A DNA stretch of 64,000 nucleotides. Source: Trachythela sp. YZ-2020. Lineage: Eukaryota; Cnidaria; Anthozoa; Malacalcyonacea; Clavulariidae. Shown in pieces: positions 1 to 64,000 of the stretch; the first letter of the stretch is position 1; each line of letters starts with the position of its first letter. The stretch spans positions 248,001 to 312,000 of the forward strand of contig JADLSH010000273.1 of NCBI GenBank assembly GCA_016169945.1, in the 5' to 3' direction. The position numbers were made by a program, and so were the translations under genes. The notes beneath the pieces were generated by a model. It did no database searches. It had not been told where the DNA came from and was given only the letters and a program-made list of their open reading frames with translations.

Positions 1-741
1 ATATTATTATTATTATTATTAACACTTATGATTAATTGTTAAATTTTAATAAGCTACAATGATTCTATTCAAATCCTTTCAGTATTTTACTTGTCATGGC
101 CATTGAACCAAGACAAGTAAGGGTCAAAGGAAAGGTGTTGTCCTTTAATACTAATTTAAGGCAGCTTTTCTATTTTTTGCTGTAATATGCTGTTACTCAT
201 TTCACTCTTTGTCTTTATTTATGATCAGAAAATGTACAGATACAAAAATTGAATAGCTTTCACTACGATTAAGTTTAAACTAGGTTACAAAATATACCAA
301 CTATGTCTGCATGAGTATCAAGTTGAAAAAGTTATTTCTCCCTGATACTTTACATGAAGGAAAAGTACAACACTAATATACAACTATGCTTCCCGTTGAA
401 CATGGAACCAACAAGACCCTTCCAGATTTTAATACTTAATGCAAAAGCACTCTACTTTCTTAACTTATTTAGAACTTTCTAAAGTTTGTCAACTATTCCA
501 CAGTTTTGTTGTTATTGTTCTAACTTTTTGGTATTAAAACCAGTCCACTTGTACGTTGAAGAATAATTATATGTAGCATTGCATACTATACTTCTATCAA
601 GTTCAAATCATATCAATTGTTAATGAAATGATATACTAATACTTGTTCAAACTTAAAGGCATTTCACTTGCAACACTAAGAACAGAGTAAGAAAATGAGG
701 AAACTATTTAGTGTATATAGATTGTTATATATTGTTCAAAC
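1..741. other. AT-rich sequence downstream of the CD20-like gene
   Basis: The first 23 bases are an ATT microsatellite. The rest is AT-rich and probably holds the 3' untranslated region of the minus-strand gene that ends at 742, plus intergenic DNA. I see no coding pattern or recognisable repeat. Confidence 0.5.
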
Positions 742-2694
742 TTAACGTAAAAGCACTTGACTTGCTTGAGAATGATGTATGGTAACATTGGACTTAGCTG
801 GTGCATTTGCTGACTTCTTAACAAACCACCCAGCTGCAGTGCAAGAATACATGACAGAGGAACACGCAAACACGAATTCAAATGCAGCCAAGCATATAAT
901 CACAGCTGCCAATGCCAAACCGTTTCGACCATGCATCCTCATTTCGCTTAAAAGCTTTCTTTCTGCATCAAGTTCGATGACTACAACATCACTGTACCCT
1001 GTTCGTTCTTTCTCAATTTCGGCTTTCTCTGTCGCAGATACACAGTTCTCGTAATAGCTGGTTCTCATGTACACTGCAACATATCTTCGCGAGTAAAACT
1101 CATCAACAGGTGAAGCATCACTTGTTAACTCGTCATAATAGTCAGCCATTGCTGTACCATAAGATATACAGAGGATCATGGACAGAAGAGCACATAATAT
1201 GGAGAGCCATGAATACCAAGTTATCTGAAAAACAAAAAAGAAATTTACTTGTCAAGTGCTGGATGTCAATGAGTTGATCACACCAAGGGTGAGGTGGTTT
1301 TTATAAAACACTGAAAACCTGCTGAAGAAACTGAGTGAACCATTAAAACACATTCATAACTACAATTAAAAACATGCATGACGCTACTAGCACAAGACTT
1401 TAGTTTCATAAACAATTGAATTATTTAATTAATTCTAGACAATGAAGTTCAAAGGATCGTATTTACAAATAACACACAAGTGCTTATAAGTTATCTGCCA
1501 GAAACATAAGCTTATCCACTCTATCAGGCTTCAAGTGTGCTCGTGCAGGCTACTGACTACCGCCCTGCTTTTTAAAAGTCTCCCCGATGGCAAATCGTTT
1601 TAACAAACCTGTGTAAGTCCGATATCAACTCTCTTTTAGTTTAATCACAAAAATGTCATTTGAATACAGATTTCCCCCCAATTTTCTGGGTTTTTTTTCA
1701 ATTTTCTGCTGAAAGCATCATTGGTTAAATCGGTTTTAATTAACATAGTTTTTTTTCATAGTCTTTTAGATGGGTACGGTACATGATAAAGTAGGTAAGT
1801 CTTGGATGTTAAAGGTTAACAAACCTACCATTTGTTGTCCAGCAACTGAGCAACTGTACAAGCCAATCGCTGCTGTAATAATGACCTGAAAAATGATTCA
1901 AACAAAAATGTTTCATATCACCATTTAAGGATTCAGGGCACCAACATACCCCATTTGTCAACTGGCTAAAGGTTAACTGGATATGCATATAAAAAGAACC
2001 AGAGAATAAAGGATGGTATCGTATTTCGTAAATGGGAACTACAACATGAAATAAATCCATACCAATACTGGTTATAACATATTTATGTAAATCAACAAAT
2101 ATTAAAGTATTATAACAAATGTTAGTATTCTATAATGGCTACAAAAACATGTAACATCTAATAATGATTCAAGGATAAAATGTACGTTATTCTATTAAAA
2201 TTAAGACACCTAAATGTTTTAATTGTCAATCTATAAAGTTCTTTTTAACAATTTGAACTCGTTGTAAAACGGAAACCAAGGCAGTAAATTTTATATTGCG
2301 TATTGTCGACACTTAAAATCTTTCCTCAATACCTAAGGATTACAAATCTTAGATACAGTTATATAATCATTTTCTACCGCAAAATTAAACTTTAAACAAA
2401 CCCCAAACAGCATGAACGTTTAAACTAAACCACAAAGCTACAAAACGGGCAATTCAAAACCATTTAATACCTCAAAGATATTAAAACCGCTATTATGAAA
2501 GCATACATCAAAATATTTGAAAAGTTGCTACTTACAATGACCCCAATCCAGATGCCTAGACCGGCTTTTGAAGTCCAATGACAAATCAATGTCGCACACA
2601 CAATCCCAAAGACAAAAAGTAGAATCCCTATCATGATTTGTAGGCCGGCTATAAGCCGTACAAAACCTTTACCACTACCATAAAGTGTGGCCAT
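742..2694 (-). CDS. Four-transmembrane protein, CD20/MS4A-like (complete, 3 exons)
   Basis: The coding exons are 2694-2536, 1885-1829 and 1224-742. All introns are phase 0, donors are GTAAGT and GTAGGT, and the joined product has 232 residues. The start is the ATG at 2694, in MATLYGSGKG; a TTG slightly upstream is not needed. Four hydrophobic spans are visible: about residues 11-37, 47-67 (built across the first splice junction), 76-96 and 173-201. A hydrophilic, tyrosine- and acid-rich loop of about 75 residues with cysteines lies between spans 3 and 4, and a short tail of about 30 residues follows. Paired short loops plus one long loop before span 4 is the layout of CD20/MS4A and related tetraspan families. 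MARVEL-type or other tetraspan proteins are alternatives. I infer a plasma-membrane or vesicle membrane protein. Ligand and function cannot be read from the sequence. Confidence 0.75.
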
Positions 2695-4940
2695 TTTCAA
2701 CAAAGTTGTTTTGACTCAAGAACGTACGCAAAGAAAATTGCGACTAAATTCCATTCCCAAATATGGAAATGCCCCGGCTAACGTACCCCGGGGATGTTGC
2801 TGGTACGAACCACTGATCTTTTCAGATCAGTGGTACGAACACCCGGGTAAGAGTGACAGTACCCGACCGGGCACACATACTGGACATTCTAAAATCGTGG
2901 CTCGATATAGTAATCACAAAAACCTTATTCAAGAATCGCGAAAACAAAACTTCATAAACTTCATACTATATGAACACACCTGCGTGACCATTTGTGAGCG
3001 CGGGAATATTAACGAAGAACTTCCAAAATGACCGGACGTGAGCAGTTGCTCGCGCCATCTCGCGTGTTATATATCGTTTTCATGTCAATTGCTGACGTCA
3101 TTAAAAATTCCATTTTTGAAAAACAATGCGCTATATCTCACTATTTTGTCCGGTGACCTATGTTCAAATTTTGCAGTTGTATTGCAGCGCGAAAATTGAA
3201 AACTTTCATTATACCAAAAATAAAAAAGGATGTAATGCCAAAAAAATCTATCGAAGAAAACGACATTTTTGCCTTTTTCACAAAAATGGCATTACAGAAT
3301 TTTTTTATATTTTGGCTCGAAAAAAAATTGCGGGTCACCATGCTTCTTTTCCAACTACACGAGGCGATAGGCTATTTTGGAGTGAATTTCGTACGCGTAT
3401 GTTGCCGTAGCAACGAACTATGTGTTACTAAAACTAACATAATTTGAAAGTAGAAAGATCAGGGGCGCACATTCCACAAAATTTTGGGGGCTGTCCATTG
3501 TCCAGGGACCAACTTTTGATATTTGTTTAACCACGTCAAAACATGTAGTACAGTTAATGTAAAAATAGGTGCAGTGCCACTGTGCCAGGGATGCACGAGG
3601 TTGTTACAGTTAGGGGGCTGCACCCATGAGGCGCCACCATGGTTGGCGCCAAACGGGAAAACCTCTGGAGAACGTCGGAAATGGCATTTTTAGAGTCTTC
3701 TCTACCTCTTTCGTTAATAGGCTCTTTCATAGAATACTGACGTGGAAATAGAATGCACAAAGCGGCAGCGCAAAAGTTAGGAGGTTTTGCTCAGTCGTGT
3801 ATGGCTATTTTTAATCTTACATTTGAGTATATTGTCTTAAGAGGAAAATATATCTCTGGGTTTTGATTTCTCTTATTGACAATTTCTGTATCGTTTATTA
3901 TACGTTTTTTAGACAGGCTGTTTCGGACGAACTCGGACGGAATTAAGTAATGTAATTTTACAATTCGCGACAGACTTTTCTGAAAAATGCACAAATTATG
4001 GGGGGTGTCACACCCCCACACCCCTAATGTGCGCCCCTTAGAAAGATCAAAATATATGAAAACCCATACCTTATGAAAACCTAAAAATGCGGAGTTTAAA
4101 AATTTCAAAGTTTTTGGACACCTGAATTTTTGAAAACTGTATCAATCCACCTTAAATACAGATATAAATTACCTTTTTCACTTGATTGTTACGATTTTCG
4201 TAGATTTTCTTCGACGTATTCCTATTTTCTATCATGGAAAGAAAACTAAAGAAAACGCTCAGGCCTGGAAAATGCCCCTCTACCATGTATAGCAAACCAA
4301 TGATAAATGTACACAATTTTGACACCCGGCTTTGTTCCGTCGCTGTTTATATACCAAATCTTACAATATTTACTTCATATTGCATTACAAAAAAATCTAG
4401 TTATACTAGGTCTACTAACAAAGTTTCTAGTCACCAGAGATTTTACTTGTCCATGTTATTATGCAAAGCACAATTTCACAAATATCTACATACATTCAGC
4501 CCTCTGGGTAATCCTCCACCTTTAATACCATTTAAACACGTCTTACTCTCATTATGGTTTGCGCTCCAGTAAATATTTTCCGCACTTTCTATAAATACTG
4601 ATACAGTCGCGCTCTAATTTTACGATATATGCACAAAATCTATAAGCGCAAACTATAGCGAGACTAAGGCCATATACATTCAACAAGGTCGCCCTTTAAG
4701 CCATTTCCTTCCTACCAATTGTCAAACTTAATCATTCTACCTACCTGCAATCCAAATTTTAAACTAATCCTGAAAGTATATTTTGATTGCCGATTGATTT
4801 GCGCGAAAAATTTACTTCGCCTTTTGGGCGAATTGTGGGTTAAATATATATATGTTACCTATAAATATTCGTTTCATAGAAAAATACAAAACTACGGGTG
4901 CGTATAAATATATGATCTAGGGATTCTTTAACTGGGTAAG
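2695..4940. other. Intergenic region between the two minus-strand genes
   Basis: This 2.2 kb lies between the start of the tetraspan gene and the stop of the giant gene. Short open frames here have no family features. It should hold the promoter of the tetraspan gene near 2700-3060 and the 3' end of the giant gene. The only polyadenylation-like signal I see on the minus strand is ATTAAA near 4521-4526, and it is weak evidence. A perfect 11-bp inverted repeat (ACCACTGATCT with a 4-base loop) lies at about 2810-2835. Confidence 0.5.
2810..2835. repeat. Short perfect hairpin upstream of the tetraspan gene
   Basis: Arms ACCACTGATCT and AGATCAGTGGT are separated by TTTC. The flanks also repeat GGTACGAAC directly. 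It sits about 120 bp upstream of the ATG at 2694, so a regulatory role is possible but unproven. Confidence 0.4.
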
Positions 4941-7902
4941 CTAGAATGTTGATCTACTTAGTCTTCGTTTCACGAAGCCCATACATCCAATCGAGTTCTG
5001 ATCAGGAAGTTCGTTATCTGAATAGTCTTCAAGTCTTGTGACAATGACCTGCCATCGTGCATTAAAATTTACAAGTTCATCATGAAGTGTGGTTTTCGAG
5101 TCTTCATCAGCTACATCTTCTATGTCCTTGCTCACAGCGTTGATACGATCAACGAGAGCTTGGTTTCTTGGGAAGTCTGCGATTCTCTCCTGTAGGAAAA
5201 CAACAGTAAGGGTGTTGATGCTACAATGGTCAGTACATTCACCTTTGTGACAGGGGTTCGGTTCCTGTAATAGTCTGGCTTCTACTTGGTCGTAACTGTC
5301 GTGACCAAGTCATGTTTGACGATGCAAAATAGTCTGGAAGTTCTCTACGGAAAACCTTTTCCAGTATTTAATGACAAATAAAAATCATAAGTTACATAGC
5401 TTACTTCCTCCGCTTAGTAATATTGACATTAACTTAAGGAATAAACGTAAATTTGATGTAAGTTTTTACACACAGCGCTATATAAGAACAGTAATAATAC
5501 GCTAAAAATGTAATTTATATCTATTTTATCTTGTATTTATATAGTCTATTTTAATATCTATTTTATCTTTTATTTATATAGTCTATCTTAATATAATAAT
5601 TTAATCTAATCTAAGAATCTAATTAATTTTGTTAGTATATGTAATTTTCTGTATAAAATTGTAATATTTAACTTAATTCAGCCTTTGGCTGCAATGTTTT
5701 ATAATAATAAACTATCTATCTATCTATAAAACAGGGTCCATTAAGGTATCCCACAATCATGCATGATCTAGCTATACGTACATCTATTCTTACCTCTAAA
5801 CTCTTAATCAACCCTACAACATCTTGTTGAAGTGTTTCTTTTTCTTTCTTCATTCTTACTTTCTTTTCCTTCGCCGTTTCTCCATCTTCAACGTCATGTG
5901 ACATATTACCTTGTAGTCGTTGCGTCTTCGTCTCATGTTCGTCAAGTTCCGCGTTCGTTTCGTCAATGTACGTATTCACAAGGCTTTTCTTTTCCTTCAG
6001 ATCTGCTTGCTTGTACTGGATATCCCGTAGCTAAAACACAAAACGAAAATTTGGGCCTATGCAAGGTTTAGATTCGATAGAGATAAATCAAGTTTGTCTA
6101 TCTCAAACTTAAATGTTAACTAAAATGTGAGCACACTTGACCACATTGACCACAAGGATGCGGGGTAGGGGTGCACATCCCAAGAAAAGAAACATACCAA
6201 TTCTATCCGTGCTATGATTTCTTTAGCCATAGTGTTCCACCTCCGATCTAACTGGGCCAGATCTCGATCTATGGTCCTTGACGCGGCTGCTTCATCATTC
6301 AAAAACTTCATTAATGCCATGCCCTTGATATGAGAGTTTGATAATACTACTCCTTTATCTTCCAATTCAGATTGAATGTTCTAAAGAAAGAGCATGGAAA
6401 TATTGTATTATCATTTTCCAATCTTTCTCACTGACAAGTAAATTGGAGTGATGTTGAACAGAGTAATATAGTAAAATATATCTGAAAGGTGGTGGTGCAG
6501 TGTTTTTGGAACAACCAAGAGTAAAGGTACGTTCACACGTTGCGATTTGTCGGGCCGATTTCAGATGCACGTTAATGATATTTGAAAAATACGTGGCAAA
6601 CGTCATCTGGTGACATCATCAACTGAAAATATTCGTCATTAACATTCAGCAAAACCTAAAATCGGCCCGACAAATCGCTGTGTGTGAACGTACCTTAACT
6701 CCGCACAAACAAGGATAATTCATACCTTAAGATCCTCAATCTGTTTCTTTATTCCTTTATTATCAGCCCAATTTATTTTCTCGTTAATATGCGAAAGTTG
6801 TTCTTCGTTTGGATCCAACCATTTAACGAGCGAATCTTCTTCTTGCTTTATCACCCTCCATTCTTTGATGATTCTTTGTAATTCCAGAGAATAATCATCA
6901 GACCATTGCTTCAAAACTTTCCATCTTTTTTCGAAATTTCGCACATCCATTTTGTAATTCTTCTCAAGCTCAGTCACTCTCTCTGCTGCATCCGCCATCT
7001 TCTCCATGTTTCTGTGGCTTAATTCTTCTTCGAATTCCTAGAAATTGGAAATATTTACAGATGTAACAAATTAGAATCTCCAAGAAAACTTATTTTATTT
7101 TTCTTGCATGAATGGAGCCCTGTTTACAAAGGCGAAAGGCACAAATCATTTCACCTTATGTTCTTTGAGTTCTTTCTGGAATCCAGGCAGATCTTCAATT
7201 TCCAAATAACTGGATGACATCCTGTTCTCACTGACAGCAATCCACGTCTTCCGATCTTCAACTTCTTTTCTGAACATTACTAAATAGTCGTCTAACAACC
7301 TGCTAAAACAAAATCCCGTTAAAGCATAAGAAGCGGACTGCCCGGAGAAAACCTGCAGTGTTTGGAACAGGAATACGGAACCACTCATCTCATATGCGGC
7401 TGAGGTGAAATGGTGGTCAGAAAACTGCATATTGCCTGCAGGAATTGAAATTCCGTCACAGAAGTGAAAGTCGCTTGTAATTAGAAGTACTAATAGTACT
7501 ATAATAGTACTTATTATTAGCATGATAAAATTACTGGATGCTGATTAACAAACAAAATGGCGGAAATTTTGTCATGCTAATAATAAACTAATACTTATAA
7601 TTAGAAGTACTAATAGTGCTATAATAGTACTAATACTTATAATTAGAAGTGCTAAAATACTGTATTGTAGCTGTAACTCGTATTTTTACATATAACTATT
7701 TAACCCAAACCTACCGGTTGAACTCCACATGTGATTTTCCAGTGATTTTGGTCGCATGTTCCTTTAATTGCTTGATTTTACCGTCCACACTAATTTTGTC
7801 TTCTTCGTTAAGGATAAGAATACCAAACGTGGTTATTTTCGTCGCCAGTTCTAAGGTCACCTGTGCTTGTTCTTCAAGCTGAGCTGCGCTCTCTGCAACG
7901 TG
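4941..7902 (-). CDS. Giant gene segment 1: C-terminal exons
   Basis: Exons are 7902-7715, 7299-7155 (or starting at 7302, because the acceptor reads TTTAGCAG and either AG keeps the frame), 7037-6726, 6380-6198, 6030-5794 and 5189-4941. From 7155 on every junction is phase 0, unlike the phase-2/phase-0 alternation upstream. The exons still encode heptad-rich helices with spaced tryptophans, such as [11 protein letters not shown] in 7037-6726. That exon of 312 nt looks like a merged unit. The last exon begins [10 protein letters not shown] and ends in a short basic tail, [10 protein letters not shown], then TAG. No transmembrane or KASH-like segment follows in the same frame. An alternative final exon cannot be excluded, because GTGAAA within the last exon could act as a donor. 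Intron 5190-5793 holds a SINE-1 head fragment near 5235-5270 and AT-rich sequence. Intron 6381-6725 holds a MITE. Confidence 0.8.
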
Positions 7903-10900
7903 CTGTAGAATGAAAATAAGACAAAGATATAAGCTTTTTTTTTCTGCATCTCACTCGATTGAAATTGATGTAGAAGGTTTAGGTGGATAGATATTTCGAG
8001 TGAAATATTATATACAATATTTTAGACCTGAACGGGAACGGCTGCGAAAAATGCAACTCTAAGTCCTCCGACAGGAATCGCAGGGCCGCAGGGCCAATTA
8101 CAAAGATATAAGCAACCTGTTATGCTCTTGAAGTCAACCTTCCTTGTGAGAGGAAACCCGAAAAAAACACGACTTAATTCAATTTCTCGAGTCCGGGGCG
8201 AGAATACAACCTATGATTTCAGAGGCGATAGTTGGTTGCTCCCAATAACAGTTATTTCATTTTTTAGTACAGACAATATATAAACAAACCTTTGCGCCGT
8301 CCATTTCCTCAGTGGCTGTATCAAAGTCTGCAGATAACTTCATCTCAATTAAAGTAGCTTCTGCCTGTTCAAAAGCATGTATCGAGGTGGACAACATGCC
8401 ATTTAAACCTTCAATCAGCGTTGTGTACAATCTAAAACAAATACAAAATATGATTATGGTAATTGATTTCATTAAGCACAACCTATACCGAAGAGGGATG
8501 ACCCTTACTGGACCTCTGGAGAGAACAGTTTAAATCTGATAGAGCTATCCAGTATAAGTAATGGTACGTTCACACACAGCGATTTGTCGGGCCGATTTCA
8601 GATGCACGTTAATGATGTTTGAAAAATACGTGGCAAACGTCATCTGGCGACATCATCAACTGAAAATATTCGTCATTAACATTCAGCAAAACCTAAAATC
8701 GGCCCGACAAATTGCCGTGTGTGAACGTACCTTAAAGTTAGTTTAGTTTAAGCTACTTTACCTAGAATTCGTTTCCTGTACTCTTCTTTGGAGTTTATTC
8801 CTTGTTTTAGCAATCGCTTGCATCTCTCCTTGGTATTCCTTTCCTTGTTGTTCATTCAACATGGCTTCTGCTATCAACCTCTCGTTCAGTTCCAGTGTGT
8901 TGAGGAAACCTTGTTCCCCTTTGATTATCTCTCGTCTCAGTTCCTGGCGAAATATAAAGATTCAAGGTTAGGGAGAAGGTAAAGTATTCCGAAAAAAACG
9001 CACAATTAGTTGTAACAAACCTGCAGCAGACTTGTACTAATGCTGTTTCAACAACTTGTTATCAAGTTGTGTTCGCATTGCTTCTTCCCAGCTTGTTGAC
9101 AAGTTGTCAACGGCTTGTTGTCAACTTGCTGCGAGGTTGTTAACTCGACAGACTTGTATTTCGCAAGATATAAACGAAAACGGCACTTCGTGCATATTCT
9201 CGCGTGACTCAAGCAGAATAGGACTACAGGCTTTGTGATTGGTTGTAATGACAATAAAAGACAATGGAAATATAAACTATAGAAATCGTTTTTCTAAAGA
9301 ACGAATCATAAACACTGATCACTTTTGTTTCAGAAGACCAATCAAAAAACATCTTCATATTACGTAAGTACTTACCGAAGTTGTTCCAACAACTTGTTAT
9401 CGTCCTGCAATTCAACAACTCGTTAACAAGTTGTGAGTGAAAACGTTGTACCAACTTGATAAAGTGATAACATTGTTACAACTTGTTGACAAGCTTGCTA
9501 CAAGTCTGTTGCGCCGACATCTTGTTGACAAGATGTGACATTCTTACGTGTGTAGGTCAGTATTTCCGAAACTCCCCGTCGAAAAAGGAAGTTATGGTGG
9601 AAACTGGAGACATCAGCCGCCCTCCATCATGCAAATAGAGACATTAGAATCTTACCTGTAGCTTACAGTACTCTTCATAAACGGCGTTTATCTCATCAGC
9701 ATCACTATCAATCTCATTCAGTTTTCTTTCACAGTATCTTAACCATTTCTTCACATCATCCTTATGTTGGCCATGAAAACTGATTACGCCCTTTGCCAGT
9801 CTGAGGTAAAATAACAGTGGAAAGTCAGTCATAACTTTTCTTACTGTACAGTCTACAGGTATAGGCTCTTTTCCACTCATCGCAAAAACCAATTATCCAT
9901 GCAATCAAAATGCTCGATAGTTAATTTTAATTAGATGCAAGCACTCGCAGCGGGCTTGCGAGTTGGTTTTGCGATGAGTGGAAAAGAGCCTTAAGTATTC
10001 ATTCAGCCAGTTAAGGCCGGCCTCCACTTGCACGTACGTACGCACAATTGCACGCACGTATGTGTTTATACTTTCGTGAAATTTGATTGATAAAAAAACG
10101 ACGGCCGCACGTGTTCTAGTTCTGAATACAGTTCTCATACGTACACAAAGTTAGCCGCGACGGCATCAGATCGATTCGCACGTACGGCCAGCGCGGCCGA
10201 TTTTGCGCATACTCTGTGACTCGAAAATGATCGCTAATCTTGACCGTCGCGGCTAACTTTTTGTACGTATGACAGTAGAACTGTATTCTACTTTCTGTGC
10301 GGCCGTCAAGTTTTTAACCAATCAAATTTCACGAAAGTATAAACACATACGTGCGTGCAATTGTGCGTACGTACGTGCAAGTGGACCCCGGCCTTAAGTA
10401 CCTACCTAATATGAACACATTTTGTGATTGGCTTTCTGAAACAAAAGTTATCAGTGTTTATGACTCGTTCTTTTGAAAGATAATTTCTATAGTTTATTGT
10501 CTTCTATTGTCATAATCAACCAATCACAAAGCCTGTTCATATAGGTTCGTGGCGGCACTCATTCAGTGGTATCAACTTAAGGACTTATTTTCATCATTAA
10601 GAAACGATCAGCATATAAATGCTTTAAATAGAGCCATGTATACAGCTCTGTTGAAACGATTGAAAGCACTATACTGGGTTATGATTGTCACACTTAGAAT
10701 ACAGTACTTGCACATTGCGACCACTAGGGAAAATGTATGGGCCTTGTACTACAGCGCATCCCCAATAAAAACCCCTTTAAGAGACAGACTTGGAGCAAGA
10801 CTAGTCAACATGATACAATGACTATCTACTGGGATTCTGGGAATCATAATACTATACTTTTGCAACTTCAAAGTTATCTTATGATTGATGCGTCATTTCA

Positions 10901-13900
10901 ACGTCATAGTGAAAGAGCGATAAGTGAATGAAGCACGTTAGAGCACCACGCATACTTTGGCAGGCTCGTTGGCAACCACTGTCTCATTAAATACAATTAA
11001 AGGTCAATATATTGACCTTACTAGAAATTTCTATAAAAAAATTCTTAAAAGTTTTACCAGAAAATACCGCTTACTCAGTTTATAACGCGCTATTTCAGAG
11101 CAATCATCAGGAGAATATGATACCACATATTATATTCATAGTAAAAACTCAACAATTGAGATTTTGAGTATTGTCAACCTCGTTGTCAAATGTCAACGTA
11201 AAGTTGACTCAAGTCTCAAGCTGGGGCGAGTCAAATATATATGTTGACAAAACAATGTTAGGTACTTGGGTAGTATCAGTTTATACTACACTACAATAAT
11301 CTAACCGTGTCCGCTATTTAGCCGAGGCTTTTGTAGAAAAGCCACGAAAGCCCCCAAGCTTTTCCTTACCTATTCTTAGTATCAGAAAATTGCCTCTCGA
11401 CTGCAGCCATACGCGGTTCCAGTTCAACAGTTTTTATCTTTAACGTGCCTTCAAAACCATCGGTTGAAAGATAACCCTTGTCCTCCATCTCTATAATTTG
11501 TCGCGTAGACTCTTCGAATTCAGATAAATGTTTTTGAAGGTAGTCCTCGGAATCCTAGACGAGATATACACAGGATTACACAAAAACATAGGATGCCACA
11601 ACAGGGAACTCCGGAACTGTTCATTTGATATGCAAGGAATTTATTAAAGAATTCTTTGTCAAACAAAGATCAGTGTAGTTTCGTGCGGAAAATATATGCA
11701 AAAACTGTCACGAGATATATGGAATTAGCAAATGATTAACTGAAATCAAAACTGAAGTAGATTTATTTCTCTTTAAGAAAAGGTAGTTTGAATAAAGTTG
11801 TAAATATAACTCATTGGGGAACGGGCATGGTATTGGAAGCAAACATATGATGTCATTTATATGCGGAAACAGCTGTAATTATCGTCACAAGACATTGGTA
11901 CGTTTTGTAGGAGCTATAATTTCGATATAATTGGCTCTTTCACAGTTCCTCTAAATCGCTCAGAAAGACATTCGCGCAGTGATCCATGGGAATACTCTAA
12001 CAGAAAAATAGAACACAAAGAGTTGTATTCCCAGGTTATATTCTCGTGTTTCGCGCACAATAGAGGTAGGGATTGGGTTGGGATCAAGATCAAACATGAG
12101 GATATTACTCATTTCCACCGCTCAACGCGGGATGACCGACTGGAGGTGAGCCCTGAGGGCTATATAACAATCCCCTGATACAAAGGACTTTATCCCTCTC
12201 CTACGCAAAAGCTTTGCCAAAACCACAGAATAGGAAATGACCAGAAGGGCCACTCAGCAGTGCAACGTGACCCCTTTATGCAGTTTTCTGGCCAGAATAA
12301 TGGCGGACCAGCCAGTTCAGCGTGTTTATTGGCCAGAAAATGCAATTGACTGGCTAGAATAATGGTAATGAACATGCGTAATGCGACGTGCGCAGCGTCA
12401 AAAACGTCAAAGGTTCCGCCTCAAGTGGCCCTTCTAGTAATTTCCTATTCTATGGCAAAAGCTTTGCCAAAACCCAGGTCATTATTCTGTAGCCAAAACA
12501 CAGGAGTCTGGCACATGCGTTCCCTCGCTCAGCGGCAAACTCTGCAGAGGAGTGAGGTACGTCATTTTGTCACCCACCTTGATCAAATCAACTTGGTCTC
12601 GTACAACTGTAGCCTCAGATCCAACTGATCTTAATTTCTTCAAATCCTCCAGAACGCGATCTACCATGGCTTCCGAAGCATTTAGTTTCTCTGTGAAGAA
12701 TGCCAGCGTCTCGTTCCGCACACTGTGAATATAGGACAATGAATTATCAGAAGAATTACACAATTTTCATTGCTGATACATATAATACAACTGAAATAAT
12801 GAAATTAATTTATGTTTTTAAATATCAAATAAAGCCAACTGTCGTGACCAAGTCATGTTCGACGATGTGAAATAGCCTGCATCTATCTTGTATATAGTGT
12901 AGTGCTGTATGTAAATCAGTCTTTACTGACTGTAAACCCAGGACCATGTGAGTGCCGGGTACCTGCAGTCCTGAGGGCATGACCCCCTCCCACCCTGCCG
13001 ACAACTTTTAAAACTTGATCGACTAGTCTCAGAGTAGCTTGAAGCGCGACATCGATTAACGAAGTGCAAAGTGATTAGAGCCGTTCGTCAGACGTCTTTC
13101 TAGCTTTGGGGATAGCGTATTTCTCCGAATCACCAGTAACTAATATTGTGCGCATTGTAGTACTGAATTTCATCTAATACTAATACTAACGTTTAAATAA
13201 CAAAGTTCGCCAACACAAAAAATACAAAATTACTTGTATAAAATATCTATTACAAAGTACAACACTGGGGTTTTCGTACTGCATATTTGAAACATTTCAA
13301 GTGCCGGGCGGAAGAGTCTGCTTTGGCGTGAGTGCCGGGCGGTACTGCCAAGTGCTGGGCGGTGCCGTCCGTTGCCGCCCACCGTGGACAGAACCCTGTA
13401 CTCCATCACATCAGTCACTTTGATATGTTCAGGACAGTTACGACTAACTGGAAACCAGGTTTAAAGATATGAAGATTATATTTGTAAATGTGTATTATTA
13501 AATCACACAATATAAAAAAAAGTAAATACTTCCATAATCACACAATAGCCATATAAGGCTCACGCAGGTTAGCTTATGCGGCAAAATATCCCCTAAGGAT
13601 CCTTGCCGTCCACACACGTACTCACCACCTCCGTGTGTCCTCGCAACATTCAAACTCCTCGTGTGGACTGGCAAGCTGATTGTACAGCCAATTATAGCTG
13701 TAAGGTGGATAACATAAAGTAGTGGCTAGTAAGGTCGTTTAGACAAGCAAATCAGAAAACAAAAGGGTTAAAGTAAAGTGCAATAAATACAACAATAGCA
13801 ATACTTACTGAACTTTTTGTGATTCGGTGTATTGTTTCAAGTCATTAATCTTCTCCGAGAGACTTGCGATGGTTTCTGTAATTTCAGCATTCTGAGCTGT

Positions 13901-16900
13901 GTTAGAGTCCTTCTCGTTCAAAATATCTTGCGCTCTCGAGGTGATTTCATTCAGCTGTGGCACACAGTAATTGTCTATTCCTTTTGTGATCTCCTATTTA
14001 GGAATACTAGAGTTTAATACAACTGGTTCCTCGGAAAACGTTTTCATGCACTTGAAAGAAAAGAAATCAGAAATTGTATTTATCAAGAACGATCGTATGA
14101 TTCCTGTTTTGCTTTAGCATCAAAATGTTTTATCATTTCCCTACAATCAGCCAGGGATGGACCAGTATGATCTGGTAGGGGTGGGTGGATGGGTGGTTGG
14201 GTGGGCTGGGAGTGGGCTCTGGACATGGAGCGAAGCTGAAGGCAGACATCGACCGAGATAGGGTGTATCATCACTGAGGCGGCTAGGGCAGTATTTTGGG
14301 CACGGTCCATGTTTTCTTAAAATTTCCTTTGCATTGCAATCTTTCAATATTTCTCCCTCTTTCTTTCGACTTTTCTTCTCAAAAGAAAATATAAATAACA
14401 CATCACTTACATTTGCAGTCTCTGGTAACGTCTTCAGTACAGCAAAGTCCTTCAAGTTATTCTTAAGATGTAATTTTTCTCGGGCATCTGCAATCCATTT
14501 CTCAACTTCCTCCACTTTTCGCTTCCATTGAAGCAAGGGATCTGACGACTAACAAAACATGAGGTTTGTTAGTTGATTGTTTAACTAAATCAAGAGGTGA
14601 GTGCTCAAGAATTCCAGAGTATTTTAGTTATTACAACTTATCAGGAATACTTACGCTCATGTCAATATGACTGAACGGAATACCAAATCTAAAAGAAATA
14701 TAAGAAAATAGTAAAAAATACGAAAACAACAAAAGCGTTGTTAATTGATGGGCATGTTGGTGTCACAGTCGTTAGGGCCTTTGCATTTCATCTTTGAGGC
14801 TGGGATTCAATTTCGGCAATATGCAGTTGTTTAATCTACCAAATACCGCAGGTTTTATCCGAGTACATCCGTAGTAACACTGGACCAATAATGGATGATC
14901 CTTACTGGACCTCTAGGGAGAACAGTTTAGAACTGATAGAGCTATCCAGTATAAATAAAGTTAGTTTAGTTTAGGTTTCCTCCTGTAGTAACACTGGATC
15001 AATAATGGATGACCCTTACTGGACCTCTAGAGAGAACAATTTAGAACTGATAGAGCTATCCAGTATAAATAAAGTTGGTTTAGTTTAGGTTTCCTCCTGT
15101 AGTAACACTGGATCAACAAGAGATGATCCTTACTGGACCTCTAGGAAGAACAGTTTAGAACTGATAAAGCTATCCAGTATAAATAAAGTTAGTTTAGTTT
15201 AGGTTTCCTCCTGTAGTAACACTGGATCAATAAGAGATGATCCTTACTGGACCTCTAGGAAGAACAGTTTAGAACTGATAGAGTTATCCAGTAGTTTATC
15301 ATGAATTATTAATGATATGAAAATACTTACAATTTACAGAATTCATCAGCCTTGGTAAGCATTTGATTCCACATATTCTTAAACCTGTCAATATCATTGT
15401 CGACTTCGGAATATTTCTCTTTCAATACCAAATGATTTGTGACTATATATCTTCCAAGATTGAATACATCTGTTATACTTTCCTCATTTTGACTTTTCTC
15501 CGTTACAAATTTCTACAAAATAATAAAATACATCATTTGAACAACATACAACTACTCAGGTTAATGAATCTAAGTATTCAATTTTGAATGGTAAAGTTAT
15601 ATATTTTTACAACAATTGTGATATTACTTTCCTAATCTGTATATCCTAACCACCCAGTCAGCTTTCCCTGTGGGAGGAAACCGGAATGCCCGGAGAAAAC
15701 CCACGACTTTCGGCAGAGCGCCGACTTACTCTTTTCACATGAGTAGAGTCCCCAGCGAGAATCGAACCCACAACTCAGAGGTGAAAGGCGCTTGCTCTGA
15801 CGACTGCACCACCGAACATGTCTTTGGTTATACAGTTTCAAACTGGTCAACAAACAATCATTGCAAATGGATTGCAAAGCATTTACTAAAGTCAAATTTC
15901 CTCTCAACATCTATAATATACCTGGGATGCCATTTCTGATATATCGTTCTTATGCTTAGCTAGACGTAGAAACAACATTATGAACATGACAGTTCAAATT
16001 CGAGACCACACAGACCATCTGTATATCTGTCACTTGCTTGCCTAACTGTGTCATAACGGCAAGTGTAGGGGCTTTAATACAAACAAACTTAAGTGGGATT
16101 TAAATTTACCACACAAGCATTGCTTTTATCTTATTGGCTGGATCCTATTCTAGTAAACATGAGGTGAATCAACAAATCTGATTGGCCAGTACAGAGCAAC
16201 GATGATACTTTGTTACAATAAATATGGAGCCTCATTGGTCCATTCTTGATTTAAAAGGCTCTGAAAAACCAGCAGCTTAATTTGAGTGGGGTATTTAAAT
16301 AGTTTTTAGGTGGTCGTCATAGGTCATTGAACAATCAGTTATGGTAAGAGTTTATATCAAAACATACAAATAAAAAGTTATGTAAAGAAAAAATAATATC
16401 CCTAATAATAAAAATTCTAGTTTTGATAAAAAATAATAAAATAGCCCGTAAATTTATAGTTCAAAGCTAAAATAGAACAAGTTAGGAATGTAATGGAATG
16501 ATCCTACTGTGATCGCCTCAATAAACATTCGAGAGCCACGTGTATCACTCCACGTGCTGGTATTGTTCTATGCCTTCCCGTCACACAGCAGGGGAGCAAA
16601 CCGTGCAATTACAAACCACGCGTAAATATACGGAACGAATCTGGATTTTAAAACCTGTTCGTAAGTCTAAACAAACCAGTTTTGCAAGTAGGCTAACGGT
16701 TTTTTAAGGCTATAACGGATAAAATGACAATGGTTTTTTCTCAGTAGGGAAAACAAGGAAACGTTAACAGGCTTACTGCTATTGGACATCCCGCACCCCT
16801 TCAGACATTCATCAATTATAAACGATTCAAATATCAGAGTCGGTCACAACAACTAGCAAATGGAGATAAAAAAATTGATTACTTTATCAAGTTCACTAAT

Positions 16901-19900
16901 AGATTATATTGTTCCAGAGTTTTATACACTATATCACTTCACAATTGAACAGTGCTGACATAAAACGTATGGTTTAGACCGTAATACATACTTACAATTA
17001 CACATTTAAATGTCTCTTACCTTTAAAAATATTTTCTGTTTGTCTTGCTCATCTAGATCTTCTGCGAGTGCAGAACAGCAGTCCAGTTTGCGGTCAGTCA
17101 TCTCTAGCCATTGAGATAGTACGCCTGCTTTCTCTTCCCAGTCTTGATACTCTCGTAGTTTGTTTAAATGTTCGTTTAAACTGAAAAAATATATCATAAA
17201 GCATGTTAGTCTGTTGTTCATGATCTAAGGGCGTTGTTAGGAAATTGGCGGGTTACAGTAAGTGTTACAAGGGCAGCAGTCCACATTATTTTATAGTACC
17301 GTTGTCTTTGCATGATCTAAGTACCTCCCTTTCCTCATTACTGCAAATGCTGTCTTAAGGCCATGCTACGTACACGAGGCAATTTTTGCTGTAACTTGCA
17401 ACGCAATTTCGGACACAGAGCGATGTTATGTAAAAAGTACATTCGCAGAGAAATTCTGAGTATGAATCTCGTTTTACTTTGACGATATTTTTCTTGCTAA
17501 ACATGCCCAGAAGGCAACAAAGAAATGAATGAGAATGATAATATCGGCGGAGTGAAACGCGGGCCATGTTCACTGTTTTTTTGTGTGCGTACATTTCTAT
17601 ACATAACATGGCTCTGCATGTGCAGAAAATGCGTGGCAAGTTGGACATGCCTCCAAATACAAGACTACTACATATATGAAAATGATTTATAAGATTTTCT
17701 AAGTCTGATAATTGCCAGTAGATCACCATCGATAATTCTGTTGCACAATGGTGCTTAGAGCTATCTAAAGTCACGTCTTTCATCTACCAACCTTCGTTCA
17801 GTGTCAAAAGCACCCTCTTGTAGTTCGTTCCATTTCGTCTTCAATGTTCTCAAATCATTATCCAATCGAGATCTGTCATCCTTACTCAATCTCAGAGCCT
17901 CAGCCTCGTCAAGATGATGTTGTCCTTTGTCCAGAACTTTAGATATTGTTGTTTCATATGTGGTCAGTAACTGAATTAATTCCTGGAAGAATAGTATTAA
18001 GGCCCGTTCAAACGATGCCAACATCGTCTAACATTACAATGTTGGACGATGTTGCACAATGTTGGATGAAAATGTTAAACAAAGTCAAACCCGTTCCAAC
18101 ATCTTCCAACATTAACCAACATAATGTTCAAACAAGGCCAACAATGTTGGATGATGTTGGACCAACATGTTGGCTTCGTTTGAACGGGCCTTTAAGCCAG
18201 CTAGGATGCAACACTTATTATGCTAGACCCGAGTATAGACTCGCTAGATAGCGCAAGTGTTATAGTAGTAGTTTACTGAACGTTGAAGGGTTTCTGTAGA
18301 TGGAAATTTCGAGAGAACATTATTTTTACATATTGTAGACCTAACCAGGAGCAGTTGCGAAAAATGCAACTATAGGCCCTCTGGCAGGAATCAAACCTGT
18401 GGCCCTGCACATTCGATTCCTTATATAGATTATCTATACCTCAATTTCGCCATGTTGTCTTTCAACAAGGATTACATATTCTCCGGGTCGTGCTCGTTTT
18501 TTAACTTTATCATCAGCGTCCAAGCACCATTTCAGAGAGGAATCATAGTCGACATACCAATCCATTAACTCCTGGCAATTTCCACCGTCACCACTAGACA
18601 AATAAGACAGTAATGAAAGATAGGCGGACTTTCCGTGGGGAGTGCGTGGTATATGGTACCCCAGTACCCCATAGACAAACTGAACATTGATAAGTGCATA
18701 CCCAATTTTAAACGATTTACGGAATCTTAGATAGCATTTGCAGTAGTGAGGAAAGCGAGGTACTTAGATCATGCAAAGAGTATATCGCCTGTATTCTAAA
18801 AGCTCACCCACACTCAAAGAGTGGAGGTTCATTCTGAGCTTCCCTTGAGTGTCAGTGCTATTTTTGAAGAGCTAGAGGGTGAGTAGTCACATAGTATGGT
18901 ACGGCACTAACCCTCCAGCTATTCAAAAATAGCACTGACACTCAAGGGAAGCTCAGATTGAACCTCCACTCTTTGAGTGTGAGCATGAGTGAGCTTTTAG
19001 AATACAGGCGTGAGTGTCTGAAATATTTTATCCAGAAGTTATCCGATGTTATACTAAACTCATGTGATTGAACTCAATTCTCTCTAGTATTAACTATGAC
19101 GATAAAACACGTACCAGTCTCTACAGGGGCTGTGAACATACCTGTCAATTCCAAACATGTCATCAAATGCATCCATGTCAGCACTTTCTACTTGTCTTTC
19201 TTCGACCTTCATCACAGATTCATCCACTGCCATTCGAGGAAGTTGCATGTAAAGTTTTCTTGGCCTAAAATGACACAAAATATATACTGTAATCTCTCTA
19301 ATAAGCCCCCTAAAACAAGCACCCCTCTCTAATAAGCCCCCCCCCCGCTTTTAGATGAAGAAATCTATTAAGCCCCCCTCTCTAATAAGCCCCCGCTTTT
19401 AGATGAAGAAATATATTAAGCTCCCCCTCTCTAATGAGCCCCTCATTCACACAAAAAACAAGTGTTTTGATAAGATTTTTTGATTAGAGATTACGGTACA
19501 CCTAAAGGGTTGTTGAAACTCATGTTCCTGTGATCATTGTGGCATTGTCTCACACAATCAATTGGCCAACAAGTAATGGCCTGATATACTCTACAGCCGC
19601 ATTGTCCGTCCGACGGATGATCTGCATCATTCCACGTCAAATCATAGCTCAAACTTACAATTGAAGAGATTTCCAGCGCTGTTCGTAAGAATCCACTTTC
19701 TGTTCAACTGCGTGTTGTGTTTCAGGACTAAGCGCAGGATCTTTGGACAACTGTCGGCCAACTGAACAGTGACGGTCATAGTCTGGTTGAAGACTGTTCA
19801 AGTCCGACACAACAGCCTAGGAATGAAACGAATATGAAATAAAATGCAAGAAGAAAAATATAAAAGGACAACCCTTACTGGACCTCTAGGGAGAACAGTT

Positions 19901-22900
19901 ATAATAGAACTGATAGATATATCCAGTATAAATAAAGTTCATTTAGTTCAGTGTTACTGATTGATGGTTAAGGCATGTCACAGTTACACACGCATGCGTA
20001 GAATAATTTAACCCGCCAAGTAACATCTAGAAATTTGTTTTACGTATAAAGAAATTCCTTACCTCTAACTGTACTCTATGCTCTGTAATCTGATCTTCGT
20101 CGGAATTTTCTAGGAAACTGATCTGTTGCCATTCTGTCTCAATATTCGTCAACTGTCGTCCTATACGTTCACCTTTCTTATTCCAGTCTGACAACTGTTG
20201 ACCGTGAGCACTTTCAAGGTTGGCGACCATCGAGTCATAACTAAAGAAAATTATATATTTACAATACAGGGAGAGGGAATCATTGAACTATAATAGACTG
20301 GAACGCTAACGCAGGGGGGGAATTGAAGCCAGCTTATGAAATTGAAGCTATTAAAAAGTTATATTTGATATAAAAACTTCAAGACTTTCAAGAGGGAAAA
20401 TTTCAAGACTTTCTGAGGGAAAATTTGCCGTATTTTACAAAATTGCGGTTGTTTTTGTATTTTTTAAGTATTTCCATTTTGCCTAAAGTCTTGAAATTTC
20501 TATATCAAATAGAACTTTTTAATAGCTTCAATTTCATATACAGCCCAATGTTCGGCGTTAAGTATTTCAACTCAAAACTCGGAAAACTAGCTTGGCTTCA
20601 TCCTATTATCGGGTTTGGCGTATTGAGTTAGCGTTCCAGTTTGTATATAGTTCAATGGAGGGAATGCTTCCCCCAGGCTCTTAGCGTGATAACTCCAATA
20701 TAATGTTCATTTGATCGTGCCCCTAATTTGATAGAAGCTCCCCAATTTGGGACGGGACCTCAACTTGAATGCCACTCCCAATTTGAGTAGGAAGTTCCAA
20801 TTTGAGCAGGGGCCATCCTCAAAACTCTGTCTGCTCTAAGGGTTCTCTGCTGGCCCGTTTAGGGCCTCGGGGAAAATCTGAGGCAGGTCAAATATAACCC
20901 ATAAAGATATAAACACAGTTCTTACTTTGATTTTGCGGTTTCAATAGACAGCTTGAGAACCTTGAAGTCATTCTGTAATGTTTGAGTTTCATTCGGAAAC
21001 TTGTCACTTTCTGTTTTGTTCTTTGAATTTTGAGCAAGTTCTCGACTGCTCGCTCCGAGCTCGTTAATCTTCAATTCATATTGTGGCAGCATCTCAATCA
21101 TGATCTACAATACAAAATGTATAAAAACAATATAATAGTATCCATGCAGATAGCACTAACAGTTGTACAGTAATTACATCATCGGTGGCACAGTGGTTAG
21201 TCCATGTGCCTTTCACCTCTGTGACCGGGGTTTGATTTCTGCAATATACAGTTGTCTGATTATAATTTCGCATCAGTTTGCATGTGAGAAGGGATATTCA
21301 AGTTTGACGCAGTTTGCTGTAATATACCTGTAATTCCTTTTTACGTTCAGACAGTTCATCATAATTAGACGCATCTCCACCATTCTCCATATTCTCAAGT
21401 TTTTCTTGAGTTTCTTTACACCAATCTTTGGTTTCTTGCAAGTCTTGGTGCCATCTATTAGAAAGCTCGCCATGCTGCTTTGCCAAACTTAATTCCTGAT
21501 CTTCTAGCCTGTTGTAAAAATATATCATTTTCAAATTCGGATTTTCGATGGGTGAAGAGGCCTAAACTCTAACATACCTAGACATAAGTGAGTCCAGATT
21601 GTTGTTAATCCCTCGCCATCTTTCTTTCAAAGACGACAATTCATCGTCAACTTTTTCTTTCGCTGCTGACTCGACTGAAGGTTCCTTAACCACATCCTCT
21701 CCACATTTTATTGTAGAGTTAAATTCAGGTTGATAACTTTCCACTTTCTCTGAAAGATCCTGAAAGCAACAGAAGAAGCATTATTTGACAACTATAAATA
21801 TAATACTAAACTAACGCTATTTATACTAGATACGTACTGTAGCTCTACTGGACATGAAAAAGGATTTTTTTTATTTGTTTTTTTTTTAAAGAACTTTATT
21901 GGGTTAACTAGTATATTTACAATATTTATATGACAACAAATAATAAGACGAACATACACAAGTATAAAACAAGATAACCCAAACGGGATAAGTGCGAACG
22001 GGACACGAAGTCCCATGCAGGGCACACCCCATGGAATAAATAATAACAAAGTTTATGTACAGTTCCTATGACAGGGACAGTCACGCACGAGGGACCACGT
22101 ACACGGCTGATCTACATATATTTGAGTATTTAGATTATGATTCATAAGTTTGATTGAACTTTTAAAAGTAGAAAGACGTGAGAAACTCGTGGGGGGAAGT
22201 ATTTTACAAATCGAGTTCCATAATGGCATAATTTAACAATACGATTAAAGTAGGATGCTTGAAAAGTTCTGGTTTTACATAACGGTACTTTAAGAGTAAG
22301 AGATGGATTTTGACTAAGTCTGGTGCGATCACTATTGACAAAGGAAACAAAATCATAAACGTTCAAATCTGAGTGTCCAAATAGCGCCTTATAAAAAAAT
22401 ACCAAGTCTTTAATTTCCCTGTCGTAACACAACGGTAGTAGGTTAAGTGCCACCAGTCTCTGTTGTGTGAGTTGTGTAATTTGATTATCAAAATATCCTC
22501 CTTAAAACCCTCCACTTACATCGACATCGTCGAGTCTTTCCCTGACATCAGCAAGAGATTGTTGATCTTCAATATCAAATTGCATCGTCTTTTCACAGGT
22601 GTCCAGCCATTTCATCGTTTTTGAAGAAGATTTTTCCCATTTATCTAGAAACTCGTTCGCTCGAGCTTTTCTCAGCTCATCCAGTTTCGCGTTCAAACTA
22701 AATAAGATGAAAAAACAACAACAATAGAACGCTTGAACTATAGAATAGACCCTCTAGTAGGAACAGTTCAGAACTAAGGAGATATTCAATATGGCTATAA
22801 AAAAGACTTATTCCGTGTCTATTGTTTTTTCACCTCAGTTTTCGTTCTTCCACATTTTTCTGACTATTTCTAAACGCTGTTTCCATGACATTTATTTCTT

Positions 22901-25900
22901 CTCGTATCGCTTCCTTCTCTTTATCAAAGATAGATTTGTCTTTACACAAAGTTTCTCCGTACTCGAGAATGGCCGTCAGCTCCCATTCGATAGACTCTAG
23001 ATCTTTTTCTATTCCCTGAGAATAAATATATGAAGGATAAAGTCTCACACACTACGATTTTGACATACGATATTCACTTGACTATAAACTGCAAAGTAAG
23101 TAAGTAAGTAAAGTAAGGGTGTGTGCTTATTATCCTTACTTGCAGCTGAGAGCTAAGCTGAATTGCGAAGGACACAGCTCAACGTGACCAAGTCGAAGGC
23201 TTTCTAGGCGCGCATATGGCAGCCACCTTTTGCTCGCCATCACGGAGCACAGCTACGGTGGAAGGGCCAGTTAGGGGTTAAACCCAACCCACCCTGTCAA
23301 CATTCCCTGTGGGAGGAAACCGGAGTACCCGGAGAAAACTCACGACTTTCGGCGGAGTGTTGACTAACTCTTTTCACATAGCTATCATAAGTCGTCCCCA
23401 ACGGGACTCGAACCCACGATATCAGAGATGAAAGGCGCGTGCTCTGACGATTGCGCCACCGAAGCCCCTAATGCTTAGAAGTACCTTAACACAAATTCCA
23501 GTCACCTATGGTTGGCCTCATGCAGAGCGCCCTGTTCACTCACATATATAATTCAAATGCTTAGTTACCTCCTATTCTATGCTTATATTATCAGAACAGC
23601 GGCGGCTTAGCATGCGAGTTATCCGAAAATGTGAATTGGGTAGCAATGGGCACAATATGCATTAGTCGATAATAGGTCTATACATAATCATTGTTAGTAA
23701 AATTACATAGGTGATTATTGAAAATTCTCAACGCTGATTGGTTGCGCTACCTCGGATTAATACGCGATAATCACCTAAAGCGTTTTTAAGCCGCTTTTAT
23801 CGTAAATATTCAATTAAAATATTTTTGAAATGTGCATTTTTTATTTTTTTTCCAAATAATCACCTATGTAATTTTACTAAAACAATTATTAGCCTCAGGC
23901 TCGGTGGATATCGATGAATAAAAACTTCGTTTAATTAATCATCTCTAAACCAACAAAAAGCGGATCTGTGTCCTTACCTTTAATACGTCTTTCTCTGACT
24001 GAATATTCTCCATAGTATTTCCAGCTGGCTGCCATTGTCCAGTCCTTTTCTCCATAGTCTTGACGCGGATATCAACAGATGTTTTTCGTTCGTTCCAATC
24101 AATGAGACATTTCTCCTGATGCTGTTGGAGTTTCAAAAGCTGACTTTTCATTCTATATAAACGTTGTAAATTTCATAAATATCATCCCCAGACGGATGAT
24201 AATTTCGTAACTATATCTCTTCTTTTCTCTTATTCGTATATTTGAATTTTGTAACCGTTTTAGTAAATTTGTAATATACATAGCACTCTCTTGTAAATAG
24301 GTTTAAACGCCCTGAAGAAGTTGTAAAGTAAACAACGAAACGTAAGCAAATAAATTTTACTCTTTTATTTTAAATGTCTTGTCTAAACTAAACTAAACTA
24401 AACTAAACTAAACTAAACTAAACTAAACTAAACTAAACTAAACTAAACTAAACTAAACTAAACTAAACTAAACTAAACTAAACTAACCCTAATCTGTTCT
24501 CCCTAGAGATCCAGGGAGGACCATTCCTTATTATTGGTCTGGCATTAATGAAGAAGGAAACACGAGTACGGTGCTGCAGGAGGCCAGAGATAAAGTCAAA
24601 CTGAAATAGGTCTTCTCACATGTGCCTGACGTGAAATTATATACTCAGACAACTGCATAGCGCAAGAAACTAACCCCAGGTGACAGAGGTGAAAGGCACA
24701 TGCACTAACCACTGTTAACAGCCACTTACTTTTCTCTCTGGGATTTCAATAACTCGGCGACGTTGCTATGGTTTTCTCTCAACAACATAACATCCTGAGT
24801 GACACTTTCACGAACTTCTTCTGACACCTGTGGATCTGTGCTCAACTCTTCACCCAGTTTTAGAACATTGAAAAGAGCTGGCTCTGTTTCCTTGAACTCT
24901 TTCGATAATTTCTAAATATAGAGAATGACTCATTGTTGAGTCATTGTTGACCCATAGTTGGCGCTTATTTTAAGAAGTTAATATAGTTAGTAATGACTCT
25001 ACTCTCCTTAGTAATCAGGCTTAAAATATCGGTCGGTCACGGACATTGTCCGACCCATTCGTGAAATTGTCCGACATAGAGCGGAAAGCACCGGACATTC
25101 TGTCCGACACAAGTGAAACTGAGGTTTATTGTTTGTCCGACCTGATTGTATTATGGATTGGATATTATGGACTGATATCCATTGTCCAAATCTTAACGAC
25201 GGATTTAGAGCGAGAAAAGCAATGAATTATTCAGCGCTCTTCGAGCCGTGTACAAATTTTCTCGGAAATAAGTACGAATGACAGTTACTATGACACGACT
25301 TATTCAATATCGGCACAACATTTACTGTTCAAAATTTAATTAATACATTGTGCTAATAATAATTTGTGTCATTTTTACTTATTTCTGTGCCAAACTGAAC
25401 TCAAGGTCGTCGGACATCATCATACATATGTCCGACCCAAACTCAAAGTCATCGGACATTTTGTCAGACGGCTATGCCGACCGATATTTTAAGGCCTGGA
25501 CTCATCTACTCAACATTGAAGGGGGTGAGGTGAACGGGTATGGTGCATAGGGAGGGGCTTCGTGGGGTGTAGTGTCAAACCTGGGACTAACCTGAAGTTC
25601 ATCAAACTGTCCATGAACATCAACAATATTTCCTCCAATAGCATCATACTCTTTTGCGTCATCATCAATCCCATCAAGCCATTCGTGAAGAGGTTGTGAC
25701 GAAGTCTTCCATTTTTCCAACTTTGATGATTGAAGGTCTTCCAGCTCCCGGATCTTGCCTTCTAACCTGAGATAGGTGAAAACGTGCATTACAGTTAGAA
25801 TATCACAAACGTAAGGGCCCAGTGTACGTAGTATACCTCAATAAGCTGTCGTGGATTGTTTCTGAACTAGCTGAAAAAGATTAAGGTAGTTCAGACACAA

Positions 25901-28900
25901 ACCATGGCAGCTCATTACAGTTACAACTATCATCTTTAATATCTCCCATTTCTAATCACGAATCCTTACCTGCGTTGATAGTCTACAGACAACCTCTCCT
26001 GTTTGTTTTGTCGTTCCTTCATCAACTCTGCTTCCTTCTTAATGCGTGTCTTTTCCTTATTTGCAATGCTAGAATCGCTGGAAATTTCCGCACAAAACGA
26101 TGAGACCTCTTCAACTTGAGAATGGTTTGCCTGAATTTCTTGTTCGACCACCTAAAATTGGAATTAAGGGAAATCAGTGTTTGCATAATTGTATAATTTC
26201 TTCTCTATCATATTTTACCTTTAAGTCTGTAGATTGTTTCTTAGCACCGTCAACGTCCAACGTCAAGTTTTCAAAACCTTTAAGATCATTTTCTGTCTTA
26301 ATTTGTTGATTATTAAGAGTCTTGAATTCTTCCTGCCATCTTTCCAGTTGGCTTTTCTGTGAGTTATCTAAGGTTACCATTTGTTTTTGTACCCTGAAAT
26401 TTACAAAAAGGAAGACTCAAAATGTGTTAGATACACTGACATTGAACACTATAAGTATTATTCCTCTACCAGTGAAGTGTATGAATATCATTCCTGGCTG
26501 GGTGAGCCTACATCACCTCACAATCGTATCTATCAAGGTACGGCGTCGTATATGTGGATTATATTAATTTTTTTATGAGCTTATGTTTGGGATAGATTGA
26601 TCTAACACGAATATAAGAGAGAGCGGAAAGAGCGAAATTCGAGCCGCGAGCGAGGAGTTTTTTGAGCTTTTTTCTTAACCGAGCACAACATCAAAAGTTT
26701 GGATCAGCCATCTGAAACACGGAAAAACCAAAGTATGAATTTTAGAATACAAACAGTCTTCCGTGTTTGGATGTGTTTGATCCAAATGATCGTTTCGGCC
26801 AACGCGAGTACAGAGTACGCGTTATATAATGGATATCCCAAGTAGAGTGTTTTCTTAGAATATTTCTGAGTGTCTCAATGGGAATCTGAATAGCTCAATG
26901 GTCAGAGTGCTGTTACGTTAAACAAGAGACCTTGGGTTCGATCCCGGGTGATTGGACTTCATTTGAGCACCATAAACGCCAGACTGTCTGCTTGGCTCCA
27001 AAGAGTGTGGCCCCACTATGGCGAAAGTTTGAGATTTCTGGAAGGATAAGGACTTAAAGCTTAAATATCAATCATAATAACTGTCATCTTACCTGTCACT
27101 ATGTGACGTAATGTTGTCGTTTAACTCTCGCCATTTTTTATCCAAAGAATCTCCTTCATCCTTAATATTATCCTTAAATGAATTAGAGAGATGGTCATCT
27201 TGCAGGATGGTATTTTTGAGCTGGAAAACATTTCCATAATCTGCTTCATGATCGAGAAGTTCACGGGATAAAATCTGAAAGAAATGTAAATATTAGTTGT
27301 TAGTTGAAAAAAACCCACAAAGAGATATAGTCTCAGTTGCGTGTGAGAAGAATGCTTCTAGTTAAGGTACGTTTACACGCTGCGATTTGTCGGGCCGATT
27401 TTAGGTTTTGCTGATTGTTAATGACGAATATTTTGAGGTGATGATGTCGTCATGCTGACGTTTGACACGTATTTTTCAAACATCATTAACGTGCATCTGA
27501 AATTGGCCCGACAAATCGCTGTGTGTGAACGTACCTTTAATCGACTCTACCAAACACCACAGATTTTCTCCAGGTACTCTCGTTTCTTCTGTAGCAACAT
27601 TGCACCAATATGAGATGGCCCTTACAGGAACAACAGTTAAGAACACATAAAATCTTTTACCTCTAACTTTTCGTGTTGTTCTTGAACGACATCATATCCT
27701 TCGCCATGTTGAAGATTATCAAATCTTCCTTTGGCTGCAACAATCCATTCCTTGAAAGGATCAGTTTGTTTTTTCCATTTCTCAAGCGTTGCTTTTTCGT
27801 TCTGAGCCAGTTCCATCAACGCTTCAGTGATACTGGATAACACATAGAAATAACACTCGGTAATTATTAAGAAAGTAAGTTTTGGAAGAAATGTCAGGAG
27901 TCATCTGTCACAGGAAAATCTAGCAAAATCTAGCAAAATACAAAATCTAGCAAACTGTGCTAAGGCCAGTGCTGTTGTACGGAGACACTGCGGAGATGAT
28001 AAAGAAAGCAAGACTGAATTGGTATGAACACGTAATAAGAAGAGATGAAGGAGAGCCGGTCAGAAACATTATACACGATTTGCAGAATTACTGTACTCAA
28101 GCTTACCATTATACATGCATAGAAACCAAAAGAATGAAGTCGAAAAAGAAACCAAAGTATGAAGTCAAGGCTATGCGTGTTTAGTAAAATTACATAGGTG
28201 ATTATTGAAAATTCTCAATGCTGATTGGTTGCGCTACCTCGGATTAATTAACAGTTATTCTACGAACTCGAGTCGTATATGAGCTGATAGCCGATATACA
28301 CAAGCTCTGGATCTGGATATTTACTTTTTTCAAGTAAAACTTGAATTTCCTCATGAGCTAATATCCTGCTAGTAGAGAACCAATCAGATTGCAGAATAGT
28401 CGCTTTTTTTTAAATATCGCTTTATAATATTTTTTTAAATTAAAATATTTTTTTTTTTATTATTTTTTTCCAAATCACATCACTATTCATCAGTCATTCA
28501 GGATCGCGGTGAAAACTCTCGACTTATTCCCTATTTTATTCACCGATATTCACCCTTTCTTTCTTGTTAAATAATGTTACGCCACAGCAACTGGTCTATG
28601 GAGGCAGAGATACAGATAAACAGAGGAAATGAATGCGTACCTTAGATAATTAAGATTCACATTATTCTGTGTGTTGTTCCATTTCTCTTGTAGCCTGTTC
28701 ATCTCAGCTTTGATGTTATTTTTCTCAGTTTCCGAGATATTTTCATCATCAGTCAGTTTACCAACGATTGTCACTATCCGAGCAAGAGCTTCCTCGTGAC
28801 GCATCACATCTTCTTTGATTCTCTGGAACAAATAAGACAACATTAAAAGACTGGTAGAACTTGGAGCAGTGAAATACAATGAAAGTATTCGGTATAGTGG

Positions 28901-31900
28901 AGTTTCACTAAAGGTACGTTTAAGGTACGTTCACACACAGCGATTTGTCGGGCCGATTTTAGGTTTCTCTGAATGTTAATGACGAATATTTTCAGTTGGT
29001 GATGTTGTCAGATGACGTTGGCCACGTATTTTTCAAAAATCATTAACGTGCATCTGAAATCGGCCCGACAAATCGCAGCGTGTAAACGTACCTTAAGCAG
29101 TGCGGCAGATGATGGTCAACCAGCAGTTATCAGAATGAGTCAATAATATATTAAATATTTTGTCATATAGGTAGTTGTCTTGAATGTAAAGGCAAATATA
29201 TAGCACTGAGAGATAAAGGTTAATTTGCTTCCTCCTATGAGTATCAATCTTTCTGAAGTTGATCAACATCTGCTATAGTCAACATACTTGACCAGTGGAT
29301 ATAGTATAGTTCCTGACCAAACAAATTATTGAATACAACGATACAATATATGTCAATATTTACCTGCAAAGCCAAGTGCCTTTGCTCTAAATTCTCTGTG
29401 TCATTGGAGTTATTTTGAATTTCATCCAATTTCCCATTAGTCTCGTCCAGCCATGCACTAAGTGGCTCAACATTCTTTCTCCAAACATCCAGCGTCTCTC
29501 GTTCTTTCTTGGCAAGTTCAATTAACTTGATGTCAGCCCTAACAAGAAATGTAATTTCATGTTATATACAACATTCCACACCATATACCATATACCATAT
29601 ACCATATATCATATATAATATACCATATCATATACAATAACATACTCCATCCCATCATATACCATAAGATTAATGCTATTCTAACAAACTGAATTTATAC
29701 TGGATAGCTCTATCAGTTCCAAACTGTCCTCCCTTGAGATCCAGTAAGGGCCATACCCCATTCGTCTAGTGTTACTTCAGGAGGAAACCGAAGTACCCGG
29801 AGAAAACATGCGGTGTTTAGTAGAGTCAAACTGGAAGCACTCTTCTCGCATATGACTGAGTCGAATTTATAATCAAACAACTGTATATTTCAGAAATCAA
29901 ACCTAGTAACCACTCTGCCAGAAACACCCATACCAAGAAACTTTTCACTACCATAAACATGAGGTCCCTACCATTTATTATTATCATGAATCTTGAGATG
30001 TAATTTCTTCCATCTATCCTGCAAGATCTCGAGTTCCTCCTTAATATGTACTTTTTCTTCATCTCTTACAGCTGTGTCTGATAACAACTTTCCTCCCAGC
30101 TTTTCTATTTCTTCAAGAACCGGCTTACGACCTTCAATTTCACGTTCCAATGTCTTTAAATACAAAATGGGATTGAATAAAATAGGGGGAAATTGAGTAA
30201 AAGTGCATTTTGCGGGATTCCTCCTCTCTAAGTTTAGTTTAGCTTAGTTTAATATGTTTACCACTCTGAGGTGGACGGAAAGCCTTAACAGGTTTTGCAA
30301 CCCAATTGACAAAGGTTCCGAGGGTTAGTTAGTGGTTAGTGGTTAGTGCCTATAAAGGTTGGTTTTTAGCGAGGGAGGAAAACCGGAGTACCCGGAGAAA
30401 AATCCTCGAAGCACAGGAGAGAACCAACCAAACTCAACTTACATAAGTTTATCAAGCGCACTGACGTTACCCAACTTGAGTAAATCCATGCCCTCGACCT
30501 GCTGTATAGCCAGCTTAACTCAGAGGTAAGAGACAGCGCGCTAACCGCATCTGCCACCCGTGCTTCATACACGTATATATTTCCCACTACTTTCCTAAAC
30601 TTACTCTATTTATTACATCTCAATCATATTGTGTCTGAATTCCGCTCAGGTTAGGCAGTTACGGGGCCTGTAGGCTAAGTAAAATTCGTGGGCCTTGAGG
30701 ATGATATTCTCACGCCTGTAAACGGTGACACATCTTCCAGCGAGGTCCGGGCCACGTTCCGCCGAAATATTTGGAAATTTAAGGTCTCGGAAATGCTATT
30801 TCCCGCTTTCTGGGGCCGTTAATTAACAATTCTAATAAAAAGTGCATTCTCTGAAAATCACGGGCCTCTTGAAAGCTCGGGCCCTGTAGGCTTCAGCCTA
30901 CTCTGCCTATTGGGTAATCCGCCACTGAGATTAGGGTAGACTCACCTTGCATCGAACGCTATAATCTTTGATCGTATTAACTCCCATATTCCCATTCACT
31001 TCATACGCTCCATCATCTTCAACTTTGGAAATCCAATTATTGAATGGTTGAATATTTCGTCGCCATTCATGAAGTAAATGTTGTTCTTGTTCACCCAGAA
31101 ATGCACCACGTATCCGCATGCTGAGGAAACATGAAAACATGACTGAAAGCCACTAAAGCTAAAACTATTCTAAACTTACTTTTTAATAGCTTTATCAGTT
31201 CTAAACTGTTCTCCCTAAAGGTCCAGTAAGGGTCATTCCTTATTTGTTCAAATGTTACTACAGGAGAAAACCTAAACGAAAGTAACTTTATTTATATTTG
31301 CATAGCTCTATAAAATTTAAACTGTTCTTCCCAGAAATCCAATTACCTTTCTGATCTACCATTGAGTGTTTCATTGACTACAACCCATCTGCTAGAAAGA
31401 CTGCTCGCCAGTTTCTCGACAGTTTTCGCTTCACTGTCTTCAATTAAGGGGTCATCATTCACCGTCTGAGCGATGGAAATAACGTCGTGGAAGTCTGCCT
31501 CTTTGTTCGTCACTTGAGATATTAACACCTGCGTCTCTTCTTGCTGTCGTTGTACGACCAATGCGTTATCTCCGATATCTTTTAAAGACTTGATCGTATT
31601 CTCTGTACTGATTAGCCAATTTGAAAACGGTTCATACTTCTCTTGCCAACGACCCAGTAATTCAGCTTTATGTTTGTCTTCAAGCTCCTCGAGTTGTTCT
31701 TCAAGCCTACAATGAAATAACATAAGATTTTATCTCGTACTGTTGCCTTGACAGCAGCCCTCGAAAAACGGCATCGGCATTCCGCACGACCATCTCCATG
31801 CCACCTAGATGATGCCAACTCAATCAACCCCAGGTCGGCAATGATCAACCAGTTCTTCTCAGTTCTCTCTTATTTTTTTAGCTTTTTATAGCAGCTCGGC

Positions 31901-34900
31901 AAAAGCCTCCGTCGCGCGTTCGTGTTTCGTTCCAGGTCTTATAACTGTGAACGTGACTACTATGCGCTGCATGACTTTGTGTTTACTTTTTTGTGGAGTG
32001 CCGCAATTGCTCGCTCCCGAAATCGCAATTCCGAAAATGAAGTGGAAGGTGGCCTTGCGAAAATGACCTGAGTTCAGATTTAGGTCGGTTGCATTTTTTG
32101 ATTTTTTTTTGCCGTGACACTGACAGTTAGTACACGTTCTACCCTAGGCTAGGGTCTAGAGCATGGAAGAATTTGTAAGAGGAAAAGACCAAGAGGAAGA
32201 CAAAGGATAAGATCGAGTGATGAAATTAGTAAGATTATGGATGAGGTTGGACTTACAGAGGATGATCTGAGGTTGGGAGGGAGAATGTGAATGGTAACAG
32301 AGACAGCCCCTGAAAAATATTATTGATGACCTTCTGTGATGATTACATTTAACTATAACCTGTATAAAGGAATAAAGTTAGTTAATATTTTTAGATCGTT
32401 TATTGAAGAATTCAGTCGAAATGCAAGGCAAACGTTATTTTGGGACTTGCGCACTGAACCACTTACGCTTTGTTTCGGGTTTTTAACTGAGCGAGCACTA
32501 AATCCCATCGCTCATTTAGCGTGTCAGTTGAGCTGGCAATGCTAGCTTTCTCGGCGCCGAAGATGCACGGATCATTTCGAAGGTCGTCGCTAAGCATCGT
32601 GAATTCGTAAATACGATCCTGAAATGTTATGCAATGTTCGAGTATTCCCTAGAAAATTATGATAAGAGAAATATTAATACAAATATTAATAAGGGTGGCT
32701 CTGTCAGTGAGGGATTTTGACCACCATATCTTCAGTTCTACACCAGAGTACCACATATCAAGAACAGCATACCGAAATCATATATGGACAATGGCCGTCA
32801 ATCTGGCATGCTTGTAAATATTGTAATATTAGGGCCTTGTGTTAGATAACTACTATGGTTAATATGTTTCCCTCGTGAAATAAAGTTTTACTATTACTAC
32901 ACACGTAAAAACGCACAAGTTGTAACAAACCTACAGCAGACTTGTACCAATGTTGTTTCAACAACTTGTTATCAGGATGTGTTCGCACTGCTTGTTCCCA
33001 GCTTGTTGACAAGTTGTCAACGGCTTGTTGACAACTTGCTACAAGGTTGTTGACTGAACAGACTTGTTACATGTTGTCCCAACAACTTGTTATCGTCCAA
33101 CAATTCAACAATTTGTTAACAAGTTGTGAGTGACAACCTTGTAGCAACTTGATAAAATGGCAACATTGTTACAATTTGTTGACAAGTTTGCTACAAGTCT
33201 GTTGCGAACACATCTTGTTAACAAGATGTGAGATTTTTACGTGTGTACTACCGTTTGCATAACGCTTACCATAACAATAGTGTCATCTAGTCACGATTCA
33301 GTGATCGGAATGTTCCTTTTCATTGTTTTCGGAGTGAAAATCCCACTGTTCTCCATGCCATACAGTCACTCATTATTTTGACTTATATTAGCATTTACGC
33401 AAAGGGCCTATTCGAGCTAAACATTGCATACATTCGCGTGCTACTGCAGCCTAATCTGACAGTTTCAGTCAGAGGTTTTTATATCAAACCTGCAATGTTT
33501 CCTTCTGGTTTCTGACAGTCGTCATATCTGCTCCCACAACAGTTCTCTCAGTAATAACTGCTTCAGCATCTTTCAATGTCTTGTTAATTTCATCCAACTC
33601 TTCCTGTCGTTCGGCCAGTTTCCTCTTTCGTTCAGTCTGGAAGGATTTTACTACTTCTTTGAGTCTAGAGAAGAATAAATAAATAAGTAAATGGTTTAAT
33701 AAAGTGCTTTGCAGTTACAAAACTGAATTACACGCTTAAACTAACTATAACAAATGAGCTTCTATAGAGATAAAGAACCGCAGAACATTGATTTTAGAAA
33801 AGTACAAGTTGGTCCAAGCTACAGCGAGTTGGTCGATGCTTTCAACTACTTCAGACTTAAGCTCTTTAATGTGATCTACACGGCTTTAACTGATCACTGC
33901 ACTGCAGTACTTTCAGTTTGATTCTACCAAACACCACAGGTTTTCTTCCGATTATATATAGGACTGATATATAGGATTATATACCACCAATATAGGATTG
34001 CCCTTACTGTACCTCAAGGGATAACAGTTTAGAACTGATAAAAACTGATCTCGTAAAGTAGTTATACAAATAGTACCTGACCGCTTGATGTGGAGCTTTA
34101 TCAGAGAGACTATCTGCTTTAGTTTGAAGACTCTTCAGATCTTTTTGTAACTTTGCGCATTCATCTTGAGGTATAGATGGATGTTGTAGAATATGCAGTT
34201 CAACATCAGCGATCTCTTTCAATGCTTCCTTTTGTGTATCAAGATCAACAACCAGATCCTAAAAACATAAAACACGTTTTACCTAATATTGTATTGTTTA
34301 GTTCAAATCTGTGGTTTCTGCGTGTACGCAATACACAGGTGTAAACTCCCATAACGTTTGCTCAAGCAGTGCACACTGGACATAATTTAAAGGGTTCAAA
34401 TCAAAGGCACAATCTGTGGGATTTTAAGCCCATGGCTTTGCGGTGAAAGGCAGGTGCCACTATAATATTAGACAACCATTACCTCAATTGGTACAACTTT
34501 ATTATTCTTAGATAAGCGAACCAGCAGTTTCTTAAACATTTTACAAATATATACAAAGCCACAATAAATGTTATGCTCCCGAACCAATCGTCCGTTGAAG
34601 TTGAAATGTCTGTTCTGTAATGCATCTACACACTGGTCTTTAAATGCGTGCTGTCATACCATGTTTAAATATCTATACTCGTACCCCCATTGGTTAATTC
34701 AGCTGTTTATATAAATATTAGATGCGAGAAATATTATTGTATAACATAAACAAGTTAGGCGGATTTGTGTGTAGCCAATCAAATTATTTGGTTTAGACAT
34801 AGAGAGCAAATCAACCATAGAGATAGAGCTTGTAAACGGCAGTACCACGGGTAGGTCTATACAGTCTAAGAATGGAAGAGCTTTCAGATAGACATACGCC

Positions 34901-37900
34901 CTGAGAAAAGGCGTATTTTGTTTCTTTACAAAACATTTATTAACAATTGATCGCATGAGTGGGTATTTAAGTGGCACGCGCTTCTCAAGCACGTGGTAAA
35001 CCGTTATACACCACAGGGGTCACACTTGACCTTTCCATATTAAATATGACATTTCTTAAAGTGGCTAACTTATGTTTTCTAAGTACCAAGGAAGAACATC
35101 AACATAACTTAAATAATGACTTTTGAACTCGCAATTTTTCAATGGCTTGCGATACTTTACATTGTATACATCAAGTTTCCTGCCCTGTCTTACTTCTAGT
35201 AAGGGTGAGCACAACACAAATGTGAAACGTTTCATGAAAAACATTATCTAAACAATATAGTTAAAATATTTTGGAGAAGAGAATAGACATCTCTATCTCG
35301 TTTTAACTTACCACAATTTCATTCTTGTACTTGGTTGCAGCATCATGATCAAGAGAATCAGATGGTGGTAATGACGACAACAATTCTTCTTTCTCTGATA
35401 ACCATTCTGCTATAGGTGAAACTTTGTCATTCCACTTGGCAAGTCTTCGCTGCCGTTCATTAAGCAGTGTTGTTAACTTCATTGATAAACTGCAAAAATA
35501 AATTGTTTGTGAAAGGCCATGTTACAGGAGGCAATCTTTCTTACAACCAGTGAACTCTACATAAACTGGAACGCTAACTCCAATGATTAAGTCCTGTGAT
35601 TGGATGAAGCCAATTTGAAGCTAAGAGCGGGAACCGCGCGGGAAAAATGCACTTTCAAAAAGACTAGGGATAGTTTCGAGGAGTGGAAAATTCCGTCAAA
35701 AGTTTGTTTTTGAGCGAAAATGAGCAAGAAAAGTCCTTTTTCATACGAGGGCTTCAATTTAAAATAACTGTTCCTGGTTTTCTGGATAGTTCTCACTGTC
35801 CTACACTTAGTTGCAGCAAAAATTCGAGGGGTAACAGTTTTGTATACGAAAAAATGGCAAATGCATGAACGTGCCGAAGCAAACTTAGCTCTTCAACTTC
35901 GAAAAAAGCTACTTTAAAACATTTCGACAGTCCCAAAACTTGTTTTGTACTAAAGTTCAAGTATTGAAGTCTATTTTCAGCTTTAGTCACATTGTAACTA
36001 CTGTGTAGAACGAGTAAATCCATGTTTTCAAGTGGTGTATTCGGACTTTCGACTCATGCACGGCCATCATGAGTGGCTTCAAAGATGGCGGCAAAGTTAT
36101 CGTTCCATGTCCCCTTACTGCTTACTGCTTACAACTTGCAAAGCAACGGTCTACGCACCTTTCAGATTTTGCCTGGATCATCTCACTCAAGTTTCTCCAT
36201 TTATTTTTTATACTTTTCGTCCGCAATGAAGTGCCATTAGCTACTTCGTCTTGTACCAGGGGATCTTCAGACAGCTCTTCATTTAGTGAAAACATGTTCT
36301 CGACTTGAGTTTGGTAGGCTGAAACCTTTGATGCCAGAGCCTAAAATAGGTAAAGAAAATGATTTCATATCCTGTAACTTTTTAGATACTGGAAAGCACG
36401 CACAGTGGCGGATACTGGACGGGGGGGGGGAGGAATTAGGTTGCCTCCAAATTACCACCTTTTTGTTGCGGCAAATCTCAGTTCTTTAAACTTTTTTTGC
36501 CTAAATTCCATGCAAATTGTTTGCTCAACTTATTCGGCTAGTGCAAGTGACGTCACAACTCGAAATTGTGTGGCTTCCGGTTTTTTGGGGGGACAAATTC
36601 CACCATTTTCATTGGATAAATTCAAACTAATTAAAATCAAATTCCACATGGCTGACAATTTTTCACATCAATACGTACGCCAACTTTCCTGAATAACTCG
36701 AGTTCTAGACATGCTAAAGCAACAAACTATACACCAACATACGCATCGTTGTTCAAGGATTCTAGAGAGGTATAGATTATCTTATAACTCTCGGTATTTT
36801 GCAAGATATAAACGAAAACAGCACTTCGTGAAATCCACGATTTGCCCCCCAAATTGCCGGTTATATAGCATGACGTAATATTCTCGCGTGACTGCAGAAG
36901 CCGAATTGCCCACCAACGCCTTATCACATGCAACAAAGAGAAATTAGAATTAGACAACTGAATATTCACACCCAAAGGAATTGTACCCCAGTCACAGAAG
37001 TGAAAGACACATGCACTAACCACTGTGACAGCAACAACTCCACCATGAATTATTTTAAAGCAAAATACACATCAACCTACCTCTGTAGTTTCTTGCTGTT
37101 TGTACAAACTATTCAGATCTTCTGGACTTTCCTGTAAAGACTGCACTGTCTGTTCTTGAGAGTTAATCCATTGCTCTATTGGTTGAGATACTCGGTTCCA
37201 TTCCTCCAGTCTCCCATCTTGATATTTATTCTCTAACTCTTTCAGGGTTTGATCAAATCTACAAGCAAGGATAAAAACAGTTGACATACTGGTAACATAA
37301 TATATCTTAAGCGTGGGGTCCATTGCTTTTAATCTTTTTCAGGTAGTTCAGACACAAACCACGGACGCGTATTACGAGTCTAAAGGTCCAGACACACCGG
37401 ACGCTATTCGGCAACGCGACGCGATTTTTCAGTTTTTAAAAGTAAATAAAACCGTCCATGGGAGGAAATTTTAAAAGATATGCAGACCAAATAACTCAAA
37501 CTGTTATAGCGCTTTTGAATATTTGAAAAACACAAAACAGGATCAAAGTTATATGTCAGTGAAAATCGAAATATCGCGCCGCGTTGTCGAATCGCGTCCA
37601 GTCTGTCTGGGTCTTAAAGCCTGGTTTTCATTTAGTCGTAATGGTCGTGAACATATCAAGGTGACCGATGTAATAGACTGTCGATATACCTCTGCAATCA
37701 TTAAAGACTGATTTGCATAGAGCACGCAAACGACAAGATAGATCCAGACTATTTCACATCGTCGAACAGGACTTGGTCACGATAGTTACTAGTATATCCA
37801 AATGAAAACCAGGTTTTACAGTCAGTAAGAAGCATAGAAAACTTGTATTATAATATAGTCACCCACCGTATATGACCTATTCTGCAATCTGATTGGCTGA

Positions 37901-40900
37901 GCTACTCGCTGTATAGGGAGTATAGCGAAAACAATATGGCAGCACAATTACTACAATTAGAGTGTTGCTAACCAGAAAACAGCGAAATATTCGTTTTGAA
38001 AGCGACAAAAACAGACAGAAAAGACTCCAAAAATCATTGACACGGTAGGAAATACATTTAATATATAGAAATTGGTTTAAATAAACGTTTTCTACAAAAT
38101 TAATAGCGAAAAAGAAGCGAAAAAACATGTTCATGAGAATATATTTTTCGAGAAGCCGCATGAAAAAACAAATCAAACTTTTTATATCAAGCAATACTGT
38201 ACTAAAGCCGATTATTTCACTTTAAGTTATGAAAAATAAACATAAAAACATTTAAAATGTTTTGAAATCCGAGCCGCGACAAGGTTTGTGGGTGAACGAA
38301 CTGTAAAAATATTACAACAGAGAAGAGTATACTATTGATGTTAATGTCTATAAGACTATATTATCAGCTCATGTACGACTCGAGCTCATGCATGGTATAA
38401 TTGTTAAATAGCCAATGGTAAACATTTAAAACAAGAGATTTGTTGGCGTTAATCTCCTACTCACTGTATTTTCTTTTCTTGGCAGTTTTCTATGACCAAA
38501 GAGTGCCGGCCACACAATTCTTCAGCTTCTTTCTCAACATTATTCCTTTCTTCTTCAGATAAACATGGCTCCTGTTTAAGTGTTTCAACGGTCTCTTTTA
38601 TTTTCACAAATCTTGGCCGCATGGATGTTGCTTCGTCTAATAATACCTGAAATATATCAACAGTGTATTTCAATTTAAGAAATAGAAACCATTTCCGTGT
38701 TTCTATACACTTATAGAAACACGCGTGGGAGTTTGGGAGAACGAGAAATAATCAGTGGGAAAACGAGCCCGTAGGGCGAGTTTTTCCACGTTATTTCGAG
38801 TTCTCCCAAACTCCCACACGTGTTTCTATAAGTGTATAGAAACACTGGAAAAAATGTATTCTATTTCTTTTATAATATAACTCAAAAGACATTTTTTAAA
38901 CTCGATTAATTTACAAATTCTCATTACGTACGCATGCTGAGCTTTGCTCGTCAATTTCGCTGCAAGAAAACAACTCTGTTTGAAAATTAACGGTCAAAAA
39001 TGTGTAAAAGCATTAAAATTGTTTTTAAATAGTATTCAAAGTTTTATAATTCGCATTAAATTCCGTGTTTGTATACAGTTATAGAAACACGCTTCTCGAC
39101 CAATCAGCACGCGCGTACTATAAATGTTATATTATAATTTAGCTTAATTCTCACATTCAAGTGACGTCACAAGTCGTAATTGTTTGGTTTCCGCCATTTT
39201 GAGTGGAAAATTCAAACAACTGATTCAAACAAATTAAGGAAACTTGGCGTATTAATTTGTTTGAACTCGAGTTCTAGATTGGATTAGCCCCAAACTAACC
39301 CTTCCATCGTAGCTGTGCTCCCTGATCAGACATGAGTCATACGGTGGCTGCCAGTGGCGCCTTTTAATAAGCCTTCGACTCGATCATGTTGAGCTGCGTC
39401 CTTCGCAATTCAGCTCAGATCTCAGCTGCAAGTAAGGATGATTAGCACACCCCACTTACTTACTTAGACTTGCTAAAACGACAAACTATGCCCTATAATA
39501 TTTCGCAAGATATAAGCGAAAATGGCACCCAAAGAGGCAGATTATTTAGCATAACGTAATATTCCCGCGTGACTATACAAGCCGAATATATGAAATACCT
39601 CAATTTTCTTTCGTTGTTTTCGTGTGTTTTCGAGATCTGATCCGCTAACGTCATGCGAAGGTAAAACGTCATCTGCTTGATCCAGCCAATCAGATAACGG
39701 CTTACAAGTTTCGCGCCAAATCGCCAATCTGCTATCTCGCTCTTGTTCACAATTTCGGATGTTTTGATTTAAGCTAGAAGTAAAAAGGAAGATCGAATTG
39801 AAAACAATCAAAAGCAATATCTCTGATACCATTTACATGTACGAGATAGCAAGAGAGTTGGTGACACAGTGGTTATGGGACGTGCCTTTCACCTCTGTGA
39901 TCAGGGTTCGATTCCTGCAACATGCCGTTGTTTGATTGTAATTTCCCCTTAGTGGAACGTGAGAAGAGTGCTTCCAGTTTGACACCACCAACACCGCAAG
40001 TTTACTCCCGTTTCTTCTTGTAGTAACACTGGAGCAATAATGGTTTGCCCTTATTGGATCTCAAGGAGAACAGTTTAGAACTGATAGAGCTATCCAGTAT
40101 AAATAAAGTTAGTTTAGTTTAGGTTTCCTCCTGTAGTAACACTGGATCAATAAGAGATGACCCTTACTGGACCTCTAGGGAGAACAGTTTAGAACTGATA
40201 GAGCTATCCAGTATAAATAAAGTTAGTTTAGTTTAGGTTTCCTCCTGTAGTAACACTGGATCAATAAGAGATGACCCTTACTGGACCTCTAGGGAAAACA
40301 GTTTAGAACTGATAGAGCTATCCAGTATATAAATAAAGTTAGTTTAGCTTTCCTCCTGTAGTAACACAGGATCAACAAGGGATGGCTCTTACTGGACCTC
40401 TAGGAAGAACAGTTTAGGAATAACCGCATTAAGCATGATCGAGTTATCTAGTCTAAACAAAAAAGCCTTAGATTGGACTGAACCAAATACCATATATTTT
40501 CCTTACCTCTTTGCTTTTTCCTCAATTGCCGTTTCAAGCTCATCCCACTTTTCTTTCAGATTTGTAGAGTCTTCCTGAATTTTTGTCTTCTGACTTACAG
40601 AGATGAGATAATTTTCTTGTATTTTGTAAGCAAAACTAACTACATTTCTCAGCTCGCCTTCCGTCTGTTGCATTTCCAGGGACACTGCCTACCAAGAGAT
40701 AACATAGAAAACGTAAGCCCTGGCCAAACGAGAGTTGATGAGAGTTGGCAAGCGAGAGTTTGCAAAAGAGTTGCGACAAGAATAATTTAGCGCACGAAAC
40801 GGAGCCCTGAGACGAATTCTAAAACTTTGGTTAACAAAGAGTTGACATTTCGTTTTTAGGGGCTGATTACATGGAGCGATTTCAGCCCTGGGCTTGTTTA

Positions 40901-43900
40901 CGATTACACGAGCGTTTGCAGTCTGATTCAGCCCGGGTAAATTTCCCGCAGGCTTTGCGGGAAATACGAAATTAACGCGCGAAATTTGTTTGCACATGCT
41001 TGATACGAAACTACAACGCATGCGTGTGAAAAGTTTCAGCCCCGGCTGAAGTGATTATATGACGAATTATTCAGCCCGGGCTCCGTTTCAGCAGTTCCGG
41101 GTAGCTCAAATCGGGCTGAAATTATTCTCATGTAATCGCGCGCAGTATTTTATTGGATTTTATCGTAAAGCCGGGCTGAAATCGCTCCATGTAATCAGCC
41201 CCTAACTGGCCTAACCTTTTCTTGTTATAAACATAGTCATGTGACGTGTTAAACCCCGATCAAACGAGAGACTATGAAGAAATGTTTCATAGTTTGCCCA
41301 GGGAATATCTTCATTTACAAAATACAACCCCCATTACGATTCTTACCTCTATTTCGGCTCTTGTTTTCTTTAAACTATCCATGTCCATGCTTTGGCTATC
41401 TTCACCAACAGTATTTATAACAACATTGATCCATTCCCTCAGAGGACTCACTTGATTTCTCCATTCCATAGATACACGAGCAGCCTCAATGTCCAACTCT
41501 GTTTCTCTGGCTGTGATTCTGATTGAAAATATAAAAATTCTTAGCGATTTGAATTGGGTTGAGTAAAAATGATCTCTGCTGATATAAATTATATGTATAG
41601 CGCTGTGTACTAATTTGATTCTACAAAATATCGCAGGTTTACTCCGGGTACTCTGGTTTCCTTTTGTAGTAATACTCTGCTATTATCAGATGGCCTCTAC
41701 TGGACCTCTTATGACTTATTGAACAACATTTAAGAGAAATACTGTTTTGGCTTAGCTTAAGTTTAGGTTGTCTAGTGTCTACAGGAAATTCAACTTTCCA
41801 TTCAAAATTTTCACATTTACCTTCCTATTCGTTTGTCAATTTTTGTAACCAGTCCATCCCAATTGTTTTGAATATTAAGAAGCTGTTGTTCTATCAATTT
41901 ACGATCTTCCTCAAGCAACGAAGGATGTTCCAATAATTGATCTCCCAGTTGAACTACGGCTTTTAGTTCATTCTTCTCTGAGTCCATTTCATTCACTAAT
42001 TCCTATATCAGAATATAAGGTTTGTTGCTGGCGCAGTCGTAAGGAAAACAAACAAACAAACGAACAAACAAACAAACGAACAAACGAACAAACGAACAAA
42101 CACACAAACAAACAAACAAACGAACGAACGAACGAACAAACGAACAAACGAACAAACGAACAAACCAACAAACAAACAAACAAACAAATAAATAAACAAA
42201 CAAACAAACACACCCAGTACCTCAGTTTCAATTTTTTGTTGTCGTATTTCATCTAAATCATTAGAAAGATCATCAAATGATTGCAGTTTCAAATCTTGTT
42301 GACTTAACCATCGTTGAAGATTAGTTGATCCAGTCTTCCACTCTGCTAGTTTACCAAGTCGAAACTGTTCGAGCTCGTTCTCTTTTTCAGATAATCTAGT
42401 AAATTTATGTACGTGTAAGTTAAAGACAGTACCATAATATAGTCTATAGGTGAGTTCCATTGAGCACTACTGACTCGGACACGTATGGCGGTTTACCGGC
42501 AGGTTGATGGAAAATAAATCTAATTTAGAGATGTAGTTTAATCTATCTTGCTCTATAAGTATCAACAGATCCAAAGTTGGCAGCATCTGTTGTCCTGTAA
42601 CACTTATTGAAACCTATCAATATATCAGCTCTGTCAGCGAGCCGAAACTAACGAAAGAGTACGATGTTCAGTGATTAATGTTATGTTATGATTATGTTCA
42701 CAGATATATACAATGTTTTGCCAACTGTATTTCACCTCGTTCTAGGTCCTAGGCACATACCGTTTCGCTCTCCACTTCATTTTCTCCTCAAGGTTTTCAA
42801 TATTATTCTTGAGATTTCCAATATCTTGTTTTATCTTTCTGTTGTCTTCAGCCGACATTGCGGGATCACTGGACACACCTTCACCAAACTGGATTATTTT
42901 ATTCAACTCCTTCTTGTGCTCAAGTTCCAACTCTTTCAACATATCCTGAGAAGAAATAAAACGTATTGGTAATGAATTGACGACTACGCTGTTCCCTTTC
43001 AAATTAAAGTGCACGTGTCATGTTTTTGGGATTTGACATATTGGTGATATTGAGAACATTCTAAAAAGAAGTGCAATACATCTTCTTTGAAAAAAACTTC
43101 ACCTTCATGGTCTTTTTGACTGTTAAAGTCGGCGGAAGTGACGTAAAACAAGGCAATACAAATCAGTTTCCTTTTGTTTCTTGCCACAAAATGCCTTATT
43201 TGACGTCACTTCTGGTATCTTTAACAGCCCATAAGGTCAAGAAGATGAAGTTTTTTCAAAGATGATGTATTGCATTTCACTTTAGAATGTTCTGATTATC
43301 ACAAATATGTAAAATCCCCAAACGTGGGCACTTTAACAACTCAGTGGATCAGTTTTCTCGGCATCATGGCCTTTACTGGACATCTATGGGGAACAGATTA
43401 AACAAAACTAATAGATTTATCTAGTATAAATATGTTAGTATAAAAAATAAGTATATATTTTCTTTCTTTCTGTAGTAGCAGTGGAGCAATAAGGCATTAA
43501 GGGATAGCTTTTACTAGGCCACTACGCAAAGCAGTTTAGAACTGACAGAGTTATTCATTCTACATAAACTTAGAACGAAAATAATATTACCTCAATTTCA
43601 GATTTCTTAAATTTCACGGTCTCAAGATCCGTAGCAATGCCTTCCCGTAGTTTGAATGTATTCTCTTGTTCCTGTAGCATGCCTTGTAATGCTTCCAGTT
43701 TCACATTCCATTCCTTTAACTTTGTCTTTCTCTCCTTGTCCAACGCTTTCTCCTTTTCTTCAAGACTGTCATACAAAACATAAAAGATGTTAGATAAACG
43801 ATTTAAAGGACTGATTATACGTGCAAGGGGATTTTTTAGCCAAAGCTGAAAATCCTCTCATGTATAAAGTAGAGATATATGCCGTTACAGATTAATCGCA

Positions 43901-46900
43901 AGCTAAAAACAACGACTTGCGATACCATAATAAACACCGGTCTGTATAGACCAACTTTATATTTTATACAAGAATTATTTGAAACATACAGAAACGCAAC
44001 AATTTGATCGTTTATAAACTCGCTTCACACAGCAGTACAGTATGTTTGCATGCCATAAATTCAGTCAAACCAACGGCCAAATATGACATTTAAACACGTA
44101 GACATACAACAACTATGCACTATACACTATACAAGTCTCAAGTACAAATGTACAATACCGATTTCTATTTCCTAACAGCATTGAAAGTTGTTTTCCACAG
44201 AAAAATATCATCATTAGTATCGCTCAATTTGCCTATAGGTAAAACCTTGGGCAGTATTTCCCTCATACTGCGAAAGGCTAAAGCTTTCGAACCAAGACAT
44301 CGTCGTACTTTACTTCACAACAAACAAGTATGCCTTTGCCATATTCAAACTAAGATTTAATGCATTGAAGCCTCGTTTTATTAGCCACGCAACGATAAAC
44401 GGTAAATCAATGCATGGCTTTACTCCGAGGGTATGTGAAGACAAAGCAGAAAGAATTCTCTTTTGAATTTGCCTTAAATTTGTTCTGCCTGTTTTGCCTT
44501 TTGTTTATTATTCTTATGTTTGCGTCGCTAGTGAATAATTGGCTTTACAAAGAAAAAAGAAGAGAAAAACAAAGAAATGCAAAAAAGCCTGTGAATTAGT
44601 CCTTGCATAAATATCAAAACAACGAGTGATTGGATGGCATGGAGAACAGTGGGATTTTCTGAACAATGAAAAGACAATGGAATTGTTATGCTAAGTATTA
44701 TACAAAGGCATTAGCTGGCATTTTGCACAGTATCATAGAATAGGAAATGACTAGAATGGCCACTTGAGGCGGAACCTTTGAAGTTTTTGACGCTGCGCAT
44801 GTCGCATTACGCATGTTCATTACCATTATTCTAGCCAGTCAATTGCATTTTCTGGCCAATAAACACGCTGAACTGGCTGGTCCGCCATTATTCTGGCCAG
44901 AAAACTGCATAAAAATAGGGGGTCACGTTGAACTGCTGAGTGGCCCTTCTGGTCATTTCCTGGCCCTGGTGACAGTATTGAAAACTACCTACCTAGCAAG
45001 ACGCCAGTTAACTTTTTCATTCAATCGTTCCCACTCATTCTTAATCGTAACAATACTTTGTTCTATGTTCTTTCTCTGTTCTTGAGACACAGATGGATGC
45101 GCAGAAGTCTCTTTGCCAAACACAGCCACATTCGTGACACGTTTCTTTTGTAATTCAAGTTCTTTTTGTAAGGCCTGAATTGAAGCAAAATTCATATTGT
45201 TAAAGTGCCACTCACCCCCCAAATTATTTTTATATATGTGTAATATTTGTATCATTCTGAGAAGAAATGTAATATATCTTTATAGTAAAAATCCTCATCT
45301 TGATCAACTTTTTCACTGTCAAAGTTTCCGGATATGATGTCATTAGATTAATTTTAGCATAAAAAAACAAAGGAAAATTAATTTACAATTCATCTAATGA
45401 TATCATATCCGGTAACTTTGACAGTGAAAAAGTTGATCAAGATGAGGATTTTTACTATAAAGATATATTACATTTCTTCTCAGAATGATACAGATATTAC
45501 ACATATACAAAACATTGGGGGTTAGTGGCACTTTAAAGGGCTTATGCAGCGAAAATTCGGTTCGAGTGAAACTCTCTTATTAAAGAGAACTTTTGAAGTT
45601 ATGATGATTGACGTTTGGAGCTTTTCGATATCCCACTTCGTTCTTGAGATATTAAGATGTCTTTGATATGTAAATAACATCACTGTGACATCACACTGCA
45701 TAATGAATTGTTGGAAAATCACGAATACCTCTGAGATTATTTAACCAATCGCCTTTAAACTGTCATTTGTATCTGCCTATCGCAGGACACCACACATGCA
45801 GAGTTTCAAGTGATTTAATTCAATTATTTCACTAAAGATATTCGTGATTTTCCAACAATTCATTATGCAGTGTGATGTCACAGTGATGTAATTTACATAT
45901 CAAACACATCTTAATATCTCAAGAACGAAGTGGGATATGAAAAAGCTCCAAACGTCAATCTTCATAACTTCAAAAGTTCTCTTTAATAAGAGAGTTTCAC
46001 TCGAACCGAATTTTCGCTGCATAAGCCCTTTAACTAGTGGATGTTAGTGTAATAATGGTACAGTGGTTGTCCTCTGCGCGCGGGGTTCTATTCCTGCCAT
46101 ATGCAGTTGTTTGATTGCCCTTTAGTCGCATTTAAGAAGAGTGCTTCTAGTTTGACTTGACCACCGCAGGTTTTCTCCGCGTACTCTGATTTCCTTCTGT
46201 AGTAACACTGGATCAGTAAATGATGGTTCTTAGTAAACCTCTAAGGAGAACAGTTAAGAATTGATAAGGCATCCAGCATAAGTTAGTTTAGTTTAGATAT
46301 ACTTAGCAAATGACCACAAACAAAATATAGTTAAATCCTTCTAGTATAGTGTAATACTGTTTAAGGAGTAATTCATTAAAGCACTAAAGCTCCAAATATA
46401 TTCCAAATTGTATGGACATACCAAGTATTCTTGATTTTGTCTTTTGAGGTTGTTCATATTGGGCTCGAGATTTTCAAGAGACTCTAACTTTTGTTCACTC
46501 TTAACAAACCATTCCTGTAGTGGTGTTAATGCTTTGTTCCATTCCTGAAGTTTCACTGAACCTTGTTCTTTGTACTCTGCCTCTTTCTCTGTTAGTCTGC
46601 AAAGTTAAGGAATTGAAGCTTTTAAATCAACTGTAGTAAGATATTGTAATTCCTTTCTGCTTTCCTTTCACTTGACTTCCTATGTTCTTTTTCTTTCTTA
46701 CTCTGTTCTTACTTTCTTTTTATATTCCTCCCTCCCTCCCCCTCCCTTCCCTCCTCCCTTCCCTCCCTCCCTCTTTCCCTCCCTCCTTCCCTCCCTCCCC
46801 TCCTCCCTCCCTCCCTCCCTCCTTCCCTCCCTCCCTCCTTCCCTCCTCCCTCCTTCCCTCCCTCCTTCCCTCCCTCCCTCCCTCCCTTCCTCCCTCCCTC

Positions 46901-49900
46901 CCTCCTCCTTCCTTCCTCCTCCTCCTTCCCTCCTTCCTTCCTCTCTCCTTCCTTCCCTTCTTCCCTCCTTCCTTCCCTCCTCCTTCCCTCCATCCCTTCT
47001 TCCCTCCATCCTCCTCCTTCCCTCCTCCCCTCCTCCTTCCCTCCTCCCTCCTTCCTCCTTCCCTCCTCCTTCCTTCCTTCCCTCCTCTCCTTCCTTCTCT
47101 CTCCTTCCTTCCCTTCTTCCCTCCTTCCTTCCCTCCATCCCTCCCTCCTTCCCTCCCTCCTTCCCTCCATCCCTCCTTCCCTCCAACCCTCCTTCCCTCC
47201 ATCCCTCCTTCCCTCCTTCCCTCCTTCCTTCCTTCCTTCCTTCCTTCCCTCTCTCCTTCCTTCCCTTCTTCCCTTCTTCCCTCCTTCCTTCCCTCCCTCC
47301 TTCCCTCCATCCCTCCTTCCCTCCATCCCTCCTTCCCTCCATCCTTCCCTTCCTCCTTCCTTCCCTCTCTCCTTCCTTCCCTTCTTCCCTTCTTCCCTCC
47401 TTCCTTCCCTCCCTCCTTCCCTCCTCCCTCCTTCCCTCCATCCCTCCCTCCTTCCCTCCATCCCTCCCTCCCTCCTTCCTTCCATCCCTCCTTCCCTCCC
47501 TCCTTCCCTGCTTCCTTCCATCCCTCCATCCCTCCATCCCTCCTCCTTCCCTCCCTCCATCCCTCCATCCCTCCTTCCCTCCATCCCTCCCTCCTTCCCT
47601 CCCTCCTTCCCTCCCTCCTTCCCTCCTTCCTCCCTTCCCCCTCCTTCCTTCCTTCTTCCCTCCTTCCCTCCATCCCTCCATCCCTCCTTCCCTCCATCCC
47701 TCCATCCCTCCTTCCCTCCATCCCTCCTTCCCTCCATCCCTCCATCCCTCCATCCTCCTTCCTCCATCCCTCCTTCCCTCCATCCCTCCTTCCTCCATCC
47801 CTCCTTCCTTCTTCCATCCTTCCTTCTTTCATCCTTCCTTCTTTCATCCTTCCTTCTTCCCTTCTTCCTTCTTCCTTCCCTCCCTCCTTCCCTCCATCCC
47901 TCCTTCCCTCCATCCCTCCATCCCTCCTTCCCTCCATCCTTCCCTTCCTCCTTCCTTCCTTCCCTCTCTCCTTCCTTCCCTTCTTCCCTTCTTCCCTCCT
48001 TCCTTCCTTCCCTCCTTCCTTCCTCCCTCCTTCCCTCCTTCCTCTCCATCCCTCCCTCCCTCCATCCCTCCCTCCTTCCCTCCCTACCTCCTTCCATCCC
48101 TCCTTCCCTCCATCCCTCCTTCCTTCCATCCCTCCTTCCCTCCATCCCTCCCTCCTTCCCTCCTCCCTCCTTTCCTCCCTCCTTTCCTCCCTCTCCTCCT
48201 TCCCTCCCTCCTTCCCTCCTTCCTTCCTTCCTTCCTTCCTTCCCTCCTTTTTTCCTTCCTTCCTTCCCTCCTTCCCTCCATCCCTCCTTCCCTCCCTCCT
48301 TCCTTCCATCCCTCCTTCCCTCCATCCCTCCTTCCCTCCTCCTTCCTTCCCTCCATCCCTCCATCCCTCCTTCCCTCCATCCCTCCTTCCCTCCATCCCT
48401 CCTTCCCTCCTTCCCTCCATCCCTCCTTCCCTCCATCCCTCCTTCCCTCCATCCCTCCTTCCTTCCTTCCTTCCTTCCCTCCTTCCTTCTTTCCCTCTCT
48501 CCTTCCTTCCCTTCTTCCCTTCTTCCTTCCCTCCCTCCTTCCCTCCATCCCTCCATCCCTCCTTCCCTCCATCCTTCCCTTCCTCCTTCCTTCCTTCCCT
48601 CTCTCCTTCCTTCTCTTCTTCCCTTCTTCCCTCCTTCCTTCCTTCCCTCCTTCCTTCCCTCCCTCCTTCCCTCCTTCCCTCCATCCCTCCCTCCTTCCCT
48701 CCATCCCTCCCTCCTTCCCTCCCTCCTTCCTTCCATCCCTCCTTCCCTCCATCCCTCCTTCCTTCCATCCCTCCTTCCCTCCATCCCTCCCTCCTTCCCT
48801 CCCTCCTTCCTTCCATCCCTCCTTCCCTCCATCCCTCCCTCCTTCCCTCCCTCCTTCCCTCCTTCCTTCCTTCCTTCCTTCCTTCCCTCCTTTCTTCCTT
48901 CCTTCCCTCCTTCCCTCCATCCCTCCTTCCCTCCCTCCTTCCTTCCATCCCTCCTTCCCTCCATCCCTCCTTCCCTCCATCCCTCCTTCCTTCCTTCCTT
49001 CCCTCCTTCCCTCCCTCATCCCCTTCCTCTCTTCCTTCAATCAAGTCATTCAATAAAAGCAAACAAACAATTTATCCATTATAAATAATTAAATATCTGC
49101 AGATGATATCAGCTGGTAAGACGTTGTTATCAAGTCTACCACACAATAGGCCACCGCAGTTTGATATAGCACTGAGTACTAAAGAAACATCATGGTAATA
49201 CTGAATGTTTCTGGCGTGGTCAGTGCGGAATAAGATTTAGGCCGATCTTATATCTTATTATTCACCTTTTAATTTTCCAATTGATTTTCTCTCTCAAATT
49301 CTCCCAGTTTTCTCGGAGTGTTTCAATATCCTCCTGGATCTGTCTTCGATCCTCAGCTGAAAGCGTTGAATGTGTCTTCAGATCATCTCCGAAACGTATC
49401 ACACTGACTAGCTGTTTCTTCTCTTGAAGTTCCATATCTTTGGCAACATCCTAACATAAATCAAGCATATGAACGTTTTAGGGAGAACGTAACCTAAAAC
49501 TCGGGGTTTTTCTGGCTTTGAGTTTGAACTTTCAAAAGACAACCTTCATTGAATAAGCTGTATATAGTGCAACAAACCTCCATCTCTCGTCTCTGTTTTG
49601 CCACAGTTTCTAAATCAGCATCACTGCCATCATCAGCTTCTAATCTATATTTTTCTCCAGCCAACAAGGCTTCAACACTTGCTAGTTTATTTCTCCATTC
49701 AGACAGTTTACTGTCTTTTTCATCTTGAAATGCTTTTTCACTGGCATTCACTCTAATATTTTGTGAAATTAAATCAGATGAACAATTAGTGCAATGCTTC
49801 TTACCACCCACCGAGTAGAGGTTTGGTCAATGTTCTGGCCCAACGTTATGCAGTGATAGTACAGTGGTGTGTATAGTCAGCTTGCGCCTTTCACCTCTGT

Positions 49901-52900
49901 GATGGGGGTTCAATTTCTGCTATATGCTGTTGTGTGATTATAATTTCGCCTAAGTCGCATGTGAGAAGAGTGCTTCCAGTTTGAGTCTACCAAACACCGC
50001 AGGTTTTCACCGAGTACTCCTGTTTCCTCCTGTATTAACAATCGGTCAATAATGGATAGCCCTTACTGGACCTCTAGGGGGTAGGACTAAAGGCTCTTTT
50101 CCACTCGTCGCAAAAACCAACTCGCAAGCTCGCTGCGAGTACTTTCATCCAATCACAATCCTCGACAGTTTATTTTAATTACATGCAAGAACTCGCAGCG
50201 AGTTGGTTTTGCGATGAGTGGAAAGCTCTTTTCCACTGATCGCAAAACCAACTCGCAAACTCGCTGCGAGTTCTTGCATGTAATTAAAATAAACTGAAAA
50301 GAGCCTTAATAGACCTGTCATAAGAACAAGCCAACAAGGTTTTAGCTGTTTGGCGGAAAGAAAATAAAAGGATATAAACCAAGAGCTAGACTGAAGTTAC
50401 ACAATTTGGTCTTACCGTTTTAGCCTTTCTTCAATCTTCTGTATCACAGCGTTAAAAGAACTTTCCAGCAAAGTAATATCTTGTTGTATCGTCTTTCTGT
50501 CATCCTCCGACATAGAGGCATGCGTCTGTGTATTCCTTCCCATCTCCACAATTGTCTCGAGCTGTTTCTCTTTCAATTGAATTTCTTGAAGTTGAGACTT
50601 GAAAAAAAAAAATTACATACAAATCGTTGAATGTAAGACAGGGGCATGGACACGAGTGGGCAGGGGGACAAGTTGGCTACATGTTTTGAAGAGCCAGTGT
50701 TACTACGGGAGAAAACCTGTACTAAACTAACTGAATAGACAATTTGCATTATAGACTAAATTTTGTTCTAGGCAAGGAGAAGGGAATCAATCACAACAGC
50801 TACAAAGAACATGATAAGATTAGTAAAATTGCAAAGTTTGGTTGCGAAATGTTGTAAAATGCGGAAAATATAGCCTTGCAAAGTTTGAAAATTTTGTATA
50901 CTTTTGTATTACGTGCGGAAATTGCTACCACAGTTGGACCGAAATGTGGTAGGAATTTCCGCACGTAATACAAAAGTATACAAAATTTGCAAACTTTTTT
51001 CGCATTTTCATTTCCAAACTTTGCAATTTTACTAATTTTAGTAAGTTCTTTCCGGCAATATACTTTTTTTTGCCTAGATAAAAAATTAGTCTATAATGCA
51101 AATTGTCTATTTATATACTGCATAGCTCTATCGGCTCTAAACTTTTTTACTTGACGACCAGTGCTACTACAGGAAGAAACCGGAATACCAGAGGAAAGTC
51201 TGCGATATTTGATCATACTGGATGTACTCTTCTCACATTCGATTGAGGAAAAATTATAATCAGACAACTGCATATTGCAGGAATCGAACCCAGGTTCGCA
51301 TGTTCAGTAAGATTGTGACGAAGCAGGTTATATGCCCATGACAGAGTCGTTTTAAGTTTCAGAACAAACAGTAGAGAAACACTTACTTCTAATGTAACCT
51401 TTTGTTTTCGAATCGATTCCGGATCAGACGCAGGATCTCCTTGAGCAGCAAGTTTCTTTTCTTGTTTTGTAAGCCAATCTTGGAGATCTGACACCGCACC
51501 CTTCCAGTTTGATAACAGCACGGATCTTTCTTCACTCAACGCTATTTCCTTCGAGGATAATCTGCATAAAAATGGTATAGATATCACAAACGATCTAAAG
51601 CTAAGGTCTTGAGCACAAAAACGAAGCTATATTGGTGGGTTTCAGTGAGCGTTACAGGACAACAGAGAGTGGTCGACTTCAGAAATGTTTACACATACAA
51701 GACTGCTACATATAATTAACAATTATTGGACGAGGTTAAGCAAGATATCGAGAATTATCAAGGCCGAAGTTTGCGTTATCTGCCGAATCTGAATGCTGAG
51801 GCGGATGACACATACTGAGGCCTTGATAATTCTCGATTATCATGCGAAAACCGAATTCAATTAATTGTTTTAAATAGTCAAAACAGATGCATAATAGAAA
51901 TAATAAACATTAGTTTCTCACTCTGATAACTACCTGCTGAGTCGTTGCCTACCATCTAACTTCGGTTTAGTGCTTACAAAACCCACGTATAATCAATCAG
52001 GGTGGATTACTTTTCCGAAGGATTATTGTGTTTCCACCTACCTTCTAACTTTTTTATGCATTCTTTCTTCCAAGCTTTGCCACTGGTTCTTCAAACTGCT
52101 CATATGCATACGTATTTTAGTTTTATCTTCTTCAAGGAGAGCAGTGTGTTTCTGGACTTCGTCACCCAGGCGGATGGCATTTTGCAGCTCGACCTGTTGC
52201 TTCTGAATTGTTTGAACATCCATCTATAGAACAATAGGTATGTAAGTAAAATCCGGGATTGGTAAGAATTTGCGCATTTTTGACGAATGCCTATTGTACA
52301 TGGTATCAGAAACGAAATTGCGTCAAAGATTGTTCTGGCTAGTTTCTCAAAATAACTCAAAACAAAAATAGTTGGGACAGAAAAAGATTAAGAAATGTGA
52401 CGTATGAAATGTCATTTCCAAACCTCAAATTCGGACTTGAAAGAATTTCAAGTCCTGGCAGTTTAATAGGCTCCAGTCTGCCTTTCCTTCTTCGCTTTAC
52501 ATTGGAACAGACTGCTTAAGGTACGTTCACACACAGCGATTTGTCGGGCCGATTTCAGATGCACGTTAATGATCTTTGAAAAATACGTGGCAAACGTCAT
52601 CTGGCGACATCATCAACTGAAAATATTCGTCATTAACATTCAGCAAAACCCAAAATCGGCCGGACAAATCGCTGTGTGTGAAAGTACCTTTAGACTAGAA
52701 ATCCACCCAAGATGCCCATTTTCTAATTAGGAATATTACTTGAACGAACCTGTGTGGTTAGTTTGTATTTCCTCAAAGTTTCCAGATCATTTGATTCCAG
52801 AACATCATCCTCCTCCCACTTTGTTCCTTGATCACTGAACAGTTGTTCTAATGGAGCACTCTTAGTTTGCCATTCTTCCATCTTTACGACACGTTCTTCA

Positions 52901-55900
52901 TGATAACTGCCTTCCTGCTTGCTGATTCTGAAAATAACGTTTACTACCGTAGTTAGTTGATCATGTTTTGCTAGAAGAATTATTATGCTGGGGCTGGTTC
53001 GCAAGTCGTCAGGACAAGGACTCACCTCTGGAGTACTGAATTGATTCTCGCCGAGCTCTAACTTACTTAACTCACTCATGTGAAAAGAGTAAGTCAACGC
53101 TCCCGTCGAAAGTCGGTTTTCCCGCACACTCGGGCTCTCCCCACAGGAAAGTTGACTGGGTGGTTAGGATAATCAGATTAGGAAGTAATATCACAATTGT
53201 TGTAAAAATAGATAATGTAGCTGCGAGCTGAATAATATATGAATGAATATGCTCAAAATAAGCTGTCATTATTAACCTGATGAAGGGTCTTTGTTCAATG
53301 CGTGGAAGTGTTTTTTTATCTTTTTCAGGCAGTTCAGACACAAACCACGGCAGCTTAGCATGATTCACACTTTCACAAAAAGTACTTATTGACAGCTCTA
53401 AAAGCTTACTTTGTGTGCGTTTCATTAATCAATTCTTCAAGGTTATGCCAGTTGTTCTTAATACTGTTCAATTCTTGTTGTAATTTTTTCTTATCATCTT
53501 CAGATAACGAATCTCGTTCCTGCAGTCTTTGACACACACTGTCTAAATTGTCCAAGGAGCTTCGCCGTGCTTTCAATGCCTCGTCTAATGCCTGAAAATA
53601 GTAAAAGTCATAGTAAATACGGGTGCTTCGGTCACGCAGTATCAGAGCAACTGCCTTTAATCTCTGAGATCGTCGGTTCGATTCTCGCGGCGGACTCGAG
53701 ACATTGGCGTAAAATGTTGGTCAACGTTTGCTAAAAGTCGTGGTTTTTCTCCTGGTATTCCGATTTCCTCCTTCAGGGAATGTTGAAAGGTTGGGTTCGC
53801 CATCCTTTATTGGTCCAGTGTAAGTGCAGGAAGAAACCGAATTACTCAGAGAAAACATTGTGTTCCGTAGAGTTTAACTGGAAGCACTCTTCTCATATGC
53901 GACTTATAATTTCAGACATTTATACCTCAACGTCCTCTCTCTGTTTTGCGACAGCATCATGATCAGTTTTGACAAGACCATGAGATCGGATCTTCTTTTC
54001 ATGTTTAGAGATCCATTCTTTGACAGGACTAGAGATATCTTTCCATTCTGTCATATAATTTGTTCTTTGTTCCACAAGCTTTTTTTCAACATCATTCAAC
54101 CTAAGAAGAAACAAATTTAGCTTTCCTTATTTGTGCTCCGGTAAGTTGAAGTTTGGACATGTTGTAGGTAGGGATCAGTGAGCTTCATAACTATATACCT
54201 TGAATAATACAATAACTTAAGGTATTTGCCCGTAATGATGCTAACAGACACTACTTACTTCTTTAATCTTTCATTCAATTTTTCTTCCAGTTCTTTCCAG
54301 CGTGCCTTAACCACGCCTACTTCATTTCCAACATTAACACGATCTTCTTCTAACATTGAAGGATGTGTTTGAACTTCTTCACCATAACGTAATAATATAC
54401 GAAATTCTTTCTGTTGGACATGAAGTTCATCCATCGAGTCCTAAAAGATAATGATTTAGATAACGAATTTTAGCATGAGCACTAAATTGGAGCTTAAGTT
54501 CACTGACTAACTCTTCTTTATACATGGTTGTTCTAAACAATTTTTCCTGGAGGTACTGCAAGAGAAAGCGGGAGTCAGTGAACTCTACATAAACTGGAAC
54601 GTTAACTCCAATGATCAAGTCCTGTGATTGGATGAAGCCAATTTGAAGCAAAGAGCGGGAACCGCGCGGGTTAAATGTACTTTCAAAAGGACTAGGGAGA
54701 GTTTCGGGGAGTGGAAAATTCAATCAAAAGCTTGTTTTTGAGCAAAAATGAGCAAGAAAAATCCGTTTTTCATCCGAAGGCTTCAATTTAAAATAACTGT
54801 TCCTGGTTTTCTGGATATATCTCACTGTTGTACACTTAGTTCCAGCAAAAATTCGATGGGTACCAGTTTAGTATTCATAAAAATGGCAAATGTTTGAACG
54901 TGCCGAAGCAAACTTAGCTCTTCAACTTCGAAAAAAGCTTCTTTATAAAAACATTTCGACGGTCCCAAAACTTGTGTTGTACTAAAATCCAAGTATTGAA
55001 GTCTATTTTTAGCTTTTAGTCATTGCTGTAACTGCTGTAGAACGTGAGTAAATCCATGTTTCCCAAGTTGTGTTTTTTCGGCTCCATACGTCCATGGCGG
55101 CGATCATGAGTGGCTTCAAAGATGGCGGCCAAGTTATCGTTCCAGTCCTCTTAGAATTCACTGGTGTTAGGCAGATACAACCTGGAAGCATTCTTCTCAC
55201 ATGTGACCGAGGTGAAATTATAATCAGACAAGTACATAACATACGAACAGTACATTACTGTATTTCTTATACTGTGAACAAACAAACCTTTAGGAGTGTT
55301 AATTCTCTTCTGACAACGTCCAAATTGTGATTAAAATCTCCAGAATCATGAAATTTATGTTCTCTCTCGTCAATCCATTTTTCCATCACTTGACGTTTCA
55401 GCTGCCACTCTTTAAGACGAAGTTCACGTTCCTTTTCTAAATCACCTTCTTTGTTTGTAATCCTACAACGAAAATGATGTTTAAGAAACATTTAGGTCAT
55501 AAAGAAAGAGCAAACGGGAGATAGAGTAGAGTGTTGGAAACGAAGTATTGATTTATGCCGACCAAAAATCCTAGAGAACTGATATAGGGAAGCACGGGTG
55601 GCAGATGCGGTTAGCGCGCTGTCTCTTACCTGTGAGTTAAGCTGGCTATACAGCAGGTCGAGGGCATGGATTTCCTCAGGTTGGGTAACGTCAGTGTGCT
55701 TGATAAACTCATGTAAGTTGAGATTGGTTGGTTCTCTCATGTGCTTCGAGGGGTTTTCTCCGGGTACTCCGGTTTTCCTCCCTCGCTAAAAACTATAACC
55801 CTTAGGCACTAACCCTCGGAACCTTTGTCAATTGGGTTGCAAAACCTGTTAAGGCTTTCCGTCCAAATATTAAACTTAAACTAGGGTTATCCAGTATAAA

Positions 55901-58900
55901 TAAAGTTAGTTTAGTTTGAGTCTTTGTCTGCTTACCGTTTAACTGTTGCTTCCATTTTTTCTTCCAAAGTTTTCCAAGTTGTTTTGATTTTGTTCATTTC
56001 TTGTTGAAGTTTTCTCTTGTCTTCTGCAGACAATGTTTGATGTTGTTGCATCTCTTCGTGAAGTTTAACGATGGAGTTCAAACGCTTTTCGTTTGCTAGC
56101 ATTTCATTGAAAAGAACCTGTGATGTAAAGATGGTTTTAGTAATAACGATAATAATATAATAACATTTATTCAATCAAAATTTGTACTTAACTGCAGTTA
56201 ATGCTGAACGGGTCGTGGAGCTACTTCTATATATCCTAACCCACCCTGACAACATTTTCTGTGGGAGGAAACCGGAGTACCAGGAGGAACTCCAATGCCT
56301 TGAGTCCAGAGCGAGAATCAACTCACCAGTAGCTAACCATCCACATGCAGGCCCGGAAGTGACGTCACGCTTTCATATTACCCCGGAAGTGGTTAGTATT
56401 CATGGTGTGTGTAGACTGATGACGCCATACAGCGAACTATGGGTGTACGTACTAGGCGTGTACAAAACTTGATTACGTCATTTTACGGATAATACCCGTT
56501 CACTTTTTCTTGTTCGTTTAAACAAAGAAAGAAACAAACACAAGAATAATTTTTGCAAGAATAGTTTTTTGATGCGCGTTTGAAAAACGAGGCGGTTATA
56601 TAACGACGTAGTTTTACCTAATTGTTGATATTCTCAACGAACAGGGGTAGGACATTGAACTAAATATAACTGGAACGCTACCTCCATAGGAAATGTACGG
56701 TAATTCTATAATTTCGCTTATTCAAAGAAAGCTAACTTTCATAAGCCCAGCAACTCAACGCTCAATAGAGCGTCTTGTTTGTTTGTAAAGTCGGACAGCT
56801 GGACAGAACGTTACGTCATGGTTGCCATGCAAGTGGCATTTTCAACAAAAAAATCTCATTATATAATTATTTTTCATTGAATTTGGCAAACGTAGCTGCT
56901 GTTTTATTGAATTTCAATTCCTAAGAAGCTGTTCTATATCTATGGCTGCTATGCCTTTACCGAGTAAGTACCAAAAATAATATCACTAATATTAAATTTC
57001 AGCTGTTAAATGACCGGTAGTTTTACGAAATAGCTGGCCCTCAATCGAAAGCTTACTGGCAAAACAGTCATAGAATCACGTAATATAATTTCACATCGAG
57101 TTTTGTTTTAACTTTCTGTAGGTCTCTAGAATCTATCTAGAATCTACCTGTTCCAATGAGCTTGCTAAGAAATCGCTATGTTTTATCAGCCATTGAGGTT
57201 GTTATACGTCAGGCAGGGTTATTGCCTAATTTGGAACAACGTAGTGGGTCAGGAAACAAACATCACAGCAGCGAGATGTAATAAAACTACTAACTAGTTC
57301 CAAACCTCATCCTCAGTGTCTTCATAAAGGCCCTGAGGACGGGTTTGTCTAGTTACTCGTTACGAATTACAGCAATGATTATAAATAATATTGAAAATCC
57401 TTTCTAATGTCTATAGTTCCTTCTCTGATACCCGTTTCACTATTTTACCTTCAATAGACAGAGAATATGCTGAAAATCACAGAGACTTTTTATTGTACCT
57501 GTTACGAGAGGTTTGGAGACCGTGTAAAGGGCCTCATAAAATGTCCGACACTGCGGCGTTACAGGGCAAAGGGTGTTACTTCGTGTTCTTGCCGGAAAAC
57601 GTTATTGAAAATCAAGATCAACTTATCCCGGTGTATGTCGGTATGACCGGGAGATCTTTTGCAGAACGCTTTAAAAAGCACACTAATGGAGAAACAGGAT
57701 TAGTGGCAAGGATGAAAAATAGCGGGTTGCTGAAAAAGGAGCTGAAAATTAATAACTCGTCATTGATCACGTACGTGATCGAGCTGCCTCTAGCTGTGGC
57801 CACAGATGCTGTGGCTAAGTTTGTCGAGTCGGTGTTCTTGCGCTCGTTTGATTTCGCTATGAACGTGAAGGAAAATAGTGCAGCACGTGCACAAATCCGG
57901 GTGAAGGAAGAGGGGAAGTCAGTTGCGGATGGATATAACCAGTTTAAGAAGGTATACGAGCATTTCTGCTCGTTCTTCAAGAATGTCAATGACAATTTCA
58001 ATGATAATTTCAAAATTGATAATTTCAAAACGCAATCCACGGCAGAAAACGTCGGCGAAACGTCGAACGCGAATAACCGCGCCAACGAACAGCCATCTGG
58101 TTCTCCCGCGAACTACGCCGACCTGTCCACCGAAGGTCTCCATCTTCTGTTGGCGCAGAGAAACCTTTCTCTTGCTGGTTCGCGTGACACTTTATTGCGA
58201 CGCCTCGCCGATCACGATGGAACAGAAGTAATGTCAAACCCAACACCTCTTGATCCGACTCCGAGTATGTCGCAATCCTCTACCGAAACTCTCCGCTCGT
58301 TTCCGTCTGACCTCGCACAGTTTCTTCCCGATGTTTCGGCCCGCGGGACCGAAACCCCAACACCGCCACCAGGTTTTTTCTGACCTCCCTGATTATCCAG
58401 CCTTAGCATAAGTGTTGGCATCATGCGTGCACGGCATATTACTTATTAGCCCTCAGTTTTTCCGATTTCCTTCTCGCACTTAGATACGTTTCCTTTGGAG
58501 CATGGAGTAATAACTGATGGAAAGTTACCTTTGAAATGGGTCTTCGTGATAGCAACAACGTACATAATTTATGTTTGCACACTTTAACTGTGCCAATACA
58601 TATTGCGAGAACTCAGACCAGTTCCAGCATGCAGGTCAGAAAATATCGACACATCAAAGCGCAAAATCAACATAAATAAGGAAAACGGCCCAAAAACTGC
58701 AGACTGTTTCTACAGCTTCGAATTTCTCTCATTACGCTTCCATCTTTTTACTGCTCCTACGCATATTTATAAATATGCGTAATCAATAAACTCGGCTCGG
58801 CTTCCCGTGGCGGAAATGACAATATGTACTTTGTACAGATTGTCATTAATGGCAGGGAAGTGCTGTCCTTTGGGACAACACTTCGCCACGTGAAGTGCAT

Positions 58901-61900
58901 TTTACAGGTCATAAATACGACCTAATGACCTGACCTAGAGACTCGATGGGTCAGTCATACATAGTTGAGTACCCTGCACCGATGGTTGGTCACCAAGTCT
59001 AACTAGGACTCAATTTCAACGAGCTGACTGACCTGAACGGGGGCCCGCCGTCCCCTCCGTTATCTAGAGGCCCACCGTCTCCTCTAGAATAACCTACAGT
59101 TTTTGCATGCTCTGTCAGGTCTTGAGTGCCCTTACTGTCTCAGTATAACTAAGGGTGGTCTCTAGACCATCCGGTCTCAACTCGCTGAACAACATGCCAG
59201 AGCTGGCTCAACCCTCTGCCATCTAGAGGACCTCCGTCTCCTCTAGGTAAAAACGTAGGTTCGCTAGAGCCTCTAGACTGTTCGAGCACTTCCTTGCCCA
59301 AAATATATGCCACAAAATGCGTCTGTTGTGTGTGTTGTCTTGCTGAATTTGCCAGTTGTCCAAAGTACTTTACGATATATTTCAACATATTAAACTTCAT
59401 TAACTTGTGGATAAAGCCAAAAACATTACGGTTTAAGATCGCAAGGATGAAGATCGTAAAGATAGCGACTTCTCAGATTAGAACTTTACCGTATTTTTCC
59501 TTGTTTTAAAAATCATTTTTATGTAATGTTTGATTACGTAAAAATTGATTACCAGCTATAATTGTTTAAAGAGGTATAAAATTAAACATAATCCGAAAAA
59601 TTAACAAGAAAAATTAACACGCGGATTAACGTTTTAAACCATTTATTTGAACAATTATTTACACAAATATACAGTAATTAAACATATTGTCCAGCTTTCA
59701 CACTATTTTCCATCTTAGATCGCTTGACTTTATAGACTGTTATAAGGAAAGCCACTGTTTATGTCTTGCAGTGAAAATTTTTTGGACAACTTTTTGCTTT
59801 ATGTGTACGTTCCCGATTATTTCGTGACAGCAAAGAAATCCTACACGGAAGTTGGTCTGGTTAAGGTACGTTCACACACAGCGATTTGTTGCGCCGATTT
59901 TAGGTTTTGCTGAATGTTAATGACGAATATTTTCAGTTGATGATGTCACCAGATGACGTTTGCCACGTATTTTTCAAATATCATTAACGTGCATCTGAAA
60001 TCGGCCCGACAAATCGCTGTGTGTGAACGTACCTTTAACAAACATATTCGAGATATGCTTAATCGCTATGGCTTGCAGAAATGTAATGTAAAGCCATGGC
60101 CTTGTCACCCCTTAAGGAGGAGTTAAAAGCAGAAGATTTGGATAAATGTATGGTCGCCTTAGATCCAAGGAAACTGACAAAACTGTGTACTATGTGCAAG
60201 AATTTAAAATTGCCTGTGCGGACGAGGAATACACCGACGTTCTCGAGTTTTTAAGAATCGACGAGTACAAGATTAGAAACATCTTTCTTAAAGATATTGA
60301 CGTGACTATGGATTACGCTGGCAGTTTTGACAAGGAAGAAGTAATACGATTTCTAACAGCCAAGAAAGGTTTTCGTGTCCAAGGCAGTAAGAAAGATGCG
60401 GACAGAACAATGTTAGATAATGCAGAACAAGTTGGTAACAACTGTCTTACGTATATGGAAATCGTAGACGGTCTGACAACACGTTGTAAAATTTACAACA
60501 AAATGATCCAAATGCTGAATAGTAAAAGCGTTCGAGAAACCATTGGGCAGCACTGGAAAGATTAGGTTTTCCAGAAAGATACACGTTTGGCAAACGCTCG
60601 CGATTTAGCTAAAGATCGTGGTTTGACTAGGGCAGAAGTGACCTCTTGCTGCAAGGACTGTGTTCCAAGTGATCAGCTTATGGAGAATACTCTGCTACGT
60701 ATTACAGAATATATCCCTCCTGCTGTGGTCTATTCTACTGCGTTTGCAGACACTTTGAAAGCTTACTGTGACGCCATGTTGCACAGTTAGGTTGTTATAG
60801 ATCGGACACGCGACGCTGGCTTGGTCGTATACACTTACAACGAGACCACAAAAGATATAAGTGGACAGTTCGTAGAAAACTGGTCAGAGAAAGAAAGCTG
60901 GTGCCTTGCAAACCTTACACATAGCTCCAAGTTGCCGGTGGATATCATCGAGGTTTATGACCGAAGTAAAGCCATAAACGGAAGAACGACGGATGTATTC
61001 GTAGATATTTCACGAGCTCGCTATTTTAAAAGTCGAAACATGCTGTCACAGCCATTGGTCATATCGAGCATTATAGGCAAGAGAAACTGGTTATCAAGTT
61101 GGACGATGACAATATCTACCAGGCAGGAGACTATTTGAAACAAAAAAGGAACAGTTAATGGATGGTTGTAAAATCGTCATTTCCAAAACAAAGTTATCGC
61201 CCACGAGAAAAAAGTTTGCCGTGTGTAAGATTATACAGAGAGGAGATTGGGCTGGTGTACTAGACTACGAAAAAGTATCGCTGTTGCCAGCGAACAATAA
61301 ACGGAAAGTGTTTAAAGTACTGATTCGTCTGGATGTCAAGCTTGTAGAACATAAAGGACAGAAACGCAAACTCTTGCTAACAGAGGACGGCACAGTCTAC
61401 AAAGTCAAGCGATCTAAGCTGGAAAACAGTGTAAAATCTGGACAATATGTTTAATCACTGTTTATTTCTGTAAAATTGTTATACTTTAAAAAATAAATGG
61501 TTTAAAACGTTAATACGCGCCTGTGCTAATTTATGCATGCATTCAAGCAGAGCAGTGTCCTAGCAACAACATTTTGCTCTAAAAATGTATACATAACCCC
61601 CTTTTTCCTTCTTTTGAGGTATCCTCGCTTTGCGTGCACGGGAATGTTTTGAATTATCGTGTACAAATATCCAGTGTCGTACTTCCACACGACACCCTAT
61701 AACGAACGTTTTATAACTTCTCATTCAGTAACGTAACTTTCCATCGAGTACGTAACAGGGTACGTAACCTCATTGTAATTAATCAAACACACCCGCTGTA
61801 TGACGTCATTACTCAACACACACCATGAATACTAACCACTTCCGGTGTAACATGAAAGCGTGACGTCACTTCCGGGCCTGGATGTGGATGGTTAGCTACT

Positions 61901-63762
61901 CTCACCTCATTTTCTTTCCGTTTTTTTCTCACGACATCCAAAGCAGCGCCAGGCGAGAGTGCTTGAGCTTCAAATTTGTTGTTTTCTTCCACTAGCCACT
62001 GTTCCACTGGCATCGTCTCCTTCTTCCATTCGTCAATCTTCGCCCTTTTATCGCCTTCCAGTTCGCTCTGCGTCTGGTTTAGTCTGAAAATAAGAAAAAT
62101 AAATTTAGTAACAAAGTATTTGAGATACGCACTGGACAATATCCATATTTTATATAACATCTTCATTCAAATGGCGAAAGATGTTGGTATCACGGTAGTT
62201 AGTGCATTTTTCTTTCATCTCTGTGACCGGGATTCAATTCCTGCAACATGCAGTTGTCTGACTATAATATCACCTCAGTCGCATGTAAGAGGAGTGCTTC
62301 CAGTTTGACTCTACCAAACACTGCAGGTTTTCTCCGAGTACTCCTGTTTCCGCCTTTGGTAACACTGGACCAATACGAAATTGTCCTTACTGGACCTCTA
62401 GGGAGAAGAGCTTTGAGCGTATAGACCTATCCAGTATAAATAGAGCTAGCTAGTGCGTTTTCAGATCGTTGGCTTTACCTTTTAAAGTTGGCCTGTGTTT
62501 TCTCCGTCAGACTTGCGAACCTTTTTTGAAGCGTTTCAGTATCTTCTTGTACGGTATTTCTATCCTCGTCTGATAACGAAGAACTCTGAAGAACGTCTTC
62601 ACTCAAACGTAAAATTATATTTAGTTGTTTTTCTTTTTGCTCGATCGTCTCTACGAGTGTCTAAGAAAAACAAATTTATGTTATTTTAGTGAGAAGCAAA
62701 TAAGTAAAGTAAATATGGCGCAAGGCAAGGCAAGGCAAGGCAAGGCAAGGCAAGGCAAGGCAAGGCAAGGCAAGGCAAGGCAAGGCAAGGCAAGGCAAGG
62801 CAAGGTAAGGTAAGGTAAGGTAAGGTAAGGTAAGGTAAGGTAAGGTAAGGTAAGGTAAGGTAAGGTAAGGTAAGGTAAGGTAAGGTAAGGTAAGGTTTAT
62901 TAACGAAAGCAATACCTGTAATTGATTGATCTCCACAGTTATATCTTCATAACTATCAGGAGTGTTCTGATATTGTTCACACTTTGTTTCTTCTTTCTTT
63001 AGCCATTCTTGTAATGGCGAAACTTTATTTTTCCATTCTTTGATTTTAGCTGTCCGTTCACCTTCCAGTTCTGTTGCTTTACTGGTGAGTCTACGAAAAG
63101 GAATTTAATATTGTTAGTAAAGATGTTGTAATGGACACATAATATAAAACTATTAGAACTGCCGCAGCAAAACTGAAAGATTATGTATAGTACACCCACC
63201 GTTTGTTCCTCCACTCTAAATTGTCATGTAAAGTATCCCATCTTCTCTTAATGGTCAATTTATCTTGTTGAATTTGTCTACGATCTTCATCTGATAATAA
63301 CTTCATGTTGAGAACTTCATCTGCTAAGCTCATAGTTTCGTCCAAGTTATCTTTGTGCGCTTTTGTAGCTTCAACGAGGTTCTAAATAGAGATTAATCGT
63401 TTTCATTACATCCTAACTATGACCTGGTCTTCTGTTTCTGGAAGTTCCATTTCTGAAGGTTGAAGGGGTTTTGTAGATGGAAATTTCGAGCAAAAATTAT
63501 ATAGTTTATTACATATTTTAACCAGGTTTACAATTATCTCAAAAACGTAACAAATGTGTACATTTTTATACAGTAGTAATATTTTACCTCGAGTTCGACT
63601 TTTTGTTGTTTCACTACCACTGGTTCTGTTCCAACCGGTCCTTGACTCTCAAGCTCACGCTCCTTGGTATTCAACCATTCTTTCCATTCAGATGCTTTTA
63701 TTCCCCATTCAGACACTTTATTGGAACCTTCTTTTTGAAGTTCATTTTCTTTCTTAGACAAC
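4941..63762 (-). CDS. Giant spectrin-repeat protein, about 70 exons, 5'-partial
   Basis: One reading frame runs through about 70 exons from 63762 down to the TAG at 4943-4941, about 12.56 kb of coding sequence and 4,186 residues. All donors read GT and all acceptors AG, and phases match at every junction. The protein is almost wholly spectrin-type three-helix repeats. Each A exon carries helix-A signals such as KLxEWxxKxxPLxxWLxxxE. Each B exon carries a motif such as LSEEDRxxIxxDI followed by a tryptophan helix and a basic end (often RxKR). The usual cassette is A 175 nt (enters in phase 2, leaves in phase 0) plus B 182 nt (phase 0 to 2), giving 119 residues, longer than the roughly 106 of classical spectrin repeats. 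Such rods link cytoskeleton, membranes or organelles in nesprin, dystonin/MACF and dystrophin families. No actin-binding, EF-hand, GAR or KASH segment is in view, so the paralogue is unresolved. Exons are listed in the six segment entries. Confidence 0.9.
6525..6695. mobile_element. Harbinger-like MITE, family A copy 1
   Basis: A 171-bp non-autonomous element with near-palindromic arms, starting AGGTACGTTCACAC and ending GTGTGAACGTACCT. It is flanked by TAA on both sides (6522-6524 and 6696-6698). A 3-bp TWA duplication is typical of PIF/Harbinger elements. No coding capacity. Confidence 0.8.
7966..8095 (-). mobile_element. SINE-5 copy (tRNA-like)
   Basis: Shares the GATAGATATTTCGAG and GCGAAAAATGCAACT blocks with 18290-18430 and partly with 63455-63535. 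On the minus strand it ends in a degraded B-box-like GATTCCTG segment. Confidence 0.5.
8290..15512 (-). CDS. Giant gene segment 2: irregular repeats, including a 34-nt microexon
   Basis: Exons are 15512-15331, 14688-14655, 14548-14411, 13993-13809, 12722-12578, 11554-11370, 9800-9656, 8943-8762 and 8431-8290. A-type exons here are short (138-145 nt) and B-type exons are 182-185 nt, so repeats run to about 109-110 residues, nearer the standard spectrin length. The A unit after exon 15512-15331 is split into a 34-nt microexon ([11 protein letters not shown]) and a 138-nt exon beginning [11 protein letters not shown]. Exon 12722-12578 enters with one base completing a codon and leaves in phase 0, as in the array upstream. 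The large intron 9801-11369 holds MITE and foldback DNA and then 0.8 kb without recognisable features. Intron 11555-12577 holds a 230-bp palindromic element. Intron 12723-13808 shows only a small repeat fragment near 12840-12950. Confidence 0.85.
8562..8732. mobile_element. Harbinger-like MITE, family A copy 2
   Basis: 171 bp, nearly identical to the copy at 6525 and in the same orientation. Flanking TAA lies at 8559-8561 and 8733-8735. The first base is T where the family has A. Confidence 0.8.
8999..9541. mobile_element. CAAGTTGT-rich element, interrupted by another repeat
   Basis: Rich in ACAAGTTGT/ACAACTTGT inverted motifs and homologous to the intact copy at 32903-33247. The middle (about 9155-9390) is a different repeat, also seen near 36795-36895 and 39498-39590. 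Confidence 0.6.
9221..9372. repeat. About 150-bp repeat, inverted relative to 10404-10545
   Basis: Contains CTTTGTGATTGGTTG at one end. A divergent copy in the opposite orientation lies at 10404-10545, so the pair could form a long inverted structure around the 10015-10393 palindrome. Confidence 0.5.
9863..9991. mobile_element. Palindromic MITE, family B
   Basis: About 129 bp with arms AGGCTCTTTTCCACTCATCG and the reverse complement. A related copy is at 50091-50306. The left and right flanks do not match cleanly, so the duplication is uncertain here. Confidence 0.6.
10015..10393. mobile_element. 379-bp palindromic element with TTAA duplication
   Basis: Left arm GGCCGGCCTCCACTTGCACG is answered by CGTGCAAGTGGACCCCGGCC at the right end. 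Arms extend about 150 bp with CGTACG-rich sequence. TTAA flanks at 10011-10014 and 10394-10397. TTAA duplications occur with piggyBac and Kolobok transposases. Confidence 0.7.
10404..10545. repeat. Inverted copy of the 9221-9372 repeat
   Basis: Contains the complementary CAACCAATCACAAAGCCTG end. The rest of intron 9801-11369 (10546-11340) shows no feature I recognise. Confidence 0.5.
12225..12454. mobile_element. 230-bp element flanked by a 20-bp direct repeat
   Basis: Ends AGAATAGGAAATGA and TTTCCTATTCT form inverted repeats. An inverted homologous copy is at 44735-44960. A 20-bp direct repeat, GCAAAAGCTTTGCCAAAACC, lies on each side (12205-12224 and 12455-12474), much longer than usual target duplications. 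Confidence 0.65.
14750..15298 (+). mobile_element. SINE-1 with its 3' half amplified in tandem
   Basis: A degenerate tRNA-like head (GTGTCACAGTCGTTAGGGCC) is followed by the SINE body. The 3' part (GGTTTCCTCCTGTAGTAACA to AGTTAGTTTAGTTTA) is then repeated with a 114-bp period, starting at 14974, 15088 and 15202, four copies in all. It lies in the intron between 14688 and 15331. Confidence 0.75.
15635..15825 (-). mobile_element. SINE-2 copy (tRNA-derived)
   Basis: Read on the minus strand it has a tRNA-like head with GGTTCGATTCTCGC, then the central region CGTGGGTTTTCTCCGGGCAT. Related copies lie at 23275-23470, 53000-53165, 53620-53795 and 56230-56321. Confidence 0.65.
17021..24911 (-). CDS. 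Giant gene segment 3: transition from irregular to regular repeats
   Basis: Exons are 24911-24730, 24152-23978, 23015-22834, 22697-22520, 21759-21578, 21508-21328, 21104-20926, 20240-20063, 19816-19659, 19264-19142, 18593-18440, 17982-17792 and 17180-17021. The first four pairs keep the 175-181 plus 179-182 nt pattern. Then the pattern breaks: exon 19264-19142 (123 nt, phase 2 to phase 2) inserts an acidic stretch ([13 protein letters not shown]) between a B unit and the next A unit. Typical repeat signals include DLSEKVE with RWRGI in 21759-21578 and [13 protein letters not shown] across the 22834/22697 junction. The donor of 17982-17792 is GTTGGT, chosen because GTAGAT four bases on would break phase. 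Intron 15513-17020 (1.5 kb) holds a SINE-2 copy and otherwise nothing I recognise. Intron 23016-23977 holds a SINE-2 copy and a 187-bp element. Confidence 0.85.
18000..18191. mobile_element. 192-bp MITE rich in CCAACATTG motifs
   Basis: Ends AGGCCCGTTCAAACG and CGTTTGAACGGGCCT. TTA duplications flank it at 17997-17999 and 18192-18194. Repeated CAACATNGT motifs fill the middle. Probably another Harbinger-like family. Confidence 0.7.
18290..18430 (-). mobile_element. SINE-5 copy (tRNA-like)
   Basis: On the minus strand it carries the B-box-like GGTTTGATTCCTGCC, followed by the same block order as the copy at 7966-8095. Confidence 0.5.
18786..19010. repeat. 225-bp foldback repeat
   Basis: Arms of about 100 bp start CGCCTGTATTCTAAAAGCTC and return as the complement. 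They include ACTCAAAGAGTGGAGGTTCA. No clear duplication. Confidence 0.6.
19296..19445. repeat. TAATAAGCCCC tandem repeat
   Basis: Three to four copies of a roughly 58-bp unit with CTCTAATAAGCCCCC and GCTTTTAGATGAAGAAAT, including a run of ten C. It lies between exons 19264 and 19659. Confidence 0.65.
19860..19945 (+). mobile_element. SINE-1 3' fragment
   Basis: Contains CCTTACTGGACCTCTAGGGA and CCAGTATAAATAAAG. No head. Confidence 0.6.
20287..20656. repeat. Imperfect palindromic element
   Basis: The ends carry GACTGGAACGCTAAC and GTTAGCGTTCCAGTT, with internal inverted AATTGAAGCTATTAAAAAG. The same TGGAACGCTAAC end motif starts the elements at 35548 and 54576. Confidence 0.5.
21180..21320 (+). 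mobile_element. SINE-1 5' fragment
   Basis: Contains GTGGCACAGTGGTTAG and GGGGTTTGATTTCTGC, then the start of the body. It stops about 10 bp from the donor of exon 21508-21328. Confidence 0.6.
23275..23470 (-). mobile_element. SINE-2 copy
   Basis: Contains CCTGTGGGAGGAAACCGGAG and, at the head end, the reverse complement of GGGTTCGAGTCCCG with a GCGCCACCGAAGC terminus. Confidence 0.65.
23694..23880. mobile_element. 187-bp element with 26-bp TIRs
   Basis: TIRs begin TTAGTAAAATTACATAGGTG. A truncated copy with the same left half lies at about 28182-28260. Confidence 0.65.
24383..24486 (-). repeat. (AAACT)n array at a SINE-1 tail
   Basis: About 21 near-perfect copies of a 5-bp unit. It directly joins the tail of the reverse SINE-1 at 24487-24722, whose consensus tail is AGTTTAGTTT. 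Confidence 0.85.
24487..24722 (-). mobile_element. SINE-1, head abutting a splice donor
   Basis: On the minus strand it begins GGCTGTTAACAGTGGTTAG, includes a B-box-like CCTGGGGTTAG, and runs to the (AAACT)n tail. The head starts within a few bases of the donor GTAAGT of exon 24911-24730. Confidence 0.7.
25025..25488. mobile_element. 464-bp element with repeated CGGACAT/TGTCCG palindromes
   Basis: Ends AATATCGGTCGG and CCGACCGATATT, with TTAA on both sides (25021-25024 and 25489-25492). About six TGTCCGAC or GTCGGACA motifs line the subterminal regions, as in transposase-binding arrays. Confidence 0.65.
25592..36340 (-). CDS. Giant gene segment 4: regular two-exon repeats with one fused exon
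   Basis: Exons are 36340-36159, 35489-35312, 34258-34077, 33664-33490, 32648-32467, 31706-31347, 31120-30946, 30153-29972, 29538-29364, 28822-28641, 27832-27661, 27274-27093, 26393-26219, 26151-25970 and 25766-25592. B exons are all 182 nt and A exons 172-178 nt. The 360-nt exon 31706-31347 is an A and a B unit joined with no intron (LEEQLEELE through NETLNGRSE), the only such fusion in the regular array. Clear repeat signals include [20 protein letters not shown] (35489-35312) and [20 protein letters not shown] (28822-28641). Intron 34259-35311 (1.05 kb) shows no recognisable feature. Intron 35490-36158 holds a 565-bp MITE-like element. Intron 30154-30945 holds a SINE-3 copy. Confidence 0.9.
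26874..27070 (+). mobile_element. SINE-4, tRNA-like head
   Basis: Head AATAGCTCAATGGTCAGAGT and GGGTTCGATCCCGGGTG match tRNA A and B boxes, but the acceptor stem does not pair well. A non-tRNA body of about 110 bp follows. Best read as a SINE, not a tRNA gene. Confidence 0.6.
27365..27536. mobile_element. Harbinger-like MITE, family A copy 3
   Basis: 172 bp, in the opposite orientation to the 6525 copy, flanked by TTA duplications (27362-27364 and 27537-27539). Lies between two exons of the giant gene. Confidence 0.8.
27955..28095 (+). mobile_element. LINE 3' fragment (reverse transcriptase tail)
   Basis: Reads [12 protein letters not shown] and [19 protein letters not shown], matching the end of many non-LTR reverse transcriptase ORFs (RW-GHV-RR pattern). 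Only about 45 residues remain and there is no catalytic motif. Confidence 0.6.
28912..29093. mobile_element. Harbinger-like MITE, family A copy 4
   Basis: 182 bp. The first eleven or so bases (AGGTACGTTTA) are duplicated before the normal start, and TAA flanks the whole unit (28909-28911 and 29094-29096). Confidence 0.75.
29640..29930 (-). mobile_element. SINE-1 copy
   Basis: Reverse orientation. It holds the tail TTTATACTGGATAGC, the central GGAGGAAACCGAAGTACCCG and a degraded head near 29890-29925. A CATATAC-rich simple repeat at 29575-29640 adjoins it. Confidence 0.65.
30228..30570 (-). mobile_element. SINE-3 copy
   Basis: About 340 bp, nearly the reverse of 55588-55915. Contains CCCTCGACCTGCTGTATAGC and GGAAAACCGGAGTACCCGGA, and an AGTTTAGTTTAG tail shared with SINE-1. 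Confidence 0.7.
31165..31345 (-). mobile_element. SINE-1 3' fragments
   Basis: Two partial reverse copies of the 3' half (AACTGTTCTCCCTAAAGGTC and TCTATAAAATTTAAACTGTT) lie next to the donor of the fused exon 31706-31347. Confidence 0.5.
32130..32330 (+). mobile_element. LINE 3' fragment
   Basis: Degraded coding text resembling [20 protein letters not shown], typical of the tail after a LINE reverse transcriptase. Frameshifted, with no further domains. Confidence 0.5.
32903..33247. mobile_element. CAAGTTGT-rich element, intact copy
   Basis: About 345 bp. Ends ACACGTAAAAA and TTTTTACGTGTGT form inverted repeats. The interior is built of ACAACTTGT/ACAAGTTGT motifs. No coding capacity. Confidence 0.65.
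35548..36112. mobile_element. About 565-bp element starting CAGTGAACTC
   Basis: Homologous over most of its length to 54576-55164, sharing TCCTGTGATTGGATGAAGCC and AGTGGCTTCAAAGATGGCGG. The right end runs almost to the exon ending at 36159. Ends of CAGTG type hint at hAT, but no 8-bp duplication is seen. Confidence 0.55.
37081..46596 (-). CDS. Giant gene segment 5: regular two-exon repeats
   Basis: Exons are 46596-46422, 45174-44993, 43765-43591, 42945-42761, 42395-42221, 42002-41821, 41518-41347, 40688-40507, 39773-39599, 38646-38465 and 37258-37081. All A exons are 172-178 nt and all B exons 182-185 nt. Typical A text is [20 protein letters not shown] (42395-42221). Typical B text is [20 protein letters not shown] (42945-42761). 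Exon 37258-37081 gives [20 protein letters not shown]. Intron 43766-44992 holds 1 kb with no recognisable feature plus a palindromic MITE. Intron 45175-46421 holds two foldback elements and a SINE. Intron 38647-39598 holds palindromic repeat DNA. Confidence 0.9.
37614..37816. repeat. About 200-bp TIR repeat
   Basis: Ends AAAGCCTGGTTTTCATTT and AAATGAAAACCAGGTTTT. An internal stretch (GTCGAACAGGACTTGGTCAC) is shared in reverse with fragments near 12840-12950 and 5295-5335. Confidence 0.55.
38694..38868. repeat. 175-bp long palindrome
   Basis: Arms of about 75 bp include GTTTCTATACACTTATAGAA and its return, and CGTGGGAGTTTGGGAGAACG. A partial third copy of the arm lies at 39060-39095. Confidence 0.6.
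39850..40415 (+). mobile_element. SINE-1, full head plus tandem 3' units
   Basis: Head GTGACACAGTGGTTATGGGA (A-box-like) and GGGTTCGATTCCTGC (B box) show tRNA origin. The body is followed by four 3' units of about 114 bp (starts near 40122, 40236 and 40348), as at the 14750 locus. Confidence 0.8.
40858..41204. mobile_element. About 347-bp TIR element
   Basis: Ends GGGGCTGATTACATGGAGCG and its complement, with repeated CAGCCCGGGCT motifs inside. Non-coding. Confidence 0.6.
41600..41735 (+). mobile_element. SINE-1 fragment
   Basis: Contains ATCGCAGGTTTACTCCGGGT and CTACTGGACCTCTTATG. Head and tail are missing. Confidence 0.5.
42044..42213. repeat. (AAAC/GAAC)n microsatellite
   Basis: About 170 bp of 4-bp units AAAC and GAAC in the intron beside exon 42395-42221, separated from its donor by only a few bases. 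Open frames across it are artefacts. Confidence 0.9.
43008..43332. mobile_element. 325-bp foldback element with TTAA duplication
   Basis: Ends AGTGCACGTG and GTGGGCACT with TTAA on both sides (43004-43007 and 43333-43336). Long arms share CTTTGAAAAAAACTTCA and its return. Confidence 0.65.
44735..44960. mobile_element. Second copy of the 230-bp element, inverted
   Basis: Matches 12225-12454 in reverse orientation, including the CAGTTCAGCGTG-type middle. The right end drifts after TCATTTCC. No long direct repeat is seen here. Confidence 0.6.
45204..45532. mobile_element. 329-bp foldback element with TTAA duplication
   Basis: Arms of about 150 bp (AGTGCCAC and return) are nearly perfect. TTAA at 45200-45203 and 45533-45536. 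The latter TTAA is shared with the next element. Same terminal AGTGC as 43008-43332. Confidence 0.7.
45537..46029. mobile_element. 493-bp foldback element, adjoining the previous one
   Basis: Arms of about 190 bp begin AGGGCTTATGCAGCGAAAAT and return as the complement at the right end. TTAA at 45533-45536 and 46030-46033. Confidence 0.7.
46053..46296 (+). mobile_element. SINE-1 copy
   Basis: Head with GTACAGTGGTTGTCC and GGGGTTCTATTCCTGC, then body and tail AAGTTAGTTTAGTTTAG. The full layout is preserved but diverged. Confidence 0.65.
46725..49038. repeat. 2.3-kb polypyrimidine (CCCTCCTT/CCAT) tract
   Basis: Almost pure C/T on the plus strand, made of CCCT, TCCT and CCAT units, so the giant gene's transcript carries a G/A run of this length in one intron. 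Higher-order blocks recur, for example CTCTCCTTCCTTCCCTTCTT. Long open frames in all phases result from missing stops. Mirror symmetry favours triplex structures. Confidence 0.95.
49266..63762 (-). CDS. Giant gene segment 6: regular two-exon repeats nearest the missing 5' end
   Basis: Exons are 63762-63588, 63381-63200, 63090-62916, 62660-62479, 62083-61906, 56117-55936, 55462-55288, 54440-54259, 54100-53926, 53591-53410, 52927-52750, 52223-52042, 51561-51387, 50597-50416, 49752-49578 and 49450-49266. These are the most uniform repeats. B exons repeatedly read [33 protein letters not shown] or [11 protein letters not shown] at the same place. A exons read [20 protein letters not shown] or close variants. 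Uniformity suggests recent expansion or conversion of the cassette. The intron between 61906 and 56117 is 5.8 kb long because it contains the TIR element. The intron below 49266 contains the 2.3-kb polypyrimidine tract. Confidence 0.9.
49843..50085 (+). mobile_element. SINE-1 copy
   Basis: Head AGTACAGTGG, B-box region GGGGGTTCAATTTCTGC and body up to CTGGACCTCTAGGGG. The tail is replaced by the MITE at 50091. Confidence 0.65.
50091..50306. mobile_element. Palindromic MITE, family B, rearranged copy
   Basis: 216 bp with ends AGGCTCTTTT and AAAAGAGCCT and TAA on both sides. An internal arm is duplicated, so the element holds nearly one and a half units. Confidence 0.65.
50744..51110. mobile_element. 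367-bp palindromic element
   Basis: Outer ends TAGACAATTTGCATTATAGA and complement. Inner arms include TTGTATACTTTTGTATTACG and complement. Non-coding, in the intron next to exon 50416. Confidence 0.6.
51115..51345 (-). mobile_element. SINE-1 copy
   Basis: Reverse orientation, with AATCGAACCCAGGTTCGCAT (B box) near 51287 and a short 3' end near 51120. Confidence 0.6.
52519..52689. mobile_element. Harbinger-like MITE, family A copy 5
   Basis: 171 bp with TTA duplications at 52516-52518 and 52690-52692. Same internal sequence as the other copies. Confidence 0.8.
53000..53165 (-). mobile_element. SINE-2 diverged copy
   Basis: Contains GAATTGATTCTCGCC and AAAGAGTAAGTCAACGCTCC. Strongly diverged but with the same block order. 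Confidence 0.45.
53620..53795 (+). mobile_element. SINE-2 copy
   Basis: Head GGTGCTTCGGTCACGCAGTA and B box GGTTCGATTCTCGC, then CGTGGTTTTTCTCCTGGTAT. Confidence 0.6.
53800..53918 (-). mobile_element. SINE-1 fragment beside a donor
   Basis: Contains GAAACCGAATTACTCAGAG and CTGGAAGCACTCTTCTCATA in reverse. It ends about 7 bp from the donor of exon 54100-53926. Confidence 0.5.
54576..55164. mobile_element. About 589-bp element, second copy of the 35548 family
   Basis: Left end CAGTGAACTCTAC and right end AGAATTCACTG form imperfect TIRs. No clear target duplication. No coding capacity. Confidence 0.55.
55588..55915 (+). mobile_element. SINE-3 copy
   Basis: Starts GCACGGGTGGCAGATGCGGT and ends CCAGTATAAATAAAGTTAG. 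The tail lies about 20 bp from the donor of exon 56117-55936. Confidence 0.7.
56230..56321 (-). mobile_element. SINE-2 fragment at the left edge of the 5.6-kb element
   Basis: Contains TGTGGGAGGAAACCGGAGTA and GAGCGAGAATCAACTCACC. Its head end meets the 6-bp target duplication, so the 5.6-kb element inserted between this SINE and the exon donor. Confidence 0.6.
56328..56434 (+). repeat. Left terminal inverted repeat
   Basis: Pairs with 61794-61900. Both hold GGCCCGGAAGTGACGTCACG, with the palindrome GTGACGTCAC (a CRE-like core) about 30 bp from the end. This could serve a host factor or the transposase. Confidence 0.85.
56435..57390. other. Leader region of the element, no gene
   Basis: AT-rich with no family-like reading frame. 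A TGGAACGCTACCTCC fragment near 56670 resembles the ends of other repeats in this window. The promoter of the GIY-YIG gene should lie at the right end. Confidence 0.45.
57391..58383 (+). CDS. GIY-YIG-like nuclease with SAP domain, 330 residues, intact
   Basis: This is the only long intact frame in the element and shows no introns. Residues 61-63 (GCY) and 82-84 (YVG) fit the GIY and YIG motifs, followed by R88, R93 and H97 in [13 protein letters not shown] and a candidate catalytic glutamate E146 in [11 protein letters not shown]. The GIY-YIG spacing (18 residues) is longer than the common 10-11. A low-complexity N/D/F linker (about 198-213) leads to a SAP motif at 245-276 ([20 protein letters not shown]), a putative DNA-binding helix pair, then a proline- and serine-rich tail. 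The first ATG (57391) is taken; ATG at 57541 would also keep both domains. The gene is more GC-rich than its surroundings. Role, by inference: nicking or cutting DNA at specific sites for the element. It lacks a recognisable transposase core. Confidence 0.7.
   Translation: MKILSNVYSSFSDTRFTILPSIDREYAENHRDFLLYLLREVWRPCKGPHKMSDTAALQGKGCYFVFLPENVIENQDQLIPVYVGMTGRSFAERFKKHTNGETGLVARMKNSGLLKKELKINNSSLITYVIELPLAVATDAVAKFVESVFLRSFDFAMNVKENSAARAQIRVKEEGKSVADGYNQFKKVYEHFCSFFKNVNDNFNDNFKIDNFKTQSTAENVGETSNANNRANEQPSGSPANYADLSTEGLHLLLAQRNLSLAGSRDTLLRRLADHDGTEVMSNPTPLDPTPSMSQSSTETLRSFPSDLAQFLPDVSARGTETPTPPPGFF
58384..58814. other. Spacer after the GIY-YIG gene
   Basis: No gene. It should hold the 3' end of the nuclease transcript. 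Confidence 0.4.
58815..59276. repeat. Hairpin cluster of the element
   Basis: Stem-loops follow closely: AATGACAAT with ATTGTCATT (58815-58847), AAGTG/TGTCC with GGACA/CACTT (58858-58883), CACTTC with GAAGTG (58879-58897, competing with the previous stem), TCTAGAGG with CCTCTAGA (59063-59088), CTAGAGG with CCTCTAG (59223-59246) and CTAGAG with CTCTAG (59264-59276). Two loops share CCGTCT. They lie between the two genes. Confidence 0.6.
59624..59740 (-). pseudogene. Inverted 3'-end fragment of the replication-like gene family
   Basis: On the minus strand this matches 61392-61517, including the last 19 codons, the stop, the AATAAA signal and the downstream ACGTTAA. Most differences in the coding part are silent or conservative (L to M, S to A), so it comes from a separate coding copy, not from a dead duplicate. 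No coding continues upstream of it. Confidence 0.7.
59761..61454 (+). pseudogene. Broken gene of unrecognised, possibly replication-initiator-like family
   Basis: Frame begins [20 protein letters not shown] and continues in pieces to QYV at 61454. Breaks visible: the MITE at 59864-60034, a frame change near 60110-60145, in-frame TAG codons at 60563 and 60788, and frame changes near 61040 and 61130 (the latter in a run of six A). The longest piece (60146-60565) contains [20 protein letters not shown], then [20 protein letters not shown] and a QHWKD motif. The acidic D-V-T-x-D-Y stretch followed by a YNK motif resembles, loosely, the RxDxxxD and YDK motifs of rolling-circle initiators of the Rep_trans kind; a tyrosine nuclease motif is not certain. 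I believe related proteins occur in cnidarian genomes, from memory only. The original length was about 500 residues. Confidence 0.55.
59864..60034. mobile_element. Harbinger-like MITE, family A copy 6, nested in the 5.6-kb element
   Basis: 171 bp with TTA duplications at 59861-59863 and 60035-60037. It interrupts the start of the broken replication-like gene of the 5.6-kb element. Removing the MITE and one TTA leaves a continuous frame across the junction, so the MITE landed in a coding region. Confidence 0.8.
61794..61900 (-). repeat. Right terminal inverted repeat
   Basis: Reverse complement of the left TIR with about ten differences. It ends GGTTAGCTACT directly before the CTCACC duplication that also contains the splice donor of exon 62083-61906. 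Confidence 0.85.
62180..62455 (+). mobile_element. SINE-1 copy
   Basis: Head GTATCACGGTAGTTAGTGCA, then GGGATTCAATTCCTGC, body and tail CCAGTATAAATAGAGC. It lies between exons 62083 and 62479. Confidence 0.7.
62720..62896. repeat. (GCAAG)17 then (GTAAG)18 microsatellite
   Basis: A 5-bp array whose first half is GCAAG and second half GTAAG with one sharp switch near 62804. Ends about 20 bp from exon 63090-62916. Confidence 0.9.
63455..63535 (-). mobile_element. SINE-5 fragment
   Basis: Contains GTAGATGGAAATTTCGAG, matching 18294-18312. The head is missing. Confidence 0.45.
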
Positions 63763-64000
63763 CTGTAGGGTTTGGCAAAGTCATTATTAAACATAAAGGT
63801 CAACTTGTAGCTACCGTATTTTTCTTGGAATACAATTAATAAATATCATTAGGACGAACTTTTGTGGGCGGGGAATGCGAGTGAAGAAGTAAACACAATG
63901 TTTAAAACTTAACTGGGAGCATTTGGAAGAAATGGAGCTATCTCCCGCAGGCTAATTCCCTACCACTTGACTCAGGTCTAACTGCCACAGTTAAGAGCAA
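63763..64000. other. Intron sequence at the window edge
   Basis: No B-type exon is seen upstream of exon 63762-63588 in the remaining 238 bp. The gene must continue beyond the window because exon 63762 enters with one base completing a codon. Confidence 0.6.

What the first reader, a model, noticed from the sequence alone, without database searches (positions are those of the whole stretch)
56328..61900. Small Polinton-ended mobile element with a nuclease-SAP gene and an unknown broken gene
Near-identical 107-bp inverted ends starting AG and an exact 6-bp duplication prove a transposed unit. Ends and duplication length fit Polinton/Maverick elements, yet none of the Polinton core genes is present and the unit is only 5.6 kb. 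An intact GIY-YIG plus SAP gene next to a replication-like gene is not a combination I know from a named animal transposon. It may be an undescribed element type or a satellite that borrows a Polinton integrase.
Basis: partly seen in the sequence, partly recalled or inferred. Interest (0 to 1): 0.9.

Follow-up and report, generated by a model that had tools for sequence, protein, structure and literature searches.

The report
Polinton-ended element carrying replication-like gene
A 5.6-kb piece of inserted DNA in a likely animal genome has the paired ends and 6-bp duplication typical of Polinton transposons, and it holds one open gene that likely makes a GIY-YIG nuclease next to the broken remains of a large gene family that would make a plasmid-style DNA replication starter, a kind of protein so far reported from bacteria and, distantly, archaea.

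Summary
In detail: 56328-61900 has 107-bp inverted ends (93%) and an exact 6-bp duplication, CTCACC. The source genome holds another complete pair of such ends with its own exact duplication and a third, diverged pair with 5 of 6. Both contain the tail of the broken gene, so that tail belongs to this kind of element. The best piece of the broken gene has 95 matches in the genome, 16 in stop-free frames of 721-1219 aa, and a profile finds 305 database relatives. Its conserved blocks resemble Rep_trans nickases: motifs III and IV fit, I partly, II does not; profile comparison was not significant. The SAP half of the open gene is shared with gag-like proteins. No Polinton core gene was found in six frames tested. 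Unsettled: whether another copy holds both genes and whether full Polintons share these ends; the genome search answered 2 of 51 requests and structure prediction was off. Best reading: a decayed element with Polinton-type ends, likely moved by an integrase in trans, with a likely Rep gene.

The parts
56322..56327 (.). left target-site duplication CTCACC
   Evidence: exact match to 61901-61906
56328..56434 (+). left terminal inverted repeat, starts AGTAGCTAACC
   Evidence: 93% over 107 nt; four matches in the genome outside this element, one of them partial
57385..58383 (+). ORF1, 332 codons stop to stop: GIY-YIG-like domain then SAP-like domain
   Evidence: C-terminal third 48-60% identical to gag-like proteins P0001-P0009
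59611..59740 (-). inverted partial copy of the tail of the broken gene (last 20 codons plus 3' flank)
   Evidence: 84% to 61392-61532; reads TVYKVKRSKMENSVKAGQYV on the minus strand
59750..61454 (+). broken Rep-like gene; pieces 60146-60562, 60566-60787, 60791-61135, 61110-61451; appears shortened inside against its relatives
   Evidence: shortening is my reading
59860..60037 (.). MITE with TTAA at its edges inserted in the broken gene; five other copies in the window at 91-97%
   Evidence: arms 59855-59903 / 59995-60043
61392..61532 (+). right arm of the inner inverted repeat: gene tail and 3' flank
   Evidence: similar to a TIR-bounded relative through to about 61610
61794..61900 (-). right terminal inverted repeat
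61901..61906 (.). right target-site duplication CTCACC

Best explanation
This is an inserted 5573-bp mobile element with Polinton-type ends and a 6-bp duplication that was likely put in place by a Polinton-type (retroviral-like) integrase supplied by another element, and it carries the decayed copy of a gene whose product would have started replication of the element by nicking DNA, in the manner of the Rep_trans initiators of plasmids and filamentous phages. Shown: the ends, the duplication, two further pairs of such ends with their own duplications (one exact, one 5 of 6), the gene tail inside those copies, and a large gene family with long open frames in the same genome. Inferred: that the encoded protein is a tyrosine nickase whose active site is made of the KDID...D block, the tyrosine of [KR]xYNKxxQ and the glutamate of LTRAE; that replication runs through hairpin or rolling-circle forms, which would explain the large palindromes in the relatives; and that the GIY-YIG plus SAP protein is an accessory DNA-cutting protein. 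The integrase in trans is inferred only from the ends, the duplication length and the lack of an integrase gene in the six frames tested.
For: Ends and exact TSD. A second complete pair of such ends at C351:6436042-6438960 with exact TSD CCCACT, a third at C351:6580548-6586345 with 5 of 6 (AATAGA/CATAGA). The tail of the broken gene lies inside both, and the similarity to the first runs past the inner repeat towards the TIR. 95 matches in the genome, 36 of them (window copy included) covering at least 125 of 139 residues at 72% identity or more, 16 of 95 in stop-free frames of 721-1219 aa. 305 database relatives among 2448 candidates. Among the 57 relatives of 250 aa or more (of 171 held), D275 49 of 49, Y282 53 of 54, G284 and F286 54 of 54, E334 55 of 55, N347 and K348 51 of 52; proposed catalytic Y346 48 of 53 and E411 40 of 44. 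Rep_trans patterns YxKxxE and W/LxRxE (review passages, PMC5714925; R189, Y191, K193, E196 or Q184 in PMC4797284 passages) fit [KR]xYxKxx[EQ] and LxRxE; the ordered pair III-IV, loosened by me, arises in 6 to 9 of 20000 shuffles of three relatives. A true Rep_trans protein (phage phiSMA9 RstA, PF02486 E 5.5e-19) has the same order of blocks (RVDCAHDDYEG, TLYVGG, VYEKGK, WVRAEVRLY..EIPLD). 6 bp is given as the TSD length of Polintons (PMC10045372 passages).
Against: No Rep_trans hit for 10 longer relatives in Pfam, for 22 alignment members in Pfam or 32 in NCBIfam. hhalign against a Rep_trans phage profile (22 sequences, from 23 chosen of 79 loci) was not above column shuffles: 13, 3 and 12 of 100 shuffles reached the observed score under three gap settings. 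Motif II does not fit (LTYME instead of TxYxG), and the R of motif I is absent. The proposed catalytic tyrosine (48 of 53) is less kept than its neighbours N and K (51 of 52). The four-block pattern that I wrote fits 2 of 3 proteins, and the III-IV pattern 52 of 77 that reach both blocks. In other TIR-bounded copies only the gene tail was seen, not the gene body, and ORF1 was not seen. A 6-bp TSD is not private to Polintons: LTR retrotransposons and retroviruses make 3-6 bp and most IS481 elements 6 bp (passages). The searches for an integrase or PolB with these ends did not complete.
Confidence: 0.42

Rival explanations
1. It is an ordinary Polinton reduced by internal deletion; ORF1 and the Rep-like gene are Polinton cargo genes and the missing PolB, integrase and capsid genes were lost.
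For: Ends and 6-bp TSD fit Polintons; copies with such ends differ in content and size, 2.9 to 5.8 kb, as deletion derivatives would; GIY-YIG is mentioned in papers on Polinton-like viruses (listing, not read).
Against: No core-gene remnant in the six frames tested; the other two TIR-bounded copies hold the Rep-like tail, though they were not scanned for Polinton genes by profile. The genome search for PolB did not complete.
Confidence: 0.22
2. The Rep-like gene with its inverted tails (59611-61532) is a separate transposon nested in a Polinton-ended element that otherwise holds only ORF1.
For: An inner inverted repeat of about 130 bp flanks the gene.
Against: Similarity to a TIR-bounded relative continues past the inner repeat to about 61610; I saw no duplication at its edges by eye; the inner repeat contains the last 20 codons of the gene, more like an inverted duplication, and relatives show much larger palindromes of the same region.
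Confidence: 0.15
3. The broken gene encodes a DNA-binding or recombination protein unrelated to Rep_trans, and the motif match is convergence.
For: No profile-level support; motif II absent; several of the most invariant positions (G284, F286, N320, C329, E334) lie outside the Rep_trans motifs.
Against: Ordered III-IV pattern in 6 to 9 of 20000 shuffles; same block order as phage RstA.
Confidence: 0.4

Closest known systems
Polinton/Maverick DNA transposons
   Same: Terminal inverted repeats starting AG (recalled as a Polinton trait) and 6-bp duplication (passages).
   Different: 5.6 kb; no PolB, integrase, ATPase, protease or capsid gene in the six frames tested; a Rep-like gene instead.
Polinton-like viruses and virophages with GIY-YIG genes
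   Same: Papers on them mention GIY-YIG (listing, for example PMC3671162, PMC12721341; not read), so GIY-YIG near Polinton relatives is on record.
   Different: No capsid or PolB seen here; no direct comparison of the proteins was made.
Rep_trans rolling-circle initiators (PF02486: pT181-type plasmids, CTX-type filamentous phages, ICEBs1/Tn916)
   Same: Order of blocks; YxKxx[EQ] and LxRxE motifs; conserved acidic block ahead of the tyrosine.
   Different: No Pfam hit; motif II not met; 47 residues between tyrosine and motif IV glutamate (my count on P0030) against 23 in RepDE (Y191, E214; passages); open frames of 721-1219 aa in a likely animal genome.
Rep-Arvir family of archaeal viruses and plasmids (PMC13107129, passages)
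   Same: A precedent for a Rep_trans relative not recognisable by sequence.
   Different: Archaeal; DUF7845 and winged helix; motif III there is KHYYM. No direct comparison made here.
gag-like proteins with SAP-like and zinc-knuckle-like matches (P0001-P0009)
   Same: The C-terminal third of ORF1 is 48-60% identical.
   Different: They lack the GIY-YIG-like half and go on into further sequence and, in P0002, a weak zinc-knuckle match; DIRS-like by recall, not tested.

Membership tests
Polinton/Maverick | 6-bp target-site duplication | tested here: met
   CTCACC exact; CCCACT exact in a second copy; 5 of 6 in a third
Polinton/Maverick | Long TIRs starting AG | tested here: met
   107 bp, AGTAGCTAACC at both ends; AG as the family trait is recalled
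Polinton/Maverick | PolB, integrase, ATPase, protease, capsid genes | tested here: not met
   ORF1, four pieces of the broken gene and one other frame scanned against Pfam, none of these families hit; the remaining short frames were not scanned
Rep_trans (PF02486) | Pfam PF02486 match | tested here: not met
   0 of 10 longer relatives at E up to 1
Rep_trans (PF02486) | motif III YxKxxE with R two before Y | tested here: met
   mostly KxYNKMVQ; K for R, Q for E; Q also occurs in RepSTK1
Rep_trans (PF02486) | motif IV W/LxRxE | tested here: met
   LTRAE; L 42 of 46, R 39 of 46, E 40 of 44
Rep_trans (PF02486) | motif I RxD | tested here: inconclusive
   KDIDVTMDY: aspartates conserved, R absent
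Rep_trans (PF02486) | motif II T/SxY/ExG | tested here: not met
   CL[TS][YW]ME
Rep_trans (PF02486) | profile-profile similarity | tested here: inconclusive
   13, 3 and 12 of 100 column shuffles reach the score under three gap settings
Rep_trans (PF02486) | TBP-like fold | not testable with these tools
GIY-YIG nuclease | GIY...YIG motifs and Pfam match | tested here: inconclusive
   GCY...YVG read in the sequence; PF01541 E 0.0097 and PF19239 E 0.0042, both below cut-off

The most novel reading that the evidence does not exclude
A new class of self-replicating animal transposon: Polinton-type ends for integration, and a Rep_trans-type tyrosine nickase of 700-1200 aa as its replication engine, the first Rep_trans relative in a eukaryote and still open in many copies of this genome.
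Probability: 0.33. Interest if true: 0.9.

Novelty: new variant of a known kind. Interest (0 to 1): 0.66.

Why it matters
Rep_trans initiators are described as appearing restricted to bacteria, with one distant archaeal branch (PMC13107129, passages read). A eukaryotic branch inside a transposon with Polinton-type ends would link plasmid-style replication with integrase-type insertion and would show how Polinton ends can be shared by elements without the Polinton gene set. The long open frames in one genome make it testable.

Tried and rejected
Copies in viral contigs: ORF1, the TIR string and the Rep alignment A2 gave no relative. Rep relatives in phages and plasmids by tblastn: one and seven hits, best E 0.6, none on a replication gene. 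PDB by sequence: one hit at E 2.2 and none. PHROGs: weak scattered hits, the best an 'HNH endonuclease' at E 0.0019 for one of eight proteins; not followed. Pf1 orf430 and B5 Orf9 as Rep_trans yardsticks: rejected, no PF02486. phiSMA9 RstA was first read on the wrong strand; that comparison is void and was redone. Nested-transposon reading of the inner repeat: disfavoured. Literature: searches listed no animal Rep_trans element and no GIY-YIG plus SAP transposon in the titles and abstract starts that I saw; most listings were capped (10 to 20 rows shown; 126, 130, 131 and 30 papers held the terms), so this is a listing-level check only.
Full report
What is there. The unit is 56328-61900 (5573 bp). 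Its inverted ends are 107 bp, 93% alike. Both begin AGTAGCTAACCA, and the 6 bp outside them are CTCACC on both sides. The window is C197:248001-312000 of an unnamed 578-Mb genome in 396 contigs. Frames that look like spectrin-repeat exons lie on the minus strand around the element (my reading, not tested), so a likely animal host.

Further copies. A DNA search with the left TIR gave 6 matches of 6 candidates: the two ends here, a pair at C351:6436042-6438960, a single end at C351:6576102 whose flank resembles that of the pair, and a partial end on C191. The pair is flanked by CCCACT on both sides. Reading the neighbourhood (200 kb) showed a third, diverged pair at C351:6580548-6586345 with AGTAGATTAACAC ends and AATAGA/CATAGA. 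So three insertions with the same kind of end, two with an exact and one with a 5-of-6 duplication.

Which genes belong. In both C351 elements BLAST finds the window element's positions about 5007-5259, the end of the broken gene and its 3' flank, in both orientations inside large palindromes. The alignment of the window with the first C351 element runs from the last codons past the end of the inner inverted repeat to about 61610. Thus the tail of the broken gene is part of this kind of element, and the inner repeat in the window (59611-59740 / 61392-61532) is better read as an inverted duplicate of the tail: the left arm still reads TVYKVKRSKMENSVKAGQYV, 18 of 20 residues as in the right one. 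The body of the gene was not seen in another TIR-bounded copy, and tblastn of ORF1 found nothing in the C351 and C191 loci tested. The third element holds instead a C2H2-like frame (L028:3091-3936; best Pfam match E 0.19) in the middle of arms that are 99% alike.

The broken gene. Its pieces are 60146-60562, 60566-60787, 60791-61135 and 61110-61451, with an N-terminal part upstream, read by eye, that is split by a MITE with TTAA at its edges. Against its relatives it appears to lack an internal stretch (my reading). The best piece has 85 database relatives at E up to 0.001; a profile of 32 sequences has 305 at E up to 0.01, of which 120 were listed, none with a precomputed Pfam domain. No family in Pfam or NCBIfam fits the members scanned. 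In the genome there are 95 matches; 36 cover at least 125 of 139 residues at 72% or more, window included; 16 of 95 lie in stop-free frames of 721-1219 aa: 6 close ones (730, 870, 787, 875, 721, 765 aa) and 10 distant ones at 37-54% identity. The tool warns that such counts are lower bounds. The surroundings of these open frames were not read.

What it may do. Among 57 relatives of 250 aa or more (of 171 held) the best kept positions fall in KDIDVTMDYAGSF, N..VG.NCL[TS][YW]ME, [KR]xYNKMVQ and GLTRAEV. The Rep_trans review gives N' D, I RxD, II T/SxY/ExG, III YxKxxE, IV W/LxRxE (PMC5714925, passages), and the structure paper R189, Y191, K193, E196 or Q184 (PMC4797284, passages). III and IV fit, I partly, II not. 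The ordered III-IV pattern, loosened by me to [RK] and [EQ] and a spacer of 10-60, turns up in 9, 6 and 7 of 20000 shuffles of three relatives; with a spacer of 15-60 it is present in 52 proteins, against 77 that reach both blocks. The proposed tyrosine is kept in 48 of 53, less than the N and K after it. phiSMA9 RstA, a true PF02486 protein, shows the blocks in the same order; one hhalign run aligned block IV alone, and one of three gap settings put all four in register. But the scores were reached by 13, 3 and 12 of 100 column shuffles (22 phage sequences, from 23 chosen of 79 loci), so homology is not shown. I therefore say 'works like', not 'is a member of'.

ORF1. One open frame of 332 codons. 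GIY-YIG and SAP hits are under Pfam's cut-offs. Nine database proteins share its C-terminal third at 48-60% identity over 29-36% of the query; they are gag-like by my reading, with a SAP-like match in the two scanned and a zinc-knuckle-like match in P0002. ORF1 thus looks like a fusion of a nuclease-like half with a domain also used elsewhere. Whether it occurs in other copies genome-wide is unknown; that search was sent many times and never answered.

How it likely works. Shown: ends, duplications, repeated insertions, gene family. Inferred: insertion by a Polinton-type integrase in trans; replication started by a nick made by the Rep-like protein; palindromes in relatives as by-products of hairpin or template-switch replication; ORF1 as accessory nuclease. 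A 6-bp duplication is also within the range of retroviruses and LTR retrotransposons (PMC10045372 passages), so the Polinton assignment rests on the long AG-starting TIRs together with the length.

Limits. The genome search answered 2 of 51 tries by my count of the calls, the fetch from genomes 2 of 14, structure prediction none of 1. Polintons in this genome were not searched successfully.

Noticed in passing
59860-60037 and 6522-6699, 8559-8735, 27357-27540, 28920-29094, 52518-52690: A MITE of about 0.18 kb with TTAA at its edges in the copy inside the element (piggyBac-like by recall), six copies in 64 kb, the other five at 91-97% identity.
   Followed up: partly
L028:548-6345 (C351:6580548-6586345): Element whose arms of about 1.9 kb are 99% complementary, with a C2H2-like ORF in the middle and a 164-aa ORF holding MECLHGKPA in each arm; nearly identical arms suggest recent or gene-converted palindromes.
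   Followed up: partly
L016:9718 to L017:1650: Another possible relative: an AGTGTCTTAACC..GGAAGT end, a C2H2 ORF (L017:90-695 minus, zf-C2H2 E 0.0007) and an ORF starting MKCLHGEPA; no matching right end identified.
   Followed up: partly
46609-49088: Minisatellite of about 2.4 kb, open in several frames of both strands, pyrimidine-rich on one strand.
   Followed up: no
G000 distant group (C351:6002889, C254:41505, C155:9072043, C334:7447511): A second Rep-like lineage, 37-40% identical to the window piece, with stop-free frames of 1187-1219 aa.
   Followed up: no
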